64,000 nucleotides of DNA from Halobacteriales archaeon YIM A00013 (GTDB taxonomy: Archaea > Halobacteriota > Halobacteria > Halobacteriales > Haloarculaceae), in the NCBI GenBank assembly GCA_025041195.1, contig JAKCFM010000001.1:1302001-1366000 (forward strand), in the 5' to 3' direction. Below the pieces are notes generated by a model. It made no database searches. It worked only from the letters and a program-made list of their open reading frames with translations, and had not been told where the DNA came from. A program made the position numbers and the translations under genes. The stretch's first letter is position 1. Each line of letters opens with the position of its first letter. Positions 1-64,000 of the stretch are shown piece by piece.

Positions 1-1185
1 GTCGATCGTATTATTGACGATCCAACAGCAACGGCAATCGGCTACTGTGCCCAGACAAATATCGACGGGCGGCTGTTCGTCTACGATCTCGGCGGTGGAA
101 CGTTTGACGCAGCAGTTATCGATCGGACGGACGACCTGTTCGAGGTTTGCACAACGGGCGGTGATCCACGGATTGGAAGCGATGCATTTGATGCGACGAT
201 CGTCGAATGGCTTGAAATCCACCTCAAACAACGCCACGACGTAGCGATCGGAGACGATCCGGTGGCGCTCCAGCAACTGTTCGAGACTGCCCAGGCCACA
301 AAGCATGCACTGGCCACACATCGATCGACCGAGATTTCAACGACAATCACCCACAACGGGACCGACTACGATATTGAGCAGTTGCTCCACCGAACGCAGT
401 TCGAACGACAGGCGAGGCCGATCGTTGACCGAACGATAGCGGCCTGTGAGTCGCTGTTACAGGCCAGTCACATTCCGAAATCATCGATCGATCATCTGCT
501 AGTCGTGGGACAGACCGCACAGCTTTCGTTTATCCCTGAACGCATAGAACAGGCGTTTGGCAAGTCAGCAACGATCGTCACGGCCGATGCAATCACAGCG
601 ACGGGTGCTGCCCATCGAGGAGCCTGGATACGCGATTTCGAGCAGTCCGTGAGTGAGCCAAGTGTCGCCATCGATGTTGTCCCACACTCGATTTGTGTTC
701 ACTCTGCACCACGTGATCGACGGGAGTGGATACCGAACAACGCGGCCGTTCCAGCACGAACAACCACCATCGTCACAACCCGCACGAACCGACAGGAATC
801 GATCATCGTTCCGGTGTACTATGATTTTTCCCAGCAGACAACACAGCATCCACCAACGATCGAGACGGACCCCTCCGAAAACCGGCACGAAACGGATGCG
901 CACCACCGAAGCACAGATGATGATAGCCGTCGAACGTCAGCGACAGAGTCAGCCACCCGCAGTGGGCTCCTCGATGCGTTCAGGATCGGTCCCCTGCCAC
1001 CACAGCCAGCGGGCGAGCCGGCGATCGAACTGACACTCGAGTGTAGCTCCGACGGCATCGTGTCGGCAACGGCGACCAGCAAGCGTGCAGAGCAGCACAC
1101 GCAGATCGACGCTGTCTCGCTCTTTCGACACGACGAATCGACAATTGAACGGATGAAACACGATCGGCCACCCGTCAGACGATGA
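1..1185 (+). CDS. Hsp70-like protein, 5' end outside the window
   Basis: The open frame runs in from the left edge and encodes the second half of an Hsp70-type ATPase plus a beta-type substrate-binding domain. The phosphate-2 motif DLGGGTFD lies near residue 28, followed by the family block GGDPRIGSDAFD. The later adenosine motif is degenerate (VVGQTAQLSFIPE instead of the usual VGGxTRxP). Near the end, IGPLPPQPAGEPAIELTL matches the last strands of the Hsp70 substrate-binding beta domain. The protein stops right after this, so it has no helical lid and no C-terminal tail. A polar Arg/Asp/Ser/Thr stretch sits inside the binding domain. A J-domain gene follows 61 bp downstream and is a likely partner. 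This is probably a second, non-canonical Hsp70 rather than the housekeeping DnaK. Confidence 0.85.
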   Translation, partial: VDRIIDDPTATAIGYCAQTNIDGRLFVYDLGGGTFDAAVIDRTDDLFEVCTTGGDPRIGSDAFDATIVEWLEIHLKQRHDVAIGDDPVALQQLFETAQATKHALATHRSTEISTTITHNGTDYDIEQLLHRTQFERQARPIVDRTIAACESLLQASHIPKSSIDHLLVVGQTAQLSFIPERIEQAFGKSATIVTADAITATGAAHRGAWIRDFEQSVSEPSVAIDVVPHSICVHSAPRDRREWIPNNAAVPARTTTIVTTRTNRQESIIVPVYYDFSQQTTQHPPTIETDPSENRHETDAHHRSTDDDSRRTSATESATRSGLLDAFRIGPLPPQPAGEPAIELTLECSSDGIVSATATSKRAEQHTQIDAVSLFRHDESTIERMKHDRPPVRR

Positions 1186-1246
1186 CCGTAGGTGATGTGA
1201 GGACCCTGATGCAACGCCAGCCAACCACACTGCTCGAATCGGGACC

Positions 1247-2662
1247 ATGAGCCAGGAGTACTACGACGAGCTCGGGGTTGCTCCCGACGCGACCGAAGCT
1301 GAGATCGAAGCAGCGTATCGCGAGCGCGTGAAAGACGTGCACCCTGATCGTAACGACTCGCCAACCGCAGAAGACGAGTTCATCCGCGTCCAGACCGCTC
1401 GGGACATTCTAACTGATCCACAGCAACGGGCGCAGTACGACTGCGACGCCGGTGGATTTTCATCGACTGATAAACGTGCCTATGATGGCACAACCCCCTC
1501 TGAAGGGACACGCACCGGTCACGAGCGAACGTATCGGACGCGGTGGACGGACCGAACGGAACGGGCAGAGCCGACTGGGTCGCAGCCCCCACCACAGCGT
1601 GCCTGGATGCCAACGACCACTGGGATCGCAGACGAAATTGCCACAGGCGTTACGACCACATCTCGCGGTGTGGGCCAGTTACTGGCGGCAATGCGCTGTC
1701 CACAACGTCTCACGCCGAGTAAGCGCCATATTGGCGCTGCGCTGGTGACACCAACTGGCGTTCGGTTGCTCGCCACGGCGTTGCTCATCCTAGGCGGCAC
1801 CATCACGGCGAACTATCTGGGCACAGATCCCCACCAACAGCCGTGGATTGGGTTTGTGATCGTTGTTGGTGGCCTGCTCGTCAGCTACGCCAGCTATGAC
1901 CTGCTGTTTCCGACGCCCTACTACGAGCCGTCGAATCGGCGGTCGTTCGATCCGTCCGGAACGCCGCGTCTCTGGCCGATTCCGGCCATTAATGGGCTTG
2001 GCCTCGCCCTGATCGGTATCGCGTTCTCCCGCGGGGCTCCGGCCGGCGGGCTTGCGTTTACGGCAGTGGTTGTGGGGCCAATCGTTCTGGCGGTTACACT
2101 CTCCCGGGCCATTCGCCCGTCAATCACTGCCTCGTATCCGATCGGCCTCGAACAGTGCATTCGATTCATCGCACGAACGGTCCAGCTTCTCCCCGTGATC
2201 TGTCTGTTTCTCGTAGGGTTCACGGTCTGGGGCATTGATACGCCAGGCATCCTTTCGAGTTGGGCGTTAACGGGGAGTGCGCCGTGGTTCGACCACCTGA
2301 CACTCTGGGGCGTTTACGTGGGTGTGCTGTTGAATCTCGGTGTCGGATTACTCACCTGCATTGCACTGGGCTGGTCAGTGTACGCGATGTGTACGCAGCT
2401 GACCGCCGCGCCGTGGACTGATCGATACACCAATGGCTATCAGATTCGACCTGGAGCCTGGAACGCGCTCGTCACCGGACCGTTCGTCGTTTCGGTCTGG
2501 ATGGTGATTGCCGGCATCCCATCGGTGCGGATCCCTGTTGGTGTTTCCTCAATTCTGATCACACAGAACGGACTGTTGCTCGCGCTGTTCATGCTTCCGT
2601 CAGTGCTCACCGGGCTCTACATCCTCCGACGCCAGCTTGAGCCAGTGTTTCACCTACAGTGA
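1247..2662 (+). CDS. Membrane-anchored J-domain (DnaJ-like) protein
   Basis: A 471-residue protein. Residues 3-65 form a J domain with the essential HPD tripeptide (VKDVHPDRND), which stimulates Hsp70 ATPase activity. A charged linker follows to about residue 165. The rest is hydrophobic, with roughly seven or eight predicted membrane helices (for example ATALLILGGTITANYLG and WIGFVIVVGGLLVSYASY). There is no Gly/Phe-rich region, zinc finger or client-binding domain, so it is not the general DnaJ co-chaperone. It lies directly after the lidless Hsp70 gene in the same direction, which suggests it brings that chaperone to the membrane. It overlaps the convergent cofG gene by 9 bp. The J domain is certain; the membrane role is inferred. 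Confidence 0.85.
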   Translation: MSQEYYDELGVAPDATEAEIEAAYRERVKDVHPDRNDSPTAEDEFIRVQTARDILTDPQQRAQYDCDAGGFSSTDKRAYDGTTPSEGTRTGHERTYRTRWTDRTERAEPTGSQPPPQRAWMPTTTGIADEIATGVTTTSRGVGQLLAAMRCPQRLTPSKRHIGAALVTPTGVRLLATALLILGGTITANYLGTDPHQQPWIGFVIVVGGLLVSYASYDLLFPTPYYEPSNRRSFDPSGTPRLWPIPAINGLGLALIGIAFSRGAPAGGLAFTAVVVGPIVLAVTLSRAIRPSITASYPIGLEQCIRFIARTVQLLPVICLFLVGFTVWGIDTPGILSSWALTGSAPWFDHLTLWGVYVGVLLNLGVGLLTCIALGWSVYAMCTQLTAAPWTDRYTNGYQIRPGAWNALVTGPFVVSVWMVIAGIPSVRIPVGVSSILITQNGLLLALFMLPSVLTGLYILRRQLEPVFHLQ

Positions 2663-3769
2663 TCCATCCGCAAGGATCGATTGAAATCGCCGGCCTGCTG
2701 GCGTATCGGCTTCGATTGCCGATCTAATCCGATCAGAGAGCCACTCTTCGGTGACGTAGTGGTCGTAGACGGGAAGGCGTTCAGTGAGCGTTGCGTCGCC
2801 GTGATCGGCAATCGACCTGAGTTCTTCAACTGCTGGCCAGGCGTGTTCTGGATTGATGTGATCATCGGTAACCGGTGAGACGCCACCAAGATCGTCAACA
2901 CCACAGTCGAGCACCGATCTAATGGGAGCGAGATTCGGTGGGACCTGGATGCTAACCGATGCTGGGAGCGCCACCCTGGCCATCGCCACCGCTCGTCGGA
3001 GCGTCTCAGTTGAGACCGAATCACCGTGCCAGCGTTCGTTCTGTACGACCGGTTGGACGAGCACCTCCTGGATATGCCCGTATTGGTCGGCAAGCTCCGC
3101 GATTGCGAGCAGACTCTCGGCACGATCGTGCCAGGTTTCACCGATCCCAATCAAAATTCCGGTGGTGAACGGGACGCCAAGCTCGCCCGCAGTGCGGAGC
3201 GTTTGCAGTCGTTGTGCTGGTGATTTCGCTCGCGGGCCGCCGTGGGCCTGCACGTCTGCGGTCGTTTCTAGCATCACGCCCATGCTCGCGTTCACATCCG
3301 CGACGGTTTCCATCTGCGCTCGCGTTTGGTCGCCGGGGTTCGCATGCGGAAGCAGCCCTTCCTCAAGTGCGATTTCACAACCGTGGCGAAGATAGTCGTG
3401 GATCGTCTCGAATCCCCAGTCACTGAGCTGCTCGTGGATCTCCGTGTATCTGTCGTCCGGATCGTCGCCAAACGTGAACAGCGCCTCGGTACACCCCGTT
3501 TTCGCCCCCGTCTGAACGATCGATCGTATCTCCTCTGGAGTGAGCAATGTGGCCTGACCGGGGGGATCGTAGTAGGTACAGTACGTGCAGGTGTAGCGAC
3601 ACGCCGTCGTCAACGGCACGAAGACGTTGCGCGCGAACGTCAGTTCAGTGGCCGGTGTAACGTCGCCCGGCGTCACCGAACAGAGCGCGTCGATCGCCTC
3701 CGAATCAATCGAGAGCCAGTCGGGCAGTGTCGTGCCCTGTTCGTGGGTCTCTGTGGGCTGAGATGACAC
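2654..3769 (-). CDS. cofG: 7,8-didemethyl-8-hydroxy-5-deazariboflavin (FO) synthase subunit CofG
   Basis: A radical-SAM enzyme that works with CofH to build FO, the redox-active core of coenzyme F420. The cluster motif is CRYTCTYC (CxxxCxxC), in FARNVFVPLTTACRYTCTYC, and the expected block EVLVQPVVQNERWH occurs near the middle. I chose the GTG at 3769, giving about 371 residues, the usual family length. The frame stays open to 3877, but that extension looks non-coding. It lies 197 bp downstream of cofC on the same strand, so the two F420 genes probably form one unit. The product is cytoplasmic. Confidence 0.93.
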   Translation of the reverse strand: MSSQPTETHEQGTTLPDWLSIDSEAIDALCSVTPGDVTPATELTFARNVFVPLTTACRYTCTYCTYYDPPGQATLLTPEEIRSIVQTGAKTGCTEALFTFGDDPDDRYTEIHEQLSDWGFETIHDYLRHGCEIALEEGLLPHANPGDQTRAQMETVADVNASMGVMLETTADVQAHGGPRAKSPAQRLQTLRTAGELGVPFTTGILIGIGETWHDRAESLLAIAELADQYGHIQEVLVQPVVQNERWHGDSVSTETLRRAVAMARVALPASVSIQVPPNLAPIRSVLDCGVDDLGGVSPVTDDHINPEHAWPAVEELRSIADHGDATLTERLPVYDHYVTEEWLSDRIRSAIEADTPAGRRFQSILADGSL

Positions 3770-3966
3770 GCACTTCGATTCAGCATGCCAATAAAAAAAG
3801 CTGTCACTCCCGATCTGCGACCAGCCACGGTCACAGCGCCATCTGTGATCGGGAGCCGCGTCTGGCCATTCGCACACGATGGTTGCTCACCGTGTCCGAC
3901 CCCCGCGTGATGTGGTATGTTATGGCATAGTATAGTCCTTGGGGTGGAGTGCAGTAGCGAGCGCTC

Positions 3967-4566
3967 TCACTGCCGTCGGAGTTCGACCCGGCTTGCGCTC
4001 GTATCGAGCGTGAATCGATCGGAGAGCCAGGTTGCTGCTTCGTTGGTTGCGTGCATGAGCAGTTCCGGGAGATCCGCCGGCGTATCGATATCGGTGGCGA
4101 GTCGGTAGGAGTCGACGACAGACAGCGACAGATCGAGTGTGTCGCAGTTGCGACGATGGTCAAGGAGCGAGCCCCCGTGGTAGTCCACGGTAAACGTGTC
4201 GTCTCTGATGACGATCGCGTTCGTTCCGCCGCCGCGACCCGGCGCAATAACAACGTCACCGGGCGTTTCGAGCAGTCTCGTGATAGTTTCCGGTGTTGCG
4301 AGTCCGAGATCGGCCATGATGACGGCGGTGGGTGGGTCCAGATGCGCGTTCACTGCCGCAGAGAGTTCTCGATCGTCAACGATCTCTGGGTCAGCGTCGG
4401 TCGGTTCGGTCGAGAGCAATGTGGGTTCATAGCCGGCGGCGCGGATGGCCCGACAGACATCTCGGCGCAGGCACGTTGCGAGCGCCGTTCGTTCCGACGG
4501 CTTGAGCACCGGCGCGAGACGGGTTTTTGGGTCGGACGTCCGGAACGGAACCAGGATTCGGGTCAT
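3967..4566 (-). CDS. cofC: 2-phospho-L-lactate guanylyltransferase CofC
   Basis: This nucleotidyltransferase activates 2-phospholactate (or a related acid) with GTP during F420 assembly. The start MTRILVPFRTSDPKTRLAP shows the nucleotide-binding N-terminus with the conserved K-T-R-L-A-P signature of the CofC/MobA-like fold. IMADLGLATPETI supplies the metal-binding aspartate region, and APGRGGGTNAI is the family's Gly-rich acceptor motif. The ATG at 4566 is preferred over one six codons upstream because the family begins with MR/MT-I-L-V-P. It is followed by cofG on the same strand. The length (199 residues) is normal. Confidence 0.92.
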   Translation of the reverse strand: MTRILVPFRTSDPKTRLAPVLKPSERTALATCLRRDVCRAIRAAGYEPTLLSTEPTDADPEIVDDRELSAAVNAHLDPPTAVIMADLGLATPETITRLLETPGDVVIAPGRGGGTNAIVIRDDTFTVDYHGGSLLDHRRNCDTLDLSLSVVDSYRLATDIDTPADLPELLMHATNEAATWLSDRFTLDTSASRVELRRQ

Positions 4567-4757
4567 GGATGGAGACGGCCCCACCGTGCGTGGCGGGCTC
4601 TATGCGGGTGTGGTGGCTGCTGGTGAAAAAAGGTGCGCGAATCTGTGGCTGTGTGTGGACTCGCCTGCTATGGCTGGTGACAAACGTTCCACAGATGGGT
4701 TTGGCCATTGGTTCACCTCCTGAGTAAGTTGCCGGGGGATATGCAGTCAGGCCCCAC

Positions 4758-5045
4758 CTAATAGCCGTAGCGCTTATGCGCATCAGCAATCGGAAGCACT
4801 TCGGTCACACGCACCTCATTCCGCTCGTCATAAATATCGTAAAACGCAGTGTACTGACGACTGATATGCTGTCGATACCGGTGATCGCCGTCGATCACAA
4901 GACCCTCTTTGTCGCCGCGACCGGTGCCAGGATACGGGTCCTCTTCGAGGTATGCGAGGGTATTTCGACAGATCCGTTCGCTCTTTTCATCTAACGAACG
5001 AAGAAAAGCATCTACGTCTGGGTGGAGCAAGACATCGTAGCTCAT
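4758..5045 (-). CDS. RelE/ParE-type toxin
   Basis: A 95-residue protein of the RelE/ParE fold. It begins SYDVLLHPDVDAFLRSLDEK, the usual first strand and helix. It contains the core strand RYRQHISRQYTAFYDIYDE and ends VTEVLPIADAHKRYGY, matching the C-terminal strand and basic tail of these mRNA interferases or gyrase inhibitors. The arginine and tyrosine residues of the core strand are where RelE toxins hold catalytic side chains. Its start overlaps the stop of the upstream antitoxin by 4 bp, typical of translational coupling. Whether the target is ribosomal mRNA or gyrase cannot be told from sequence. Confidence 0.82.
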   Translation of the reverse strand: MSYDVLLHPDVDAFLRSLDEKSERICRNTLAYLEEDPYPGTGRGDKEGLVIDGDHRYRQHISRQYTAFYDIYDERNEVRVTEVLPIADAHKRYGY

Positions 5046-5239
5046 TCGTCGGCATTGAGTGGCACAAACTCGTCACGGTCCATCTCATCAACCTCGCGCA
5101 TCTTCTTCGCCAGTTGGTTTCGGTTATGCTCCTGAATGAGCTGTGCAAGCACGTCATCGTAGGACTCCCCGACGTCCTTTAGCTCGTGCAATTGCTCTCG
5201 CCGTTCCTCGGACACTCGGATGCGTTTATCTGCGCTCAT
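5042..5239 (-). CDS. Antitoxin of the RelE-type pair
   Basis: A 65-residue charged protein placed directly upstream of the RelE-like toxin, with a 4-bp overlap. The N-terminal part (KRIRVSEERREQLHELKD) looks like a ribbon-helix-helix or short helical DNA-binding segment. The middle GESYDDVLAQLIQEHNR is the pattern of haloarchaeal VapB/RelB-like antitoxins. The acidic C-terminus is the likely toxin-binding tail. A 25-bp imperfect palindrome lies 12 bp upstream of the start, where the antitoxin or the complex would autoregulate. The assignment rests on gene order as much as on sequence. Confidence 0.75.
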   Translation of the reverse strand: MSADKRIRVSEERREQLHELKDVGESYDDVLAQLIQEHNRNQLAKKMREVDEMDRDEFVPLNADE

Positions 5240-5251
5240 AGATCACTGACC

Positions 5252-5276
5252 GTTGTACATATGCCACATGTGCAAC
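5252..5276 (-). promoter_or_regulatory. Palindromic operator over the toxin-antitoxin promoter
   Basis: An imperfect 25-bp palindrome with arms GTTGtACATaTG and CATGTgCAAC sits 12 bp upstream of the antitoxin start. Read on the minus strand it contains catatgta, about 20-27 bp before the start codon, where the TATA box of a leaderless haloarchaeal transcript would lie. Binding here would block the promoter, as expected for autoregulation. The symmetry is seen directly; the regulator is inferred. Confidence 0.6.
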
Positions 5277-5551
5277 GTCATGTGAATAGTTCACGATCGT
5301 CGCTAATAAACATGTCGCTACTGGCCCACCACTATTTCAACGTAGCAGTGGGGACGAAGAAACTCTCAATCAAAAATATTGCGTGGGTATTGAAGATTCA
5401 TTTCACCAGTCATAGACACCATCACGGTGTCCGGCACAGATCGTGATTGTATTGCCCAAAACCGTCGAAGCTGCGCACCCAACACATATCATTGTTGAAT
5501 AGTTAGTCAAGTAGTTCGCTGGGATATCGACGCCACCACACGATCCGGAGC
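5277..5551. other. Intergenic region without a recognisable gene
   Basis: I see no protein-like frame between the toxin-antitoxin operator and the end of the DoxX gene. The sequence is somewhat AT-rich and probably only separates the two minus-strand units. Confidence 0.5.
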
Positions 5552-5950
5552 TCACCCAAGCGCGTAGGGCCAGATGAGATCAGCGAGACTGGCGAAGACG
5601 AGCGCGCCCCCCACCAGGCCGGCGTTTTTCATGAAGTGGATCAGCTGGCTTTCGTCAGCATCGCCTCTGAAGTCGTGCATGATCGGCGTGACGGGGAGTA
5701 AAAACGCGAGGATGAAGATCGATCCTATCAGCGGGGCGATCCCGAGGATTAGAAACAGGCTGCCGAGGACGACGAGTCCGCTGGTTGCCGGCACGGTGAT
5801 CGAGGCCAGTGGTGCGCCCTTGGATTCTGCGTAGGCGATCGATTTCTCCATATCGAGCAGGTTGTCGAGTGCGAGGTAGGCCAGTGTGCCACCGAAGAGC
5901 AGCCGTCCGAACAGAAAGGCGATCGCGTTGAGACCGGTCAGAAACGCCAT
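5552..5950 (-). CDS. DoxX-family membrane protein
   Basis: A 132-residue integral membrane protein with four hydrophobic segments. The N-terminus (FLFGRLLFGGTLAYLALDNL) and the pair of central helices match the DoxX/DoxD family. The cytoplasmic loop carries the typical F-(H/M)-D-F-like signature: PVTPIMHDFRGD, then ESQLIHFMKNAGLVGGAL. Members are linked to thiol and quinone redox chemistry, but the function of this one is not known. It stands alone. Confidence 0.85.
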   Translation of the reverse strand: MAFLTGLNAIAFLFGRLLFGGTLAYLALDNLLDMEKSIAYAESKGAPLASITVPATSGLVVLGSLFLILGIAPLIGSIFILAFLLPVTPIMHDFRGDADESQLIHFMKNAGLVGGALVFASLADLIWPYALG

Positions 5951-6282
5951 TGAACCACCTCGACGCCGGCGTCGGTGCTGAGTACGGACGGGCAGTTCGC
6001 CAGGCGGTGAACCGGGAGTTCCATCACGGCTATCCGTTCATCGACGATCCATATATTGTTCAGTGTGAGTACAGCAGAATGTGTGCGTGGAGATGGCTGA
6101 ACCCTCCGGAGTTAGTGTTCTGTTATTATGATATTATTCCATCACGAATTGGAGGTATACCCGCCTAGGTCCCGCAATTCAGATGTAGTGGCTGTTGTGC
6201 CGAGTATCAGCATCCGCCACAGATCAACCCAGAATGTCTACACATACGAAATTTTATAAGCCAAGCGGTTGCCAACAAGAGT

Positions 6283-6363
6283 AGGGAACGCTAGCCCCCG
6301 ATCGCGGGTTGCGCGTGTATCAAATCGCGCCGGGTGTAAGGGCACCCGACGCTGGGGTTCCCT
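6283..6363 (+). ncRNA. Candidate structured non-coding RNA or structured 5' leader
   Basis: A TATA-like box (ttttataag, around 6252-6260) is followed about 25 bp later by a sequence that folds into a compact three-way structure. The closing stem pairs 6283-6289 (agggaac) with 6357-6363 (gttccct) and may extend through cccc/gggg. Two inner hairpins are perfect: gcgcg/cgcgc at 6311-6330 and cgggtg/cacccg at 6331-6348. It is not a tRNA, 5S, SRP or RNase P RNA by eye. It ends about 60 bp before a short open frame, so it could be an independent small RNA or a leader for that gene. Confidence 0.5.
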
Positions 6364-6423
6364 GCGGATCAGAGACCCATGAAGGGAATAACGCTGCGGT
6401 ACTGTAATCCTGTCGTATCGTCA

Positions 6424-6516
6424 ATGACTGCCACACGGTGTGCACGCTGTGGTCAGCCAGTGGCTCGTCCACGGGCGCACGCAACCGGCTGTCCGTCGTG
6501 GAGGATTGGCTCGTGA
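6424..6516 (+). CDS. Very short cysteine-containing open frame
   Basis: A 30-codon frame starts MTATRCARCGQPVARPR and carries one CxxC pair plus a later cysteine, resembling the first half of a small zinc-finger protein. Its TGA stop overlaps a GTG that could start the next frame (6513). It is either a tiny protein translated in coupling with the next gene, or the severed N-terminus of one larger zinc-finger protein after a frameshift. Confidence is low because of its length. Confidence 0.35.
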   Translation: MTATRCARCGQPVARPRAHATGCPSWRIGS

Positions 6517-7037
6517 GTCTCCCCCAGTTCAGCTTTCGGACGGTAGACGGTCAGATCAGTACGCTCGAAGGGATCGAGGATCGTGCGGAACTCTCCAGTG
6601 CGGAGTTGCATCACGTGGTGGATATCGCCGATAACTGCTGGTGTCGCCCCTGTCAGTCAACGGAGTGTACGCATTGTCGTCAGGTGGAGGAGGTGCTGGC
6701 GATCGCTGATCTGAGCGAGCGCTCGGGCGGGGGTCCTGATGCGCTTCCGTCGCTCGATCGGATCACTCGGTTTCGCTCGCAGGGTGAGACGATCTACACG
6801 GCCTGGTTCGAAAATGATGCTCGGTTGCGGGCGCATGAGCAACGGAGCGGAGACGTGACGTTGTTGGCGTTTTCTCCCGATCGTCCGGAGGATCCGGCGC
6901 GAGCGCAGACGCAGGACGAGGCTGACTCTGCTGCGAGCTGTTTGCTAGAAGCTGTTGTTCCGTTCTGTGAAGCTCGATCGACCGAGGAACTTCCCGTAAT
7001 CCTCCAGTTGTTGGTCTCTCCAGCGCACGACGGCTAA
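6513..7037 (+). CDS. Hypothetical protein with a cysteine cluster
   Basis: I do not recognise this protein of about 174 residues. Translation probably begins at the GTG at 6513, although the frame is open further upstream. It is acidic, soluble and mostly helical. One cysteine group (NCWCRPCQSTECTHC, about residues 47-61) could hold a metal ion. The GTG overlaps the stop of the short CxxC-containing frame by two bases. The two may be translationally coupled or may be halves of one frameshifted zinc protein. Good codon use suggests it is, or recently was, a real gene. Confidence 0.5.
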   Translation: MSLPQFSFRTVDGQISTLEGIEDRAELSSAELHHVVDIADNCWCRPCQSTECTHCRQVEEVLAIADLSERSGGGPDALPSLDRITRFRSQGETIYTAWFENDARLRAHEQRSGDVTLLAFSPDRPEDPARAQTQDEADSAASCLLEAVVPFCEARSTEELPVILQLLVSPAHDG

Positions 7038-7168
7038 CCTCTACGGAGGAATTTTTCGAAATCGCTTGTGGCTAGAATTACCCACCGCGGGCGCGTCTCG
7101 AAATGAACCCTCAATCGGCCGGGTTGAATATCTTCATTTCGTCCATCGCGATAACATCGGTATACGTC

Positions 7169-7199
7169 GGCTTCACTCCTTCTAGGGTAATTCTGTAAC
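7169..7199 (-). repeat. Degenerate CRISPR-repeat-like sequence
   Basis: This 31-bp sequence is 27/31 identical to one at 9746-9776, in the same orientation. On the minus strand both begin GTTACAGAA, have CCCTAG in the middle and end in TGAAGCC, resembling the approximately 30-nt repeats of haloarchaeal type I-B CRISPR loci. This copy has more changes near the 3' end (GGAGTGAAG instead of GGATTGAAG). No regular series of repeats surrounds it. Confidence 0.4.
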
Positions 7200-7419
7200 C
7201 CATCTGTCTGGTGGTTGTAGCGTGTGGGTACCCAGCCAGAGCGTCTGACCCCGTGAAATCCGATGACAACATCCGATTGCACCCCAGGCCAAGCGTATGC
7301 AGGCTGCACCCCACACTGTGTGCGGTGCCCGTCCGAAGAACAGGCAGCCCACCCTACAGGAGAGGGCATTCGCCACGTCACAGCCCGATGGGGAGGGGCA
7401 ATTGGTCAGAAGTAGTCAC

Positions 7420-7710
7420 TTAGTGGGAGGGAGTGTGAACTACCCTCCCGCTCGCCTGATATCCTGCGCTTGAAGGTGGATTTCCTGTTTCGATGATACG
7501 CTTTGCAGGAACTGTGGTAGTTCCCGTAGGGAGCGCAGTCTCCACAGGCGTGAATTCGGAATATCCCGCTCCTCCCCGCTTAATTCCCCGTGAAAGGTAT
7601 TCCAAGACGCATTTCAGTCTCGGTCGGTGTGAGCCCGCATGATGGATGCGAGTGCTTGCGGACCATAGCGGTTTATCGGTTTTGACATCGCAGGCGGCAC
7701 ATTCTTTTGT
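7420..7710 (-). pseudogene. tnpB: Remnant of an IS200/IS605-type TnpB (C-terminal part)
   Basis: The minus strand carries the C-terminal end of a TnpB/OrfB protein broken by frameshifts. In order it reads ECAACDVKTDKPLW, then in another frame VRKHSHPSCGLTPTETEMR, then back in the first frame YLSRGIKRGGAGYSEFTP and VETALPTGTTTVPAKRIIE. These match the zinc-ribbon (CxxC...CxxC), the DRDxNAA region (lost here) and the typical haloarchaeal tail. The RuvC core and N-terminus are missing, so the nuclease is dead. A hairpin marks the downstream end of the element. No TnpA is present. Confidence 0.8.
7425..7449 (-). mobile_element. Right-end hairpin of the decayed IS605-type element
   Basis: A perfect 7-bp stem (gggaggg/ccctccc) with an 11-nt loop lies just beyond the stop of the TnpB remnant. 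IS200/IS605 elements carry subterminal hairpins at this place, and in live elements the same segment belongs to the guide (omega/re) RNA. The left end of the element was not found. Confidence 0.5.
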
Positions 7711-8154
7711 GATATTCTATTAGTTGCCCGGAGCGAAGTAGATTCCCTTTCGTTCGCACACCAGATTTTTCGTAGAGGAAAGGGGCTTAGCACCTGTATC
7801 CAGCTATATTAGGCGTATGAAAGTAGTCTTGGCCTAGTTGACATTCTCCAATTGTGGTCTTTGTATATATTATTAGTGAATATTTAGTTCCTAAGACACT
7901 GGTAGAGACTAATGATTTGATATTATTGAGTGCTCTATTGTTCAATCGCTAGTAATAGCTTATATGCATATTTATAGTCATAAATTTGTATGTGATAGTT
8001 AATGAAAGGATAAAAATCCCAGATGAAGAGACGATATCGTTGAATCATGAAATGATATGCTAGAAATTGAATGGGGATTATATGGATTAGTAATCATAAG
8101 CAGATATATCTATATAGCAAGTTATTTACATCCTCATATGGAAATAGTATTTGG

Positions 8155-9072
8155 ATGTCCGAAGAATCTGAGATCAATCGTCGTACAATAATAAAATCAA
8201 CTGGAACAATAGCTGTTTCAGGGTTTGGATTTCTAGGAACTTCTGGATCAGCTGTAGCATCAAGTAAACAAAGCACTAAAATATCCGCAGAGAATTACGT
8301 TGTGTCGGACAATTATCTTTACCGGCGGATGAAAACTGACAATTCGGATTTTCTTTTGAAGTTCGAATTGGATAGAGGGAAAGTAACATATGCTAAAATG
8401 GCAGACAATTCGGTGAATAAACAAGAGATGGCCAATACAAAAATCGCCTCTTCTGAAGTGTCGGATCCGTTGAAGAAAAAGGCGATTTCAATGACTACAG
8501 GGACTTCATCAAGCAGGTCTATCCAAAAGTCCTCTTCTACAGGTATAAAACCAGTAAAGCCAGAGGAAATTGTCAATGCTACTGATGGTTATCAGACACA
8601 AGATATTGGGGGTATTTTCGACCGACTTATTGTAATTCCCACCACCTTGGGTAATTGTGATTCTTGGTCGGGTTACAACAAACATAGATACTTCCATGTT
8701 GGTATGGAATTATTGAATAAAACATTCCATGGGCTTTTAAAGTCGATTGTATCTGCTGCTTTTTGTGATATCCTATTCCAGGTGATTGCCAGAAAAAGCA
8801 AGTTCGCTAAGAATGTTCTAAATGCTATTCCAAATAGTAACCTAGGTCGATTTATTCCAGACGGTATTTGTACTTGGATTGTTCAAAATTTGATACAGCA
8901 TCCATTAAATGGTTCCATTGGTGCATTTGGATTCTGGGATCATGATGGCTCATTATTAAATGAGCCTAAAATCGCTGCAGGGGCTGTGAATGAATTCAAT
9001 CCGCATCCACAGAAGATGATTAATAATAGGACTGAGTCACTACCAGGCGCTCATATGGAAAGCATCTTGTAG
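8155..9072 (+). CDS. Tat-exported protein of unknown function
   Basis: I do not recognise the family. The ATG at 8155 is preferred because it directly precedes a twin-arginine signal: RRTIIKSTGTIAVSGFGFLG, followed by a small-residue cleavage zone (SAVASS) around residues 12-37. The mature part of about 265 residues starts with a lysine- and serine-rich domain. It ends with a C-terminal region containing two cysteines, hydrophobic helices (LLKSIVSAAFCDILFQVIA) and a GAFGFWDHDG motif. The gene is far more AT-rich than its neighbours, so it is probably acquired. A small two-helix membrane protein follows 19 bp later. A secreted toxin or halocin-type precursor with an immunity protein is one possibility, based on layout only. 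Confidence 0.65.
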   Translation: MSEESEINRRTIIKSTGTIAVSGFGFLGTSGSAVASSKQSTKISAENYVVSDNYLYRRMKTDNSDFLLKFELDRGKVTYAKMADNSVNKQEMANTKIASSEVSDPLKKKAISMTTGTSSSRSIQKSSSTGIKPVKPEEIVNATDGYQTQDIGGIFDRLIVIPTTLGNCDSWSGYNKHRYFHVGMELLNKTFHGLLKSIVSAAFCDILFQVIARKSKFAKNVLNAIPNSNLGRFIPDGICTWIVQNLIQHPLNGSIGAFGFWDHDGSLLNEPKIAAGAVNEFNPHPQKMINNRTESLPGAHMESIL

Positions 9073-9091
9073 TATAACGACACACTATATA

Positions 9092-9385
9092 TTGGTCTTT
9101 TATGTTCGCACCAATGACTCTACGCTTATAAGAGGTGCTCAAAACGACATTTTTATTTTCGTGGATAATGGATTATACTATGTGTCTAGTGAGGAAGACT
9201 CATTATTTGAATGGAGTTTGGGAACAGCTCTAACAATACTTTCTGTAGGTATTGGTGCATACGTTGGACAGACATATGGAGTTGGATTAGTGGAAGAATT
9301 CATTTTTATGTCGATATCCACAACGACCCTTATTCTCATATCATTATTATTGATGAAATTCGTGGATTTAGTATGGGATCTTTAA
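9092..9385 (+). CDS. Small two-helix membrane protein
   Basis: A 97-residue protein, probably starting at TTG 9092, 19 bp after the Tat-protein gene and sharing its AT-rich composition. Two hydrophobic segments (TALTILSVGIGAYVGQTYGV and FMSISTTTLILISLLLMKFV) sit in the C-terminal two thirds, after a hydrophilic N-terminus. No family is recognised. It very likely shares a transcript with the upstream secreted protein and may anchor it, export it or confer immunity to it. The non-ATG start is uncertain; an internal start would shorten the N-terminus. Confidence 0.55.
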   Translation: MVFYVRTNDSTLIRGAQNDIFIFVDNGLYYVSSEEDSLFEWSLGTALTILSVGIGAYVGQTYGVGLVEEFIFMSISTTTLILISLLLMKFVDLVWDL

Positions 9386-9676
9386 ATTATGAGGGTCAGG
9401 CAAGAGTAGTGTGAATGTGTCGTTGTGAAAATGAGACATGCTCGAGCCTTTGGATTCAAAAAATCCGGTAACAGCCGCAATCGAGGTGCCAAACGCTCGA
9501 ACACCGAGAATGAGCAGCCCATAATTCGCGTATGTACTGTCGGTAGGGATTCGCGCGATTCTGTAGGACCGCTGTGAGAAGGGTCGAATTGGCTCTAACC
9601 CCCACGGTGTGATGAAATCCACGAGTAAGTGAGATGCAATCCTGCCAGGGCCGACAGTAAAGCCGATGAACGTCAT
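9368..9676 (-). pseudogene. Truncated DUF457 (YdjM-like) membrane metal-dependent hydrolase
   Basis: The minus-strand frame carries the C-terminal part of a haloarchaeal DUF457 protein. ASHLLVDFITPWGLEPIRPF keeps the conserved H...D...TP motif of the family, and STYANYGLLILGV is the last membrane helix. Roughly the first 100 residues, with the earlier helices and metal ligands, are absent, and no continuation is visible upstream. The 3' end overlaps the convergent membrane-protein gene, so the tail is probably also altered. It is taken as a remnant left by rearrangement. Confidence 0.65.
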
Positions 9677-9745
9677 TGTCTGTGTATCGTATGTTGCAAG
9701 TCGAGTATCCCACTAGGAGGCTGCCGTCCCTGGAGACGCTATAGT

Positions 9746-9776
9746 GGCTTCAATCCTACTAGGGTGGTTCTGTAAC
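9746..9776 (-). repeat. Orphan CRISPR-repeat-like sequence
   Basis: On the minus strand the sequence reads GTTACAGAACCACCCTAG followed by TAGGATTGAAGC. Length, the GTT start, the central CCCT and the ATTGAAGC 3' handle are those of haloarchaeal type I-B CRISPR repeats. It matches 7169-7199 at 27 of 31 positions. No cas gene and no regularly spaced further copies were found nearby, so this would be a relic. Confidence 0.45.
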
Positions 9777-9831
9777 GGTAGTCAATCAGCGGTATACAGC
9801 CCTTCTACTTAGTACTGCCGAGGCCGTGTGA

Positions 9832-9873
9832 CCACAGACTCCCAATACCCCCTGCACCCCCGGGGGTCTGTGG
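9832..9873. other. Strong 12-bp hairpin
   Basis: The arms CCACAGACTCCC (9832-9843) and GGGGGTCTGTGG (9862-9873) pair over 12 positions with one G-U wobble and an 18-nt C-rich loop. It lies in non-coding DNA between the orphan CRISPR-like repeat and the coiled-coil gene. It may be a terminator, the end of a lost element or part of a small RNA. Confidence 0.5.
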
Positions 9874-10038
9874 TAAATGACCGTTGGATGACTGTATGAT
9901 CTTCCCGCAAATCCTGCACGAGCGCACCCACAGTTTCCAACCAGTACGACAGTAAGCTTCCCTAACACTTCTATCGGAAATCCATCACATACTAATAGTG
10001 GTATTTCGATGTGGTAAGTATACACATCCTACTGGGAC

Positions 10039-10083
10039 AAAACCGGTTGCCCGGTTTTCCCCGGACGTGCTTCAACACGTCCG
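10039..10083 (+). promoter_or_regulatory. Two consecutive perfect hairpins before the coiled-coil gene
   Basis: The first hairpin pairs aaaaccgg (10039-10046) with ccggtttt (10051-10058) around a 4-nt loop. The second pairs cggacgtg (10062-10069) with cacgtccg (10076-10083) around a 6-nt loop. Both stems are perfect 8-mers, separated by 3 bp, and end 19 bp before the likely start codon at 10103. They could form a structured leader, a terminator for upstream transcription or a protein-binding site. Confidence 0.55.
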
Positions 10084-10102
10084 AGGATGGGTTGGATTGA
10101 AT

Positions 10103-10930
10103 ATGAGTTTCAAACCCAACAACAACGACGGACGGAGCATAGATAATTCTACTGATGGCAGCGATGTTGGCGGCTTTCTCCCAGAGTCACTTCAAGCATG
10201 GAAAGCTGAGATAGAGGAATGTATCTCCCGCAAGGATGCACAGATCGACGCTCTGCAATCACAAGTCGATACGCAACAGGCAAAAATTGAAACACAGCAA
10301 TCGACGATTGACAGTCAAACAACGGCGTTGCACCAGAACAAAGCGAAAATTGCGGAACTAGAGGCCACAGTTGAAGCGCTCGAACAGGAGCAGGCGGACT
10401 ACCGCGAGACAAACGAACGGGACAAGGCCGAGATCAGACAGGACGTGACAGAGAACGCACGCCAGACGGAAGCGTCAGAGGCACACACGGAAGCCGTCGC
10501 TCGGAAGGTCGAAACGCTTGATGGACGCGAGCAACGAACCCCGCTGGAGCAGATCGTCCGATTGCCGGAGGAGATTATCCACAAGGCCAAACTGACGGCC
10601 AACCAGCGACGAGCGCGAGCCATTGCCTCTGAAATCGGTGGACTGGCCACGACAGTGCCGAAAGGAAAGCGACTGGATTCGACGACGATCAAACAGGAGC
10701 TCAAACAAGCGTATGGATCGGCCCACGACCAGACGGTCGCCCGAGTGATGTCGTTCCTTGATCGCCTCGGTGGCGATCGAACGGAGGTCGTCCACACCGG
10801 CCAAGGAAAAGCCGTGATATTCGACGATTGGCTCGCGAGACGACTCACAACCGCTGAACAGCTCACTGCGGATGCTGTTGATCGCGTCCTCACGAACGTT
10901 GTGAGCGTTACTCCCGGAAGAGGCAGCTAA
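10103..10930 (+). CDS. Coiled-coil protein with a C-terminal winged-helix-like domain
   Basis: A 275-residue protein from the ATG at 10103 (MSFKPNNNDG). The frame is open further upstream, but that part consists of the hairpin region. Residues about 35-165 are a long Gln/Glu/Lys-rich coiled coil (for example DALQSQVDTQQAKIETQQST). The C-terminal 110 residues look globular. ARVMSFLDRLGGDRTEVVHT and KAVIFDDWLARRL resemble a winged helix as found in haloarchaeal plasmid and provirus proteins. I do not know its function. DNA binding by a dimer or oligomer is plausible. It precedes the STAND NTPase gene by 340 bp in the same direction. Confidence 0.7.
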   Translation: MSFKPNNNDGRSIDNSTDGSDVGGFLPESLQAWKAEIEECISRKDAQIDALQSQVDTQQAKIETQQSTIDSQTTALHQNKAKIAELEATVEALEQEQADYRETNERDKAEIRQDVTENARQTEASEAHTEAVARKVETLDGREQRTPLEQIVRLPEEIIHKAKLTANQRRARAIASEIGGLATTVPKGKRLDSTTIKQELKQAYGSAHDQTVARVMSFLDRLGGDRTEVVHTGQGKAVIFDDWLARRLTTAEQLTADAVDRVLTNVVSVTPGRGS

Positions 10931-11269
10931 GGTGTGAGCAACCGCCCTCCGATAAGAATCTATACAGGACACACATCTCAGCACGAATGACGGTCGGTTC
11001 GGTAGTAGCGGCAGGTGTGAGGAAATGACCTTTTGTTCAGTAGTCGTAGGCTGGATATTGCTAGCTATTGCTGGTCGAATAACGACCATCTAGATTCTAG
11101 CTCACGACGATCGTGAGTGGTGGTACTACTGATTCTGGGGGTGACAGTAACCCAGGCACACGGAGTCACTCTATAGTATCTGCCATACAGATCCAAATCT
11201 ATTAGACTTGTCATAGATTTCTGTATGAAATCATAAGTCGACGTGGCGGTATTATCTTTGTATTCATAT
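10931..11269. other. Intergenic region before the STAND gene
   Basis: There is no protein-like frame here. It contains a hairpin-forming ctggg...cccag sequence near 11136-11156 and a perfect 8-bp inverted repeat (11195-11220) close to the STAND start. It probably holds that gene's promoter and control site. Confidence 0.5.
11195..11220. promoter_or_regulatory. Inverted repeat upstream of the STAND NTPase gene
   Basis: AAATCTAT (11195-11202) and ATAGATTT (11213-11220) are exact reverse complements separated by 10 bp, about 50 bp before the likely start codon. The spacing places equal half-sites roughly two helical turns apart, as for a dimeric repressor or activator. Alternatively it folds as a hairpin in a leader. 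Confidence 0.45.
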
Positions 11270-13978
11270 ATGGACCCGATAACGACCGGTTTGGGGACGA
11301 ACCTGCTTGCGGCGGGGCTACTGAATCGGGGGAAGAAACGGTATCAGCAATTCCAGGCAGCGTGTCGAAAGGCAGAGTTTCACGCGGAGATCGATGCGAT
11401 CGAGACGGAGTTTCACAACAGCCTTCGAACCGCGATCGAGGAGTGCACTACAGCGCACGAGCTAGACGACGTGGCGGATATTGGAGATCACTGGGGAACT
11501 GTCATTGAGCGTCTCAAGATCACTGCTGTTGCGGACGATGATGCCGATCGGCTGGTGTTTACGAGCGAACAGGAGGCAGTCACCCGAATGGCTCAGGAGA
11601 TTGGGGCCGTCTACGGATACGACCTTGCGACCAATCCCCAACTGGAACAGGCTCTCAAGCGTGCCGTTACCGAAGCCTACGAAGAAGCCGTTTATTCGTT
11701 CGGTGAGCGCCTCGTCGACGCCGGATTGGACCAGCAGTTCGTCGCCGAGGCGAACATCGAAGAACTGGCAGCCATCGATGCGCTCCAGGACCGCCTGGCA
11801 GAAATGCACGACCGCCTCTCCCATCCCCGATTATATGAGCTGTACCCAGGGGATGCAGACGGTCGTCGACGAGCAAGCCAGATGATCGATCAGCAAGCGC
11901 TTGAATTCGTTTCCAGGCCTGAACTGAACAACAACCGCGATGCCCAGCGCCTGTTGGTTCTTGGTCCTGGGGGGTCGGGAAAGTCGCGAGCGCTGGCCGA
12001 GCTCGTTGCCACTTCGGATCAAACAATCGAGCACATCATCCGCCCGAAAGCTGCCCTCCATACTGTTAGCGACCTCCAGCCTCTTCGGGGTGAATTATTT
12101 CAGGGTGATGTACTGCTCGTCTGGGACGATATCCATGAGATCGGTCGAGAGACGGATAACACGTTGTTCCGAAAGATGGTCTTCGAACTTGAGGAATTCC
12201 TCAGCCCGGAGCATGAGCTGTACGTGATCGCAGCGGCTCAATCCAAATGGGTGAATTTACTTCCTGGGAATATCGAGCGAACGGACTCGCCGTTGTGGTC
12301 AGGATTCGAGATCGTCGAGTTGGGTGATTTAGCGGAGGAGTCGATTGGGACGTTGTTCGATCGGGGGGTAGCGAAAGAAGGGATTGATGTGCCCGAGGGG
12401 GTTCGAACCGCGTTCGTCGAGAAGGCCAAGAAGACAGATCCCTCACCGCTGTACATCACCTCCGTCGTGGAGACCGTCGACGGGATGCAGGTAACAATGA
12501 AGGATATCGAGGGTCTGCCCGAGGATGCACTCACCATCTGGCAGGAGCAGTACGAAGCCATCAAGGCTGCGAACGATGAACGACGATTCATCCTCTTGGC
12601 AGTGAAACTCCTGGCTGAACTCGGCCCCTCCCAGCTGTATTACCACTCGCTCCTCCAAGGAATCCACGCGCACGTTTTAGACCGGGATGAACTGATGTTT
12701 GAGCCGCCTCTTGAAGAGTTGTGTCGAGACCAGTGGTTTGTGCCGCAAGCTGAGACAGCAGAGAGGACGAAATACACGATCCATGATGTGCAAATTGAAG
12801 CAATCGATGAATTGGTGAATGGGCATCTCAGGGAGTACTCAACGTTTCTCTTCGGGGTGGTGGAGAGGTATCTCCCGGACACAGAGGGTATTGAGCATCA
12901 GCTACATGACCTCTACGTAAAGTATCTCTTCAATAGATCGGTGATCTGGGATCCTCAAGTGATTGAACAGCACTGTGATCGGGCACTAACACTAGAACCA
13001 GCATGTGCTAGCGCTCACATCACCTATGCAAATATTCTATCGGAAACGTTGGACGCCTCAGAGAGGGCCAAAGAGCACTACGAGGAGGCAGTGGCCATCG
13101 ATTCGGAATCATCCATGGCCCACTACAACTACGCGATATTTCTGTCAGAGGAAGACAGCACGGTGGAGGAGGCCAAAGAGCACTACGAAAGGGCATTGGC
13201 TATCAATTCGGAATCATCCGTGGTCCATTACAATTACGCGAAGCTCTTGGAGGAAAAATTAGAGATGCCGAAAAAGGCGAAGCAGCACTACAAGCAGACA
13301 TTGGCTCTCGCCCCGGAGTATGGTGTCTATCATTGTCGCTATGGAAATCTCTTGATTGATGAATTGGATGAACTTGAAGAGGCGAAGAGGCACTACAAGC
13401 AGGCTTTGCAGTTGTTTCAGGATGAAAGCGGTCACAGGGCGAAATTATCTACTCTTAGTGGATTAATTCGCATTCATCGGGCCTGGAACAACGATTCTAT
13501 GGCATTAGACTACTGTGAGCATGCGCTAGAGATCCATTCGGCCAATTCCAGCGATCGACGCTGGTTTGAGGGCATCCGTGCACTTCTAACAGAGACGGAC
13601 AGCCGGTCGCGGTATCGACATGGGCTGACGGCAGTCTGTGACGACCACTGTGACCTTTCGCGAGATCTCTTTGAACGAGTGTGGACGAACCATGACGACT
13701 ACCTCACTGAGTCCGCGTCCACAGAGGTGGTTTTTGGTGCAGGAGTCATGCTGGCAGCCCTTACTCGGAGGGATGGTGACGACACTCAAGCGGTCGAGGA
13801 GATCCTGAGCTGTATCGAACCGTCGGTCCTTGCTCCTTCTATCAGTATCCTGTACGCATCTCTGAACGGTGAATCCGCCGACTCAGTCGATGTCTCCATA
13901 ACTGATGAGCCCCCTGCGGATATTCCAGCGCTCGAACGGCAAGCAGTTGCTCACGTTCTGGATCATGACGAGCACTAG
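11270..13978 (+). CDS. STAND-type NTPase with TPR repeats
   Basis: A 902-residue protein starting at the ATG at 11270 (MDPITTGLGTNLL); the frame is open a little further upstream. Residues 1-205 are an alpha-helical N-terminal domain like those before NACHT modules. The NTPase follows, with Walker A GPGGSGKSRAL (about 232-240) and Walker B DVLLVWDDIHE (about 281-291). A helical and winged-helix region comes next. Four or more TPR-like units lie at about 570-765, for example AKEHYEEAVAIDSESSMAHY. This signalling-ATPase layout is shared with Avs, NLR-like and other prokaryotic immune sensors, in which the repeats sense a phage product. No nuclease or other effector domain is obvious. Nothing around it is an obvious partner. 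Defence is an inference. Confidence 0.8.
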   Translation: MDPITTGLGTNLLAAGLLNRGKKRYQQFQAACRKAEFHAEIDAIETEFHNSLRTAIEECTTAHELDDVADIGDHWGTVIERLKITAVADDDADRLVFTSEQEAVTRMAQEIGAVYGYDLATNPQLEQALKRAVTEAYEEAVYSFGERLVDAGLDQQFVAEANIEELAAIDALQDRLAEMHDRLSHPRLYELYPGDADGRRRASQMIDQQALEFVSRPELNNNRDAQRLLVLGPGGSGKSRALAELVATSDQTIEHIIRPKAALHTVSDLQPLRGELFQGDVLLVWDDIHEIGRETDNTLFRKMVFELEEFLSPEHELYVIAAAQSKWVNLLPGNIERTDSPLWSGFEIVELGDLAEESIGTLFDRGVAKEGIDVPEGVRTAFVEKAKKTDPSPLYITSVVETVDGMQVTMKDIEGLPEDALTIWQEQYEAIKAANDERRFILLAVKLLAELGPSQLYYHSLLQGIHAHVLDRDELMFEPPLEELCRDQWFVPQAETAERTKYTIHDVQIEAIDELVNGHLREYSTFLFGVVERYLPDTEGIEHQLHDLYVKYLFNRSVIWDPQVIEQHCDRALTLEPACASAHITYANILSETLDASERAKEHYEEAVAIDSESSMAHYNYAIFLSEEDSTVEEAKEHYERALAINSESSVVHYNYAKLLEEKLEMPKKAKQHYKQTLALAPEYGVYHCRYGNLLIDELDELEEAKRHYKQALQLFQDESGHRAKLSTLSGLIRIHRAWNNDSMALDYCEHALEIHSANSSDRRWFEGIRALLTETDSRSRYRHGLTAVCDDHCDLSRDLFERVWTNHDDYLTESASTEVVFGAGVMLAALTRRDGDDTQAVEEILSCIEPSVLAPSISILYASLNGESADSVDVSITDEPPADIPALERQAVAHVLDHDEH

Positions 13979-14405
13979 CTCTCACACTGGACCCACGACT
14001 ACAAACCGCTAGCAATCGATGTGGTGCACTATCGGCCCATCGTTCTTCGACTGCTCTGTGGATGGTTCCTTAATGGAAATCAACCGTTTCTGAACAGACT
14101 GCTCAAAAGTGATGTAGAACGGGTACGCCACCGACCACCCTGGCGTTGAGCCAGCCGACATCAAAGGTCCGCATTAATAATCAGAGTGGGTCGAACACCA
14201 ATTGGGATAACTACCGCTAGCTGATAGCCGCGATTGCGGCCGGAGAATGTTCGGTGGCGACCCAGATCTCACAGCCAGTGAGTAATCACTCTTCAACACT
14301 TTTGGACACCAGATGAAGTTCAGTAAAGAGTACGCGTGGATGAGCTATTTGACGATTTCTCGCAACAGATCCAGTTCTATATACTAGTAACTTTTCCAGT
14401 AAATA
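13979..14405. other. Gap with a possible gene remnant
   Basis: A 168-bp plus-strand frame (about 13982-14149) without a start codon reads like protein (DVVHYRPIVLRLLCGWFLNG ... SDVERVRHRPPWR, then stop), perhaps the severed end of a lost gene of unknown family. After it the DNA is AT-rich. TATA-like elements near 14380 probably belong to the next gene. Confidence 0.35.
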
Positions 14406-14864
14406 GTGCAAACAATTCATTTAACAACCACTATTAACGCCCCAACTGACCACGTTTTTGATCTTGCTCGGAGTATTGACATTCATACAGAATCGATGAG
14501 TAGAACGAACGAAACAGCGGTTGATGGCGTAACGAGTGGCCTCCTTTCATCCGGTGATAGAGTCACATGGCGTGCTCGCCACTTTGGAGTTCCATTCACA
14601 TTGACTGTTAAGATCACGGGTTTTGAGTATCCCTATTTCTTCCGTGATAAGATGGTAGATGGACCATTTGCTGAGCAGATTCATGACCACTACTTTGTGC
14701 CGGTGAGTACTGGAACTCAGATGGTCGATGTATTCCAATTCTCGTCTCCATTTGGAGTGCTGGGCACTATCGTTGACCGTCTATACCTTGAGCGATATCT
14801 AAGACGTCTATTAACAGTACGCAACAATCATCTTCGGCAAGTTGCTGAATCTGACGAAAGGTGA
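14406..14864 (+). CDS. SRPBCC-fold (START-like) protein
   Basis: A 152-residue protein beginning at GTG 14406 (MQTIHLTTTINAPTDHVFDL), the hallmark first strand and helix of the SRPBCC/polyketide-cyclase-like fold. The pattern GDRVTWRARHFGVPFTLTVK and the later QMVDVFQFSSPFGVLGTIVD fit the beta-sheet and the long C-terminal helix that close the hydrophobic pocket. It probably binds a small hydrophobic ligand, which cannot be predicted. It stands alone. AT-rich DNA with a TATA-like element precedes it, so the transcript is likely short-leadered or leaderless. Confidence 0.8.
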   Translation: MQTIHLTTTINAPTDHVFDLARSIDIHTESMSRTNETAVDGVTSGLLSSGDRVTWRARHFGVPFTLTVKITGFEYPYFFRDKMVDGPFAEQIHDHYFVPVSTGTQMVDVFQFSSPFGVLGTIVDRLYLERYLRRLLTVRNNHLRQVAESDER

Positions 14865-15066
14865 ATGTCGGTAGAACCTATCTATATATTCCCGATTTAA
14901 TTTTTGGAAAAGAATGGGCATATTATAGCCATCAGCCGCTTTAACAGTACAAGTGCCAGCCTTCCACCACTAAGGATGACAACTACGAGCGCAGCGAGCG
15001 GCCTTTTTTCATCAACGCTTTTCCGGTCGGGGGGCTCCGGCAACCCCTCCCGAAAAGAGGTGGTGG

Positions 15067-15369
15067 CTAGCCCCGCGTGAACGCATAGAGAATTACGATC
15101 AGTCCGCTGTTGATTAACATCAGCACGATGAGATTCACGGACTGCTGCGTGACAACATCCGTGATTCGAAGTAGCCCTGCTCCACCGATCGGAACGGTCG
15201 TCAACAGTAATATGCCAATGCTTAGCCACAGCAACGTCTGATTGTCGTTGCGTCTAAATCCACGATATCCCTGCCACCCAATGACGAGACCGCCAGCGCT
15301 GATAAGTCCGAGAACGACGAGCCTGACGAGCAGGGTCTCAGTCATGACCAAGAGAATCGTCTCAGTCAT
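15067..15369 (-). CDS. Small membrane protein (DUF7521-like)
   Basis: About 100 residues with three hydrophobic segments, starting either at MTETILLV (15369) or eight codons later at MTETLLVR (15345). It resembles its upstream neighbour at 15448-15762 in length and layout. Both have an N-terminal helix, a short loop with an Arg-rich GYRGFRRNDNQTL-like segment, then two more helices. Such proteins usually occur as tandem copies next to an ArsR-type regulator in haloarchaea, as here. Function is unknown. Confidence 0.7.
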   Translation of the reverse strand: MTETILLVMTETLLVRLVVLGLISAGGLVIGWQGYRGFRRNDNQTLLWLSIGILLLTTVPIGGAGLLRITDVVTQQSVNLIVLMLINSGLIVILYAFTRG

Positions 15370-15447
15370 TGGCCGACTCTGCAGAAGGGCTGTACGGTCT
15401 CGGAGGGGCAATACTGACGTCTCGATCCATTTTCGTGTCCATTGATT

Positions 15448-15762
15448 TTATAGCTCATAAATTGTCACAATGATGATCATGACACCGGCCAACCGAACCA
15501 GGTTTGCACCCGTTATGACGATCCAGTGAGGAATAGTCCCTAGCGAGGCAAGCGAGAGACTCACTCCGAGCGCACCACCGCCCAGCAACACGATGCCAGC
15601 CGTGAGCCAGGCAATTCCATGATCGCGCGATTCTCGATACGCACGAATTCCCTTGACCGCAATCACGAGCGAAAGGACACAGGCGAGGACAAAACTGGTA
15701 ACAATCAACAGTTCGATGCCAAGCGTGACGAGCGAATCAGCTGTTGTGTGTTGAAGTTCCAT
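15448..15762 (-). CDS. Small membrane protein (DUF7521-like), second copy
   Basis: A 104-residue, three-helix membrane protein starting at 15762 (MELQHTTADSLVTLGIELLI), four bases after the stop of the ArsR-type regulator. The loop VKGIRAYRESRDHGIAWLTA corresponds to the GYRGFRRND region of the downstream paralogue. Regulator, this gene and the next form a tight three-gene minus-strand unit. The partner and substrate are unknown. Confidence 0.75.
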   Translation of the reverse strand: MELQHTTADSLVTLGIELLIVTSFVLACVLSLVIAVKGIRAYRESRDHGIAWLTAGIVLLGGGALGVSLSLASLGTIPHWIVITGANLVRLAGVMIIIVTIYEL

Positions 15763-15766
15763 CGTG

Positions 15767-16114
15767 CTATCTGAGATCCTCGACGAGATCGGAGAACCGA
15801 TCGGCCGGTTCGTGCGTTGTTCGTATGATTTCGACGCTGTAGGTGCCGTCTGTGAGATCGATGGCCACTCGATCGAGCCGGGATTCGAACAGCTTGTAAT
15901 GGTTGCCGTCGGGAGCGACCTGCTGGTGGTCAGTGAGCAGATCGAGTGCCTGTAATTGCTCGATTCTTCGATACACTGTCGGCAACGATGCGTCACAGCG
16001 GTCTTTTAGCGCTTTTGCGGACATGGGTTCAGTGCTAGTCGCCGCGAGAATCTCGCGGGCATACCGATCATCAAGCAAGGACGCGATCTCGCTGAGATCA
16101 TCATCGGTGGTCAT
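15767..16114 (-). CDS. ArsR-type winged-helix transcriptional regulator
   Basis: A 115-residue DNA-binding protein. The segment ISSLLDD-like DDRYAREILAATSTEPMSAK, then ALKDRCDASLPTVYRRIEQL, forms the helix-turn-helix of the ArsR/MarR-type winged helix, followed by a short wing. No cysteine metal site is seen. It is first in an operon with two small membrane proteins and probably controls that operon. This arrangement recurs widely in haloarchaea. Confidence 0.82.
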   Translation of the reverse strand: MTTDDDLSEIASLLDDRYAREILAATSTEPMSAKALKDRCDASLPTVYRRIEQLQALDLLTDHQQVAPDGNHYKLFESRLDRVAIDLTDGTYSVEIIRTTHEPADRFSDLVEDLR

Positions 16115-16357
16115 CTACTGATCGCTCGTTGTCTGACTATCGATTGTGGGGACCTCCTCGTCACGGAAACACGTCACAGCCGAATGACGATGAGCACTGA
16201 TAAAAACCACTGGAAGCAGTTTCAGACTGCGAAACCACTCACCGCATCTTTTGTCCGCACTGGAGCTATCGACGTAGTGATGCAATGAATCGAGAAGACA
16301 CGATTCGAACGACAAACGAATTGGAGCCATCGAAGCGACCACATCGGAGACAGCATC

Positions 16358-16786
16358 ATGATTGACCACTACCGGAACTATACGTTCGCTGTCTGTGGGA
16401 TCATCTGCGGAATCGGCCTCTTCATGATGTACTGGGGAATCATGTCCATACTTACACCAGGAATTCAGTACACATCCGGTATAATCTGGTTGGACCGCTT
16501 TATGCAAACGGTAGCTCGATTCGTCTGGGTCCTTGCCACTGGCGGCTTGTTGCTGATCATCGGAACGCTTCCGGGTAGTATCGCCCTGGCACGACGATAC
16601 GATTGGATCCGGGGTATTTTCACTATTTTGTGCGCCATCGCCATCTGTTTCGGTGGCTTCCTGACGTTCGCCTCGCTCAATCGGTTCTATGGATTGATCT
16701 ACTTTTTCCCTATTTACTTCAGCGGCCTCCTGCTGGGTGCAATTGCATTCGAGACCCACGAGACGTTCCCCAACGTGTGGCGGTGA
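16358..16786 (+). CDS. Four-helix membrane protein of unknown function
   Basis: A 142-residue protein with four hydrophobic segments (for example FAVCGIICGIGLFMMYWGIM, VWVLATGGLLLIIGTLPGSI, IFTILCAIAICFGGFLTFA and YFFPIYFSGLLLGAIAF). I recognise no family motif. It is divergent from the ArsR-type regulator unit to its left, with a 243-bp gap, and is followed by about 200 bp without a gene. Both ends are well defined and codon use fits the neighbourhood. Confidence 0.65.
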   Translation: MIDHYRNYTFAVCGIICGIGLFMMYWGIMSILTPGIQYTSGIIWLDRFMQTVARFVWVLATGGLLLIIGTLPGSIALARRYDWIRGIFTILCAIAICFGGFLTFASLNRFYGLIYFFPIYFSGLLLGAIAFETHETFPNVWR

Positions 16787-16986
16787 CCTAGCCGAAAATG
16801 ATAGAACTCGTCTAGAAGGGCCGTACAATGAGATTGTGGGCGTAGTTTGCGATTATTCACGACACATTCGGACAATTTCTGTCGCAGCACTCTCAATCCC
16901 TGAAAATACCGAAATTGACGAATCTGTTCAGCGCTACCGGATCGAATCGCCGCTTTGCTCTCCAGCCCTAGAAGCTCCAGGCCAGC

Positions 16987-17703
16987 TTACTGTCCATCCA
17001 GGCTCATCTCAACTGCTCGTTCGACGTGAAGCGCCGTCGTGTCGAACAACGGCATAGCAGGCCGGTCGGCCTGTTCAATGAGCATCTCGATCTCCGTACA
17101 GCCGAGGACAATTCCCTCTGCGCCCATTGCTCCCATCGCATCCACAGCGTCCAGATATCGCTCACGAGAGACTTCGCTAACGACACCTTTCGTCAACTCC
17201 TCAAAAATGATCCTGTTGATTTCTGCTCGCTCCGATTGTTCTGGAACGACGACATCGATGCCGTGGTCAGCAAGCCGCTCGCGATAAAACGGCTCTTCCA
17301 TCGTCGTTGTTGTGCCCAACAGCCCGACCGTTCCAATGTCGGCCTCGCGAATCGCAGCCGCCGCCACATCGACGATGTGCACGAACGGGATCGAGATCGC
17401 AGAGTCGATGGCGCTTGCAACCCTGTGCATCGTGTTCGTCGCCATGACAATGAACGCCGCACCGCCGCGTTCGAGCGCCTGTGCTGCCTCGCCGAGATAC
17501 TCGCCAGCGCGACCGAACTGTTCGGTGCGAATGAAATGCTCGATGGTCGCGAAATTGACGCTCCGGATCAGCACCTCACCAGCCCCATGACCACCCAGAG
17601 CGTCGTTAATACCCGCATTGATCTGGCGGTAGTAGGTAACGGTCGATTCGCTGCTCATGCCGCCGAGCACGCCGACGGTCTGGATATCGTCTGTGTCAGA
17701 CAT
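16987..17703 (-). CDS. Aspartate/glutamate racemase family protein
   Basis: A 238-residue member of the Asp/Glu racemase family, starting MSDTDDIQTVGVLGGMSSES. The two active-site regions are MATNTMHRVA and VLGCTEIEML. The second cysteine is present, but the first usual cysteine is replaced by the threonine of TNTMH. The same Thr/Cys pair is known from the L-Asp/Glu-specific E. coli YgeA-type enzyme, so it need not mean loss of activity. A HTH_10 regulator gene lies 99 bp upstream on the same strand. The substrate is likely an acidic amino acid, but this is not proven. Confidence 0.85.
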   Translation of the reverse strand: MSDTDDIQTVGVLGGMSSESTVTYYRQINAGINDALGGHGAGEVLIRSVNFATIEHFIRTEQFGRAGEYLGEAAQALERGGAAFIVMATNTMHRVASAIDSAISIPFVHIVDVAAAAIREADIGTVGLLGTTTTMEEPFYRERLADHGIDVVVPEQSERAEINRIIFEELTKGVVSEVSRERYLDAVDAMGAMGAEGIVLGCTEIEMLIEQADRPAMPLFDTTALHVERAVEMSLDGQ

Positions 17704-17802
17704 GTGATTTCACTCGTGTGTGGATCTCGAGAACCCACACTCGTGGCAGGAAGAGATGACCCATCAGTGACAGCCTGCCATAGAAGGGACCACCGCAGAA
17801 AC

Positions 17803-18504
17803 TCACTCGGAGCCAAGCAGCTTCGCTTCTGCCTTCCGGAGATGTTCGAGAAACGTGGCCTTCGACACGTCGAGATCGGCCGCGAGCGCTTTGACGGAAA
17901 CGTCCCGTGGCCATCCATAATAGCCCTGGCTTCGTGCCAGCTCGAACGCCTCGCGCTGACAGGCGGTGAGCTCCGTTGCTGGGGATGACTGCGTCTGGTG
18001 CGTCGTCTCAACCGGTGAAAGACGACGGATTGTGATCGCAGCGTTGCGATCGCGCTCGATTTCGGCAAGCGTTCGCTGGAACTGGCGACGGGGGGCGTAG
18101 ACGAGCAACTCCCAGGTTTCGAGCCCGCCATCAATCCGATACGTGCCATCAAGTACGAATCCACGCTCGAAAAACGCCGAACCCATCCCATCGGCCGCGT
18201 CGTATTCGATGAACACATCCTGGGTTTCGTGACCAATGCTCGATCGAGAAACTGGCGTGCATGTGCTATCCGCAAGTCGTTCGATCGTCTCGATGAACTG
18301 CACGTCGTTTGCGACCTCGATCGCCTGGTCGATGTGCGCCCGTGATTCTCCGTGGATCGTGCACCGCTCGTACGCAGAGGAGCCAGTGACTGCAACGCCA
18401 TGCCCGACGAGACGACTCCCCACCTCGTTCGTCGAAATGATTCCCCAGCAGTCTGGATGCCACACGTCCAACGTCACCTGTAGCAGTTCTCTCACGCCGG
18501 TCAT
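17803..18504 (-). CDS. HTH_10 (bacterio-opsin-activator-like) regulator
   Basis: A 233-residue haloarchaeal transcription regulator. The C-terminal 55 residues contain the HTH_10 domain: LTACQREAFELARSQGYYGW, then VSVKALAADLDVSKATFLEH. The N-terminal region is the usual Bat-like sensing domain, here without a recognised cofactor site. It lies between the ABC exporter genes and the racemase on one strand and is the obvious candidate to control the racemase. Confidence 0.87.
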   Translation of the reverse strand: MTGVRELLQVTLDVWHPDCWGIISTNEVGSRLVGHGVAVTGSSAYERCTIHGESRAHIDQAIEVANDVQFIETIERLADSTCTPVSRSSIGHETQDVFIEYDAADGMGSAFFERGFVLDGTYRIDGGLETWELLVYAPRRQFQRTLAEIERDRNAAITIRRLSPVETTHQTQSSPATELTACQREAFELARSQGYYGWPRDVSVKALAADLDVSKATFLEHLRKAEAKLLGSE

Positions 18505-18570
18505 ACTCGATCACTGGTTGTGTCTCTCTTATCATCGAGATTTGATGAAACTACGGATCGATGCGGCCAC

Positions 18571-20292
18571 TCACGCGATGGTGTAGGCTCCGAGCCTGCG
18601 CACTGCAAAAACGTACGCACATCCAACACCCAGGATACCACAGCCGATCGCAAACGAAGCCAGCAACGTTAGCTGTCCCGCGCTCACCAGAATATCGAAC
18701 GGAATCCACTGCGTAAGCTGGACGCTGAAAAGCTGTGCCACGGCATCATCCGAAACGATCGCCACTGCAATCCCTTGTACGGAAACCAGCGACGAAAGGC
18801 TACCGTAGGCGACCTTGCTCGGTGGAACTGCTCGCCGTGACCCGCCGAAATCGACGTGTTCGAACCGGGGGAACGCCGAACCGATACCGAGGGCGAACAC
18901 CGAAGTTATGAAGATGGCACCGACTGCAACCACCGCGAGCAAGAGGAGTTGAGCTCCCGACCGTCCAGCAGACAGTCCGCTCGCAACGGTGAGCAGTACG
19001 GCCACCGGTGCTGTCGGGAGAAGCGCCGCGAGCAGGTGGCCACGGACGAGCTGGTGACCGGTGACGGGGGCACTCAGAACAGCAGGAAGTGTGGCCCCCT
19101 GATTGCCGAGCGGATTCAGAGGAATTGCAACACTGGCTGCCCAGGCGCAGTACCACACCACGAGCCAGGGGGTAAACCAGGGCAATGTGCCACTCGAAAA
19201 TAGCTGTTCAGCCATTGGAATTGCTCCAATGAGCGGGTAGGCGACGAACACCAGCTGTGACGGTGCGCGATAGATGCGACGGAGCGTCGTACTCCCAATG
19301 GCCATGGTAGCTGGCGTTTGGCTCACCAGCCCGACTACGCCATCAAGCCGAGACCGTGGAGCCGACCTATTGTTCGAATCTGAACGATGGGGATGAACTG
19401 GTGTCGCTCGCCAGGCAAACCGTGCGGCAGTCGGTGCGATAGTGAGCCCACCCAGAACCACCACGCTCGAAATCCCAACCGCAGTCGCTGCCGAAAGCGG
19501 TGGCATGGCTGCGCCTGGTGTAGTACGCAACCCGAGCGCGCCAAGCCACGTGAACGGCATCCCACTGAGGACCGACTCCAGTGCTGCGATCGCATCGACG
19601 AAACGCCCCGTCACGACAGCTCCGACGTATGCGGTTGCGAGCAGAACGCCAACGATCGGCTTGAGTCGAGCAAGGAGTGTCGATCGGTGAACCACACCCT
19701 TCAGCGCGAGACCAATCGGATAACCAACAGTCACCCCTGTCGTAAGCGCCACGATCATTGCAGACAGACCGCCAATGACGGGAAACGGTGAGCCACTCCC
19801 AACTGACAGTCCGAGATAGCCACCACCAACTGGTGGACCCAGCAATACGGCGAATTTACAGACTGAAGCGAGCAGTTTCGAACCCACCAGATCAGTGAGC
19901 CGAACGATGGTGAGATACTGACCGTCGTGTGTAAGATCACCATTGCTCCCGAACGCATCGAGTATGAACAGCACTACCGCAAACACCCACAGGATTCCAC
20001 AGAAAAACACGAACTGGTCGATCGATCCTGCTGTGGCAGTGCCAGCGTCGAACGCCGAGCCCAGCTCAAGCATGATCGTGTACGATTGCACGGTTGCAAA
20101 CACCACGCCGATGGCAGAGAGCACTCCGTACAGCTGCCAGAAATCCTGCGTCCGAAGCCACCGCCAGCCTCGACGGAGCTCAATCCTCGTCAGTTCGACG
20201 CTGACTGAGGGTGATGGAAACTGCACGTGACTGGAGGGCCACGGAAAGCTATCTCCTGATCGGTCATTGCGTTCGCTGGCGGCTTCCGTCAT
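18571..20292 (-). CDS. ABC transporter permease
   Basis: A 573-residue membrane protein from the ATG at 20292 (MTEAASERND), 16 bp after the ATPase gene; an earlier in-frame ATG would overlap that gene. About twelve hydrophobic segments are arranged in two similar halves, with a hydrophilic central linker (HPHRSDSNNRSAPRSR). This is the ABC-2-like design found in haloarchaeal exporters. The ATPase and permease together form one efflux pump; the substrate is not evident. Confidence 0.85.
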   Translation of the reverse strand: MTEAASERNDRSGDSFPWPSSHVQFPSPSVSVELTRIELRRGWRWLRTQDFWQLYGVLSAIGVVFATVQSYTIMLELGSAFDAGTATAGSIDQFVFFCGILWVFAVVLFILDAFGSNGDLTHDGQYLTIVRLTDLVGSKLLASVCKFAVLLGPPVGGGYLGLSVGSGSPFPVIGGLSAMIVALTTGVTVGYPIGLALKGVVHRSTLLARLKPIVGVLLATAYVGAVVTGRFVDAIAALESVLSGMPFTWLGALGLRTTPGAAMPPLSAATAVGISSVVVLGGLTIAPTAARFAWRATPVHPHRSDSNNRSAPRSRLDGVVGLVSQTPATMAIGSTTLRRIYRAPSQLVFVAYPLIGAIPMAEQLFSSGTLPWFTPWLVVWYCAWAASVAIPLNPLGNQGATLPAVLSAPVTGHQLVRGHLLAALLPTAPVAVLLTVASGLSAGRSGAQLLLLAVVAVGAIFITSVFALGIGSAFPRFEHVDFGGSRRAVPPSKVAYGSLSSLVSVQGIAVAIVSDDAVAQLFSVQLTQWIPFDILVSAGQLTLLASFAIGCGILGVGCAYVFAVRRLGAYTIA

Positions 20293-20308
20293 CGGTGATT
20301 CACGCTCC

Positions 20309-21082
20309 TCATTGATCTCGTGTGCCAGCATCGATCGCTTGGTTGGTCCCATCCGCAGTCAGTGCTAGAAACGCGCGTTCGAGTCCGGCGTCCTCGTCCG
20401 CCTTTGCCCGCTGTTTGAGTTCATTCGGCGTTCCCTCGGCGAGTAATCGTCCATCGTCAATCACGCCGATCCTGTCGGCAAGCTCGTCGGCAACGGATAG
20501 TATATGGGTTGAGAGAAATACCGTCCGCTGCTGAGAGACCAGCGATCCGATCGTCTCCCGGACCGTTCGGGCTGCTCGGGGATCCAGTCCGGATGTCGGC
20601 TCGTCCAGCAACACAACCGACGGCTCGTGAACGATTGCCGCGATCAATCCCACCTTCTTCGTCATTCCCGTGGAGTACGTTCCGATCCGTCGGTCCGCAG
20701 CAGCCAACAGATCGAATCGCGATAGCAACCGCTCGATCCGCTCATCAGCGAGGTCGTCGGACAGTCCATGCAATCGTGCAACGTGACGGAGATGCTCCCA
20801 ACCAGTGAGCTCATCGAACACTGGCGGTTCGGCCGGGAGATATCCGATTCGCTCGGTGAGTGTTGGCCGGTCAGTGATCGACACACCATCGACGGTCGCA
20901 GAGCCGTCAGTCGGCTTTGTCAACGTCGTTAATAATCGCATCGTCGTGGTCTTTCCCGCACCGTTTGGTCCGAGAAATCCGTACACCGACCCCGACGAAA
21001 TCGACAGCGAGAGATCTGTAACAGCAGTTGTGTCACCGTATCGTTTCGTGAGTCCGTCCGCCGTGATCGCTGGCGGGCTCAC
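20309..21082 (-). CDS. ABC transporter ATP-binding protein
   Basis: A 257-residue ABC ATPase with Walker A GPNGAGKTTT (about 39-48), a signature motif in degenerate form (YSTGMTKKVGL), Walker B VVLLDEPTSGLD and the switch histidine in FLSTHI. The C-terminal extension is typical of ABC-2 type exporters. It is the first gene of a two-gene unit with the permease 16 bp downstream. Confidence 0.93.
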   Translation of the reverse strand: MSPPAITADGLTKRYGDTTAVTDLSLSISSGSVYGFLGPNGAGKTTTMRLLTTLTKPTDGSATVDGVSITDRPTLTERIGYLPAEPPVFDELTGWEHLRHVARLHGLSDDLADERIERLLSRFDLLAAADRRIGTYSTGMTKKVGLIAAIVHEPSVVLLDEPTSGLDPRAARTVRETIGSLVSQQRTVFLSTHILSVADELADRIGVIDDGRLLAEGTPNELKQRAKADEDAGLERAFLALTADGTNQAIDAGTRDQ

Positions 21083-21195
21083 GCCAACCGGACCTCCACG
21101 ATATGTTGTTTCATCTATCTAAGCCAGAGCGACCACTGCATGATGAGCGTTTGGCGAACGATATTTCTATTTGGTAACTGATATACTTGGATGGA

Positions 21196-22083
21196 TCACG
21201 GCATCGCTGTGAGCGATGCATCAATCACGCTGGCAGTTTCAGAAAGTGTGACGTCCAGCAGCCCGTGTTCGAGGCCGATTTCGAACGATATCGACTCAGG
21301 GTCACCATCCGGTGGAGCAATCTGCGGATTATTCCGTGCGAACTCCTGTTGCCACCAAAATCGATCGTATATGGATCGATCGTGGTGGTGATAGAGCAGT
21401 CGAAGTTCGGAGAGTGAAACAAGACAGAGTCCGGCGGGAGCGTCGAGAGTGCTCCCACAGGACTCACATGGCGCACAAAATCTGATTGCCTGGTTCGGTG
21501 CATCGACGCGTTCGAGCGCAGTGTCGATCGGTGAGAAACAGTCCGGACAGAACCCGGAGTGGGCCATTTCGATCGTGTGGAAGAATTCCCGGGTTGCGAC
21601 GTCGATGACCGGCTCGATCCGCTCCACGCGGGCGGCGTTGGGCGCGAGTACCCACACGAACAGCTGGTGGTCATTCGGACAGGCCACCTGCAAAACGCCC
21701 CTGTCGTATTTGCCGATTGGTCGGTCACTGCATAGTGGGCAGCTCGAATTAAGCTCCGTCGGACCCAGGATTGTGTGGTCTGTGTACGTGCCGCTGACGA
21801 TCGCGGAGACGACCTGCCCGCCTGCAGCAGTGAGATAATATCGACCAGCAGCCGTTTGTTCGACGAACACCCCACGGAGTTGTTCGAGATGATATCTGAA
21901 TCGACCGGAATCAGCCACTCCAACACGTTTCCGGAGCGTTGAAAATGGGAGTCCTGGCCCGTTTGACTGCGATTCAGTCCGGTCACGGTCGGCCAGGGTC
22001 TCGATAATTCCGACACGTACTGGATCACCGAGCGCAGCAAACGCTTCCGATGGATCGGTGCCACCCTCTGCTTTCCCTGTCAT
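21196..22083 (-). CDS. ArsR-like regulator with a zinc-binding C-terminal domain
   Basis: A winged-helix regulator of the haloarchaeal type with a long C-terminal half. The N-terminal domain (FAALGDPVRVGIIETLAD and the DSGRFRYHLEQL recognition helix) binds DNA. Three cysteine pairs in the rest (CPLC, FCPDC, CAPCESCG) suggest bound zinc. I start it at MTGKAEGG (22083); the frame is open 26 codons further. It is a paralogue of 42301-43185, and both occur near an MFS exporter of the same subfamily. Here the exporter is 3.3 kb away, separated by unrelated genes. Confidence 0.8.
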   Translation of the reverse strand: MTGKAEGGTDPSEAFAALGDPVRVGIIETLADRDRTESQSNGPGLPFSTLRKRVGVADSGRFRYHLEQLRGVFVEQTAAGRYYLTAAGGQVVSAIVSGTYTDHTILGPTELNSSCPLCSDRPIGKYDRGVLQVACPNDHQLFVWVLAPNAARVERIEPVIDVATREFFHTIEMAHSGFCPDCFSPIDTALERVDAPNQAIRFCAPCESCGSTLDAPAGLCLVSLSELRLLYHHHDRSIYDRFWWQQEFARNNPQIAPPDGDPESISFEIGLEHGLLDVTLSETASVIDASLTAMP

Positions 22084-22309
22084 GGCAGTCGCTATGGGCT
22101 CAGCACTCGTTTCAGTTGGGCACAGTTCACCAGAGAGGTCGCACGAGATCCCAGAATCCAATACTAGTGGAGTGCTGATGAATCGACCATCGCTCCAATA
22201 ACAACAATTGACTCCACTTGATGATCACATCACCCTGATAGCTGCACTAGTTCTAATACATAAAATAATTGAATATATTTTAATATAATTCTATAATAGA
22301 AAGATAATT

Positions 22310-22789
22310 GTGTTCGCAGCCGTCACGAAAACGGGGCGCGTGCTCCCCATTGAGGACTGTGCAGAACGGAATCTCTGGTGTCCACACTGTCGCGCACCGG
22401 TCACACCCGTTGGTGGACATCTCCGTTCCGGAACGCTGGTCTGGAGCCATTTTCGACACCGGAACCGACAGCCAGACTGCGATCCGGATCACATTTCGAC
22501 GGTGCGCGAAGTCGTTGCTGCCTGCTTTGCGTGCAAATTCCCAGGAGCGACGGTCACAACGAACAGAACCGTTGGGGCTCTCCCAGCCGATGTTCTCGTC
22601 GAGTTTCAGATGGGAAAGCTGGGATGGGGGAGCACGATCGCAACAATCATTCGGGAGAACACGGAGACGAAACCGGTGAATGTGCTCGAATCAGAATATC
22701 TGGATGCCGGAATCACCGTCAACTGGATACGAGATCTCGACGTCGCAGGCTGGTGTGCGGACATCTGGACCATTTCTCCTCCATGGTGA
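22310..22789 (+). pseudogene. CoiA-like protein, probably truncated by frameshifts
   Basis: The first 160 codons (GTG 22310) resemble the start of CoiA-like competence proteins. There is a zinc-finger segment (ERNLWCPHCRAPVTP ... GTLVWSHFRHR) and a nuclease-like core (ADVLVEFQMGK ... LDAGITVNWIRD). It stops early at WCADIWTIS. Protein-like sequence then continues in other frames: HGDSVDSKSVAYIETIFSS, then LDNEKQYRCTHGIRFGTVI up to about 22.97 kb. This suggests at least two frameshifts in one ancestral gene. The AT-rich DNA before 22310 likely holds its promoter. Confidence 0.6.
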
Positions 22790-22975
22790 TTCAGTCGACT
22801 CGAAATCCGTTGCGTACATCGAAACTATATTCTCTTCTTGACAATGAAAAACAGTATCGATGCACACACGGCATCCGTTTTGGGACGGTGATTCTGGAGC
22901 AACTGCGGTGCGACCGGCGAAACAGGACGCCTTCCGTTTGCCCCGAACGTGGATCGCCAGTAGCGCCCGACAAGC

Positions 22976-24553
22976 ATGAGCACGCATACATTCGAGATAG
23001 GACAGCTCACGGAGACAATCCAGGACTATCTCGACGACGACCGATTCTGGCTGACCGTGGCGCTCGCCATTTCGAGCGTGATAGTGTGGCTATACTATAC
23101 GACGCATCCGTATCCTGCGTACGGTGGTGGCCTCTATCTTGAGATTGTAGAGACGCTCCGTGCAAACGGTTTCCATCCACCGCGAACGATAGCTCACTAC
23201 ACCGCTGATGGAATTCCGTTCGCCTATCCGCCGTTGTTGTTCTATAGCTACGCGATAGCTGGTGAACTCGGCGTTGATCTCTTCGAGCTGATGCGCATTT
23301 TCCCTGGCGTGGTGACGACTATCGCGCTCATTCCATACTACTATCTGGCACGCGAACTACTGGGAGATTCACGCACGGCAGGTGTCGCCACAGTAGCCTA
23401 CGCCACAATTCCCGCCGCGAGCCAATGGCACATCACCGGTGGCGGTTTTATCCGCGCGCCTGCTCTGCTACTGTTGCTCACAGGCCTCTACTGCGCCCTC
23501 AAACTATTCGATACTGGCGGTCGGCGCTGGCTCGTCGGCGCGACCACGGTGTTCGGGCTGACGGTGCTCACGCATCCGCAGTACGCAACGCTGTTCGGCG
23601 TCAGTGTACTCCTCTACTATCTCTGGAACCACCGCACCCGGGCAGGACTCATCCACGGTGCGATCGTCGCTGTGGGTGGCCTCCTCATTGCCAGCCCGTG
23701 GTGGCTTCGCGTTCTGCGTGTTTACGGGGTAACGCCGCTTACGAGCGCAGCAAGCACCCACGGCGGGCTGTTGAACCCGCCCTCGGAGGTGATCAATCTG
23801 CTTCTCGGTCCCCTGTTTGGATGGCCAACGATGGCGATTGTCCACATCGCGTTGCTTTGTGGCTGCGTCTATGCACTCATCAAACGACGTACATTCGTGG
23901 TGGTATGGCTGCTCGTCGTGGCACAGTACTCCGCGGCCCCTCGATACTGTTTCATTCCCGGTGCGTTGCTAATCGGACAACTGCTCGGAGAATTCGTGCC
24001 GCTGGCGTACAATCGATGGACTGCGTCGGAGTCCGTCTCTGCAAGGGCGTTCACCTGGGTGCTTGCACTCGCAATCTGTCTCGGTGCTGTTGGCGCGGGG
24101 ATCACCGGCGGCATTACCGCCGCCCCCACCGGCTATGCGCCGTACCTCTCCAGTGATGATGTTACTGCCATGGAATGGGCCCGTGCGGAAACAGCCGCTG
24201 GCGACGAGTTCGTCGTTGTTGGCGACGTCGCTGACTGGTTCCCACACTATGCAGAGCGCACCTCTATTGTCAGCCCGTGGGGTGCCGAATGGGTTCCCGG
24301 TCAGTATGCTCATCACAATGAAATGACGACTTCACTCGTCGCGTGCAAGCGAGCAAACTGTCTCTCCGCTGTTCTCGACCAGTACTCGCTCTCACCAGAT
24401 TATCTGTACGTCCCGAATGGGCGGGTTACTGCGGGTGGATTCGACTACCAGCAGCCACCAGCAATGCGGCAGTCGCTCGCCGCAAGTGAGCAGTTTCGAA
24501 TCGTCTACACGAATCCCGACGTAACGATTGTCGCCGTCAACTCAAACTCCTGA
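22976..24553 (+). CDS. Polytopic membrane protein, GT-C glycosyltransferase-like
   Basis: A 525-residue protein with about eleven membrane helices and a C-terminal extracytoplasmic-type domain (from about residue 395). The first loop between helices (HPYPAYGGGLYLEIVETLRA) has acidic residues, as in GT-C enzymes that use polyprenyl-phosphate sugars. The layout matches the broad ArnT/DolP-mannosyltransferase-like superfamily, but no subfamily motif is clear. It begins just after the CoiA remnant and ends about 120 bp before a lipoprotein gene. Its role in surface glycan assembly is a guess from the fold. Confidence 0.6.
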   Translation: MSTHTFEIGQLTETIQDYLDDDRFWLTVALAISSVIVWLYYTTHPYPAYGGGLYLEIVETLRANGFHPPRTIAHYTADGIPFAYPPLLFYSYAIAGELGVDLFELMRIFPGVVTTIALIPYYYLARELLGDSRTAGVATVAYATIPAASQWHITGGGFIRAPALLLLLTGLYCALKLFDTGGRRWLVGATTVFGLTVLTHPQYATLFGVSVLLYYLWNHRTRAGLIHGAIVAVGGLLIASPWWLRVLRVYGVTPLTSAASTHGGLLNPPSEVINLLLGPLFGWPTMAIVHIALLCGCVYALIKRRTFVVVWLLVVAQYSAAPRYCFIPGALLIGQLLGEFVPLAYNRWTASESVSARAFTWVLALAICLGAVGAGITGGITAAPTGYAPYLSSDDVTAMEWARAETAAGDEFVVVGDVADWFPHYAERTSIVSPWGAEWVPGQYAHHNEMTTSLVACKRANCLSAVLDQYSLSPDYLYVPNGRVTAGGFDYQQPPAMRQSLAASEQFRIVYTNPDVTIVAVNSNS

Positions 24554-24671
24554 ACCTTCAAGTTCGTATAATAGACAACCATGGATACAATATTGGTTTC
24601 TGAGATAAATTCTGAGAACCATCCAAAATCGGCCACAAAACGTATATAACTATTACGTAACAGTATGATCG

Positions 24672-25262
24672 ATGGTTCGGAAAACCGAGGTAGTTATCAT
24701 TTTAGTAATTGTACTGATACTCTTTTCCGGTTGTTCTGAAAACAAACCAACAGGATCAGTGATGACGCCAACGGACGATGTTGATGCGACACCGTACGAG
24801 CACAGGTCAACGAAGCAAGCGGACCAGACTGCGAGTTCGATGGGAGCAAACACAGAGGCAGGATCTGCAGATCCGTCCGTGACCCCAACACACTCGACGA
24901 CAGGAACACCGGTCAGAACAGCATCACCCGTTCCGACGGCGGACACACAGCAAACGCCGGCGACACCAGCCGGAACGGAGACTGATACCTCGGCCGATGG
25001 GACACCAACAGTTGCGCCAACGACGACCCAGTCGCCGACAGCGACCGAGACAGCTACGCAAACGTCGACGGCGACAGCAACGGAAACGACGGACACGCCT
25101 GTTGTGACGCCAACGCCCAGCGGAAACGAGAGTGATCCGTACGACTGTTCGGATTTCGATAGCTGGGAAGCGGCACAGGAAGTTCTTGATTCCACATCTG
25201 GCGATCCGTCGGAGCTCGACGAAAACGGCAACGGAATTGCCTGTGAAAGCCTTCGGGAGTAG
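24672..25262 (+). CDS. Lipoprotein with a C-terminal Excalibur calcium-binding domain
   Basis: A 196-residue secreted lipoprotein. The N-terminal signal ends in a lipobox (LILFSGCSEN), so the mature protein starts at Cys20. Residues 21-150 are a Thr/Pro/Ser-rich linker, the type that is often O-glycosylated in haloarchaea. The C-terminal 45 residues are an Excalibur domain: YDCSDFDSWEAAQEVLD, then ELDENGNGIACESL, with the DxDxDGxxCE-type loop. It is probably attached to the outer face of the membrane. The partner is unknown. Confidence 0.85.
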   Translation: MVRKTEVVIILVIVLILFSGCSENKPTGSVMTPTDDVDATPYEHRSTKQADQTASSMGANTEAGSADPSVTPTHSTTGTPVRTASPVPTADTQQTPATPAGTETDTSADGTPTVAPTTTQSPTATETATQTSTATATETTDTPVVTPTPSGNESDPYDCSDFDSWEAAQEVLDSTSGDPSELDENGNGIACESLRE

Positions 25263-25382
25263 TGGTACGTCTCGGGTGGGCCCTACGTCGTGCGGCCGCC
25301 ATCGGTCTTCGTCCGATCTGTCACCCATCGACGGGGAGACCACAGCTCGTCCGGATCGCTTCGTGATCGTCGATTGGTGCCT

Positions 25383-26639
25383 TCACTCGCCTCCAGTGTT
25401 GGCGTCAGCCCGCAATCCGATGGTCCGATTATCACAGCGATTCACTGGCGGGAGTCCTCTGACGCCAGGATGTGCGAGAAAGAAACAACCGGTAGCGATT
25501 GACAGCACGCCAACACCATACAGTACGATCGGTGGCGAGAGCTCTCCGGAAATAATTCCTCCCAGCAGGCTCCCAAGCGGTGCAACTCCGGAGAGACAGC
25601 TCCGAATCAGTGCGCTCACGCGTCCCAGCAACTGCTCTGCAACCACATCCTGAACCAACGTGGTGAAAATCACGGTGAACGCACTGCCGGGAACTGCACT
25701 GGCGAACAACAACAGCGCCGTTGGGATGCATTCGGAAATGCCCACACCTACGAGCACCAACGCACCAGTTGCGATGGGTGCGCCAATCGCAAGCGTGCCT
25801 ACCGAGACAGAATCAAGCACTGGTGCGGCAGCTGCTCCGAGGAGCCCACCGAGTCCGATCGCACCAACAAACAAGCCATACGCCACTGGCCCGCCGACGG
25901 TCGACGCGTACGCGGGCAAAACCACCGACGCTGCAGCTGCACCGAGATTGCTCATCGCTACTCCACCCAGCACTACCAGAAGCGCAGATCCCCGAACGTA
26001 CGAGGCTCCATCACGAAGCGCTGTGCTATAGCTATCGATCGATCGAGATGAATTTCGATTCGGCTTGCCGTCGGCGATTGCAACGCCCCGAAAACAGATT
26101 ACTGCTATGACAAAGGTGCCGGCATCAATGAGATACAGCCCAATTGGACCAATGATCCCAATGAGTAGTCCACCAACTGCATTGGCGATCGCATCGACAG
26201 TCCGCAACGAGGTTGAAAACAGCGAATTCGCCCGTGTGAGTGCATCTTCAGAAACAATTCGCGGGAGTGCTGCGGTCTGTGCGGGATACACGACGCCGTT
26301 GATGGTGTACAACACCGGAATCACCGAGAGGATGAGCCACACTGGCGGTTGACCAAAGAGAGCTACAGCCGGGATGATCAACACGCCAACACAGTTGATT
26401 CCCTGTGACCACAGAAGGATCGATCGGAGCGGCCACCGATCGACGAGTGGACCGACAAACACACTCAGCAGATCCGGGAGTCGAATGAGTGCCCCACCGA
26501 TCGCAGTGTACAGTGGTGAGTGGGTCACCTCCCAGAGCAACCACATCGTAGCTATATAGTACAGGCTATCACCGCAGTCCGTACTCACCCGACCAGCGAA
26601 CAACCGAACGAACGTTCCATTTTTGAGGAGATCGCGCAC
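25383..26639 (-). CDS. MFS transporter
   Basis: A 418-residue major-facilitator protein with about twelve helices, beginning MRDLLKNGTFVRLFAGRVST, the start typical of the MFS_3/enterobactin-exporter-like group. The loop FVGPLVDRWPLRSILLWSQG holds the conserved D-R-x3-R motif. It is a close paralogue of 43277-44521, and both loci include a similar ArsR-like regulator. The substrate is unknown; it is probably an efflux pump. Confidence 0.88.
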   Translation of the reverse strand: MRDLLKNGTFVRLFAGRVSTDCGDSLYYIATMWLLWEVTHSPLYTAIGGALIRLPDLLSVFVGPLVDRWPLRSILLWSQGINCVGVLIIPAVALFGQPPVWLILSVIPVLYTINGVVYPAQTAALPRIVSEDALTRANSLFSTSLRTVDAIANAVGGLLIGIIGPIGLYLIDAGTFVIAVICFRGVAIADGKPNRNSSRSIDSYSTALRDGASYVRGSALLVVLGGVAMSNLGAAAASVVLPAYASTVGGPVAYGLFVGAIGLGGLLGAAAAPVLDSVSVGTLAIGAPIATGALVLVGVGISECIPTALLLFASAVPGSAFTVIFTTLVQDVVAEQLLGRVSALIRSCLSGVAPLGSLLGGIISGELSPPIVLYGVGVLSIATGCFFLAHPGVRGLPPVNRCDNRTIGLRADANTGGE

Positions 26640-26780
26640 AGCAGTTGCTCTCTCCTTGACGCTTTAAATGTAATCTGAATAATATTTCTGTTCGCTGCGA
26701 AACAGAAGCGCGTTTCTGTCAGCAGTTGGTTTCGTTGGCGACACCACCCTTTCCTTGCTGGCTGGCGTAGTATTCATGCT

Positions 26781-27074
26781 ATGTCAGACGACCCGTTCGA
26801 TGAGATCGACGTGCCCGACGATCCACTGGCGGATCTCGACCGCGCGACCCAGCAACTCACGTTGCGAACGGAGCGTCGACGATACGACAAACCCGTCGTC
26901 ATCATCGAGGGGTTTGAGGGAGAAACGGATCTCGAAGCTCTCGCGAGCGAGCTGAAATCGGCGCTTGGCACCGGCGGGACCGTGACAGACGGGACCATCG
27001 AGCTGCAGGGCGATCACAAATCTCGCGTGAAAACGCTCCTGGAGGAGCGAGGCTTCCAGATCAATTCGGTGTGA
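26781..27074 (+). CDS. SUI1 family translation initiation factor
   Basis: A 97-residue eIF1/SUI1 homologue that helps select the start codon on the small ribosomal subunit. After a short acidic leader it shows the family core KPVVIIEGFEG, ALGTGGTVTDGTIELQGDHK and VKTLLEERGF. Length and motif order are those of archaeal SUI1. The gene stands alone between a divergent transporter and a convergent membrane protein. Confidence 0.93.
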   Translation: MSDDPFDEIDVPDDPLADLDRATQQLTLRTERRRYDKPVVIIEGFEGETDLEALASELKSALGTGGTVTDGTIELQGDHKSRVKTLLEERGFQINSV

Positions 27075-27093
27075 TCTGTGTGGCAACGAACGT

Positions 27094-27462
27094 TCAGGCC
27101 GACCGACCGAGCACCAACCCGTTGTGCCGGTCGATAGCATGGATGAGTCGATAGCTCACGAGCGCGGCGATGAGCACACCGTCAAGGAGGCTGTTGGCGA
27201 ACGGATTTTTGTTGGTTACAGCCAGCCAGGTCATCGCGATCGCAGCACCAGTGACTGCCCAACCGCACCACCGGGCGTGGCGGGTGCTCGATTCAACGAT
27301 CAAGAGACCGCCGTAGACGACCCCACAGACGGGAAGCAGTACGATGGCGAGTTCGATTGCTAGCTGGGCACCGGTGAGCTGATGCATTCCGATCAGTCCA
27401 CACAATCCGACGAAACAGGCCAGACAGAGGAGGCGAAGGCGAATGGCGGAGACGGTGACCAT
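27094..27462 (-). CDS. Small membrane protein
   Basis: About 122 residues with four hydrophobic segments (RLLCLACFVGLCGLIG, LAIELAIVLLPVCGVVYGG, GWAVTGAAIAMTWLAV and LLDGVLIAALVSYRLIHA). I place the start at ATG 27462 (MVTVSAIRL); longer N-termini are possible. No family was recognised. It lies 47 bp upstream of the convergent-side end of the TMEM165 gene, on the same strand and after it, so the two could be cotranscribed. Confidence 0.6.
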   Translation of the reverse strand: MVTVSAIRLRLLCLACFVGLCGLIGMHQLTGAQLAIELAIVLLPVCGVVYGGLLIVESSTRHARWCGWAVTGAAIAMTWLAVTNKNPFANSLLDGVLIAALVSYRLIHAIDRHNGLVLGRSA

Positions 27463-27509
27463 ACGCATACGTATGTGTCGCATTCGAAACAAAACCATCG
27501 CATCAGTGA

Positions 27510-28205
27510 TTACAAGGCAGACAACAGTATCGTCGACACAGCGCCGACGGCCTGCTCCCAGAGCGAGATGCCGGTGAACACTGAAAGCAGCGTATCGCCT
27601 CCGAAGAAGGCGAACAGGACCGCTCCGACGTAATGGGCCGTATGAAGATCGAACCGGTGGGAAAACCGATGGAAGAGGTACGCGTTCGCGAGGCTGATCG
27701 GAACGATCGCCAGCATCTCTCCGATCCAGATTGCTGGCGTGGCCCCATACTGGGCCGCAAGCCCGATCGTGATCAACTGGGTCTTATCACCGAACTCACC
27801 GGCGGACATCAGGGTGAACACTGAGAGAAACTGCCCAACTGGGCCGCCGATCGAGTGACCAAACAGCTCGAACGTTTCGTTAATTTCCGGAAGGACCTGG
27901 CTGCCGCCGTCGGTTTCGAGGGGCTGACGGTCTGGTGCGGACGTGAACAACACCACAGCAAAGAACAAAAACAGTCCCGCCGTGAGCAGATCGAGAAATA
28001 CGGCGGGAAACAGCCCCTGAAGCGTGTGGCCCAAGAGGATTTCCAGAACGGTCCACGCGCCAAACGCGGTGCTCGCGGCACCCACCACGAGCAAGGGCCG
28101 ATATCGTGTGGCCAGTCCGGCAATGATGAACTGCCCCTTCTCACCCGGAAGCACCGTCAGCTGAGCGATTGCTGCGATCGCGACGAGCTCAATGAATCCT
28201 GTCAT
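27510..28205 (-). CDS. TMEM165/GDT1 family cation transporter
   Basis: A 231-residue membrane protein of the UPF0016/GDT1 family, whose members move Mn2+ or Ca2+ out of the cytoplasm in exchange for protons. The family normally has two E-x-G-D-K-T/S motifs. The second is intact (SAGEFGDKTQLI), but the first is degenerate (LPGEKGQF, without the first Glu and with Asp replaced by Glu), as in other haloarchaeal members. The start at 28205 (MTGFIELVAIAAI) is preferred over an upstream ATG. A 14-bp palindrome 100 bp upstream may bind a metal-dependent repressor. Confidence 0.87.
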   Translation of the reverse strand: MTGFIELVAIAAIAQLTVLPGEKGQFIIAGLATRYRPLLVVGAASTAFGAWTVLEILLGHTLQGLFPAVFLDLLTAGLFLFFAVVLFTSAPDRQPLETDGGSQVLPEINETFELFGHSIGGPVGQFLSVFTLMSAGEFGDKTQLITIGLAAQYGATPAIWIGEMLAIVPISLANAYLFHRFSHRFDLHTAHYVGAVLFAFFGGDTLLSVFTGISLWEQAVGAVSTILLSAL

Positions 28206-28306
28206 AGCGTCACCACCGCCTCCAATGCTCACACACCACGGCCACAGGGGTATGCCGGTACACGCCCCACTCGTCAGTCAGTAGCCCATCCATCACGGTT
28301 GAATAA

Positions 28307-28320
28307 TTAGACTCGTCTAA
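28307..28320. promoter_or_regulatory. TTAGAC-TC-GTCTAA palindrome
   Basis: A perfect inverted repeat with 6-bp arms and a 2-bp centre, flanked by weaker AATAA/TTATT symmetry. It lies between the divergent genes for the TMEM165/GDT1 transporter (28205) and a small membrane protein (28415). TTAG-N-CTAA palindromes are the usual binding sites of DtxR/MntR-type metal regulators in haloarchaea, so manganese- or iron-dependent control of the transporter is likely. Confidence 0.6.
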
Positions 28321-28414
28321 GTTATTTGTTGTGGACTCCCCATTCAGCCATCGCTGTTAAATAATCCGCGCCTGGAACGGAAACGTTACGAGGACGATAC
28401 TAAAACGGTCGTTC

Positions 28415-28690
28415 ATGGAAATTGAGTTCCCCTGGTACGATAGCGCGCTGCTCGTGGGCGTGATATTTCTAATGGGTGCGCTTGCTATCAGCGACGAATC
28501 ACCGGTCCGCAAGCGGAGTATTTGTGGTTTCGGTGTAGGCGTCTGGTGTTCGGTTCTCGTTCGACACGTTCCACCAGACGCACCAGTCTTGCTTGGTGGA
28601 CTTCTCACAGCGATCTGCGTTGGCCTTGGTGTCGGTGTCTACTACCATCTCCGCGAGCGCAACGCCATCGATCTGATTCTCCCACGATGA
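28415..28690 (+). CDS. Small three-helix membrane protein
   Basis: A 91-residue hydrophobic protein with segments ALLVGVIFLMGALAIS, SICGFGVGVWCSVLV and APVLLGGLLTAICVGLGVGV. No family recognised. It is divergent from the TMEM165 transporter and shares the intergenic palindrome with it, so both could be under the same control. It ends 8 bp before the convergent regulator gene. Confidence 0.6.
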   Translation: MEIEFPWYDSALLVGVIFLMGALAISDESPVRKRSICGFGVGVWCSVLVRHVPPDAPVLLGGLLTAICVGLGVGVYYHLRERNAIDLILPR

Positions 28691-28698
28691 GTCACTCG

Positions 28699-29490
28699 CT
28701 ACGTGATCGATGACCGATCGAGCGGGCGACTATTCTCCCAATGTGATTCGAACTGCTGGACTGCCCACGACCTGACAGTCGAATCGTCGGTGTCGATCGA
28801 CGCCCTGAGAACACCGTCATCATCACGGACGAGAAGATGGACCGTCTCGTCGGCCACCGTTACGGCGAGCGGTATTCTTGCATCTGTAACGCGAATGCTC
28901 GCTCCATCAGCCCCAATGAGTGCTAGCAGCTGCTCTCGCAGTTCGGAGTCGTCAGACAGTGCTTCGATCGCCACCGGTGAGAGGACAGCGTCGAAGGTGA
29001 ACGTGCCATCGGTAACCCGCTGGACGACTAGCTCCAGACTCCGTTCGTTGAACGCGAACGAAAACGCCTGGATTTCATCAGCCGTCCGTTCGAGCTCAAG
29101 GAGTCGACCAACTGGTGCGTCGGGTCGCGTGGCCGACGGGAGAACAACGGTCGCATCGATGAGTCTGCGCAACGGAAACGACAGCCGATCAGCGGGAAGA
29201 TGCTCGACGACCGGACGGAGATCGGCTTCAAGCTCCAGGAGGTCAAGAAATTCGGTGAGTCCCTCAGCAAGTAGCTCGCCAGTGGCAGTGGCAACGTACT
29301 GGCCATCTCGTCGTGTGATCCACGATCGGTCCACAAAATCGCGAAGAATCCGACTGAGCGTTGCCTGTGAAACGCCCGTCGCCGTGGCGAGTGAGCCCCG
29401 TGTGTGCCCACCGTCCGCAAGCAACCGCAAGACAGCAATCCGATTCTCGGATCGGACGAGAAATTCGATCTCTTCTAGCGTCTCCTCCAT
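28699..29490 (-). CDS. Winged-helix regulator with FilR1-like sensor domain
   Basis: A 263-residue protein. Residues 1-75 form a winged helix (RIAVLRLLADGGHTRGSLAT, then TGVSQATLSRILRDFVDRSW). The rest resembles the archaeal FilR1/DUF1724 sensor, with the strands ERSLELVVQRVTDGTF and ARIPLAVTVADETVHLLVRD. It lies head-to-head with an EamA transporter gene 233 bp away, which it may control. The ligand is unknown. Confidence 0.82.
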   Translation of the reverse strand: MEETLEEIEFLVRSENRIAVLRLLADGGHTRGSLATATGVSQATLSRILRDFVDRSWITRRDGQYVATATGELLAEGLTEFLDLLELEADLRPVVEHLPADRLSFPLRRLIDATVVLPSATRPDAPVGRLLELERTADEIQAFSFAFNERSLELVVQRVTDGTFTFDAVLSPVAIEALSDDSELREQLLALIGADGASIRVTDARIPLAVTVADETVHLLVRDDDGVLRASIDTDDSTVRSWAVQQFESHWENSRPLDRSSIT

Positions 29491-29723
29491 ACCACACTGT
29501 CAGCGATCCCGGCGGAAAACCGTTTTCACACCATGAAACGGTTTCACTCCGTGTCTTCCGGTCGCCTCCGTGCGATCATTTCTCCGTATGTAACAATTTC
29601 CGAATAGAACTATCCCCCCATCAGTGCCTACGTTCAAATGACATGGAGCACACGGACGATGGGCGTCGTCCCCGCGACGGTGGCTGCGGTGGCTTGCCCA
29701 CAGAGACGGGAGGTGGTGGCTGA

Positions 29724-30650
29724 ATGGATCGGCGTGCGATGGTGTTTTTCGCCCTCACGAGTGTCTTCTTCGGCGGCACGTTCGTCGGCGCGAAAGCCGG
29801 ACTCACAGCGGTGCCACCACTGTTGTTGCTCGGCCTTCGTTTCGATGTCGCCGCAATCGTCCTCGGCGGCTACGTACTCTGGCGGTATTCGCCGTCAGCA
29901 CTCCGACCCCGGACACGAGACGATCTCGTTGGCATTCTTGCGACGGGTTTCGTCGCGGTCGGGGTGACGAATGCGTTGATTTTCGTCGGCCAACAGTACG
30001 TCACGAGCGGCGTGTCGTCGATCATCACCAGCCTGAATCCAATTCTCACCCCCGTGTTCGCAGCGGCGCTTGTTGCTGACGAAGAGCTGTCGCGTCAAGG
30101 CGCATTCGGCATGCTGATCGGCCTCGTTGGCGTTGCGCTCGTCGTCTCACCCGATCCAGCGCAGCTCATGGGCGGCGCAATCCTCGGAAAGGTGCTCGTG
30201 TTCGGCGCCGCGATCACCGGCGCGCTCGGAAGCGTCCTCATTCGGTGGGCAGACAGTGACCTCTCGGCGTCGATTCGAACGGCGTGGGGGGTTCCAATCG
30301 CCGCCGTCTTCGTGCATCTGCTGAGCGCCCACGCTGATGAATCGATTGCGAGCGTCGTCTGGACGCCAACTGCAATCGCATCGATCGTCTATCTCGGCGT
30401 CTTTGCCGGCGGTGTGGCCTACATCACGTACTTCACGCTGATTGACACCACCGGCGTGATCCGTGCGAATCTCGTCTTCTATCTCGTCCCGGTCATCGCT
30501 GCACTCGGCGGATGGCTCTTGCTGGGCGAATCGATCACGATGGTCGCTATCGTCGGCTTTTTCGTCATCTTCGCCGGCTTTGCGGTGATTGGCAGCGAAG
30601 AGTTGACGTACAGAGAGCTAGAGCGATCAATGAATCAGTTCGCGAGCTGA
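29724..30650 (+). CDS. DMT superfamily (EamA) transporter
   Basis: A 308-residue membrane protein with ten helices in two EamA repeats, each of about 140 residues. The first starts FFALTSVFFGGTFVGAKAGL and the second at about residue 150 (GGAILGKVLVFGAAITGALG). The LNPILTPVFAA motif at the end of each repeat's third or fourth helix is typical. It probably exports a metabolite or amino acid and may be controlled by the divergent FilR1-type regulator. Confidence 0.9.
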   Translation: MDRRAMVFFALTSVFFGGTFVGAKAGLTAVPPLLLLGLRFDVAAIVLGGYVLWRYSPSALRPRTRDDLVGILATGFVAVGVTNALIFVGQQYVTSGVSSIITSLNPILTPVFAAALVADEELSRQGAFGMLIGLVGVALVVSPDPAQLMGGAILGKVLVFGAAITGALGSVLIRWADSDLSASIRTAWGVPIAAVFVHLLSAHADESIASVVWTPTAIASIVYLGVFAGGVAYITYFTLIDTTGVIRANLVFYLVPVIAALGGWLLLGESITMVAIVGFFVIFAGFAVIGSEELTYRELERSMNQFAS

Positions 30651-30723
30651 ACGGCTATCAGAACGCGTTGCGATCCGTATTGCTATCACATCCCTTATCG
30701 ACGTATCGAGCAAACACACCCAT

Positions 30724-31281
30724 ATGAGCGACGACGACCTTGCCTGGGAAACCCTTGCGCAAGAGACGGCTTTTTCCTGCCCTGGATTCACGGTTGAACA
30801 TCAGTCTGTCCGCCTCCCAGATGGCACGGAGACTGATTTCGATTATCTCAGCGAGCGGCCGGCGGTGGTGATTCTTCCGTTCACGACGGATGGGTCGGTC
30901 GTCGTTATCGAGGAGTGGCGACAGGCCGTCGGACGGATCAACTACGGACTCCCCGCTGGCGGCGTCGAAGCCGAGGACGACGACCTCACCGACGCAGCGC
31001 GTCGAGAGCTTCGTGAGGAAACGGGCTACGAATCGACAACCATGGAGCCGCTCACGACGGTCGAGCCGGCAAACGGAATCGCTGACAGTGTTCATCATTA
31101 TTTCGTTGCACACGACTGTACACCGACAGCATCCCAGGATCTCGACGTGAACGAAGCGATACGGCCAACGACAACGACGCTCGATACCCTCCGTGACGCA
31201 GTTCGTGCGGGTGAAATTCGCGATGCACGGACGGTGCTAGGCGTGTGCTATCACGGAATGAGTAAAAGCGACGAGGCTTAG
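30724..31281 (+). CDS. NUDIX hydrolase
   Basis: A 185-residue NUDIX enzyme with the complete box GVEAEDDDLTDAARRELREE followed by TGY (about residues 79-101), where the REx2EE glutamates bind Mg2+. The upstream strand VVIEEWRQAVGRINYGLPAG is characteristic of ADP-ribose pyrophosphatase-type members. It probably hydrolyses ADP-ribose or a similar nucleoside diphosphate. The tgtA gene begins 24 bp downstream on the same strand; cotranscription is possible but no functional link is known. Confidence 0.9.
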   Translation: MSDDDLAWETLAQETAFSCPGFTVEHQSVRLPDGTETDFDYLSERPAVVILPFTTDGSVVVIEEWRQAVGRINYGLPAGGVEAEDDDLTDAARRELREETGYESTTMEPLTTVEPANGIADSVHHYFVAHDCTPTASQDLDVNEAIRPTTTTLDTLRDAVRAGEIRDARTVLGVCYHGMSKSDEA

Positions 31282-31305
31282 GGCGCGCTGGCGCTATCAC
31301 GCACA

Positions 31306-32811
31306 ATGAGCGGACAGTTCGAAATCCGGACGTTCGACGCGGCCGGCCGAGTCGGGGAGTTATCTATCCCCCGCGCGGGCGTCACGATCGAAACGCCGGC
31401 GCTGTTACCCGTCGTGAATCCCCACATTCAGACGCTTTCGTCATCGACACTCAAATCGTTGGGGGCAGAGATTCTCATCACGAACAGCTACATCCTGCAT
31501 CAGAGCGACGATCTGCGTGATACCGTTCTTGAGGAGGGACTGCACTCGCTGTTGGATTTCGACGGCGCGATCATGACGGATTCTGGCTCGTTCCAGCTGG
31601 CAGAGTACGGTGAGATCGAAGTAACCACCGAGGAAATTCTTCAGTTTCAGTCGGCAATTGGCTCCGATATCGGAACGCCAGTCGATATCCCAACGCCACC
31701 CGATGTGAGCCACGAGCACGCAGAACGCGAACTACAGACGACACAGGAGCGAATCGAGCTGGCGAGTCACCTGCAATCCGAGCTGGACGACGACATGCTC
31801 GTTACTGCACCTGTGCAGGGCGCAACCCATCCGGATCTGCGCGAGCGCGCAGGTCGCCACGCAGCCACCAGTGGCCTTGACGTATTTCCGATCGGTGCGG
31901 TTGTGCCGCTGCTCAATCAGTATCGCTATGCAACCGTCGCCGATGTCGTGATGGCGGCCAAGCGCGGACTCAGTGCGGATGCGCCGGTCCATCTGTTCGG
32001 TGCTGGCCACCCGATGATGCTGGCGTTCGCTGTCGCGATGGGCTGTGATCTGTTCGATTCTGCAGCGTATGCAATCTATGCGCGTGATGATCGGTATCTC
32101 ACGGTTCGGGGAACGGACCATCTCGACGAGCTCGAATACTTCCCCTGCTCCTGTTCGGTCTGTACGGACCACACGCCGACAGAGCTCCAGGCAATGGACG
32201 ACGCGACGCGAGAACGACTGCTCGCACGACACAACCTCTCGGTGACGTTCGCCGAAATTCGACGGATCAAACAGGCAATCAGGCGTGGAAACCTGCTTGA
32301 GCTGGTTGAAACCCGTGCCAGAAGTCATCCCACGATGCTTGATGGCTACCGGACGCTACTCGATCACAGCACCCAGCTAGAGCGAACCGATCCAGTGTCG
32401 AAAGACGCCTTTTTCTATCTCTCGAGCGAGAGCGCACGTCGGCCAGAGGTCAAACGACACCACGAGCGCCTCCAGCGGCTCTCTATCGAGGGATCGGTGT
32501 TACTCACCGAAGGGAATCCAAACGATGCGTATGATGCGTGCTGGCGGCTTCGCCCGCCGTTCGGTCCGTTCCCGCGGGCGCTTTCGGACACCTATCCCTT
32601 CACGGCAGAACTGCCCGAACGGCTCGATCTCGCGGCGTATTCTGCTGGGGCAGACGGAATCGAAGCACTACTCGAAAACAATCCCAGCGCAGAGGTGACC
32701 GTCGCTCTCCATAACTGGCCCGATGCCGTGGTAGAGCGTCTGTCGGAGTCGGTCACGGTTACGCCACTGCATGAGAACACTGCGCAATCGCCGGTTGATA
32801 AGACAACGTAG
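31306..32811 (+). CDS. tgtA: tRNA-guanine(15) transglycosylase TgtA
   Basis: This enzyme exchanges guanine-15 of tRNA for preQ0, the first step of archaeosine synthesis. The 501-residue protein has the TIM-barrel catalytic core: the nucleophile region [15 protein letters not shown] (about residues 85-100), the second aspartate in [20 protein letters not shown], and the zinc site FPCSCSVC (about 282-289) with its later histidine. A shorter C-terminal part follows. It is directly followed by arcS, the next enzyme of the pathway. Confidence 0.94.
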
Positions 32812-32839
32812 TAGTGCCGTGATCGTCTGAGGATAGCCA

Positions 32840-34591
32840 ATGACCGAGTACTTCGAGGTAATCGAGCGTGATGGCCCGGCCCGACTTGGCCGGCTCCGGC
32901 TTGCCACGCCGGTGGCGACGCCCGCGCTCGTTGACGAAGTGATCGAGGACGCTGGCAGCCTCTGGCCGACAGAGCGTGACGCCCCCGACGGTGATGACGA
33001 ATCGCTCACGATATTGCCCCATCGTGCGTTTCCCGCTGGAACCGCATCCGAGGTGGAATCGGCGTTTGCGGTCGAGCCGGACTCTGTGTCGTTTCCCAGC
33101 GCCACTGTGATCTCCCGAGAGACCGCCAGCGATTACAACACCGATGCGTACGTCCTTTCTGAGGCGTCAGGGATAGTCGGCAACGCCCGGGCGTTCGTGG
33201 AGACGATCATCGACGTTCGCTCGTCAATTCCGGATGACACAGGGCTGTTTTGCTCAGGGGTGGCAACAGCCGCCAATGCAGCGGTGCTCGCCTACGCCGG
33301 GATCGATTGTTTTGACACCCATCGGGCGCATCTTCGCGGTCTTGAGGGATTCTACCAGACTACGGACGGCGAACAGTTTCTTGAAGATTTATCAGAACTA
33401 CCGTGTGCGTGTGCGGCCTGTCAGCAGTCACGTGAGGCGTTTGGCCCCGAGGACTGCGCTGCCCACAACGTGAACGCGCTGCGAGCGTCGCTGGCGACCG
33501 TTCGCGAGCAAATTCGAGCGGGGACGCTCAGATCGTACATCGAAGGCCAGGCTCGCCACGAGGCGTGGCTCACTGCGGCGTTTCGCCGACTGGATCAGCA
33601 GTACGGCTATCTCGAAGCGCGGACACCCCTGGTGCGGACGGCAGAAATGCTGGCGGCGAGCGACGACGCCATGCGCCGCGTAGAGATCCAGCGGTTCGCG
33701 GATCGGGTCTGTTCGCGTTATCGCAATCGCTTCGACCAGCCGCTCGTGCTCGTCCCGTGTTCGGCACGGAAGCCGTACAGCAGTTCACAGAGTCACGGCC
33801 AGTTTCACGAGGCGATCAACTACCGCGCCCACACCGTCTCAATGACCTCTCCTATTGGAGTCGTGCCACCGGAGCTGGAGTACACCTATCCTGCCCAGCA
33901 GTACGACAGCGTCGTCACCGGCCGCTGGAGCGAGTCAGAGATCGAGTTCGTTGCCAACGTTCTCAAGCGCTATCTTGAGCGCAACGACTACCCACGTCAC
34001 ATTGCCCACGTCCCACCGGGTGGCTATCAGGAGATCTGTGAGCGAGTCCAAGCACGGACCGACGTGGAGTTCGAGTTCACCGTCGCGGAGCATCCAACGA
34101 CAGACGATGCCCTCGAAACGCTGTCGGAGACACTCAGCGGTGAATCAACGTTTCTGAAGCGCGAGCGCGAACACAACACCGTTCGGGCGATTGCTGATTA
34201 TCAGTTCGGGGCTGGCGCTGGAGACGAGCTGTTCGGTGCGCTCTCGGTCGATGGCTATCTTCCCGGGTTGCGGGTTCACGACGACGACGGCGAACAGCTC
34301 GCAACGATCGTCCCCAAATACGGAACGCTCTCGTTCACCCTTGCTGGGGCACAACGCTGGAACGAAAGCGACGTCCCAACCAACCGCGTCGAGATCGACC
34401 CGTTCGTTCCACAGGGAAGCGTTCTCGCACCGGGGATAACGAGTGCCAGCGAGTCAATTCGCGTCGGGGATGAGGTGTTTGTCGAGGGTGAAAAGGCAGT
34501 TGCCGTTGGTCGAGCGAAAATGCACGGGGCAGCTATGGAGAGCTCGTCGCGGGGAATCGCCGTCGAGGTTCGCCACGTCGAAGAGCGTTAG
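32840..34591 (+). CDS. arcS: Archaeosine synthase ArcS (TgtA2)
   Basis: Converts preQ0-15 in tRNA to archaeosine. The 583-residue protein keeps the degenerate Tgt-like N-terminal half (with ACAACQQS in place of the zinc site) and the ArcS-specific block ([19 protein letters not shown]). It ends in a PUA domain ([17 protein letters not shown]) that binds the tRNA. The motif [15 protein letters not shown] is typical of the ArcS family. It lies 28 bp after tgtA and overlaps the convergent msrB by 4 bp. Confidence 0.93.
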
Positions 34592-34986
34592 TTTTCTTCG
34601 TCGAATTCGAGTGCCACGGAGTTGATACAGTAGCGCTTGCCAGTTGGGTCGGGGCCATCATCAAACACGTGGCCGAGATGTCCCTCACAGCGGGCGCAGA
34701 CAACTTCGGTTCTCACCATGCCATGGCTCGTGTCTTCGCGATATTCGATGGCGTCCTCAGCCGCATCGAAAAAGCTCGGCCAGCCAGTGTTTGAGCCGAA
34801 CTTCGTCTCCGAATCGAACAGTTGCGCACCACAGCCGGCACAGCGGAAGGTTCCGTCGCGATCTTCGTCGATATACTCTCCCGAGAACTTTGGTTCGGTT
34901 CCACACTCGCGCAGCACGCGGTATTCGTCCTCCTCAAGGGTTTCGCGCCACTCCTCCTCGCTGTCTGGAACGGACTCATCGGTCAT
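34588..34986 (-). CDS. msrB: Peptide-methionine (R)-S-oxide reductase MsrB
   Basis: Repairs oxidised methionine residues. The 132-residue protein has both zinc-binding CxxC pairs (CAGCG and [16 protein letters not shown]) and the catalytic signature [11 protein letters not shown], where the cysteine is the nucleophile. A complete conserved set including [11 protein letters not shown] is present, so the enzyme should be active. It overlaps the end of arcS by 4 bp on the opposite strand. Confidence 0.95.
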
Positions 34987-35080
34987 ACCATTTGTAGCCG
35001 TGCTGGTCGGTTGTGTGTTTCGACAGCGGCGGCCTCTGTGACGGAGGCCAACACAGCAATCCTCATATTACCGAGATTAG

Positions 35081-35458
35081 ATGTGTTTGACAGTGACTGA
35101 GAAGAACGCCGAACCGTTCGATCAAGCGGCTGTCCTGACCCAGCTGCAGAATGCGTGGTCGCTCGAAACGAGCACACTGTGGACTCCAGAGAATCCTGCG
35201 CGCGGACAGTGTCCGGTCACGGCGCTCGTGATACAGGATCACGTTGGTGGCGAGATCAAAAAGACACCAACCGAGGATGGCCCACATTTTTACAACGTCA
35301 TTGATGGGGAGCGCTACGATCTGACGGCCGGGCAGTTCGAATCCCTCCCGACGTATCTCGATTTGCCATCGGATCGAAGCGAAGCGTTCGAGCACACGAA
35401 CGAAACACAGTATGACGCGCTTTCTGAGCGATTTTCCACCGAAGCAATCGAGAACTAG
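35081..35458 (+). CDS. YunG family protein
   Basis: A 125-residue protein with the features of the YunG family: PENPARGQCPVTALVIQDHV with the conserved cysteine, then GGEIKKTPTEDGPHFYNVID and YDLTAGQFESLPTY. The single Cys plus His/Asp residues suggest a transglutaminase-like fold, but the function is unknown. The ATG at 35081 is used; a GTG four codons later is also possible. It overlaps the convergent regulator by 4 bp. Confidence 0.75.
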   Translation: MCLTVTEKNAEPFDQAAVLTQLQNAWSLETSTLWTPENPARGQCPVTALVIQDHVGGEIKKTPTEDGPHFYNVIDGERYDLTAGQFESLPTYLDLPSDRSEAFEHTNETQYDALSERFSTEAIEN

Positions 35459-36078
35459 GTGACGAACGATTCGATAATCCGACCTTCTGCACGGTGGAGG
35501 ACGCCACTCGCAGCTGATGAGTTGACATCGAACGCTTCTGCGAGTTCGTTCAGGGTGATTTTCCGGGGACTCTCGTAGTAGCCCTGTTCGACCGCCGCGG
35601 TAACGAGTTCCTGTTGTCGGTCTGTGAGCATTGCAGTCGGTTCGTACGACTGTGTCAGTGATTCGATTTGGTAGGGAATGTCTGCAGCACGGAGCTCATC
35701 GCCAAATCGCGTGAGCTGGTCGTGGGGGGCCGTTATCTCGGTGATGAGCCAGCCATCCTGCAACTCGTACGGGAATCGAATGCGTGTCCCTGAAGACTTG
35801 ATCGCGTGATACGACTCTGGGACTGGAATCGCATACTGAATCAGGCGCAACTGTTCTTCGGAGTGGAGAACCTCGTGCGATTGCACAGTCTGCGATTCGT
35901 TGAAGCGTTGAACGATTGCCCCTGCGTTCGGTGACGTCACTTCGACGATCCCGAACAGCCCATCGTCCGTACAATGGCCCGTCTGTACCGAAAATTCCGC
36001 CGCTGGGAACGCAGCCGAAAGGGTGGCGAGCCAGCTTCCGGTAGCCGCCTGATTGAGTCGTATTTTCATCCGCGCCAT
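35455..36078 (-). CDS. HTH_10 (Bat-like) transcription regulator
   Basis: A 207-residue haloarchaeal regulator from ATG 36078 (MARMKIRLNQ). The C-terminal HTH_10 domain is clear: LTDRQQELVTAAVEQGYYES, then ITLNELAEAFDVNSSAASGV. The N-terminal sensing part has no recognised cofactor motif. It is divergent from the SDR and MFS genes 97 bp away and could control them. Confidence 0.85.
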   Translation of the reverse strand: MARMKIRLNQAATGSWLATLSAAFPAAEFSVQTGHCTDDGLFGIVEVTSPNAGAIVQRFNESQTVQSHEVLHSEEQLRLIQYAIPVPESYHAIKSSGTRIRFPYELQDGWLITEITAPHDQLTRFGDELRAADIPYQIESLTQSYEPTAMLTDRQQELVTAAVEQGYYESPRKITLNELAEAFDVNSSAASGVLHRAEGRIIESFVT

Positions 36079-36175
36079 ACGGTGATGGACGGGCCTGGTC
36101 GCCTTAGGGGTATGTAAACAGGTGAATATACTCATCCAGAAAGCTACGACCAACTGCCCACCATCTGCAACTGCA

Positions 36176-36979
36176 ATGGAACCAAACTTTGAAGGGAAGA
36201 ACCGGCAAGCAGGAACGTCGCAATCGCTGTCGTTCGACAACAGAACGGCCCTCGTTACTGGTGGGAGTTCGGGGATCGGCCGGGCAACCGCCATCGCGTT
36301 CGGGAACGCGGGTGCAAACGTCGTAGTAGCGGGTCGAACCAGAGCAACTGGCAACGAAACCGTCAGTCGAATCGAAGCGATTGGTGGGACGGCAACGTTC
36401 ATCGAAACCGATGTGACCAGTGAGCAAGCTGTCGAGCGGATGGTTGCAGAGACGATCGAAACCTATGGACGGCTTGATTACGCCATCAACGGCGCCGGGA
36501 ACGTCGGAAAACCGGGACCGCTCACTGATCGAACCGAGAGCGACTGGGAGTACACAATGAATGCGAATCTCAAAGGCGTGTGGCTGTCGATGAAACACGA
36601 GATTCCACATCTCAGAGAGAACAATGGTGCAATCGTAAACATCGCATCTGATTTCGGACACGTCGGATTCGAGGAGTTCTCGCTCTACGTCGCTGCCAAG
36701 CATGGGGTGATCGGTCTGACGCGCGCTGGGGCCCTTGAGTACGCTGAGGACAATATTCGGATCAACGCAGTGAGTCCCGGCGCAATCAACACGCCAATGA
36801 ATCGAGATCGACTCGGCAGCGCAGAAGCCGTCCAAAAAGCGTTCGGTCCAAGCCATCCCCTCGGGCGTGTTGGCACTCCAGAAGAAGTTGCTGATGCAAT
36901 CGTCTGGTTGGCGTCTGATAACGCCTCGTTCGTCACCGGCCACTCGCTCCTCGTAGATGGTGGATACACTGCGCAATAG
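36176..36979 (+). CDS. Short-chain dehydrogenase/reductase (SDR)
   Basis: A 267-residue classical SDR from ATG 36176 (MEPNFEGKNRQ). The nucleotide-binding motif is GGSSGIG (about residues 29-35), followed by GRTRATG and the NGAG motif (INGAGNVGK). The catalytic residues are the serine of NIASDFG and the YVAAK pair, so the active site is complete. The arginine after the second strand suggests NADP(H). The substrate is unknown. An MFS transporter follows 19 bp later, so the two probably act on one compound. Confidence 0.9.
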   Translation: MEPNFEGKNRQAGTSQSLSFDNRTALVTGGSSGIGRATAIAFGNAGANVVVAGRTRATGNETVSRIEAIGGTATFIETDVTSEQAVERMVAETIETYGRLDYAINGAGNVGKPGPLTDRTESDWEYTMNANLKGVWLSMKHEIPHLRENNGAIVNIASDFGHVGFEEFSLYVAAKHGVIGLTRAGALEYAEDNIRINAVSPGAINTPMNRDRLGSAEAVQKAFGPSHPLGRVGTPEEVADAIVWLASDNASFVTGHSLLVDGGYTAQ

Positions 36980-36998
36980 ATCGTATAACGTCGTAGAA

Positions 36999-38210
36999 AT
37001 GATAACTAGCCATCAAACCCGACTACTGATTGGGACGCTCCTTGTGGCAAGCATGTTGACGATCCTCGTTGACACCGCGATTTCGCCCGCACTGCCGGCA
37101 ATCGAACGCCACTACGCAGGCGTCGCGAATGCAGCCTTTTGGGTGAGAGTTCTGCTCGTTTTTCCCTCGCTGTTCGTTGCGCTCGGTGCACCGCTCATGG
37201 GTGTGATCACCGACCGTCTCGGTCGAATGCCGGTGTTACTCGTCAGTACAGCGCTGTACGGTGTTGCCGGTGGCGCAGGTTTCATCATTGAGTCACTGAC
37301 ACTCCTTTTCGTCTCGCGTGCACTCCTCGGAATCGGTGCTGCGGGGGTGTTCGTTGCAGTTACAACGCTCATCACGGATTACTTTCCGTCCGAACAACGC
37401 CGCGATACCGTCCTTGGCTGGCAGGGCGCAAGCATGACGTTCGGCGGAGCGGCCTTTTTCCTCTTTGGTGGCGCTCTGGCGGGTGTTGGCTGGCGGGTGC
37501 CGTTTCTCCTCTATCTTGGAGCACTCGGACTGCTGCCGTGTATTGTTGCTGTGGTGTACGAACCCGACGTTGCTCACGATGCTCCCAAAGCGGATGGGTC
37601 CATTCAACAGGTCCTCGATCGACTGCCGTATGGACAGCTCGCGCTGGTGTATTCGACAGCAGTGATAGGGATGGTCGTATTTTTCATGGTGCCGGTTGAG
37701 ATACCGTTCTATCTCACTGCGGTGGTGAATGCGGATGATCTCACCATCGCAGTTATCCTCGCCACACAGGCGCTTCTCGCAGCGATTGTTTCGACACAGT
37801 ATAGCCGTGTTCGCTCACGGATCGGTATCATTCCCATTGTCGGACTGCTGTTCGCATTCATGGGTGTTGGATTCAGTATCGTGAGTCTTGGTGAGACGCT
37901 GGTGGTTGTTCTGGTCGGAACGCTGGTAACTGGCGCTGGTGTTGGATTTCTCATCCCGAATCTAAACACCTGGATTGCCACCGCCGTTCCTGCTGGCGTG
38001 CGTGGTCGCGCCGTCGGTGGATTGACGAGTTTTCTCTTTCTCGGGCAGTTTCTGTCTCCATTTGTTAGCTCGCCTATCAGCACGTGGCTCTCCCTTCGAA
38101 TGACGTTCCGAATCGGTGGTGGACTATTGGTCGGCCTCAGCATTGTCATCGGTGTGTGCGCCTGGTATGGCAGTGGACCGAATCATTCTGATTCAACCAC
38201 CACCTCCTGA
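36999..38210 (+). CDS. MFS transporter
   Basis: A 403-residue, twelve-helix major-facilitator protein from ATG 36999 (MITSHQTRLLIGTLL). The helix-1 and loop-2/3 motifs (ISPALPAIERHYAG and GVITDRLGRMPVLLVS, containing DRLGR) are those of drug:proton antiporters. It belongs to a different subgroup from the two MFS_3-like paralogues in this window. It is cotranscribed with the SDR gene (19 bp apart). Confidence 0.9.
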   Translation: MITSHQTRLLIGTLLVASMLTILVDTAISPALPAIERHYAGVANAAFWVRVLLVFPSLFVALGAPLMGVITDRLGRMPVLLVSTALYGVAGGAGFIIESLTLLFVSRALLGIGAAGVFVAVTTLITDYFPSEQRRDTVLGWQGASMTFGGAAFFLFGGALAGVGWRVPFLLYLGALGLLPCIVAVVYEPDVAHDAPKADGSIQQVLDRLPYGQLALVYSTAVIGMVVFFMVPVEIPFYLTAVVNADDLTIAVILATQALLAAIVSTQYSRVRSRIGIIPIVGLLFAFMGVGFSIVSLGETLVVVLVGTLVTGAGVGFLIPNLNTWIATAVPAGVRGRAVGGLTSFLFLGQFLSPFVSSPISTWLSLRMTFRIGGGLLVGLSIVIGVCAWYGSGPNHSDSTTTS

Positions 38211-38348
38211 TCGCATCCACGGCTCGGTACCCGTCACTTCCACCGTTCGGACGTGCCGAGATATTTCGAGGCTACGATCCCTTTCTCTCGAAAATCTCGT
38301 TTGCAAAAAACCTATGCCGTCTGGTACTGAACGTCTGTGAACGATACT

Positions 38349-38744
38349 ATGACACTCTCCAGACGTCAATTCGTACTGACAAGCACTACACTCACTGGGG
38401 CAGTTTTTGGAGCCGGGTGTCAGTCGTTCGTGCAGCTGCATGCTGACGTGTTTTTGAGAAATAAGACCCAGACAGAGCAAACGATTTCGCTTACCATTCA
38501 CGATATGAGCGGAGATGAAGTATTCGAAAAAGAGATCAATCTCGAACCAACGGACGGGGGAGAACCACGGATACTCGGCAATCCTGTCGAACGGGATGCA
38601 GATTACACCGTCACTGCACGAACAGACAGCGGATTCAAAGCGACGTGGGATTGGACCGACGTTGAAGGGGAGCTTCGAATTACTATCCAAAACGGGGCGA
38701 TCGAACATTCTGCGGCGACGGGATCTGGAATGGGAACGGAGTGA
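38349..38744 (+). CDS. Tat-exported lipoprotein of unknown function
   Basis: A 131-residue protein starting at ATG 38349 (MTLSRRQFVLTSTTLTGAVF). The twin arginine followed by a GAGC lipobox marks a Tat-translocated lipoprotein with mature Cys23. The mature part looks like a small beta-sandwich (for example ADVFLRNKTQTEQTISLTIH), a common haloarchaeal fold of unknown role. An upstream GTG (38337) could add four residues. Confidence 0.8.
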   Translation: MTLSRRQFVLTSTTLTGAVFGAGCQSFVQLHADVFLRNKTQTEQTISLTIHDMSGDEVFEKEINLEPTDGGEPRILGNPVERDADYTVTARTDSGFKATWDWTDVEGELRITIQNGAIEHSAATGSGMGTE

Positions 38745-38943
38745 ATTGTATATACTCTATCAATATATTCCATCTGTCGTATGGTATTGCCTTATTGAGA
38801 ACATTCTGATTCCACTCTGGGAATAACTAACAGTGATCCGTAAAATGATGAGAGTCACTGATGTCACAATTACCATTCCAGATATGTCGGGGAAACGGGT
38901 TGATTTGATATTCCCCTAATCGTTCAAATCCTCACTATAGTTC
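38745..38943. other. AT-rich gap after the lipoprotein gene
   Basis: No gene seen. This is where composition changes from that of the chromosome to the AT-rich reverse-transcriptase island, so it marks the island's left boundary. Confidence 0.5.
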
Positions 38944-40674
38944 TCATAGATTTTCTTGTGCATCCATATTACCAACTTTAATTGCCATATCAACTAGTCT
39001 ATAATTGCCACTAATATTATTATAGAAACTCTTCCGTCTACCTAATTCATATTGACGCAATCCATACACAATAACTCCCTTAGTGAGTTCTCGTTCTGTC
39101 TCACCGTAGAGTGCTTCAATGCGCTCCCAGTCTGAATAATCACCATGTTCAGAAAGTATGGAAATAGCATACTCTCGGGTTTCGATAAGATCACTCCATC
39201 CGTCTAGTACCTGTCGTGCACAGTGAATAACTTCCATTGAGTCAAATCTCTGCTCATAAAACCAGCGAAGAACCAAGAAGTTATGATAGTTATACCTAAG
39301 TTCTTTATTTGCAACTATTAATGCCAATCTTGTTGCAACCTCATCTGCATTTGAAAGGTGACGGAAATAATTATACAGGATTCGTCGAACATCGGGGTTT
39401 CCATCCTTAATGTACTTGATACAATACTCTACCGCGATAGGATCCTCTGCTTTTCCCAGTCGGTTGATTATATACCTGAATAGATGAGTATTCAATTGGC
39501 TGAATTCGTTGTCTTCGATGTAACGTGAATATGCTTCGTGTAAATAATCTCTCTGTTTATTAGTTATTTTATCATCTGAATCATCGTCATCCCCATCCTT
39601 GAGGTCTACCTCTTTCGGTGGGGGGCCTCCATCCCGCATGGGTTCTCCATATTCTACCACTTTACCCACTCCATAAGGAACCGTACTACCAACTACCGAA
39701 CGGGCGTGTTCTGCGGCAACTTCAGTGATAGAACTTTTCATAACTTCAATTTCATCTACCTTATCACACCTATTCTCTTTTTCATCTCCTATATCTTGCT
39801 TTATTTTCTCAAATGTTGATTCTGGCTCAGCATATGCTTGAAGAGCATCTATTGCTGGCATTATCTCTGTCTTTCCAGATTTCATATTTAGACCTCGAAT
39901 TCTGAACTCCCGTTCCAGAAGGTTTTGGGCCTCAATTGCTCCATCTCGGGAATCACAGAATACAACAAAGTCGTCATTATATCGGACATGATCGAACCCA
40001 TTATTTTTCAGCCTTTTATCTATACCATCCAAATAAATCTCAGCAAGTATGTCAGAGGGTCCATATCCTTGTGGAACCCCTCGTTTTCGTGGCGATGACC
40101 AGGGTCGAAGTAAATGCCTCATTTCGTTTCCAACATCTTGTCGACCAGTAAATTGCTTAAATAATGAGGTGACCCTTTCAATATCGATATTTTCATAAAA
40201 CCCAGATATATCCGTTTTTAGAACATATTCGCTATCTTCAGCAAGATCGATTTTCTTCTCCTGCATTGCAGTCCAATATGGTTTCTCAAATTCATCCCAC
40301 TGATTCGTATCCTCAATATCTTCTTGAAGAATATGTGAATATCGACATTTCCCTGCAGACCATTGAATTGATGAGCGCAGCTCATCAAAAACCTCCAAAA
40401 TTAGTGCGGAATATACGACCAAATCTTCGGGATGCAATACACTGGCTGGACGGAGATGATAGTTCCTCTTCGGTACATCGATTATTCTTGGTGGGCGTGG
40501 GTCATATTCGCCATTGGCTAGTGTATCTTTGAGTGTCTCAAGCCAGGGCTCTTTGTTCCGTTCTAAAACCTCTATGACATACGGACTGCTGATAAAAGAA
40601 TTCATGTAATGATTGTAATCTCGCTTCGTTTTCCGCCAGGCCAAAGATAAACTCAGATTCTCGGCAAAGTCCAT
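38944..40674 (-). CDS. Reverse transcriptase with C-terminal helical repeats (candidate defence RT)
   Basis: A 576-residue protein from ATG 40674 (MDFAENLSLSLAWRKTKR). The RT core is complete: a fingers block with IDVPKRNYHLRPASVLHPED (about 70-90), motif A LKTDISGFYENIDIE (about 151-165), motif B KRGVPQGYGPSDILAEI and motif C HVRYNDDFVVF (YNDD, about 226-236). An acidic linker (about residues 362-370) separates it from about 200 residues of helical, HEAT-like repeats. No maturase X domain, HNH nuclease or group II intron is present, and retron-specific motifs are not evident. The layout fits the unknown-group/defence-associated RTs (AbiA/AbiK/DRT-like). The gene is AT-rich, stands alone and lies next to tRNA-Ile. 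Confidence 0.85.
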   Translation of the reverse strand: MDFAENLSLSLAWRKTKRDYNHYMNSFISSPYVIEVLERNKEPWLETLKDTLANGEYDPRPPRIIDVPKRNYHLRPASVLHPEDLVVYSALILEVFDELRSSIQWSAGKCRYSHILQEDIEDTNQWDEFEKPYWTAMQEKKIDLAEDSEYVLKTDISGFYENIDIERVTSLFKQFTGRQDVGNEMRHLLRPWSSPRKRGVPQGYGPSDILAEIYLDGIDKRLKNNGFDHVRYNDDFVVFCDSRDGAIEAQNLLEREFRIRGLNMKSGKTEIMPAIDALQAYAEPESTFEKIKQDIGDEKENRCDKVDEIEVMKSSITEVAAEHARSVVGSTVPYGVGKVVEYGEPMRDGGPPPKEVDLKDGDDDDSDDKITNKQRDYLHEAYSRYIEDNEFSQLNTHLFRYIINRLGKAEDPIAVEYCIKYIKDGNPDVRRILYNYFRHLSNADEVATRLALIVANKELRYNYHNFLVLRWFYEQRFDSMEVIHCARQVLDGWSDLIETREYAISILSEHGDYSDWERIEALYGETERELTKGVIVYGLRQYELGRRKSFYNNISGNYRLVDMAIKVGNMDAQENL

Positions 40675-41559
40675 ACATACCAACCAGTTCCCATCACAAT
40701 GAAACTTCACCCTGATAGGTGTGTGGTTCGTCTTGCCTACTGCCCTTATTGCCAACTACATGTAATATGAGCTTCTTCCGTTTCTCTGTGAACTGAGGCA
40801 CTGCTCCACTGAACCATTCCAATCAGTCCGGGGGCTGACTTTCTTGGAATATAATATTAATTTCCATTAGATTCCATTCTTGATTATTGTCATATTATCC
40901 GACATTAATAAAGAACCAATACTAAATAATACCACTAATATTAATAAAAATTCATTCTGCCTATGAATATGGGTAATAACCTATCTCATTTCGCGTGGTG
41001 TATCTGTCATTGCCATTTATGACATAAATTCTGGAATATCTATGAATAGGATCTTTAATTTTTATTAATCAATCCAAGTTTGTTACTGTAGTGTTGTCTG
41101 AGATCTGCAGCCCTGCTGAGAAATATTGTCATAGTAACACCTGCGGTAGTGGATAGCCGCTCCCGATAACCTCGAAAGAGCGAGGGAACTCAATAAGGAG
41201 GCTGATGTGTTCCTTTCTATCTGTAACCATAAGAAACGCTGCCACACATGCTCGACCCCAGTTAACGCGGGGGACATCGGACCGTTCTCCGCCGTATTCA
41301 TAACAATCTGAAGAAGCCTCTACGTAGTGCTTTTCGTGAATTTGTGATGAGAGAAAAATTGCTACTATTCATTCGGAGCGAAGTCTGAGTTAGCCACTTA
41401 CCACTGCCAACAAACTAGTTATATGAGCCATAGTGTTTCAAATATGGAACGCTCTGGATACCACGACCTCGAATAGTTCAATTGAGCTCCCATCCAGAGA
41501 TACGGGAAGGATCGGTGAAAAGCAATTCTATCTCCCAATGTAGTCCACATCGTAAAACA
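40675..41559. other. Long AT-rich non-coding region between RT and tRNA-Ile
   Basis: Almost 900 bp without a convincing gene. Several TATA-like stretches on both strands are seen. A start-less minus-strand frame at 41129-41368 reads like protein (NWGRACVAAFLMVTDRKEHI, ending in GSGYPLPQVLL and a stop) but belongs to no family I know. The part nearest the RT start contains a hairpin (40817-40849). This is the expected place for the RT promoter and for an RT-associated RNA. Confidence 0.5.
40817..40849 (-). ncRNA. Hairpin upstream of the reverse transcriptase
   Basis: Outer arms TTCCAA/TTGGAA and inner TCAG/CTGA pair around a C-rich loop, with a 5-nt bulge, about 145 bp before the RT start codon on the same strand. 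Defence RTs and retrons often have an adjacent structured RNA as template, so this segment is a candidate part of one. The evidence is only local base pairing. Confidence 0.3.
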
Positions 41560-41633
41560 TGGGCCGACACGGATTTGAACCGCGGACCTCCCGGTTATCA
41601 GCCGAGCGCTCAACCTAACTGAGCTATCGGCCC
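41560..41633 (-). tRNA. tRNA-Ile (GAU anticodon)
   Basis: The minus strand reads GGGCCGATAGCTCAGTTAGG in the acceptor and D-arm, an anticodon loop CTGATAA (anticodon GAT), and a T-arm with GGTTCAAATCC, closing with CGGCCC plus the discriminator A. CCA is not encoded and there is no intron. Its 3' end points toward the RT island, a usual position for integration of mobile elements. Confidence 0.95.
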
Positions 41634-41716
41634 GTTGTACGCATTCTACTGTATTGCCCTGTATTGTTTAAGCGTTTCTTTTCGCTAGCCACATGGTCGT
41701 CAATCGCTCTCAATCG

Positions 41717-42205
41717 TTAATCGCTCCCATTGTCGCCTTCGACGGAGTAGTCGTCTTCGCCGAGATCGATCGTCGACCCATCGTTGCTGTTCGGAAAGCC
41801 ACCGGTGTACACCGATCCTGTAACAAAGCCACCGGATTTGCCGTCGAGATACGGCGTCACGACGAACCGCTTGAGGAGTTTGCGAACTGGATACCGCGTT
41901 GGCGGCAACGACAGCACCAGTCCGGTGAGATCGGTCACCAATCCCGGCGTCAGGAAAAACGCACCGGCACCGATCAGCAGCGCGCCATCAAGCAGCTCAT
42001 CATCAGGGACGCCACCAGAAGCCACCTTGCGGTTGATCCGCCGGAGCGTGTGTCTCCCTTCTGCCCGAACGAGCAACATTCCCAACAGCGCGGTCAGGAC
42101 GACGAGCAACACCGTCGCCACCTCTCCAATAACTGTCGACACAGCGAGCAACAGCAGTATATCCAGCAGGGGAATGAGCAACAGCAGCGCGATCAGCCGC
42201 TTCAT
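41717..42205 (-). CDS. fxsA: FxsA family membrane protein
   Basis: A 162-residue protein from ATG 42205 (MKRLIALLLLIPLLDILLLL). It has the FxsA pattern of three or four helices with GALLIGAGAFFLTPGLVTDL, where the G-A-F-L-L-x-P-G-x-x-T-D motif is diagnostic. The polar C-terminus is shorter than in bacteria. In bacteria FxsA sequesters the phage T7 exclusion factor PifA; in archaea the role is unknown. Confidence 0.9.
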   Translation of the reverse strand: MKRLIALLLLIPLLDILLLLAVSTVIGEVATVLLVVLTALLGMLLVRAEGRHTLRRINRKVASGGVPDDELLDGALLIGAGAFFLTPGLVTDLTGLVLSLPPTRYPVRKLLKRFVVTPYLDGKSGGFVTGSVYTGGFPNSNDGSTIDLGEDDYSVEGDNGSD

Positions 42206-42300
42206 GGCCCGAGCTATGCTGTCCGGACGCAAACGTGTTGCGCTCGACTGGCGGCCGTGCCGTCCGACGATTGATGGCACTGTGGTGGCAAACAAAATTC

Positions 42301-43185
42301 ATGACTGAAAGCTCACTCGTGATCTCCGAATCCACACCTGCAGAGGCGTTCGGAAAGCTCTCCCACCCAGTCCGGGTCGAAATCCTCCAGACGTTGGCCA
42401 CCTTGGAGACGCCGTGTTCGTTCGGTGAGCTGCGTAGCGCCAGTTCAATCGATGATCCAGGACAGTTCAACTACCACATTCGCACACTCGATGGAACGTT
42501 CGTGAACAACACCGACGAGGGCTATGCGCTCTCCGTGGCGGGCCATCGCCTCGTCGGTGCAGTCCGGTCGGGCGTCGCAACAGAACGATTCGAAGCCAAT
42601 CAGTTCTCACTCGGGGGGAGCTGTCACAGCTGCGATGGCACACTCGTCGCCTCATTCGACGATCGCACAATCGAGGTGGTCTGTGACGATTGCACCGCGG
42701 TACACACCGAAGCGTCGCTGCCACCGGGATCGCTTGTGGGGAGTTCTCCAGATTCGGTGGCGACGACGATCGATCGGTGGTGTAAACGAATGATGGCCGA
42801 CGCAGAACACGGCATCTGTCCGAACTGCAGCGACGATCTGAATCGACGTGTCGTCATTCCAGCAGACAAAGACGCGCCGGACTGGCTCACCGGCGACGAG
42901 CTCGAAGCCACCGTTTTGTACAACTGCGAACACTGCGGCGAGCGCTTCCAGTCCGTCCTACAGTATGCCCTCCTCACCCATCCCGCGGTGATCAGTACCT
43001 ACTACGAGGTCGGCATTGATCTACGAGACCGATTGAACTGGGAAATTCCAGGAATTGATCCCACGAGTGCCGACGTTGTCGCTACCGATCCGCTTGCTGT
43101 TGCAGTCCCGTTCACGATCAACGGAATACGATACCAATTCGTCGTGAACAGATCGCTCAAACTGCTCGAAACACGATCAGGCTGA
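42301..43185 (+). CDS. ArsR-like regulator with zinc-binding C-terminal half (paralogue)
   Basis: A 294-residue protein from ATG 42301 (MTESSLVISE), paralogous to 21196-22083. It has the same winged helix (AFGKLSHPVRVEILQTLA, then DDPGQFNYHIRTL) and cysteine pairs CHSCDG, CDDC, CPNC and CEHCGE. The MFS exporter 43277-44521 starts 91 bp downstream on the same strand, so regulator and pump are probably one unit. Confidence 0.83.
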   Translation: MTESSLVISESTPAEAFGKLSHPVRVEILQTLATLETPCSFGELRSASSIDDPGQFNYHIRTLDGTFVNNTDEGYALSVAGHRLVGAVRSGVATERFEANQFSLGGSCHSCDGTLVASFDDRTIEVVCDDCTAVHTEASLPPGSLVGSSPDSVATTIDRWCKRMMADAEHGICPNCSDDLNRRVVIPADKDAPDWLTGDELEATVLYNCEHCGERFQSVLQYALLTHPAVISTYYEVGIDLRDRLNWEIPGIDPTSADVVATDPLAVAVPFTINGIRYQFVVNRSLKLLETRSG

Positions 43186-43276
43186 ACGTAGGGTGATAGA
43201 AACGAAGTTCTACAACCAGCCCGACAGAAATATAATTCTACAAACATTTGATAGCCCGTGTCTCCCAGCCATAGCC

Positions 43277-44521
43277 ATGGAGTCGCTCGCGCAAAACAGA
43301 ACGTATCTGCGGTTGTTGTGTGGTCGAATCGTCACGAACGCTGGCGATAGCATCTACGCGATTGCTTCGATGTGGTTGGTGTACGAACTCAGTGGGTCGT
43401 CTATCTACACCGGGATTGCTGGCGCCGTTATGTTCGCAGCGCAGCCGTTGCAGGTGTTGCTGGGACCGTTGATCGATCGTGTGGCGGTCCGACGGCTCCT
43501 GGTCGGAACGCAGACAGTCCAGCTGGTTGGCGTGCTCGCGATTGTCGCTCTCTACCAGCACGAGCTGTTGACCGTCTGGCTGCTGATCGGCGTGATGGGC
43601 GCACTCGAACTGTGCAACCAGATCGTGTATCCGGCTCAGAGCGCCGTATTGCCACGGATCGTCGACGATTCGCAACTCGCACGTGCGAACGCCTGGTTTT
43701 CGATGAGCTATCAGGGCGTAGACGCGGTTTTCAATGCAGTGAGCGGTGGATTGATCGCACTCGTTGGTGGCACAATCCGCGTGTTTATGCTCGATTGCCT
43801 GACGTTCGTGATCGCCATCGTGGCCTTCTGGGGACTCTCGATTCAACCACAGGATCAGAACAGCTCCGAAAACGATGACGAACAGTATATCGAAGCGCTC
43901 ACCGCCGGTGTCACCTATCTTCGAGGCTCGCTGATTCCATGGCTATTGGGCCCGGCAGTGATCGCAAATTTTGCATTCGGCGTGGTTATTGTCACGCTCC
44001 CAGCATTTGGAGCGGCCAACGGCGGGGCGTGGGTCTATGGATTGCTGGGAGGTTCGATGGGAGCCGGGCGATTCGTCGGCACCATCATCGGGCCACGCCT
44101 CGAAACGATTCCGTACGGCGTGATTCGGATCGTTGGGGGTCTCCTTGGCTGTGCTGTGCTGGTGGTCGCCCTGCTGAGTTCGTCGGTGTGGTCGATTATC
44201 ATCGCGTTCGGATTGAGCACCGTACCGAGTGGCGCTGTAGGAGTGCTCGGTGCGACGCTGTTTCAGACAGGGATCGAAACCGACCGCCTCGGTCGGATCA
44301 TCGCCATTAGAAACGCCGCAAGCACGCTGTTGCTTCCCCTCGGAGCTGCGATCGGGGGCATGCTCGCAACGCAGCTTACGCCGGCGATCGGGCTAGTGGC
44401 GATGGCAGGCGCTAATCTGATAACGGCCGTGGTGTTTGGTCTGCATCCACGACTCAGGCGACTCCCAGCGGTCTACACCGTCGATGGGACGACGCTGGGT
44501 CTTGTCGACAAAACGGACTGA
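43277..44521 (+). CDS. MFS transporter (paralogue)
   Basis: A 414-residue twelve-helix exporter from ATG 43277 (MESLAQNRTYLRLLCGRIVT), closely similar in sequence and layout to 25383-26639. The LLGPLIDRVAVRRLL loop corresponds to FVGPLVDRWPLRSIL there. It follows its ArsR-like regulator on the same strand. Together they make one of two copies of a regulator/exporter module in this window. The substrate is unknown. Confidence 0.88.
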   Translation: MESLAQNRTYLRLLCGRIVTNAGDSIYAIASMWLVYELSGSSIYTGIAGAVMFAAQPLQVLLGPLIDRVAVRRLLVGTQTVQLVGVLAIVALYQHELLTVWLLIGVMGALELCNQIVYPAQSAVLPRIVDDSQLARANAWFSMSYQGVDAVFNAVSGGLIALVGGTIRVFMLDCLTFVIAIVAFWGLSIQPQDQNSSENDDEQYIEALTAGVTYLRGSLIPWLLGPAVIANFAFGVVIVTLPAFGAANGGAWVYGLLGGSMGAGRFVGTIIGPRLETIPYGVIRIVGGLLGCAVLVVALLSSSVWSIIIAFGLSTVPSGAVGVLGATLFQTGIETDRLGRIIAIRNAASTLLLPLGAAIGGMLATQLTPAIGLVAMAGANLITAVVFGLHPRLRRLPAVYTVDGTTLGLVDKTD

Positions 44522-44532
44522 GAAATCGGCCG

Positions 44533-45489
44533 CTATTCGGTCGTTGGCTCGTCCGCGTCGATCTCCTCGTCGAGTTCCTCAGCGATCTCGTCGGCATCAA
44601 CGTCAACGTCTTCGAGCGCATCTTCGAGGTCACCGCCACCCATCATTCCGGGCATTCCCATGCCACCCATCGGGTTGCCATCGATGACTTCCTGCACGAT
44701 GACGCGATCGATCCCAACCTGGTCGATCAGTTGCTGGGCGATCTGCTGTTTCTGGAACATCCACTGCTGGTTCATCGCCAGCTGTGGGTCCGAATCGATG
44801 TAGAGCGTTTCCTTTTCGACCGTCACGGTTTCGGTCTCGGGCTCGCCCTCATCATCATCGTCGTCGCTCTCGACGACCTGCTCTTCTTCGACTTCGTCAG
44901 TCTCGATGAACATGTCGAGCTCGATGTCGAAGAACATGTTCATCAGGCCCTGCGCCTGCTCGAGTTCGTCGTCGACCTCGCCGACGATCTCGTACTCGTA
45001 TTCGATGTCGTCACCGGCGAGCGGGTGGTTGAAGTCAACGCGGGCGCGGCCGCCGATGATGGTCTCAAGATAGCCCTGCTGATTATCGATCTGGACTGCA
45101 GCGCCTGGGTAGCGGTCGTCTTCAGGAATCTTGTCCGTACTGACCGTCCGGACCTCCTCCTGGTCGTACTCGCCAAACGCCTCTGGGGCTGGGACGGTAA
45201 CCGATCCACTGTCACCAACCTCGCTGCCTTCGATTGCCTCCTCGACATCCGCAAAGATGTGTCCGGAGCCCAGAACGATCACGCGTGGCTCGAACGTTCC
45301 TTCGTCGGCGACGCCTTCCTCCTCGGCGACCTCCTCGTCGGTCGTATCGACGAGCGAATCGTCTTCAACGGTCCGTGCCGTGTAGGCCAGACGGACGAAA
45401 TCGCCGTCCTGAAGGCCACTCTCTGTACTTTCTGCTGCTTCCTCGGATGCCTGGGTCTCCTCTGCAGACTCGTCTGATTCTCCAGTCAT
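44533..45489 (-). CDS. FKBP-type peptidyl-prolyl cis-trans isomerase, SlyD-like
   Basis: A 318-residue acidic protein of the archaeal long FKBP type from ATG 45489 (MTGESDESAEE). The FKBP domain begins GDFVRLAYTARTVEDDSLVD and continues in RVIVLGSGHIFADVEEAIEG. The chaperone-like insert-in-flap domain contains GRARVDFNHPLAGDDIEYEY. A C-terminal domain of about 130 residues, typical of haloarchaeal members, ends in a Glu/Asp-rich tail with the short GNPMGGMGMPGMMGGGD stretch. It assists protein folding in the cytoplasm. Confidence 0.92.
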   Translation of the reverse strand: MTGESDESAEETQASEEAAESTESGLQDGDFVRLAYTARTVEDDSLVDTTDEEVAEEEGVADEGTFEPRVIVLGSGHIFADVEEAIEGSEVGDSGSVTVPAPEAFGEYDQEEVRTVSTDKIPEDDRYPGAAVQIDNQQGYLETIIGGRARVDFNHPLAGDDIEYEYEIVGEVDDELEQAQGLMNMFFDIELDMFIETDEVEEEQVVESDDDDDEGEPETETVTVEKETLYIDSDPQLAMNQQWMFQKQQIAQQLIDQVGIDRVIVQEVIDGNPMGGMGMPGMMGGGDLEDALEDVDVDADEIAEELDEEIDADEPTTE

Positions 45490-45597
45490 AATGAATACGT
45501 CTTCCGATACGCCCTTAACCGTCACGTTTCCAATGACAGAGTGTGCGAACCACTCACGCCACCAACTGCAACCCAGCGAACCCAGGTGAGTAGTTCA

Positions 45598-46137
45598 ATG
45601 TACGAAGTTGAAATTAAAGTGCAAGCTGCACACGAGCAGGTCCGCTCGAAACTGGACGAACACGGAGCCACGCGGCTCGAGCAGGTGCAGCAGACCGATA
45701 CCTACTATGACGCGCCTCACCGTGATTTCAAAGCCACCGATGAGGCCCTGCGGATCCGTCGAGAACACAATCGCGACGCAGAGACGCTCATTCACAAGCT
45801 CACCTACAAAGGTCCGCGCATCGACGACAACTCCAAAACTCGCATCGAACACGAGATGGAGATCGACGCGCCAGCCACCATGGACGACATTCTCACCGCG
45901 CTCGGATTCGAACCAGCAGCAACGGTGGAGAAACTCCGCCATCGATACCGACTCGGCGCGTACACGATAACGCTCGATGACGTCACCAATCTCGGAGAAT
46001 TCGTCGAAATCGAAACGGCAGTCGAATCGGAGGCAGCCGTCACCGATGCCCGAAACCGTGCGTTCGAACACTGTCGTTCGCTCGGTCTCGATCCGGACGA
46101 ACAGCTCACCACATCGTATCTCGGTCTGTTGAAATAA
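45598..46137 (+). CDS. CYTH-domain protein (class IV adenylate cyclase/triphosphatase type)
   Basis: A 179-residue protein whose N-terminal MYEVEIKVQ contains the ExExK motif that defines the CYTH fold, which binds triphosphates and metal in a beta-barrel tunnel. Further barrel residues (ALRIRREHN, THKLTYKGPR-like IHKLTYKG, and LDDVTNLGEFVEIE) are conserved. It could be a class IV adenylyl cyclase (CyaB) or a triphosphatase. It precedes the mat gene by 70 bp. Confidence 0.88.
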   Translation: MYEVEIKVQAAHEQVRSKLDEHGATRLEQVQQTDTYYDAPHRDFKATDEALRIRREHNRDAETLIHKLTYKGPRIDDNSKTRIEHEMEIDAPATMDDILTALGFEPAATVEKLRHRYRLGAYTITLDDVTNLGEFVEIETAVESEAAVTDARNRAFEHCRSLGLDPDEQLTTSYLGLLK

Positions 46138-46148
46138 CTAATAGTTAT
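46134..46148. promoter_or_regulatory. ATAACT-AAT-AGTTAT inverted repeat before mat
   Basis: A perfect 6-bp inverted repeat with a 3-bp centre covers the stop codon of the CYTH gene, 60 bp upstream of the mat start. The TATA-like box aagttata near 46171 sits about 30 bp before mat, so the repeat is just upstream of that promoter. It may be an operator; coincidence in AT-rich DNA is possible. Confidence 0.35.
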
Positions 46149-46207
46149 CAAAATAGCGGCGAAGGTTTCCGTAAGTTATAGAACCGGTCATAGCCAAAGG
46201 CTGGAAA

Positions 46208-47413
46208 ATGAGTAGTCGGAACATCCAGGTCGAGCCGATGCGGCGGCGTGCCGTCGAGGATCAGGCGGTCGAAATCGTCGAGCGCAAAGGGATTGGACAT
46301 CCAGATTCCATCTGTGACGGCATTGCAGAGCACGTCTCAGCGACGCTCGCGCGTGAATATATCGATCGAGTGGGGCGCGTCCTCCACTACAACACAGACG
46401 AAACGCAGCTCGTTGCTGGCTCGGCAGTCCCAGCGTTCGGAGGTGGAGAGCTGACCGAGCCGATCTATCTGTTGATCGTTGGGCGGGCAACCCGAGAGTA
46501 TCAAGGGACAACAATTCCAACGGAGACGATCGCGCTGGGAGCCGCCCGCGAGTATCTCAGCGAGGAGTTGCCAGAGCTAGATCTTGGAACCGATATCGTG
46601 ATCGACGTCGATCTCGGCGAGGGGAGCGGCGATCTGCGCGAGGTGTTCGGCGACGAGGGACAGTCGGTGCCAATGGCAAACGACACGAGCTTTGGCGTTG
46701 GGCACGCGCCACTCACCGAGACCGAACGAATCGTCAAATCCACGGAGCACCGTCTCAACACTGAATTCGCCACAGATCACCCCGAGATCGGAACGGATGT
46801 GAAGGTGATGGGCAAACGCGAAGGCGATCAGATCGACGTAACGGTCGCAGCAGCCCTGGTCGATCGACATCTCGACGACATGGCCGCGTATCGATCGTCG
46901 ATCGATGCGATCGAATCATTCGTCGAATCACTCGCATCAGAGATCACTGATCGGGAGGTTTCTGTCTACGTCAACACGGCTGACGACTATGAAGAGGGAG
47001 CGATCTATCTGACCACCACTGGAACCAGTGCCGAACAGGGTGATGACGGATCAGTTGGTCGAGGAAACCGGGCAAACGGCCTGATCACACCGAATCGATC
47101 GATGAGCATGGAAGCCACCAGCGGAAAGAATCCGGTCAACCACATCGGCAAGATCTACAATCTGCTCTCGACTGAGATCGCAACCCGCGTTGTGGATGAG
47201 GTCGATGGAATCCGCGAAATCCGCATACGCTTGCTATCGCAGATCGGCCAACCGATCGATCATCCACATGTCGCCGATGCGGCCGTCGTCACCGAATCGA
47301 ACGTTGCCCTAGGCGACATCGAAGACGACGTAACGGCAATCGTCGACGACGCGCTTGCTGACGTAACGTCGCTCACCGAACGTGTTATCGCAGGAGAACG
47401 CACCACATTCTGA
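46208..47413 (+). CDS. mat: Methionine adenosyltransferase (archaeal type)
   Basis: Makes S-adenosylmethionine from methionine and ATP. The 401-residue protein is the archaeal [23 protein letters not shown] at residues 25-44, [14 protein letters not shown], the family block [20 protein letters not shown], then [16 protein letters not shown]. All belong to the archaeal enzyme, not the bacterial MetK. The length is normal. A TATA-like box about 30 bp before the ATG suggests a leaderless or short-leadered transcript. Confidence 0.95.
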
Positions 47414-47470
47414 AAGTAGAACCGCTCTCGAAGGGAAACCGCTATACGGTCGGTGCGTGAAGCCGATTCT

Positions 47471-47938
47471 ATGACGACGGTCTGTCTTCTCGGCAAGCCG
47501 GAGTACGATCTCCGAACGGAGCTGCTCTCTAGACAGACCGCACGCCGGGCGTTATCGACGTATCAGCTCGGACAGCCCTACGAGAACACGATCGCTATCA
47601 AGACGATCAGTCTCGGTGCGGCGGTCGCATTCTGTAATGATCTCAACTGGTATCTGGTTCGATTCACAGACGACGTGCTCATCCGTGAGCCGTCGATCAC
47701 GGACACCGAGTGGCTATCGAAACCGCTCGCGATTGCCATCAGGGAGAACGAAACCGATCCTGAGACGATTGGTCCGCATCTGAAAGTGTTCGGCGTCGAA
47801 CCACCACAAGAGGGGCCACCGAAGCTGGTTGAGCCGATGTACGCCACCATGATCGACGGCTCGGTTCCGGACTACGATCTTCGTCCGGTTGAGCGGACGG
47901 AGACAGTGTACGTAACCCAATCCGAGTGGGGTGGCTGA
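47471..47938 (+). CDS. DUF5804-type haloarchaeal protein
   Basis: A 155-residue soluble protein, starting MTTVCLLGKPEYDLRTELLS. I believe it belongs to the conserved haloarchaeal DUF5804 family, of unknown function. The C-terminus holds VERTETVYVTQSEWGG. It ends 2 bp before the GTG of the next gene, an alpha/beta hydrolase, so the two are probably translated together. Confidence 0.6.
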   Translation: MTTVCLLGKPEYDLRTELLSRQTARRALSTYQLGQPYENTIAIKTISLGAAVAFCNDLNWYLVRFTDDVLIREPSITDTEWLSKPLAIAIRENETDPETIGPHLKVFGVEPPQEGPPKLVEPMYATMIDGSVPDYDLRPVERTETVYVTQSEWGG

Positions 47939-47940
47939 GC

Positions 47941-48813
47941 GTGGCCACAGAGATCGCAACGAGACGTGAGCTCGGTGTTGATTCCCAAGCCCTCTCGTAT
48001 CTTGAGGCCGGCGATCCGGACGCACAATCAATAGTACTCTGTCACGGTGGTGGGGTCGATGCAGCGATCGTTTCCTGGCGGTCGGTCATTCCTCGATTGG
48101 CAGCAACGCATCACGTGATCGCACCGGACTGGCCAGGGTTTGGAGAGAGTGCCGCGCCGCCGTCTGCCCCGAGCATGGAGTTCTATGTGGAGACGCTAGC
48201 AAAGGTTCGCGAAGAGCTCGCGCTCGACGCGCCAGTGCTCTGTGGCGTATCGATGGGTGGCGCGATTGCGATTGGTGATGCGCTCGCCAATCCAGAGCAG
48301 ATTCAAAAGCTGATAGCGATCGACAGTTACGGGCTCGGATCGACAGTTCCCGGCGGGCACCTCAGCACTTCCCTCGTTCACACGCCAGCGTTCGATTGGC
48401 TCTGGTCAGCAATTACACGAAATCGCCAGCTTGCAGCCGCGAGCGTCCGGTTTGCCGTTCATCCAGCCAATCGCTCAGAGGCGCTGTTTGCGGACGTGCG
48501 TACTGAACTTGAACGGTCAGACGCCACGAGAGCGTGGCAGTCCATCCAGCGAAAGGAACTCCGTGGTGGAAGGCTACAAACGGATTATCGCGATCGGCTA
48601 GGAGAGCTTTCCATGCCGGTGTGTTACGTTCACGGCGCAGAAGACCGTCTCGTTCCGGTTGACTGGTCACGACGTGCACATCGGTTGACGCCAGGGAGTG
48701 AGCTGGCGGTGTTTTCGCCGTGTGGCCACTGGACACCACGAGAACGGCCGGATGCACTCATCGAAACGCTCGAAACTTTTCTCGGGACGGCGTCGGCCAA
48801 CCGTGGAGAGTAA
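47941..48813 (+). CDS. Alpha/beta hydrolase
   Basis: A 290-residue alpha/beta-fold hydrolase, with a GTG start at 47941. The oxyanion-hole region is LCHGGGVDA. The nucleophile elbow is CGVSMGGAI (Ser about residue 105). The acid is in [10 protein letters not shown] and the histidine in [11 protein letters not shown]. All catalytic residues are present. Substrate unknown. It forms a unit with DUF5804 (2-bp gap) and precedes gshA by 31 bp. Confidence 0.88.
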
Positions 48814-48844
48814 GTGTTTATCCACCGGAGAAATGAGTCCGAGT

Positions 48845-49981
48845 ATGAGTACGGAGCGGAGTGGTGATGATTCACCGTCCCGATCGACCACCGGCGTTCC
48901 CGAGATCGGCTCAGCGGACGCGTTCGATCGCCTTGGTACGATCGGCATCGAAGAAGAGTTTTACGTCGTTGACGATTCAGGGCGGCCGACGGCGGGAACT
49001 GACGAGCTTGTGTATGAGAGTACTCCACCTGAGATTCTCACTGATCGACTCGATCATGAACTGTTCAAATGTGTGATCGAAACACAGACCCCGACGCTTG
49101 CTGGGTTGGATGACGTCCCCAGGACGCTCAGAGCAGTTCGTTCGGCACTGATCGAACACGCCGAAGCACACGGATTCTCGATTGGGGCCGCTGGGCTCCA
49201 TCCGGCAGCGATCTGGCGTGAGCTCGAACACGCAGAGAAACCACGATATCGGTCGCAGCTCGAGCGCATTCAGTATCCCCAACACCGAAACACGACCACA
49301 GGACTCCACGTTCACATTGGTGTCGATGACGCCGATAAGGCGACGTGGATCGCAAACCGGCTCCGGTGGCATCTCCCGGTCATGCTGGCGCTATCCGCAA
49401 ATTCTCCGTACTGGAACGGCTACGATACAGGGTTGGCTTCAGCACGCGCGAAGATTTTTGAAGGATTGCCAAACACCGGTATGCCGACTCGCTTCGACGA
49501 TTTCGACGATTATCTCGACCTCGAACGGACGATGCTCGAAACCGGTTCGATCAATGACCGGGGCGAGCTCTGGTATGAAGTTCGGCCACACTCAGCTCAT
49601 GGAACGGTCGAAGTACGAACTCCCGACGCACAAGGTGATCCCGAAAACGTCGTCGCATTCGTCGAATACACCCACGCGCTCGTCATGGATCTCGCGGCCA
49701 GATACGAAGACGGAGAACATCGCCAGCATTCAGTCACCCATCGGAGAGAAACCCTGGACGAGAACAAATGGCGAGCAATTCGACACGGACACGACGCGTC
49801 GTTCATCGATCGCAACGGATCCGACGTTGTCGGACTCGGGGAGATCGTTGATCGAGAAGCCCAGCGGCTCGGAATCAGTGGAATTCGTGACCTCTACGAA
49901 CAGGAAAGCGGGGCGAACCGTCAGCGACGCATCCTCGAAGAAGAGGGAATCGACGAACTGTGTCGATCGCTAATTATATAA
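48845..49981 (+). CDS. gshA: Glutamate-cysteine ligase (gamma-glutamylcysteine synthetase)
   Basis: Ligates glutamate and cysteine to gamma-glutamylcysteine, the main low-molecular-weight thiol of haloarchaea. The protein of about 378 residues belongs to the GCS2 family: [18 protein letters not shown] with the substrate-binding Glu pair, [15 protein letters not shown] with the metal ligands, and [21 protein letters not shown] use the ATG at 48845; one at 48833 would add four residues. Confidence 0.9.
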
Positions 49982-50078
49982 TGAAAAACTGAGATATTCG
50001 TCGCGGAGGAGCGGTGAATCGGTCGGCAAGGAAGGTTTTATATTCGCGAGATTCCACAGCACGTACGGTGGTTGCTCC

Positions 50079-50624
50079 ATGTCCCCCAATAACACGGCCG
50101 ATAAATGTAGGATTGGCGATGGATCTTCCGATGAGTCAGTGCAGACTCGCATACGGAGGAGTTCTGCCACTGGTGAAATTGACGAATCGCTGGTAGAGAT
50201 ACTGACGTGGATACTTGAAACGGACACCAGGGCACGAATATACCTGTATTTGCGCACACAGCCGGGTGTTACGAGCGAGGCGATAGCGACAGGAACGGGG
50301 CTCTATCCCAGCACGGTTCGCGAGACGCTCGCAGTATTAGTTGAGGAGGGGACAGTCAAGCGAAACGAGGAGCCGCTTGATGGCAGCGACAGGAGTACAT
50401 ACATCTATGAGGCAATCTCGCCGGAGCAGGTGGTTCTCGACGCCGCAGATACGATTCAGAAGCGGTTGAACACCGTGTTTCAGCTCGATGAGTTGCTCGG
50501 AGTAACCGACGGAGCCTCTCCAGAAGCTGTAGAGAGAGCAATTCTAACCGAATCAGACGAGGAGGATGCAGCTGTGCCGGTATCGGTAACGGTTGCAGAG
50601 AATGAGCGAATGGACGAGTCCTGA
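50079..50624 (+). CDS. Winged-helix transcription regulator
   Basis: A 181-residue protein with a TrmB/ArsR-type winged helix in the middle (RARIYLYLRTQPGVTSEAIA, then TGLYPSTVRETLAVLVEEGT), preceded by an acidic tail and followed by a helical segment. No metal or ligand site is seen. Haloarchaea encode many such single-domain regulators; the target is unknown. It lies between gshA and coaD on the same strand. Confidence 0.8.
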   Translation: MSPNNTADKCRIGDGSSDESVQTRIRRSSATGEIDESLVEILTWILETDTRARIYLYLRTQPGVTSEAIATGTGLYPSTVRETLAVLVEEGTVKRNEEPLDGSDRSTYIYEAISPEQVVLDAADTIQKRLNTVFQLDELLGVTDGASPEAVERAILTESDEEDAAVPVSVTVAENERMDES

Positions 50625-50729
50625 GCGGTCGAACGCCGTCGCGATTGCTGGGCGACCTCCGCGGTGGTCATCGTTCCGGAGTGCTCTGAGCCGAAGCCCA
50701 TAAGCCACGGGCGTACCTCGTTCGGTTAT

Positions 50730-51224
50730 ATGGAAGTCGCGCTCGGGGGGACGTTCGATCCGATTCACGACGGTCACCGAAAGCTGTTCGATCGAGCGTT
50801 TCAGCTTGGCGATGTTACGGTAGGGTTGACCAGCGACGAGTTGGCCCCAAAAACCCGCAACGAACAGCGGCATGTCCGTCCGTTTGACGAGCGAAAGGCT
50901 GCGCTTGAGACGGAGCTGCAATCGATCGCCGACGAGTACGACCAGGAGTTTGCGGTGCGGCGGCTTGATTCACCAACTGGAATCGCGACAGAGGCACAGT
51001 TTGATTATTTAATTGTTTCACCGGAGACCGAAACGACGGCATCGACGATCAATGAGATCAGAGCGGAGCGCGGCGTTCCGGCACTGGAGATTGTCGTTGT
51101 CGATCATCTCGCCGCCGAGGATGGTGAGCGGATTTCGAGTACGCGGGTAGTGAAGGGTGAAATCGACGAGCACGGTAATCTGACGCCTGAGCGGGCCGGC
51201 CGCGAGAATTTCGAAGCGGAGTGA
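50730..51224 (+). CDS. coaD: Phosphopantetheine adenylyltransferase (archaeal CoaD)
   Basis: Transfers AMP to 4'-phosphopantetheine in coenzyme A synthesis. The 164-residue protein has the nucleotidyltransferase motif GGTFDPIHDGHRKLFDRAF (T/HxGH type), the later ISSTRVVKGEI motif and AQFDYLIVSPET. These match the archaeal type, distinct from bacterial CoaD. It ends 1 bp before the convergent TFB-like gene. Confidence 0.92.
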   Translation: MEVALGGTFDPIHDGHRKLFDRAFQLGDVTVGLTSDELAPKTRNEQRHVRPFDERKAALETELQSIADEYDQEFAVRRLDSPTGIATEAQFDYLIVSPETETTASTINEIRAERGVPALEIVVVDHLAAEDGERISSTRVVKGEIDEHGNLTPERAGRENFEAE

Positions 51225-51225
51225 G

Positions 51226-51534
51226 TCACCAGCGGGGTGGATTGAGTCCGGCGTCTTCGATGAGAGCTTTCCAGCGCTGCTGGATCGTGAGCCTGGCGAC
51301 ATCCATCGCGTCGGCGACGGCCGACTGTGAGCGGCGCTCGCCAGTGATGAGCGCGCCAGCGTAGAGACTGGCTGCAGCTGACGCGCGTTTTGACCGATTC
51401 TCTTCAGGCACTGTCGAGAGAAAGAGATCGACGGCGCGTGTAACCGTCGCATTCGAGAGCGAGAGCTGTTCGGCCCCGCGTTCGATGTCGGCGATCCACT
51501 GGTCGTTTTCGAGCTGTTCGCGTGCTCGGTACAT
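51226..51534 (-). CDS. TFB-like single cyclin-fold protein
   Basis: A 102-residue protein equal to one cyclin-like repeat of transcription factor B (TFIIB). It contains RAVDLFLSTVPEENRSKRAS, the A-AA-SLYAGALI helix and AVADAMDVARLTIQQRWKAL, a helix-turn-helix that contacts the BRE in full TFB. The zinc ribbon, B-finger and the other cyclin repeat are absent, so it cannot recruit RNA polymerase alone. It may be a regulator or a DNA-binding relative of TFB. Confidence 0.82.
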   Translation of the reverse strand: MYRAREQLENDQWIADIERGAEQLSLSNATVTRAVDLFLSTVPEENRSKRASAAASLYAGALITGERRSQSAVADAMDVARLTIQQRWKALIEDAGLNPPRW

Positions 51535-51621
51535 CTATTCGAGGTGGGGAGTCGATAGACAAATGCATTGTGCTGGACGGAACGACAGACTTTTTCTATC
51601 GCTTGCAGTACGGTCTGATGC

Positions 51622-51705
51622 GCGTGGGTAGCCAAGCCAGGAAACGGCGCAGCGCTTAGGACGCTGTCTCGTAGGAGTCCGCCGGTTCAAATCCGGTCCC
51701 ACGCA
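51622..51705 (+). tRNA. tRNA-Leu (UAG anticodon)
   Basis: GCGTGGG at the acceptor pairs with CCCACGC at 51698-51704. The anticodon loop is CTTAGGA (anticodon TAG), a long variable arm follows as in class II tRNAs, and the T-arm is CCGGTTCAAATCCGG. The discriminator is A; CCA is not encoded. A TATA-like box lies about 25 bp upstream. The 3' end is duplicated downstream in a tandem array. Confidence 0.96.
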
Positions 51706-52090
51706 GTGAACGAACACCGTGAGCGAACGGAGCGGATTCGGATTTGAATCAGGGAGCAGCTTTGCTGCGACCGTGGTTCAAATCTGGTCCTACCTATCCT
51801 CGTGAATGGGTCTGTGATCAGACGACCGTGGTTCAAATCCGGTCCCACGCAGTGAACGAACTCCGTGAGTGAACGGAGTGTGACTGGATTTGAATCAGGG
51901 AGCAGCTTTGCTGCGACCGTGGTTCAAATCTGGTCCTACCTATCCTCGTGAATGAGTCTGTGATCAGACGACCGTGGTTCAAATCCGGTCCCACGCAGTG
52001 AACGAACTCCGTGAGCGAACGGAGCGGATTCGGATTTGAATCAGGGAGCAGCTTTGCTGCGACCGTGGTTCAAATCTGGTCCCACGATGT
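51684..52090 (+). repeat. Tandem 146-bp repeat built from the tRNA-Leu 3' end
   Basis: The 21-bp tRNA 3' end ggttcaaatccggtcccacg(c) recurs at 51684, 51830 and 51976 (exact period 146), with a fourth, altered copy at 52067 that ends the array. Each full unit also holds a second T-arm-like copy (ggttcaaatctggtcctac), an inverted ggatttgaatc, and small hairpins (ctccgt...acggag and gcagctttgctgc). The first two units differ at only a few positions. This looks like amplified attachment-site DNA or an array of tRNA-end-like RNA elements. Confidence 0.85.
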
Positions 52091-52196
52091 GAGAAGGAAA
52101 ACGAAAAAGCATGCGGTTGGTTCTGGGTTCTGAAACACCGCTGGAAAAATTGATAACAGTAATAAGTGATACTGGAAAAGAAAAAGGAGAAAGACT

Positions 52197-53327
52197 ATGT
52201 CAAAGAGAATCCACAGTATCGATAGTTTACGTACCATCGCCATATTTTTTGTTATTATAGCACACGCTAGCCCATTTAAAGGAGTTGGTACATACGGAGA
52301 TCATATCTTCTTCATTTTAGACACTATTGGACAGTTTGATGTCCCGTTTTTCTTTGTGGCTTCCGGGTATTTCTTTGCGAAAAAAGTGAATCAAAACAAT
52401 GTTCTAAACTACATAACAAACGTTGTTCGAAAACTGGGTTCGCTCTATCTGTTCGGAATACTCTGCTCATTAGTGGTTGTTGCTAGTATTGAGCTGATTA
52501 CCAATCATCAATTCATAAACGCAGTTGTTCAAAAGTTAGTTGAAAATAACTCACTCCTCAAAATGGTGTACTACGGAGGATCCATTTCGTGGCATCTGTG
52601 GTTTCTGACCGCACTTATCTTCTGCCTCATATTTGTCTCGATATTTGTCATTTGTGGGAAAGAGCGTTACGTACTTCCAGTCGCTGCAATTGCACACGCT
52701 TTCGGCATTTTATCGCAGAACTATCCGATGATCTTTGATGTATCGTATCCGACACGAGATGCCCTTTTCTTTGGGTTTTTCTACGTCGCACTCGGTTTCC
52801 ATATCCGATCGTCCGACTGGAAACCCAATAAAGATCGCAGTCGGCTCTATCTTGGAGCTTTCTGTGTTATCATGGTCATTCAACTCCTTGAGCAGTATGC
52901 CATCGCCTATCTCATCCGGGGAGTTCCGTTTGATCAAATCTACTTTACGGAATACACCATTGCCACAACACTTCTGGTTTCAGCACTCTTTATCTATGCT
53001 CTCTCGAATCCTGATCTCGGAAAGGGAACGATCCTACCAGATTTGGGGGAATACGCAGTCGGAGTATTTATTCTTCATTTGCCGTTGTACCGAGTGATCG
53101 AAGCCCTGAATGATATCGTATCGACGCAGTTCGGTATTAATCCCCGGTCGACGATTCTGTGGCATCTAGCCATCGTGCCCCTCCTGTATGTTCTCTCGTT
53201 GGCCATCTACCTCCTCATGGCAAAGCTACGGATCATCGAACTCGGAGGGAGTCATATTCCATGGCTCAGCTATATTCGAACTCGATTCCAAACAGCGGAC
53301 ACAGACAAAGGTGTCACAGCTGACTGA
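52197..53327 (+). CDS. Acyltransferase 3 family membrane protein
   Basis: A 376-residue protein with ten or more helices. The N-terminal RIHSIDSLRTIAIFFVIIAH has the arginine and histidine pattern of acyltransferase-3 enzymes (RxxxxxxVxxxH), which transfer acetyl or other acyl groups to surface sugars. PFFFVASGYFFAKK is the second conserved region. The start is supported by an aaggag Shine-Dalgarno sequence eight bases upstream, unusual beside mainly leaderless genes. It is AT-rich and follows the tRNA-Leu repeat array, so it is probably acquired. Confidence 0.85.
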   Translation: MSKRIHSIDSLRTIAIFFVIIAHASPFKGVGTYGDHIFFILDTIGQFDVPFFFVASGYFFAKKVNQNNVLNYITNVVRKLGSLYLFGILCSLVVVASIELITNHQFINAVVQKLVENNSLLKMVYYGGSISWHLWFLTALIFCLIFVSIFVICGKERYVLPVAAIAHAFGILSQNYPMIFDVSYPTRDALFFGFFYVALGFHIRSSDWKPNKDRSRLYLGAFCVIMVIQLLEQYAIAYLIRGVPFDQIYFTEYTIATTLLVSALFIYALSNPDLGKGTILPDLGEYAVGVFILHLPLYRVIEALNDIVSTQFGINPRSTILWHLAIVPLLYVLSLAIYLLMAKLRIIELGGSHIPWLSYIRTRFQTADTDKGVTAD

Positions 53328-53407
53328 TGGCCCTCTCACACGGGTTTGCTCATCCGTAAAACCCCCTCAACCGGAGCACAATAGTGCCCCCGCCCCCACG
53401 AGCATCC

Positions 53408-54595
53408 ATGCCCGAAGCGTATCTCGTTGGGGCGGGCCAGTCCGATTTCGGCTCATTTCCTGACGAAAGCTACCGGTCGTTGTTTCGAACGGCCTACGAG
53501 AATGCGATCGACAGCGTCCCGAACGGACTCGATCCCGACTTGATCGACGAGGCGGTTATTGGGACACTCGGCGTGGGCGGACGACAGTTGGGGCTCTCGG
53601 GTCCGGCGGTGACCGAACACCTCGGCCTCCACGGGATTCCGTGCACACGAGTCGAAAACGCCTGTGCAGCTGGTGGCTACGCGGTCCGTCAGGCCGCCAT
53701 GGCTGTGAAATCAGGCTTGGCAGACGTAGTGCTCGCCGGCGGCGTCGAAATCATGACAGACGTTTCCGGCGACTCGGTCCGGTTCTGGCTGGGTGTGAGC
53801 GGCGAAACCGAGTGGGAGCGACTCTCCGGGACGACGTTCGCCGGCGTCTACGCCCAGATGGCCCGAGCGCACATGGACCAGTACGATACGACGACCGAAC
53901 AGCTCTCTCGTGTTGCGGTGAAAAATCACTCGAACGGCGCAGATAATCCGCACGCTCAGCTCGGTTTCGAATGCTCGCTCGAAGACGCCGAAAACGCACC
54001 GACTGTCGCTTCGCCGTTGAATCTGTACCACTGCTGTCCGACCTCGGATGGGGCCGCTTGTGCACTGATCGTCAGCGAAGACGTCGTCGAGCAGTTCACT
54101 GATGAGCCAATTCGAATCGCTGGCGTCGGCGCAGCCAGCGACAGCGTTGGATTATTCCAGCGAGAAACGTACACGTCGATACCTGCCTCACAGCAGGCTG
54201 GTGCAGATGCGTACGCGATGGCTGGTATTGAGCCAACAGCAGTTGATTTTGCTGAAGTCCACGACTGTTTCGAGATCGCTGAGCTGCTGGCATACGAGGA
54301 TCTTGGATTTTGCGAGCCCGGCGATGGGGGAGCAATGATCGACCGCGGCGAAACCGCCCGCGATGGCACGCTCCCCGTCAACACCTCGGGCGGACTAAAA
54401 TCAAAAGGGCATCCGATCGGTGCAACCGGAACTGGACAGGTGGTTGAGGTGTTCAAACAACTTACTGGGGCAGCTGGTGACCGCCAACTTGAATCACCAA
54501 CATACGGACTGACCCACAACGTCGGCGGCAGTGGTGGCGCAGCAGTGGTACACATTTTTGAACGTGAGCGATCAACGGCGGGTGATCGTCGATGA
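53408..54595 (+). CDS. Thiolase family protein
   Basis: A 395-residue thiolase-fold enzyme of the archaeal/SCP2-like type from ATG 53408 (MPEAYLVGAGQSDFG). The nucleophile cysteine is in RVENACAAGGYAVRQA. The histidines are in VHDCFEIAELLAYEDLGF and SKGHPIGATG. Active-site residues are therefore complete. It overlaps the next gene (HMG-CoA-synthase-like/DUF35) by 4 bp. In archaea thiolase, HMG-CoA synthase and a DUF35 protein form one complex, so these two genes probably do the same here. The substrate is not certain. Confidence 0.88.
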   Translation: MPEAYLVGAGQSDFGSFPDESYRSLFRTAYENAIDSVPNGLDPDLIDEAVIGTLGVGGRQLGLSGPAVTEHLGLHGIPCTRVENACAAGGYAVRQAAMAVKSGLADVVLAGGVEIMTDVSGDSVRFWLGVSGETEWERLSGTTFAGVYAQMARAHMDQYDTTTEQLSRVAVKNHSNGADNPHAQLGFECSLEDAENAPTVASPLNLYHCCPTSDGAACALIVSEDVVEQFTDEPIRIAGVGAASDSVGLFQRETYTSIPASQQAGADAYAMAGIEPTAVDFAEVHDCFEIAELLAYEDLGFCEPGDGGAMIDRGETARDGTLPVNTSGGLKSKGHPIGATGTGQVVEVFKQLTGAAGDRQLESPTYGLTHNVGGSGGAAVVHIFERERSTAGDRR

Positions 54596-55995
54596 GTGGG
54601 CTCGCGACGATTCGTGCTGCGGCAAGCTACACCCCCACATTCCGGATTGATGCAGCGGCGTTTGAGCAAGCATGGGGATCGTTCGACGCACCAGGTATCG
54701 AATCGAAAGCGGTGCCCGACGCTGACGAAGACGCGCTGACGATGGCCACGGAAGCGGGCCGGTGCGCGCTCACCGCCGCGTCAATCGATGGCGAAGCGAT
54801 CGTCTGGCTGGGATGGGCCACGACAACTCCACCGATCGAAGCAGAAGCACTGACCCCGCGGCTGAAATCAATGCTGGCAATCGACAATCAGACTCCATCG
54901 GTATCGGTGACGGATTCGACACGGGCAGGGACGCAATTGCTACGTGAAGCACCGGCAGACCGAACGGCACTCGTACTCGTGTCTGATTGTCCGCAAGGCG
55001 CGCCTGACGACGAACTGGGCCATGCCGGAGGCGCTGGCGCCACCGCATTCGTACTTGCGCCAGATGGACATGCACCGATTACCGAGGCCAACAGTTACGA
55101 ATCGCCAAAACCAGGCGTCCGCTTCCGACAGCCGGACGAAACGTACGACCACGGACTCGATATCGGGCAGTACGAGCGAAGCGCGTTCATCGATGCGATA
55201 GCAAGCGCCAGTGAATCAATCACCACTGCTGACGCTGACGCCGTTGCAGTGCAAGCACCGAACGGAAAACGACCGTATCGTGTCGCAGACACACTCGGGG
55301 TCGATCCAGCACGAATCAAACGCGTCGGAACGGTCCACGAGCTGGGTGACACTGGTGCAGCGAGCGTTCCGCTGGGACTTACTCGGGCACTAGCAGAGGA
55401 TTGTTCGACGATCATCGGCGCCTCGTTCGGTGGAGGAGTCGGTGCTGACGTTCTCAGAATCGAGTGCACAGGAGCCGTGCCAGTGATCGAAGCGACATCG
55501 ACGGAAGGGCAGCTCTCCTATGCTGCCTATCTCCGTCGGCGTGAAGCGATCACAACACCAACAATTGACACCGGTGCTGCCCACGTCTCGGTCCCAACCT
55601 GGCAACGGTCGATCCCACAGCGCCACCGATTGATCGCTGGCGAGTGTCCCAACTGTGATGCGCTTGCGTTCCCACCTTCAGGGGCCTGTCCGCAGTGTCG
55701 CACACTCGTCGACTACGAACCAATCGATTGCTGGACGAGCGGGACGGTCGAAACTGTCACGACGATTAATCGCGGCGGTGCACCCCCAGAATTCGCCGCC
55801 CAACAGGACCAACAGGGGGCATTTGAAGTCGCCATCATAGCGCTCTCCATCGATGGCCGCTCCGTGAGTCTTCCGGCGCAGCTCACCGCAAGCGCTGGCG
55901 TTGGAGCGCGTGTTAAACCAGTTATCAGGCATATCTACACCCAGGAGGGTGTCCCGCGCTATGGGGTGAAATTCCAACCAGCGAGTGTCCAATGA
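54592..55995 (+). CDS. HMG-CoA-synthase-like protein fused to DUF35 OB-fold, catalytic residues replaced
   Basis: A 467-residue fusion. Residues 1-310 have the HMG-CoA synthase fold, shown by SVSVTDSTRAGTQLL, CPQGAPDDELGHAGGAGATA and VQAPNGKRPYRV. Compared with known synthases, the nucleophile cysteine (ACKAGT) is threonine (STRAGT) and the catalytic histidine (HQPNGKFP) is missing (QAPNGKRP). It is therefore unlikely to be a working synthase. Residues 340-460 are a DUF35 domain with a zinc ribbon (ECPNC ... ACPQC) and an OB-fold. It starts in the last codon of the thiolase gene and is likely its scaffolding or substrate-channelling subunit. Confidence 0.8.
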   Translation: MSGLATIRAAASYTPTFRIDAAAFEQAWGSFDAPGIESKAVPDADEDALTMATEAGRCALTAASIDGEAIVWLGWATTTPPIEAEALTPRLKSMLAIDNQTPSVSVTDSTRAGTQLLREAPADRTALVLVSDCPQGAPDDELGHAGGAGATAFVLAPDGHAPITEANSYESPKPGVRFRQPDETYDHGLDIGQYERSAFIDAIASASESITTADADAVAVQAPNGKRPYRVADTLGVDPARIKRVGTVHELGDTGAASVPLGLTRALAEDCSTIIGASFGGGVGADVLRIECTGAVPVIEATSTEGQLSYAAYLRRREAITTPTIDTGAAHVSVPTWQRSIPQRHRLIAGECPNCDALAFPPSGACPQCRTLVDYEPIDCWTSGTVETVTTINRGGAPPEFAAQQDQQGAFEVAIIALSIDGRSVSLPAQLTASAGVGARVKPVIRHIYTQEGVPRYGVKFQPASVQ

Positions 55996-56062
55996 TGACG
56001 GGCCGCACGATCTTAGCCGGCGTTTAACAACAATTATACCACGCCGTCCACTCACGACGGAT

Positions 56063-56239
56063 ATGAGCGCAGAACAGCAAACCAAGCGTAAATGCACCTC
56101 CTGTGGCATCAACATTGCCGGACTGAGTGCAGCATCGTTCGACTGTCCGGAGTGTGGCCACGGACTCCACCGGTGTGAGCGCTGTCGCAAGCAGAGTAAC
56201 CTCTATGAGTGTCCTGACTGCGGTTTCACTGGCCCCTGA
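56063..56239 (+). CDS. Small zinc-finger protein, HVO_2753 family
   Basis: A 58-residue protein with four CxxC motifs: CTSCG, CPECG, CERCRK and CPDCGFTGP. The order and the C-terminal [12 protein letters not shown] match the small haloarchaeal protein HVO_2753 and its archaeal relatives, linked to translation and motility phenotypes in Haloferax. The aEF1-beta gene begins 5 bp downstream, so the two form one unit. Confidence 0.88.
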
Positions 56240-56244
56240 ACACA

Positions 56245-56511
56245 ATGGGAAAAGTTGCTGCCAAACTGACGGTCATGCCGGAAGGCCCCGAAATCGATCT
56301 CGACGAACTCCAGGAGCGACTCGAACAGTCACTCTCTGAGGGTGCAAAAATCAACGGCTTCGATCGCGACGATGTGGCGTTCGGGCTGGTTGCACTCGTA
56401 CCCACAGTGATCGTGCCTGATGATTCGGGCGGGACGGAAGTTGTTGAGGAAGCGTTCGCTGAGGTCGACGGTGTCGAGAGTGTTACCGTCGAAAACGTCG
56501 GACGGATCTAA
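56245..56511 (+). CDS. Translation elongation factor aEF1-beta
   Basis: The 88-residue guanine-nucleotide exchange factor for aEF1-alpha. It starts [20 protein letters not shown] and contains [10 protein letters not shown]-like [20 protein letters not shown], then the C-terminal [15 protein letters not shown]. This is the complete alpha/beta core. It is 5 bp after the zinc-finger gene, an arrangement kept in most haloarchaea. Confidence 0.93.
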
Positions 56512-56637
56512 CAGCGCGATTCCTTTTCGCGAGCTATCATCCAGAGCGAGAGCCCTGCCAGGAACTCGCGTGCTAACGGGTCGGTCAGCGGGTCGAGAAC
56601 GCACCTTTTATATCTCTCACGGGAAAACGTACAGCAA

Positions 56638-56928
56638 ATGCCGAGTTCTAATGGCCCACTCAACGGTACACGCAACAAGCTCTCGAACGATCCCCGGGAT
56701 CGAGGCACGTCAGCGCCGCAAAAACGTGTCGAGCAGTTTGAGAACGGTGAAAAAGTCCACCTCAAAATCGACCCATCGGTGAACGAGGGACGCTTCCACC
56801 CACGATTCAACGGGAAAACTGGCGAAATTGTTGGCACGCAGGGCCGATCGTTCAAAGTCGAGATCACCGACGGCTCGAAAGCAAAAACCCTGCTCGCCAC
56901 CGCAGCTCACCTCCGCCGGCAGCGATGA
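56638..56928 (+). CDS. rpl21e: Ribosomal protein L21e
   Basis: A 96-residue large-subunit protein: [20 protein letters not shown], then [20 protein letters not shown] and [20 protein letters not shown]. This is the archaeal/eukaryotic L21e pattern. A TATA box (ttttatatc) lies about 27 bp upstream, marking the promoter of the following rpoF-DUF655-ksgA-hemK cluster. Its end overlaps rpoF by 4 bp. Confidence 0.95.
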
Positions 56929-57281
56929 CGATATTCAAAGAAAAGCTCGAAGAAGAACACCTCACGATCTCAGAAGTGAAAGAGCTGCTCGCCGAGATCG
57001 AAGCAGAGCGAGCCACTGATGAAGATCGGGAGATGCGGTATGAGCTTCATCGAGCCATCGAACACGTCAACCGGTTCGCCGAACTGGAGGCCAAAGAGTC
57101 CCGAGAGCTCGCCGAAGAGCTCGAAGAACTTGAGAAGGTCGACACCGCTACTGCCTTCAAAATCGTGGATCTCCTCCCACAGAATCGCGACGAACTCCGG
57201 GCGATCTACGCACAGGAACGGTACTCACTCTCCGGTGAAGAGCTCGATGCCGTTCTCAATACCGTCGCCAAATACAGCTAA
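56925..57281 (+). CDS. rpoF: RNA polymerase subunit RpoF (Rpb4-like)
   Basis: A 118-residue subunit of the RNA polymerase stalk (with RpoE). It begins [20 protein letters not shown] and ends in the conserved helix pair ([18 protein letters not shown], then [14 protein letters not shown]). Length and position after L21e are typical. The start overlaps the L21e stop by 4 bp. Confidence 0.92.
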
Positions 57282-57350
57282 GGCTTCCGTCGGTTTGATA
57301 TTCGTTTTTAGGGTAGTTGACTTAAGTATGTGGTACACATTGTACCGTCT

Positions 57351-57920
57351 ATGAGTACTGTCGAATCCGAGCAGACTACACGCGTGGTGGTCCTCGATTA
57401 CCTTCCACACGGTCGGCCTGACGACGACCGTCCCCAGTACAAAAAACCCGCGCTGGCACAGGTGCTCGGCATCGATGCGTTTGAGCTCTATGAGTGTGTG
57501 CTCAGTGAGGAGGCCTCGGTCTCGATCGGTGACGTGATCGACCGTGATGGTGAGCAGATAGATCGGTGTCGAGCGGTCGACTACGACGATCTCACGTCGA
57601 GTGCGAGCTCCGAGATCGAATACGCCATCGAGACGATTATCGACGAGGACGAGACACGGTTCGTCAACTACTACAACGACGCCCAGCCGATTACGCTTAG
57701 ACTCCATCAGCTGAATCTCCTTCCAGGAATTGGCAAGAAGCTCCGAAATACGATTCTTGAGGAACGAAAGCGCGCTCCATTCGAGGATTTTGATGACCTG
57801 GAGGATCGCGTTTCCGGGCTCCACAATCCACGAGCAACGCTTATCGAACGGATCCACGAGGAGCTGCGAGAAGCGGATCTGAAGTATCGGTCGTTCGTCG
57901 GCGTTTCGAGCGAGGAGTAG
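57351..57920 (+). CDS. DUF655 family protein (helix-hairpin-helix)
   Basis: A 189-residue archaeal DUF655 protein from ATG 57351. The N-terminal part begins TRVVVLDYLPHGRPDDDRPQ. The C-terminal half has a helix-hairpin-helix DNA/RNA-binding fold (HQLNLLPGIGKKLRNTILEE). The function is unknown, but the gene is almost always between rpoF and ksgA, hinting at a role in RNA metabolism. Confidence 0.87.
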   Translation: MSTVESEQTTRVVVLDYLPHGRPDDDRPQYKKPALAQVLGIDAFELYECVLSEEASVSIGDVIDRDGEQIDRCRAVDYDDLTSSASSEIEYAIETIIDEDETRFVNYYNDAQPITLRLHQLNLLPGIGKKLRNTILEERKRAPFEDFDDLEDRVSGLHNPRATLIERIHEELREADLKYRSFVGVSSEE

Positions 57921-57959
57921 AGCGAGGGCGGTATACGCGCCGAGGGCGTAGGACGGGCA

Positions 57960-58817
57960 ATGACGATGTCCCGAGATCCCGACGCGCTCATCGAACGGGC
58001 TGGTCTCAGCGGCGATCCAGCCGCCGATCAACACTTTCTGATCGACGATCGTGTTCTCGACCGGCTGCCATCACATCTTCCGAGCGACGCCGACACGAGT
58101 CACGTCGTTGAAATCGGTGCGGGCACGGGTGGATTGACGGACCGGCTGCTCTCGGTTGCCGATCGCGTGACAGCGATCGAACGAGATCCGCGTCTCGTCG
58201 AGTTTCTGCGCGAGGAGTTCGCCGATGCGATCGCCACCGAGCAGTTGACCGTCCGTGAGGGCGACGTTCTGGAGATGACGTTCCCGGAGTCGGCCACCGC
58301 TTCCGTGTCGAATCTCCCGTATAGCGCATCGAGTGAGATCCTCTTTCAGTTACTCGTGGAGTCGATTCCACTCGTCGTGATGGTACAGCGGGAGTTTGCT
58401 GACCGACTCGTCGCTGATCCCGACACGGACGACTACGGGCGACTCTCGGTTACGGCAGGACATTACGCCGACAGCGAGATCGTCGAACCGGTGCCACGCG
58501 AAGCGTTCTCACCACAGCCGGCGGTTCAGAGCGCCATTGTTCGGCTCACGCCACGTGATCCTGCGTACTCAGTCCCTGATGATTCATTTTTCTTGCAGTT
58601 CGTCACCGCAGTGTTCACACAGCGGCGAAAAACCCTGCGCAACGCGATTCGCAACACGACGCACATCTCTTCGATTCAGGACGCTACTGCCGTGCTTGAG
58701 GCGCTCGATGCGGACCTGCTTCGTCGGCGACCCGGGAAGCTCTCACCCGAACGGTTTGCGGAACTGTCGTCAGTTGCCTACGACACCGGTGATCCACAGC
58801 GTGCCACCAATGAGTAA
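57960..58817 (+). CDS. ksgA: 16S rRNA dimethyladenosine transferase (KsgA/Dim1)
   Basis: Dimethylates two adjacent adenosines in helix 45 of 16S rRNA during small-subunit assembly. The 285-residue protein shows the SAM motif VVEIGAGTGGLTDRLLSVAD, the acidic EGDVLEMTFPE and the catalytic NLPYSASSEILFQLL (NLPY). The C-terminal domain includes TQRRKTLRNAIRN. A second ATG two codons downstream is also possible. It overlaps the hemK-like gene by 8 bp. Confidence 0.94.
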   Translation: MTMSRDPDALIERAGLSGDPAADQHFLIDDRVLDRLPSHLPSDADTSHVVEIGAGTGGLTDRLLSVADRVTAIERDPRLVEFLREEFADAIATEQLTVREGDVLEMTFPESATASVSNLPYSASSEILFQLLVESIPLVVMVQREFADRLVADPDTDDYGRLSVTAGHYADSEIVEPVPREAFSPQPAVQSAIVRLTPRDPAYSVPDDSFFLQFVTAVFTQRRKTLRNAIRNTTHISSIQDATAVLEALDADLLRRRPGKLSPERFAELSSVAYDTGDPQRATNE

Positions 58818-59385
58818 TCCTCGGGACCGACTGGAACGAGAGCAGGTGTATCAACCCGCAGAGGACTCACAGCTGTTGGCAACGACTGTTAGTGATGAAA
58901 TTGGGCCCACGGATCGCGTCCTCGAAGTCGGAACTGGCAGCGGATACGTTGCCGGCCAAATCGTCGGGAAGACGGGCGCAACCGTCGTTGCAACTGATAT
59001 CAACCCCCATGCTTGTCGGAGCGCAGCAGCCCACCCAATCGAGGTGGTCCGAACCGACCTCGCCGACGCGATCAAGAGCCAGTTCGACGTTGTCGTCTGT
59101 AACCCGCCGTATCTCCCCACCGATCCCGATGATGAACTCGACGACTGGATGGAGTATGCCCTCTCCGGTGGTCCAGACGGGCGTGCTCTCGTCGATCCAC
59201 TGCTCGAAGAACTCCCGAGGCTGTTAACTGATGATGGCAGAGCCTATCTCCTCGTCAGTACGCTCACTGGAATCGATGCCATCACCGAACGAGCCACAGC
59301 ATTTGATCTTCAGATCGAGACGATTGCCGAAGAGCCCGTCCCGTTCGAAACGCTAACGGTACTAAAAATTACCCTGAAACATTAG
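58810..59385 (+). CDS. HemK2/Mtq2-type methyltransferase
   Basis: A 191-residue SAM-dependent methyltransferase. The start QPAEDSQLLATTV is the YxPAEDSxLL motif, VLEVGTGSGYVAGQI binds SAM, and the catalytic motif is VVCNPPYLPTD (NPPY). These are the features of archaeal/eukaryotic HemK2, which methylates the glutamine of the GGQ motif in release factor aRF1. It starts inside the end of ksgA. Confidence 0.9.
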   Translation: MSNPRDRLEREQVYQPAEDSQLLATTVSDEIGPTDRVLEVGTGSGYVAGQIVGKTGATVVATDINPHACRSAAAHPIEVVRTDLADAIKSQFDVVVCNPPYLPTDPDDELDDWMEYALSGGPDGRALVDPLLEELPRLLTDDGRAYLLVSTLTGIDAITERATAFDLQIETIAEEPVPFETLTVLKITLKH

Positions 59386-59430
59386 ACGGAGTAGTAAATA
59401 TTATTTGTGGGGATTCCGTAGCCGTCAGCA

Positions 59431-60432
59431 ATGGTGAACGTAGTTGCGTCCACGCCAGGGCTCTTTCCGTTGCCTGACTGGGCGAAATCAGAGCTCGCAG
59501 ATCTGAAGGGACATCAAAAAAGCGATCTCATCGACGGCTCCGAATCCGACGACGTGACGGCGGTGTACGACCGTGCACGGTCTGCTGTGATCGAGCGCCA
59601 AAAAGAAGCTGGACTCGATCGGATCGTGGAGGGACAGCTCCGATGGGACGACATGCTTGCCCATCCGCTGTGCGTCCACGATAACGTTGAGACGCGTGGT
59701 ATCATCCGATACTACGACAACAACAACTTCTATCGGGAGCCGGTCGTGACGGGGCCGCTAAAACCGAGTGGTGACATGGCGCGCGACCTCAACCGCGTTG
59801 GGGGCGTTTCCGGACTGCAAGCTGTCATTCCGGGGCCGTATTCACTGTTCGATCTCGCGACGGACGAACAGTATGGCGATCCGTCCGCGTTTATCGCGGC
59901 CATTGGGGAGTTTCTGGCCGGCGAAATCGCAGAGTTTCCCAGCGTCGAGATGATTGTGCTGCTAGAACCCTCGCTTGTCGAATCGCCACCAGACGATTCG
60001 CTCGCCCCCCGTGTGAGCGAGGCAATCGATACGGTTGCCAGTGCAACTGATGCGTCGGTAATCTGTCAGCCGTATTTCGGTGCGCTCGACGAGAAGGTTC
60101 ACGCGCATCTTCTCGATGCGGACATAGATGCGGTAGGCTATGACTTCATCACCGACCACGAGCAGTCGCTGTACAACATCAACGAGTACGGGACGAAATC
60201 AGAGATCGCGATCGGCGTGGTTGACGGACAGAACACACGCGTTGAGGAGGTCTCAACCATTCACGAGCGGATCGACTGGGTTCGCGAAAACACACCGGCA
60301 GCGTCGTTCGAGACGATCTACGTGACGGCAAACACTGGCCTGTTCTATCTTCCTGAGAGTCGATTCGAGGCAAAGCTCGACGTGCTTGCAGCCGCGTCGG
60401 AGTATGAGGAGGTGCATGCTTACAATGACTGA
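59431..60432 (+). CDS. MetE-like protein, probably without zinc site
   Basis: A 333-residue TIM-barrel protein related to the methionine synthase II family (UROD/MetE-like superfamily). It starts VVASTPGLFPLPDWAKSELA and contains QLRWDDMLAHPLCVHDNVET and GLQAVIPGPYSLFDLATDEQ. The usual HxC zinc ligands are not seen, unlike in the following gene, so it may bind the methyl donor or serve as a partner. Its stop overlaps the next start by 8 bp. AT-rich promoter elements lie before it. Confidence 0.8.
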   Translation: MVNVVASTPGLFPLPDWAKSELADLKGHQKSDLIDGSESDDVTAVYDRARSAVIERQKEAGLDRIVEGQLRWDDMLAHPLCVHDNVETRGIIRYYDNNNFYREPVVTGPLKPSGDMARDLNRVGGVSGLQAVIPGPYSLFDLATDEQYGDPSAFIAAIGEFLAGEIAEFPSVEMIVLLEPSLVESPPDDSLAPRVSEAIDTVASATDASVICQPYFGALDEKVHAHLLDADIDAVGYDFITDHEQSLYNINEYGTKSEIAIGVVDGQNTRVEEVSTIHERIDWVRENTPAASFETIYVTANTGLFYLPESRFEAKLDVLAAASEYEEVHAYND

Positions 60433-61501
60433 CGTTCGAGAGCAGTTTAGACCGGCGGACCATCCACACGATCATTTCCTGTTGACGACCGTCGTTGGCA
60501 GTTATCCAAAGCCAAAGTGGACAGATCGCGTTCGCGACATTCATGATGGCGAAATTGATTGTGACGCGTCGTTCGATGAGGATCACTGGCAGGAGGCTGC
60601 CGACGACGCAGCCCGTCTCATCACCCATGAACACGAGCGATCGGGCCTCGATGTCATAGTCGACGGCGAGATGCGCCGCACGGAGATGGTCGAGTATTTC
60701 GCCCATCGAATCGATGGCTATGAGCTCAACGGACCGGTCAAGGTGTGGGGTCACAACTACTTCGATAAGCCATCAATCACAGACACTGTCGAATACGATG
60801 AGCCGTGGCTTGTCGATGAGTTTGAGTTCACTGATGACGTTGCGGATCGGCCGGTCAAGGTGCCGATCACTGGTCCGTACACGCTCACGAACTGGGCGTT
60901 CAACGAAACCGACCGAACGGATGAAGCGCTCGCCACTGATGTTGCCGCGCTCGTCAACGAGGAGATCGAGCAGCTCGTTGAGGCCGGTGCACGGTATATC
61001 CAGATCGACGAGCCGGCGCTGGCGACAACACCCAACGATCACACGATCGTCGGCGAGTGTCTTGAAGTCATAGCCGACGGGATTCCAGCAGACGTTCGTC
61101 TTGGACTGCACGTCTGCTATGGTGATTACTCGCGGATCTATCCCGAGATCCTCGAATATCCCGTTCACGAGTATGATCTTGAGCTCGCAAACGGCGATTA
61201 CGAGCAGCTTTCCGTGTTCACTGAACACGAATTCACCAAGGATCTTGCGCTCGGCGTTGTGGACGCACATACGGCGAGCGTCGAGCCAGTATCGCAGATC
61301 AAAGCAAACATCGAGAAGGGTCTTGAGGTTGTCCCGCCCGAGCGGCTCACCATCAGTCCGGACTGTGGCCTGAAGCTGCTACCGCGTGACGTGGCGTATG
61401 GGAAGATGGAAAACATGGTGAAAGCCGCCCGAGAAGTTGAGGCCGAGCTTGACGCCGGGACGATCGACGTGCCAGCGCGTACGATACAGGCCGACGACTG
61501 A
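60425..61501 (+). CDS. Core MetE-type methionine synthase
   Basis: A 358-residue cobalamin-independent-type methionine synthase. It begins at ATG 60425, in the tail of the previous gene. The N-terminal TTVVGSYPKPKWTDRV, the central IQIDEPALATTPNDHTI, the zinc ligands in LHVCYGD and the later SPDCGLKLLPRD (Cys) define the catalytic MetE domain. It is the short core form found in archaea, whose methyl donor is a corrinoid or methyl-H4-pterin rather than the bacterial polyglutamate folate. Confidence 0.88.
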   Translation: MTDVREQFRPADHPHDHFLLTTVVGSYPKPKWTDRVRDIHDGEIDCDASFDEDHWQEAADDAARLITHEHERSGLDVIVDGEMRRTEMVEYFAHRIDGYELNGPVKVWGHNYFDKPSITDTVEYDEPWLVDEFEFTDDVADRPVKVPITGPYTLTNWAFNETDRTDEALATDVAALVNEEIEQLVEAGARYIQIDEPALATTPNDHTIVGECLEVIADGIPADVRLGLHVCYGDYSRIYPEILEYPVHEYDLELANGDYEQLSVFTEHEFTKDLALGVVDAHTASVEPVSQIKANIEKGLEVVPPERLTISPDCGLKLLPRDVAYGKMENMVKAAREVEAELDAGTIDVPARTIQADD

Positions 61502-61507
61502 TCGAAT

Positions 61508-61831
61508 TCACAGGACTGCAGTGCGGTGTGTGCGACGATAGATCGGCCAGGTGAACGCGGCGAGCTCAATTCCGAACGCAACGATTGAAGCCACCGTGAA
61601 CGCCGCTCGGAGAGTCGTTTCCCACGGAAGGGGCCCGATTACATCAATTGCTACCAACCAGTAAGACAGACCAACTGTACAGAGACAAAGCTGCAGAACG
61701 AAGCCATCGGTATGAATGATCTCAGCGCGCCATCGCCGGACGAGCAACAGCGCAATGGCGATCCACGCGATGACCCCGGCGTACCACGGGAGCAACAGCG
61801 TGCTCGTGGGAATTGGAACTGAATCTATCAT
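61508..61831 (-). CDS. Small membrane protein
   Basis: A 107-residue protein with four hydrophobic segments (for example LPWYAGVIAWIAIALLLV and AAFTVASIVAFGIELAAFTW). No family recognised. It is the last of three small membrane-protein genes on the minus strand, 3 bp after the second (61835-62101), and is clearly in the same transcript. Confidence 0.65.
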   Translation of the reverse strand: MIDSVPIPTSTLLLPWYAGVIAWIAIALLLVRRWRAEIIHTDGFVLQLCLCTVGLSYWLVAIDVIGPLPWETTLRAAFTVASIVAFGIELAAFTWPIYRRTHRTAVL

Positions 61832-61834
61832 TTG

Positions 61835-62101
61835 TTACACCGGCTTCTCGTTGGCGCGCTTTTTTCGGACCGTCCAGACAATACACAGTCCGGCAGCTCC
61901 CATGAGAACAGGACCAAGAACATTCGGGAGTGCCGTTCCGAACCAGTCGGCCCCAACTCCAAGCCATAACAGCGTTAGTCCACACGGAAGACCGAGAATC
62001 GACCGATCGGCGCTGCCACGCCACCAGTCAGCAACTGCCCAGAGTGACAGCAGCACGCTGTTTGCCAGCAAGAGCACAGTAAGCGCTTCGAAAACCGGCA
62101 T
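61835..62101 (-). CDS. Small membrane protein, related to its upstream neighbour
   Basis: An 88-residue protein with three hydrophobic segments. WWRGSADRSILGLPCGLTLL aligns with WYRGNTDRNRLSVIGGLSLA of the next upstream gene (62171-62488), so the two are duplicates. The stop is 3 bp before the next start. Function unknown. Confidence 0.65.
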   Translation of the reverse strand: MPVFEALTVLLLANSVLLSLWAVADWWRGSADRSILGLPCGLTLLWLGVGADWFGTALPNVLGPVLMGAAGLCIVWTVRKKRANEKPV

Positions 62102-62170
62102 ATAATAGATAATAAATGATGGTACAAAGCCATATCGTTGGGATACAGTTTCGCCTTTGTTCGGTGACGG

Positions 62171-62488
62171 TCAACGCATACTGGAGCGTCGTTCGTGAAA
62201 CAGCGATCCTCCCACCAACAGACAGCCACTGATCGCGAGAAAAACTCCGAACCACTCGGTGAACGGTTGGTTTTTCCCGAAAAGCGCCGTCTCCCAGGAA
62301 AACGCGACCATCCCATTTCCGAGATACGCCAGCGACAGGCCACCGATTACGCTGAGACGGTTCCGATCGGTGTTCCCACGATACCAGTCGAGCCACATCC
62401 ACAGTACGCACACGAGACTTCCTGCTGTCAGAATCATCCAGATCGGCTCCATCAGCGCCATATATTGAATCTCAGATGGTTCGAACAT
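62171..62488 (-). CDS. Small membrane protein, first of a three-gene set
   Basis: A 105-residue, three-helix membrane protein (MFEPSEIQYMALMEPIWMIL). It shares the (W/Y)RG-x-x-DR motif with 61835-62101. First of a compact three-gene membrane cluster, divergent from a ferredoxin gene 87 bp away. No function can be given. Confidence 0.65.
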   Translation of the reverse strand: MFEPSEIQYMALMEPIWMILTAGSLVCVLWMWLDWYRGNTDRNRLSVIGGLSLAYLGNGMVAFSWETALFGKNQPFTEWFGVFLAISGCLLVGGSLFHERRSSMR

Positions 62489-62575
62489 TATTGTTCGGGT
62501 GTCAATCCCGGGGATTCAAGCTGGATTCATCGAGGGGACCCGACGCTTAGGTACGCAGGAGTGCTATCGTGGGAC

Positions 62576-62938
62576 ATGGTAGAGTACACCGTCGAGATCG
62601 AGATCCCGGAGGACGCAGACATGTCCACCGCCGGCGAAACGATCACGCTCACGATACCCGAAACGGAGACAATTCTCGGGAGGGCAAGAGCAAACGGGCT
62701 GTGGCTGCCGGCAGACTGCCAGCAGGGCTGGTGTACGACCTGTGCCGCCAGATTGCTCTCGGGTGATGTAGACCAATCAACTGCGCGTCGGTATTACGAG
62801 AGCGACGCGGCAGCCGGCTTCGTGCTCACCTGTACGGCAACGCCCCGCTCTGATTGTCGGATCGTCGCCTGTCAGCGAGGGTCGATTCTCGAGCATCGGG
62901 CCGAACACGACCTGCCACCAGGCCGTTCGAAGGGGTGA
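62576..62938 (+). CDS. 2Fe-2S ferredoxin (plant type)
   Basis: A 120-residue electron carrier from ATG 62576. The cluster ligands are in PADCQQGWCTTCAARLLSGD (C-x4-C-x2-C), with the fourth cysteine in FVLTCTATP. The fold is that of [2Fe-2S] plant-type ferredoxins without the long haloarchaeal insertion. It is divergent from the small membrane-protein cluster. Confidence 0.88.
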   Translation: MVEYTVEIEIPEDADMSTAGETITLTIPETETILGRARANGLWLPADCQQGWCTTCAARLLSGDVDQSTARRYYESDAAAGFVLTCTATPRSDCRIVACQRGSILEHRAEHDLPPGRSKG

Positions 62939-63047
62939 GTGATTGTCCGACACAGCGGCTTAGCGTTCACGCAGCTACATTGTTTGCTGATAGCGGATAA
63001 AAGAATTGTATTTTCAATAATTAGTTATATTTACGCTCACTACCCTT

Positions 63048-63067
63048 ATTACATACTATTACATATA
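63048..63067 (+). promoter_or_regulatory. Phased direct repeats before the MazF-type pair
   Basis: tattacatac and tattacatat form two adjacent 10-bp direct repeats ending 7 bp before the likely start codon (63075), in a TATA-rich stretch. Half-sites spaced by one helical turn fit binding of the encoded winged-helix antitoxin, overlapping the transcription start of a leaderless mRNA. Confidence 0.5.
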
Positions 63068-63074
63068 ACAGAGT

Positions 63075-63428
63075 ATGCCGATCGACATCGAACGGTTCGA
63101 AGAAAGTGATGAGTCGGAACTCCGAGCCCGGAGTCCAACAAATGCAGAAATTATTCTCACGTTTCTTGCGTCCGATCCAGAGCAGGCCTATCTCCCGAAG
63201 GAGATTCACGACCGAACAGGAGTTCCACGCGGAAGTGTAGGAGTCGTCCTCTCTCGACTTGAAGATCGTGGACTGGTGCGACATCGTGGCGAGTACTGGG
63301 CGATTACAGAATCCGACGAAATTCACTCGGTACTGTCTACCCTTCGATCCGCAGCAGCTGTATCGGACCGATTTGGACCAGAAGATCCCGAGGAGTGGGG
63401 CCCTGGCATTGGCGGGGAGCAATCCTGA
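63075..63428 (+). CDS. Winged-helix antitoxin or regulator (MarR-like)
   Basis: A 117-residue protein with a MarR-type winged helix (YLPKEIHDRTGVPRGSVGVV, then LSRLEDRGLVRHRGEYWAIT). Its stop overlaps the ATG of a MazF/PemK-type gene by one base (TGATG). Haloarchaea often pair such winged-helix proteins with MazF toxins, so this is taken as the antitoxin and repressor. Confidence 0.75.
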   Translation: MPIDIERFEESDESELRARSPTNAEIILTFLASDPEQAYLPKEIHDRTGVPRGSVGVVLSRLEDRGLVRHRGEYWAITESDEIHSVLSTLRSAAAVSDRFGPEDPEEWGPGIGGEQS

Positions 63429-63769
63429 TGCAGTATTCAGCCGGTGATGTCTGGTGGGGGCCAGCCATACACAAATCGGCACCATCCTATCGACCCTGGG
63501 TGATCATCAGCAATGATACACATCCATTCCATCACACGGAATGCGTCGCTATGGCGATAACGACACAAGCACACTCCGCAGGAGTTGAAATTCGAGCAGA
63601 GGACTGGATACGCGGAGGCTCGAAAACTGATTCGTACATCTCTCCCTGGTATGTTCTTACGATGAAATACTGTGATTTCGACCGACAGCAGGGTACCCTA
63701 CGAAAGGGGCTTTTGGAAACGGCAACTGATGAACTCACAACCTATGTCTTCGGCGTCGACCAACGGTGA
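63428..63769 (+). CDS. MazF/PemK-type toxin
   Basis: A 113-residue protein of the CcdB/PemK fold. It begins MQYSAGDVWWGPAIHKSAPS, then YRPWVIISNDTHPF, the first strands of MazF-like RNases. The middle and end (TECVAMAITTQ and WYVLTMKYCDFDRQQGTL) fit the rest of the barrel. It is translationally coupled to the antitoxin gene. mRNA interferase activity is inferred from the fold. Confidence 0.75.
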   Translation: MQYSAGDVWWGPAIHKSAPSYRPWVIISNDTHPFHHTECVAMAITTQAHSAGVEIRAEDWIRGGSKTDSYISPWYVLTMKYCDFDRQQGTLRKGLLETATDELTTYVFGVDQR

Positions 63770-63880
63770 GAGCGTCACTGCCGTAATCGATGGGGCCTCA
63801 CAGCCATCGAAATCAACAGGCCGTTCGAAGCGGTAGCCGGCGAACGAACGATTTATTCGGACCACGACGAAATCGCAGGC

Positions 63881-64000
63881 ATGAACGCCGCCGATCGGCG
63901 GGCACTCGTTTCCCGCTACACCGAAGAGGTCGTCACCGAGGCCGAACTCGACGAGCTACTCGAACGCGAGAATCCGTCGGTGTACATCGGCTACGCCCCC
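63881..64000 (+). CDS. tyrS: Tyrosyl-tRNA synthetase, 3' end outside the window
   Basis: The first 40 residues (MNAADRRALVSRYTEEVVTE, then LERENPSVYIGYAP) match the start of archaeal tyrosine-tRNA ligase. GYAP leads into the GYAPTGxxHIGH-type class I signature, cut by the window edge. The ATG at 63881 begins the expected alignment. Confidence 0.85.
   Translation, partial: MNAADRRALVSRYTEEVVTEAELDELLERENPSVYIGYAP

Follow-up and report, generated by a model that had tools for sequence, protein, structure and literature searches.

A solitary UG21 reverse transcriptase in a small foreign insertion of a haloarchaeal genome, probably an antiviral-type enzyme that builds DNA without a template

The window, by which we mean the whole 64-kb stretch of DNA analysed here, contains an intact minus-strand ORF (38944-40674) that codes for a 576-aa reverse transcriptase (RT), with the coordinates and strand that an earlier note, made from the letters of this DNA, had given (Table 1). 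The ATG at position 40674 is the conserved RT start, and in-frame GTG (40710) and TTG (40755) codons are present further upstream. Based on Pfam, the protein contains RVT_1 alone (E=3e-17, residues 139-272), and a search for a maturase X or endonuclease domain in the RT protein with the same models returned none, in agreement with the earlier note, which had described an RT free of both. The motifs TDISGFYENID, GVPQGYGPSD and YNDD, on which that note had based its claim of complete RT motifs and intact aspartates, were all found; in the alignment of six homologues, the catalytic residues D155, D234 and D235 are invariant, as in an intact RT palm. The comparison of the window RT with the RT of locus L027 gave a dN of 0.16 and a saturated dS of ~2.7, with a dN of 0.08 in the RT part; at the sequence level, this indicates strong purifying selection between the two genes and a protein that is maintained.

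Table 1. Features of the RT locus, with positions given in window coordinates
Feature	Position	Strand	Basis or remark
2813-bp insertion, RT its sole gene	38746..41558	.	Missing from congener G183
UG21-group RT, 576 aa, ATG start	38944..40674	-	ORF, PADLOC RT_UG21, tree
C-terminal predicted alpha-solenoid (HEAT/alphaRep-like), residues 381-576	38947..39534	-	AlphaFold2 and Foldseek alphaRep 6gx7_E
Tyr551, candidate DNA-priming residue	39022..39024	-	Invariant in six homologues
Variable acidic linker, residues 286-380	39535..39819	-	Gappy in six-homologue alignment; pLDDT mostly <50
RT fingers/palm, residues 1-285	39820..40674	-	RVT_1 and invariant columns in six homologues
Catalytic YNDD (D234, D235)	39970..39981	-	Y232, D234, D235 invariant in six homologues
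Motif GVPQGYGPSD	40051..40080	-	G199, P201, Q202, G203, Y204, S207 invariant
Motif TDISGFYENID, D155 first catalytic Asp	40183..40215	-	T154, D155 invariant in six homologues
AT-rich DNA, RT start to tRNA-Ile	40675..41558	.	Unique; without detected structured RNA
tRNA-Ile(gat), bordering the insertion	41560..41633	-	ARAGORN and Rfam

The closest congener of the window genome, G183, aligns to the window with ~91-94% identity at 34001-38745 and 41559-45060, while the segment between these two blocks is missing from it and other DNA is found instead. The G+C content of the RT region is ~0.40, compared with 0.55-0.60 in the surroundings, and the right edge of the insertion coincides with the 3' end of tRNA-Ile(gat). 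The earlier description of a solitary RT in foreign-looking DNA beside a tRNA gene was thus borne out, and the RT gene was horizontally acquired within a small patch of foreign DNA. In each of four congeners, the tRNA-Ile 3' end recurs in one or two additional copies of 26-33 bp (L020:6346-6373; L021:2930-2956 and 4280-4312; L022:2913-2940; L023:1309-1334 and 2714-2741). Extra tRNA-end copies of this kind are the usual scar of tRNA-targeting integrases; therefore, the tRNA-Ile site is an integration hotspot in the genus. In the window, a search for a second copy of the tRNA-Ile end found none left.

Elsewhere in the window, a second AT-rich stretch (51706-53100, with a G+C content of 0.42 at 52001-53000) lies directly after a plus-strand tRNA-Leu(tag) gene at 51622-51705; it holds no convincing ORF of at least 70 aa and is perhaps an integration relic. 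The product of a plus-strand gene at 11243-13978 is 911 aa long; a STAND-NTPase/AAA domain is matched weakly, and TPR repeats come after it, a layout similar to that of the Avs-like NTPase sensors. This protein has no PADLOC match, and the gene preceding it (9998-10930) has a weak LmuB match. The low G+C content at 8-10 kb and 14-15 kb, around the gene of the 911-aa protein, suggests another island.

The PADLOC model RT_UG21 matched the window RT over nearly its full length (483 bits, E=2e-145, residues 4-567 on model positions 2-498 of 503), and the runner-up model, UG20, scored far lower (198 bits). Therefore, as judged from these profile matches, the window RT is a member of the UG21 group of the UG/Abi ("DRT") reverse transcriptases. 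RT_UG21 (PADLOC entry PDLC03759), catalogued there as a DRT, was also the best PADLOC model for five further homologues. The earlier note had anticipated a defence system not yet described; its defence-type part stands, and its undescribed part does not, given the RT_UG21 match and the naming of UG21 by 2021 at the latest in the RT classification (PMC8934634). A literature search of incomplete coverage returned no experimental study of UG21, which is thus an already catalogued group and, as far as this search shows, an experimentally unstudied one.

In a tree of 21 RTs, the six UG21 members formed one group with a support of 89/90, which was 91/94 in a tree without three long branches. UG21 joined UG20, UG33, Abi-P2 and DRT8 (UG7) at 92/96 in the 21-RT tree, where references are few and some branches are long, and UG21 and UG20 were united at 95/96 once the three long branches were removed. 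The opposite side of the tree was occupied by the group II introns, RT-Cas1, the Class 2 RT DRT3a and two other viral RTs. A clustering with group II maturases, named beforehand as the finding that would speak against the earlier note, was not observed; a clade of UG21 with group II and RT-Cas1 was rejected by the AU test (p=0.005).

UG21 is an uncommon group of patchy distribution, with five occurrences among 391 sampled haloarchaeal genomes, and three haloarchaeal families searched in full added no further UG21 genome (~500 haloarchaeal genomes in all). One more member was located on a Halomontanus rarus plasmid (L029), and one of the relatives, that of Natrialba sp. SSL1, came from an alignment-based genome scan. 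The five relatives are 75, 52, 34, 33 and 33% identical to the window protein, the nearest being that of L027 (75%). Single-sequence scans of the genome and viral collections returned no UG21 relative, the phage records held distant RTs only, and a phylum-wide sample contained, beyond the known UG21 copies, DRT8 genes only. The weak RT_UG21 matches outside the haloarchaea (G701 and G784) were rejected as UG21 members, being DRT8. DRT8 RTs are present at L050 and L051, in organisms that belong to this phylum but not to the haloarchaea, and an IMG/VR viral contig (L007:5605-7299) codes for a DRT8 RT, that is, a defence RT on a virus or provirus.

The loci of the relatives differ in content. At L027, an integrase is located 86 bp from the RT and a tRNA-Pro lies on the opposite side, while at L026 an integrase and a tRNA-Arg are found inside a 17-kb stretch with the RT. 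On the Halomontanus plasmid, the BREX genes brxC, brxB, brxA and brxE are located upstream of the RT, which is a single case, and at L025 and L028 the RT is a lone gene with chromosomal genes on both sides. These contexts follow the pattern of mobile defence cargo. A partner gene is clearly absent in the window, L025 and L028 only.

Non-coding DNA of 885 bp precedes the RT in the window; in the relatives, the upstream gap measures 134 bp at L027, 141 bp at L025 and 215 bp at L028, and the downstream gap at L027 is 86 bp. The comparison of the flanks of the window, L025, L027 and L028 identified no common block. Only L026 and L029 have conserved blocks in common; these are non-coding, measure ~140 and ~190 nt and lie around the RTs, and a ~160-nt block is repeated at L026, with one copy on each side of the RT. 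Because one block recurs within L026 and the blocks lie away from the RT start, they are probably parts of mobile elements and not a UG21 RNA. The folding z-scores of the UG21 leaders ranged from -1.5 to +1.2, without unusual stability, and the lowest z-score among 50 windows folded across the non-coding DNA of the 64-kb stretch was -1.8. A search of the DNA upstream of the RT (40675-41558) against the 391 haloarchaeal genomes yielded a sole match of 30 bp, located inside an unrelated transporter gene, and a repeat search around the RT returned short, chance-like repeats only. From these comparisons, a conserved or unusually stable RNA beside the UG21 RT was not detected, and a very short one could have escaped, because the comparison comprises just six homologues.

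The C-terminal residues 375-576, modelled alone with AlphaFold2, were predicted to form a 12-helix alpha-solenoid (pLDDT 73, pTM 0.69), and the best PDB match of this model in Foldseek was the HEAT-like alphaRep 6gx7_E (probability 1.00, TM ~0.5, E 0.04). Since the TM of ~0.5 is accompanied by an E value of just 0.04, the match is of moderate strength. The modelling check proposed in the earlier note thus supports, with that moderate strength, its view of the C-terminal ~200 residues as HEAT-like or alphaRep-like. The full-length AlphaFold2 model, built with three sequences, is weak (pLDDT 56) and too poor for geometry. Its Foldseek matches across both the RT and the repeat domain were chiefly to DRT4/UG15, DRT6, Abi-P2, AbiA and AbiK, all of them at a TM of ~0.2 and with this weak model as the query; among the entries for group II and retron RTs, those with the highest scores were mostly aligned along the RT part only.

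Class 1 enzymes consist of an RT and an alphaRep domain, oligomerise and carry out protein-primed, template-free DNA synthesis (PMC13174585, PMC13275509, PMC9508834). UG21 membership, the intact active site, the two domains, the mobile context, BREX in one relative and the absence of a detected adjacent RNA were established directly; the placement of UG21 in Class 1 would follow from its architecture and from a small tree with long branches. Because UG21 shows the same layout, and neither a partner gene nor an RNA was detected, a Class 1 mechanism is our best guess, and we give a probability of roughly 55% to the reading in which UG21 is a single-gene RT of Class 1 architecture that acts alone and synthesises protein-primed, untemplated DNA with an antiviral function. 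The window RT, which belongs to an antiviral-type group, would probably act against viruses through untemplated DNA synthesis. By analogy with the Class 1 relatives, the alpha-repeat domain would drive homo-oligomerisation of the RT, an internal tyrosine would prime DNA synthesis, and the palm would produce protein-linked DNA with no nucleic-acid template; virus infection would trigger the RT and virus production would be limited, probably via abortive infection. Tyr551, the invariant tyrosine closest to the RT C terminus among the six homologues, is put forward as the candidate primer purely as a hypothesis, by loose analogy with residue Y666 of DRT3b; the remaining invariant tyrosines are candidates as well.

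The Class 1 reading has to be weighed against an RT that, in the manner of Class 2, would make repetitive DNA on the template of a short RNA derived from the leader or flank of the RT gene. Class 2 DRTs employ cis-encoded RNAs (PMC12632851, PMC13174585), the window has its long non-coding upstream DNA, and the window and L027 share similar DNA directly before the ATG. We nevertheless consider this reading unlikely: the tree sets UG21 apart from the Class 2 DRT3a, the gaps are small in the relatives, the flank and leader comparisons gave neither a common block nor an unusual fold, and no alphaRep domain has been described for Class 2 enzymes to date. Rather unlikely, too, is an RT that serves the replication of a mobile element, or its exclusion of rival elements, and not host defence. 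UG21 copies do reside on a plasmid or in elements that target tRNA genes, with integrases near two of them; however, the RT is solitary among chromosomal genes at L025 and L028 and is the only gene of the window insertion, the groups related to UG21 are defence RTs, and the exclusion of rival elements overlaps with defence itself.

That the gene is a decayed or domesticated, inactive relic would fit an element reduced to 2.8 kb whose second tRNA-end copy is gone from the window, but the ORF is full-length with every catalytic motif present, and the dN and dS values relative to L027 point to strong purifying selection, which makes a relic very unlikely. It is scarcely credible that the window RT is a retron RT or a maturase astray from a group II intron. 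The palm motifs are common to all RTs and the NCBIfam model group_II_RT_mat scores 84 bits on the window RT, yet the cut-off of this model is 300, far above that score, the retron St85 model reaches 40 against a cut-off of 235, Pfam finds no domain X, and the clade with group II and RT-Cas1 fails the AU test. An Rfam scan of the whole window returned two tRNAs and nothing else, with no group II intron or retron RNA, as expected from the earlier note, which had seen neither intron RNA nor retron features. A group II or retron identity was rejected on the NCBIfam cut-offs, the AU test, Rfam and Pfam.

With regard to the template-free Class 1 reading, it is a tentative possibility that UG21 represents a haloarchaeal branch of the one-gene antiviral polymerases, which, in a salt-rich cytoplasm, would synthesise DNA untemplated and primed by the C-terminal Tyr551 of the protein. 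If so, it would be, as far as we found, the first RT of this sort with a demonstrated defence role in an archaeon, and its product or trigger could be unlike the bacterial ones. To our knowledge, the well-studied DRT and Abi RTs are all bacterial. Genetics and cultured viruses are at hand for some haloarchaea, and with the solitary, intact UG21 one can ask cleanly, by way of a single gene, whether template-free DNA synthesis acts as an archaeal defence and what UG21 produces.

Among the known systems, the Class 2 enzymes DRT2, DRT9 and DRT10 are defence RTs with a conserved cis-encoded RNA, unlike UG21, for which none was found. DRT3b (UG8) combines an RT with an alphaRep domain, as UG21 does, and uses no nucleic-acid template; it primes from Y666, a tyrosine near its C terminus (PMC13174585), but it needs a second RT (DRT3a) and an RNA, neither of which was found near UG21. 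The Class 1 enzymes Abi-P2 and AbiK, template-free and protein-primed, are, like UG21, solitary, with an RT-like and a C-terminal helical domain and with the aspartates kept, while their full-length identity to the window RT in the Foldseek alignments is ~12-14%. Their priming residues are Tyr44 in AbiK and Tyr61 in Abi-P2 (PMC9508834), whereas UG21 has no fully invariant tyrosine in this part of the N-terminal region, Tyr32 and Tyr57 being kept in five of the six members. The next-best models were UG20, UG19, UG22, UG23 and DRT8, several of them aligned over the RT and the C-terminal domain, all at under half of the UG21 bit score, and UG20 and DRT8 form separate clades where sampled. UG21 itself (PDLC03759) is like the window RT in its near-full-length match, two-domain layout and tree clade, with no real difference found; within the group, the acidic linker of the window RT and its L027 relative is longer than that of the Natrialba and Halomontanus members.
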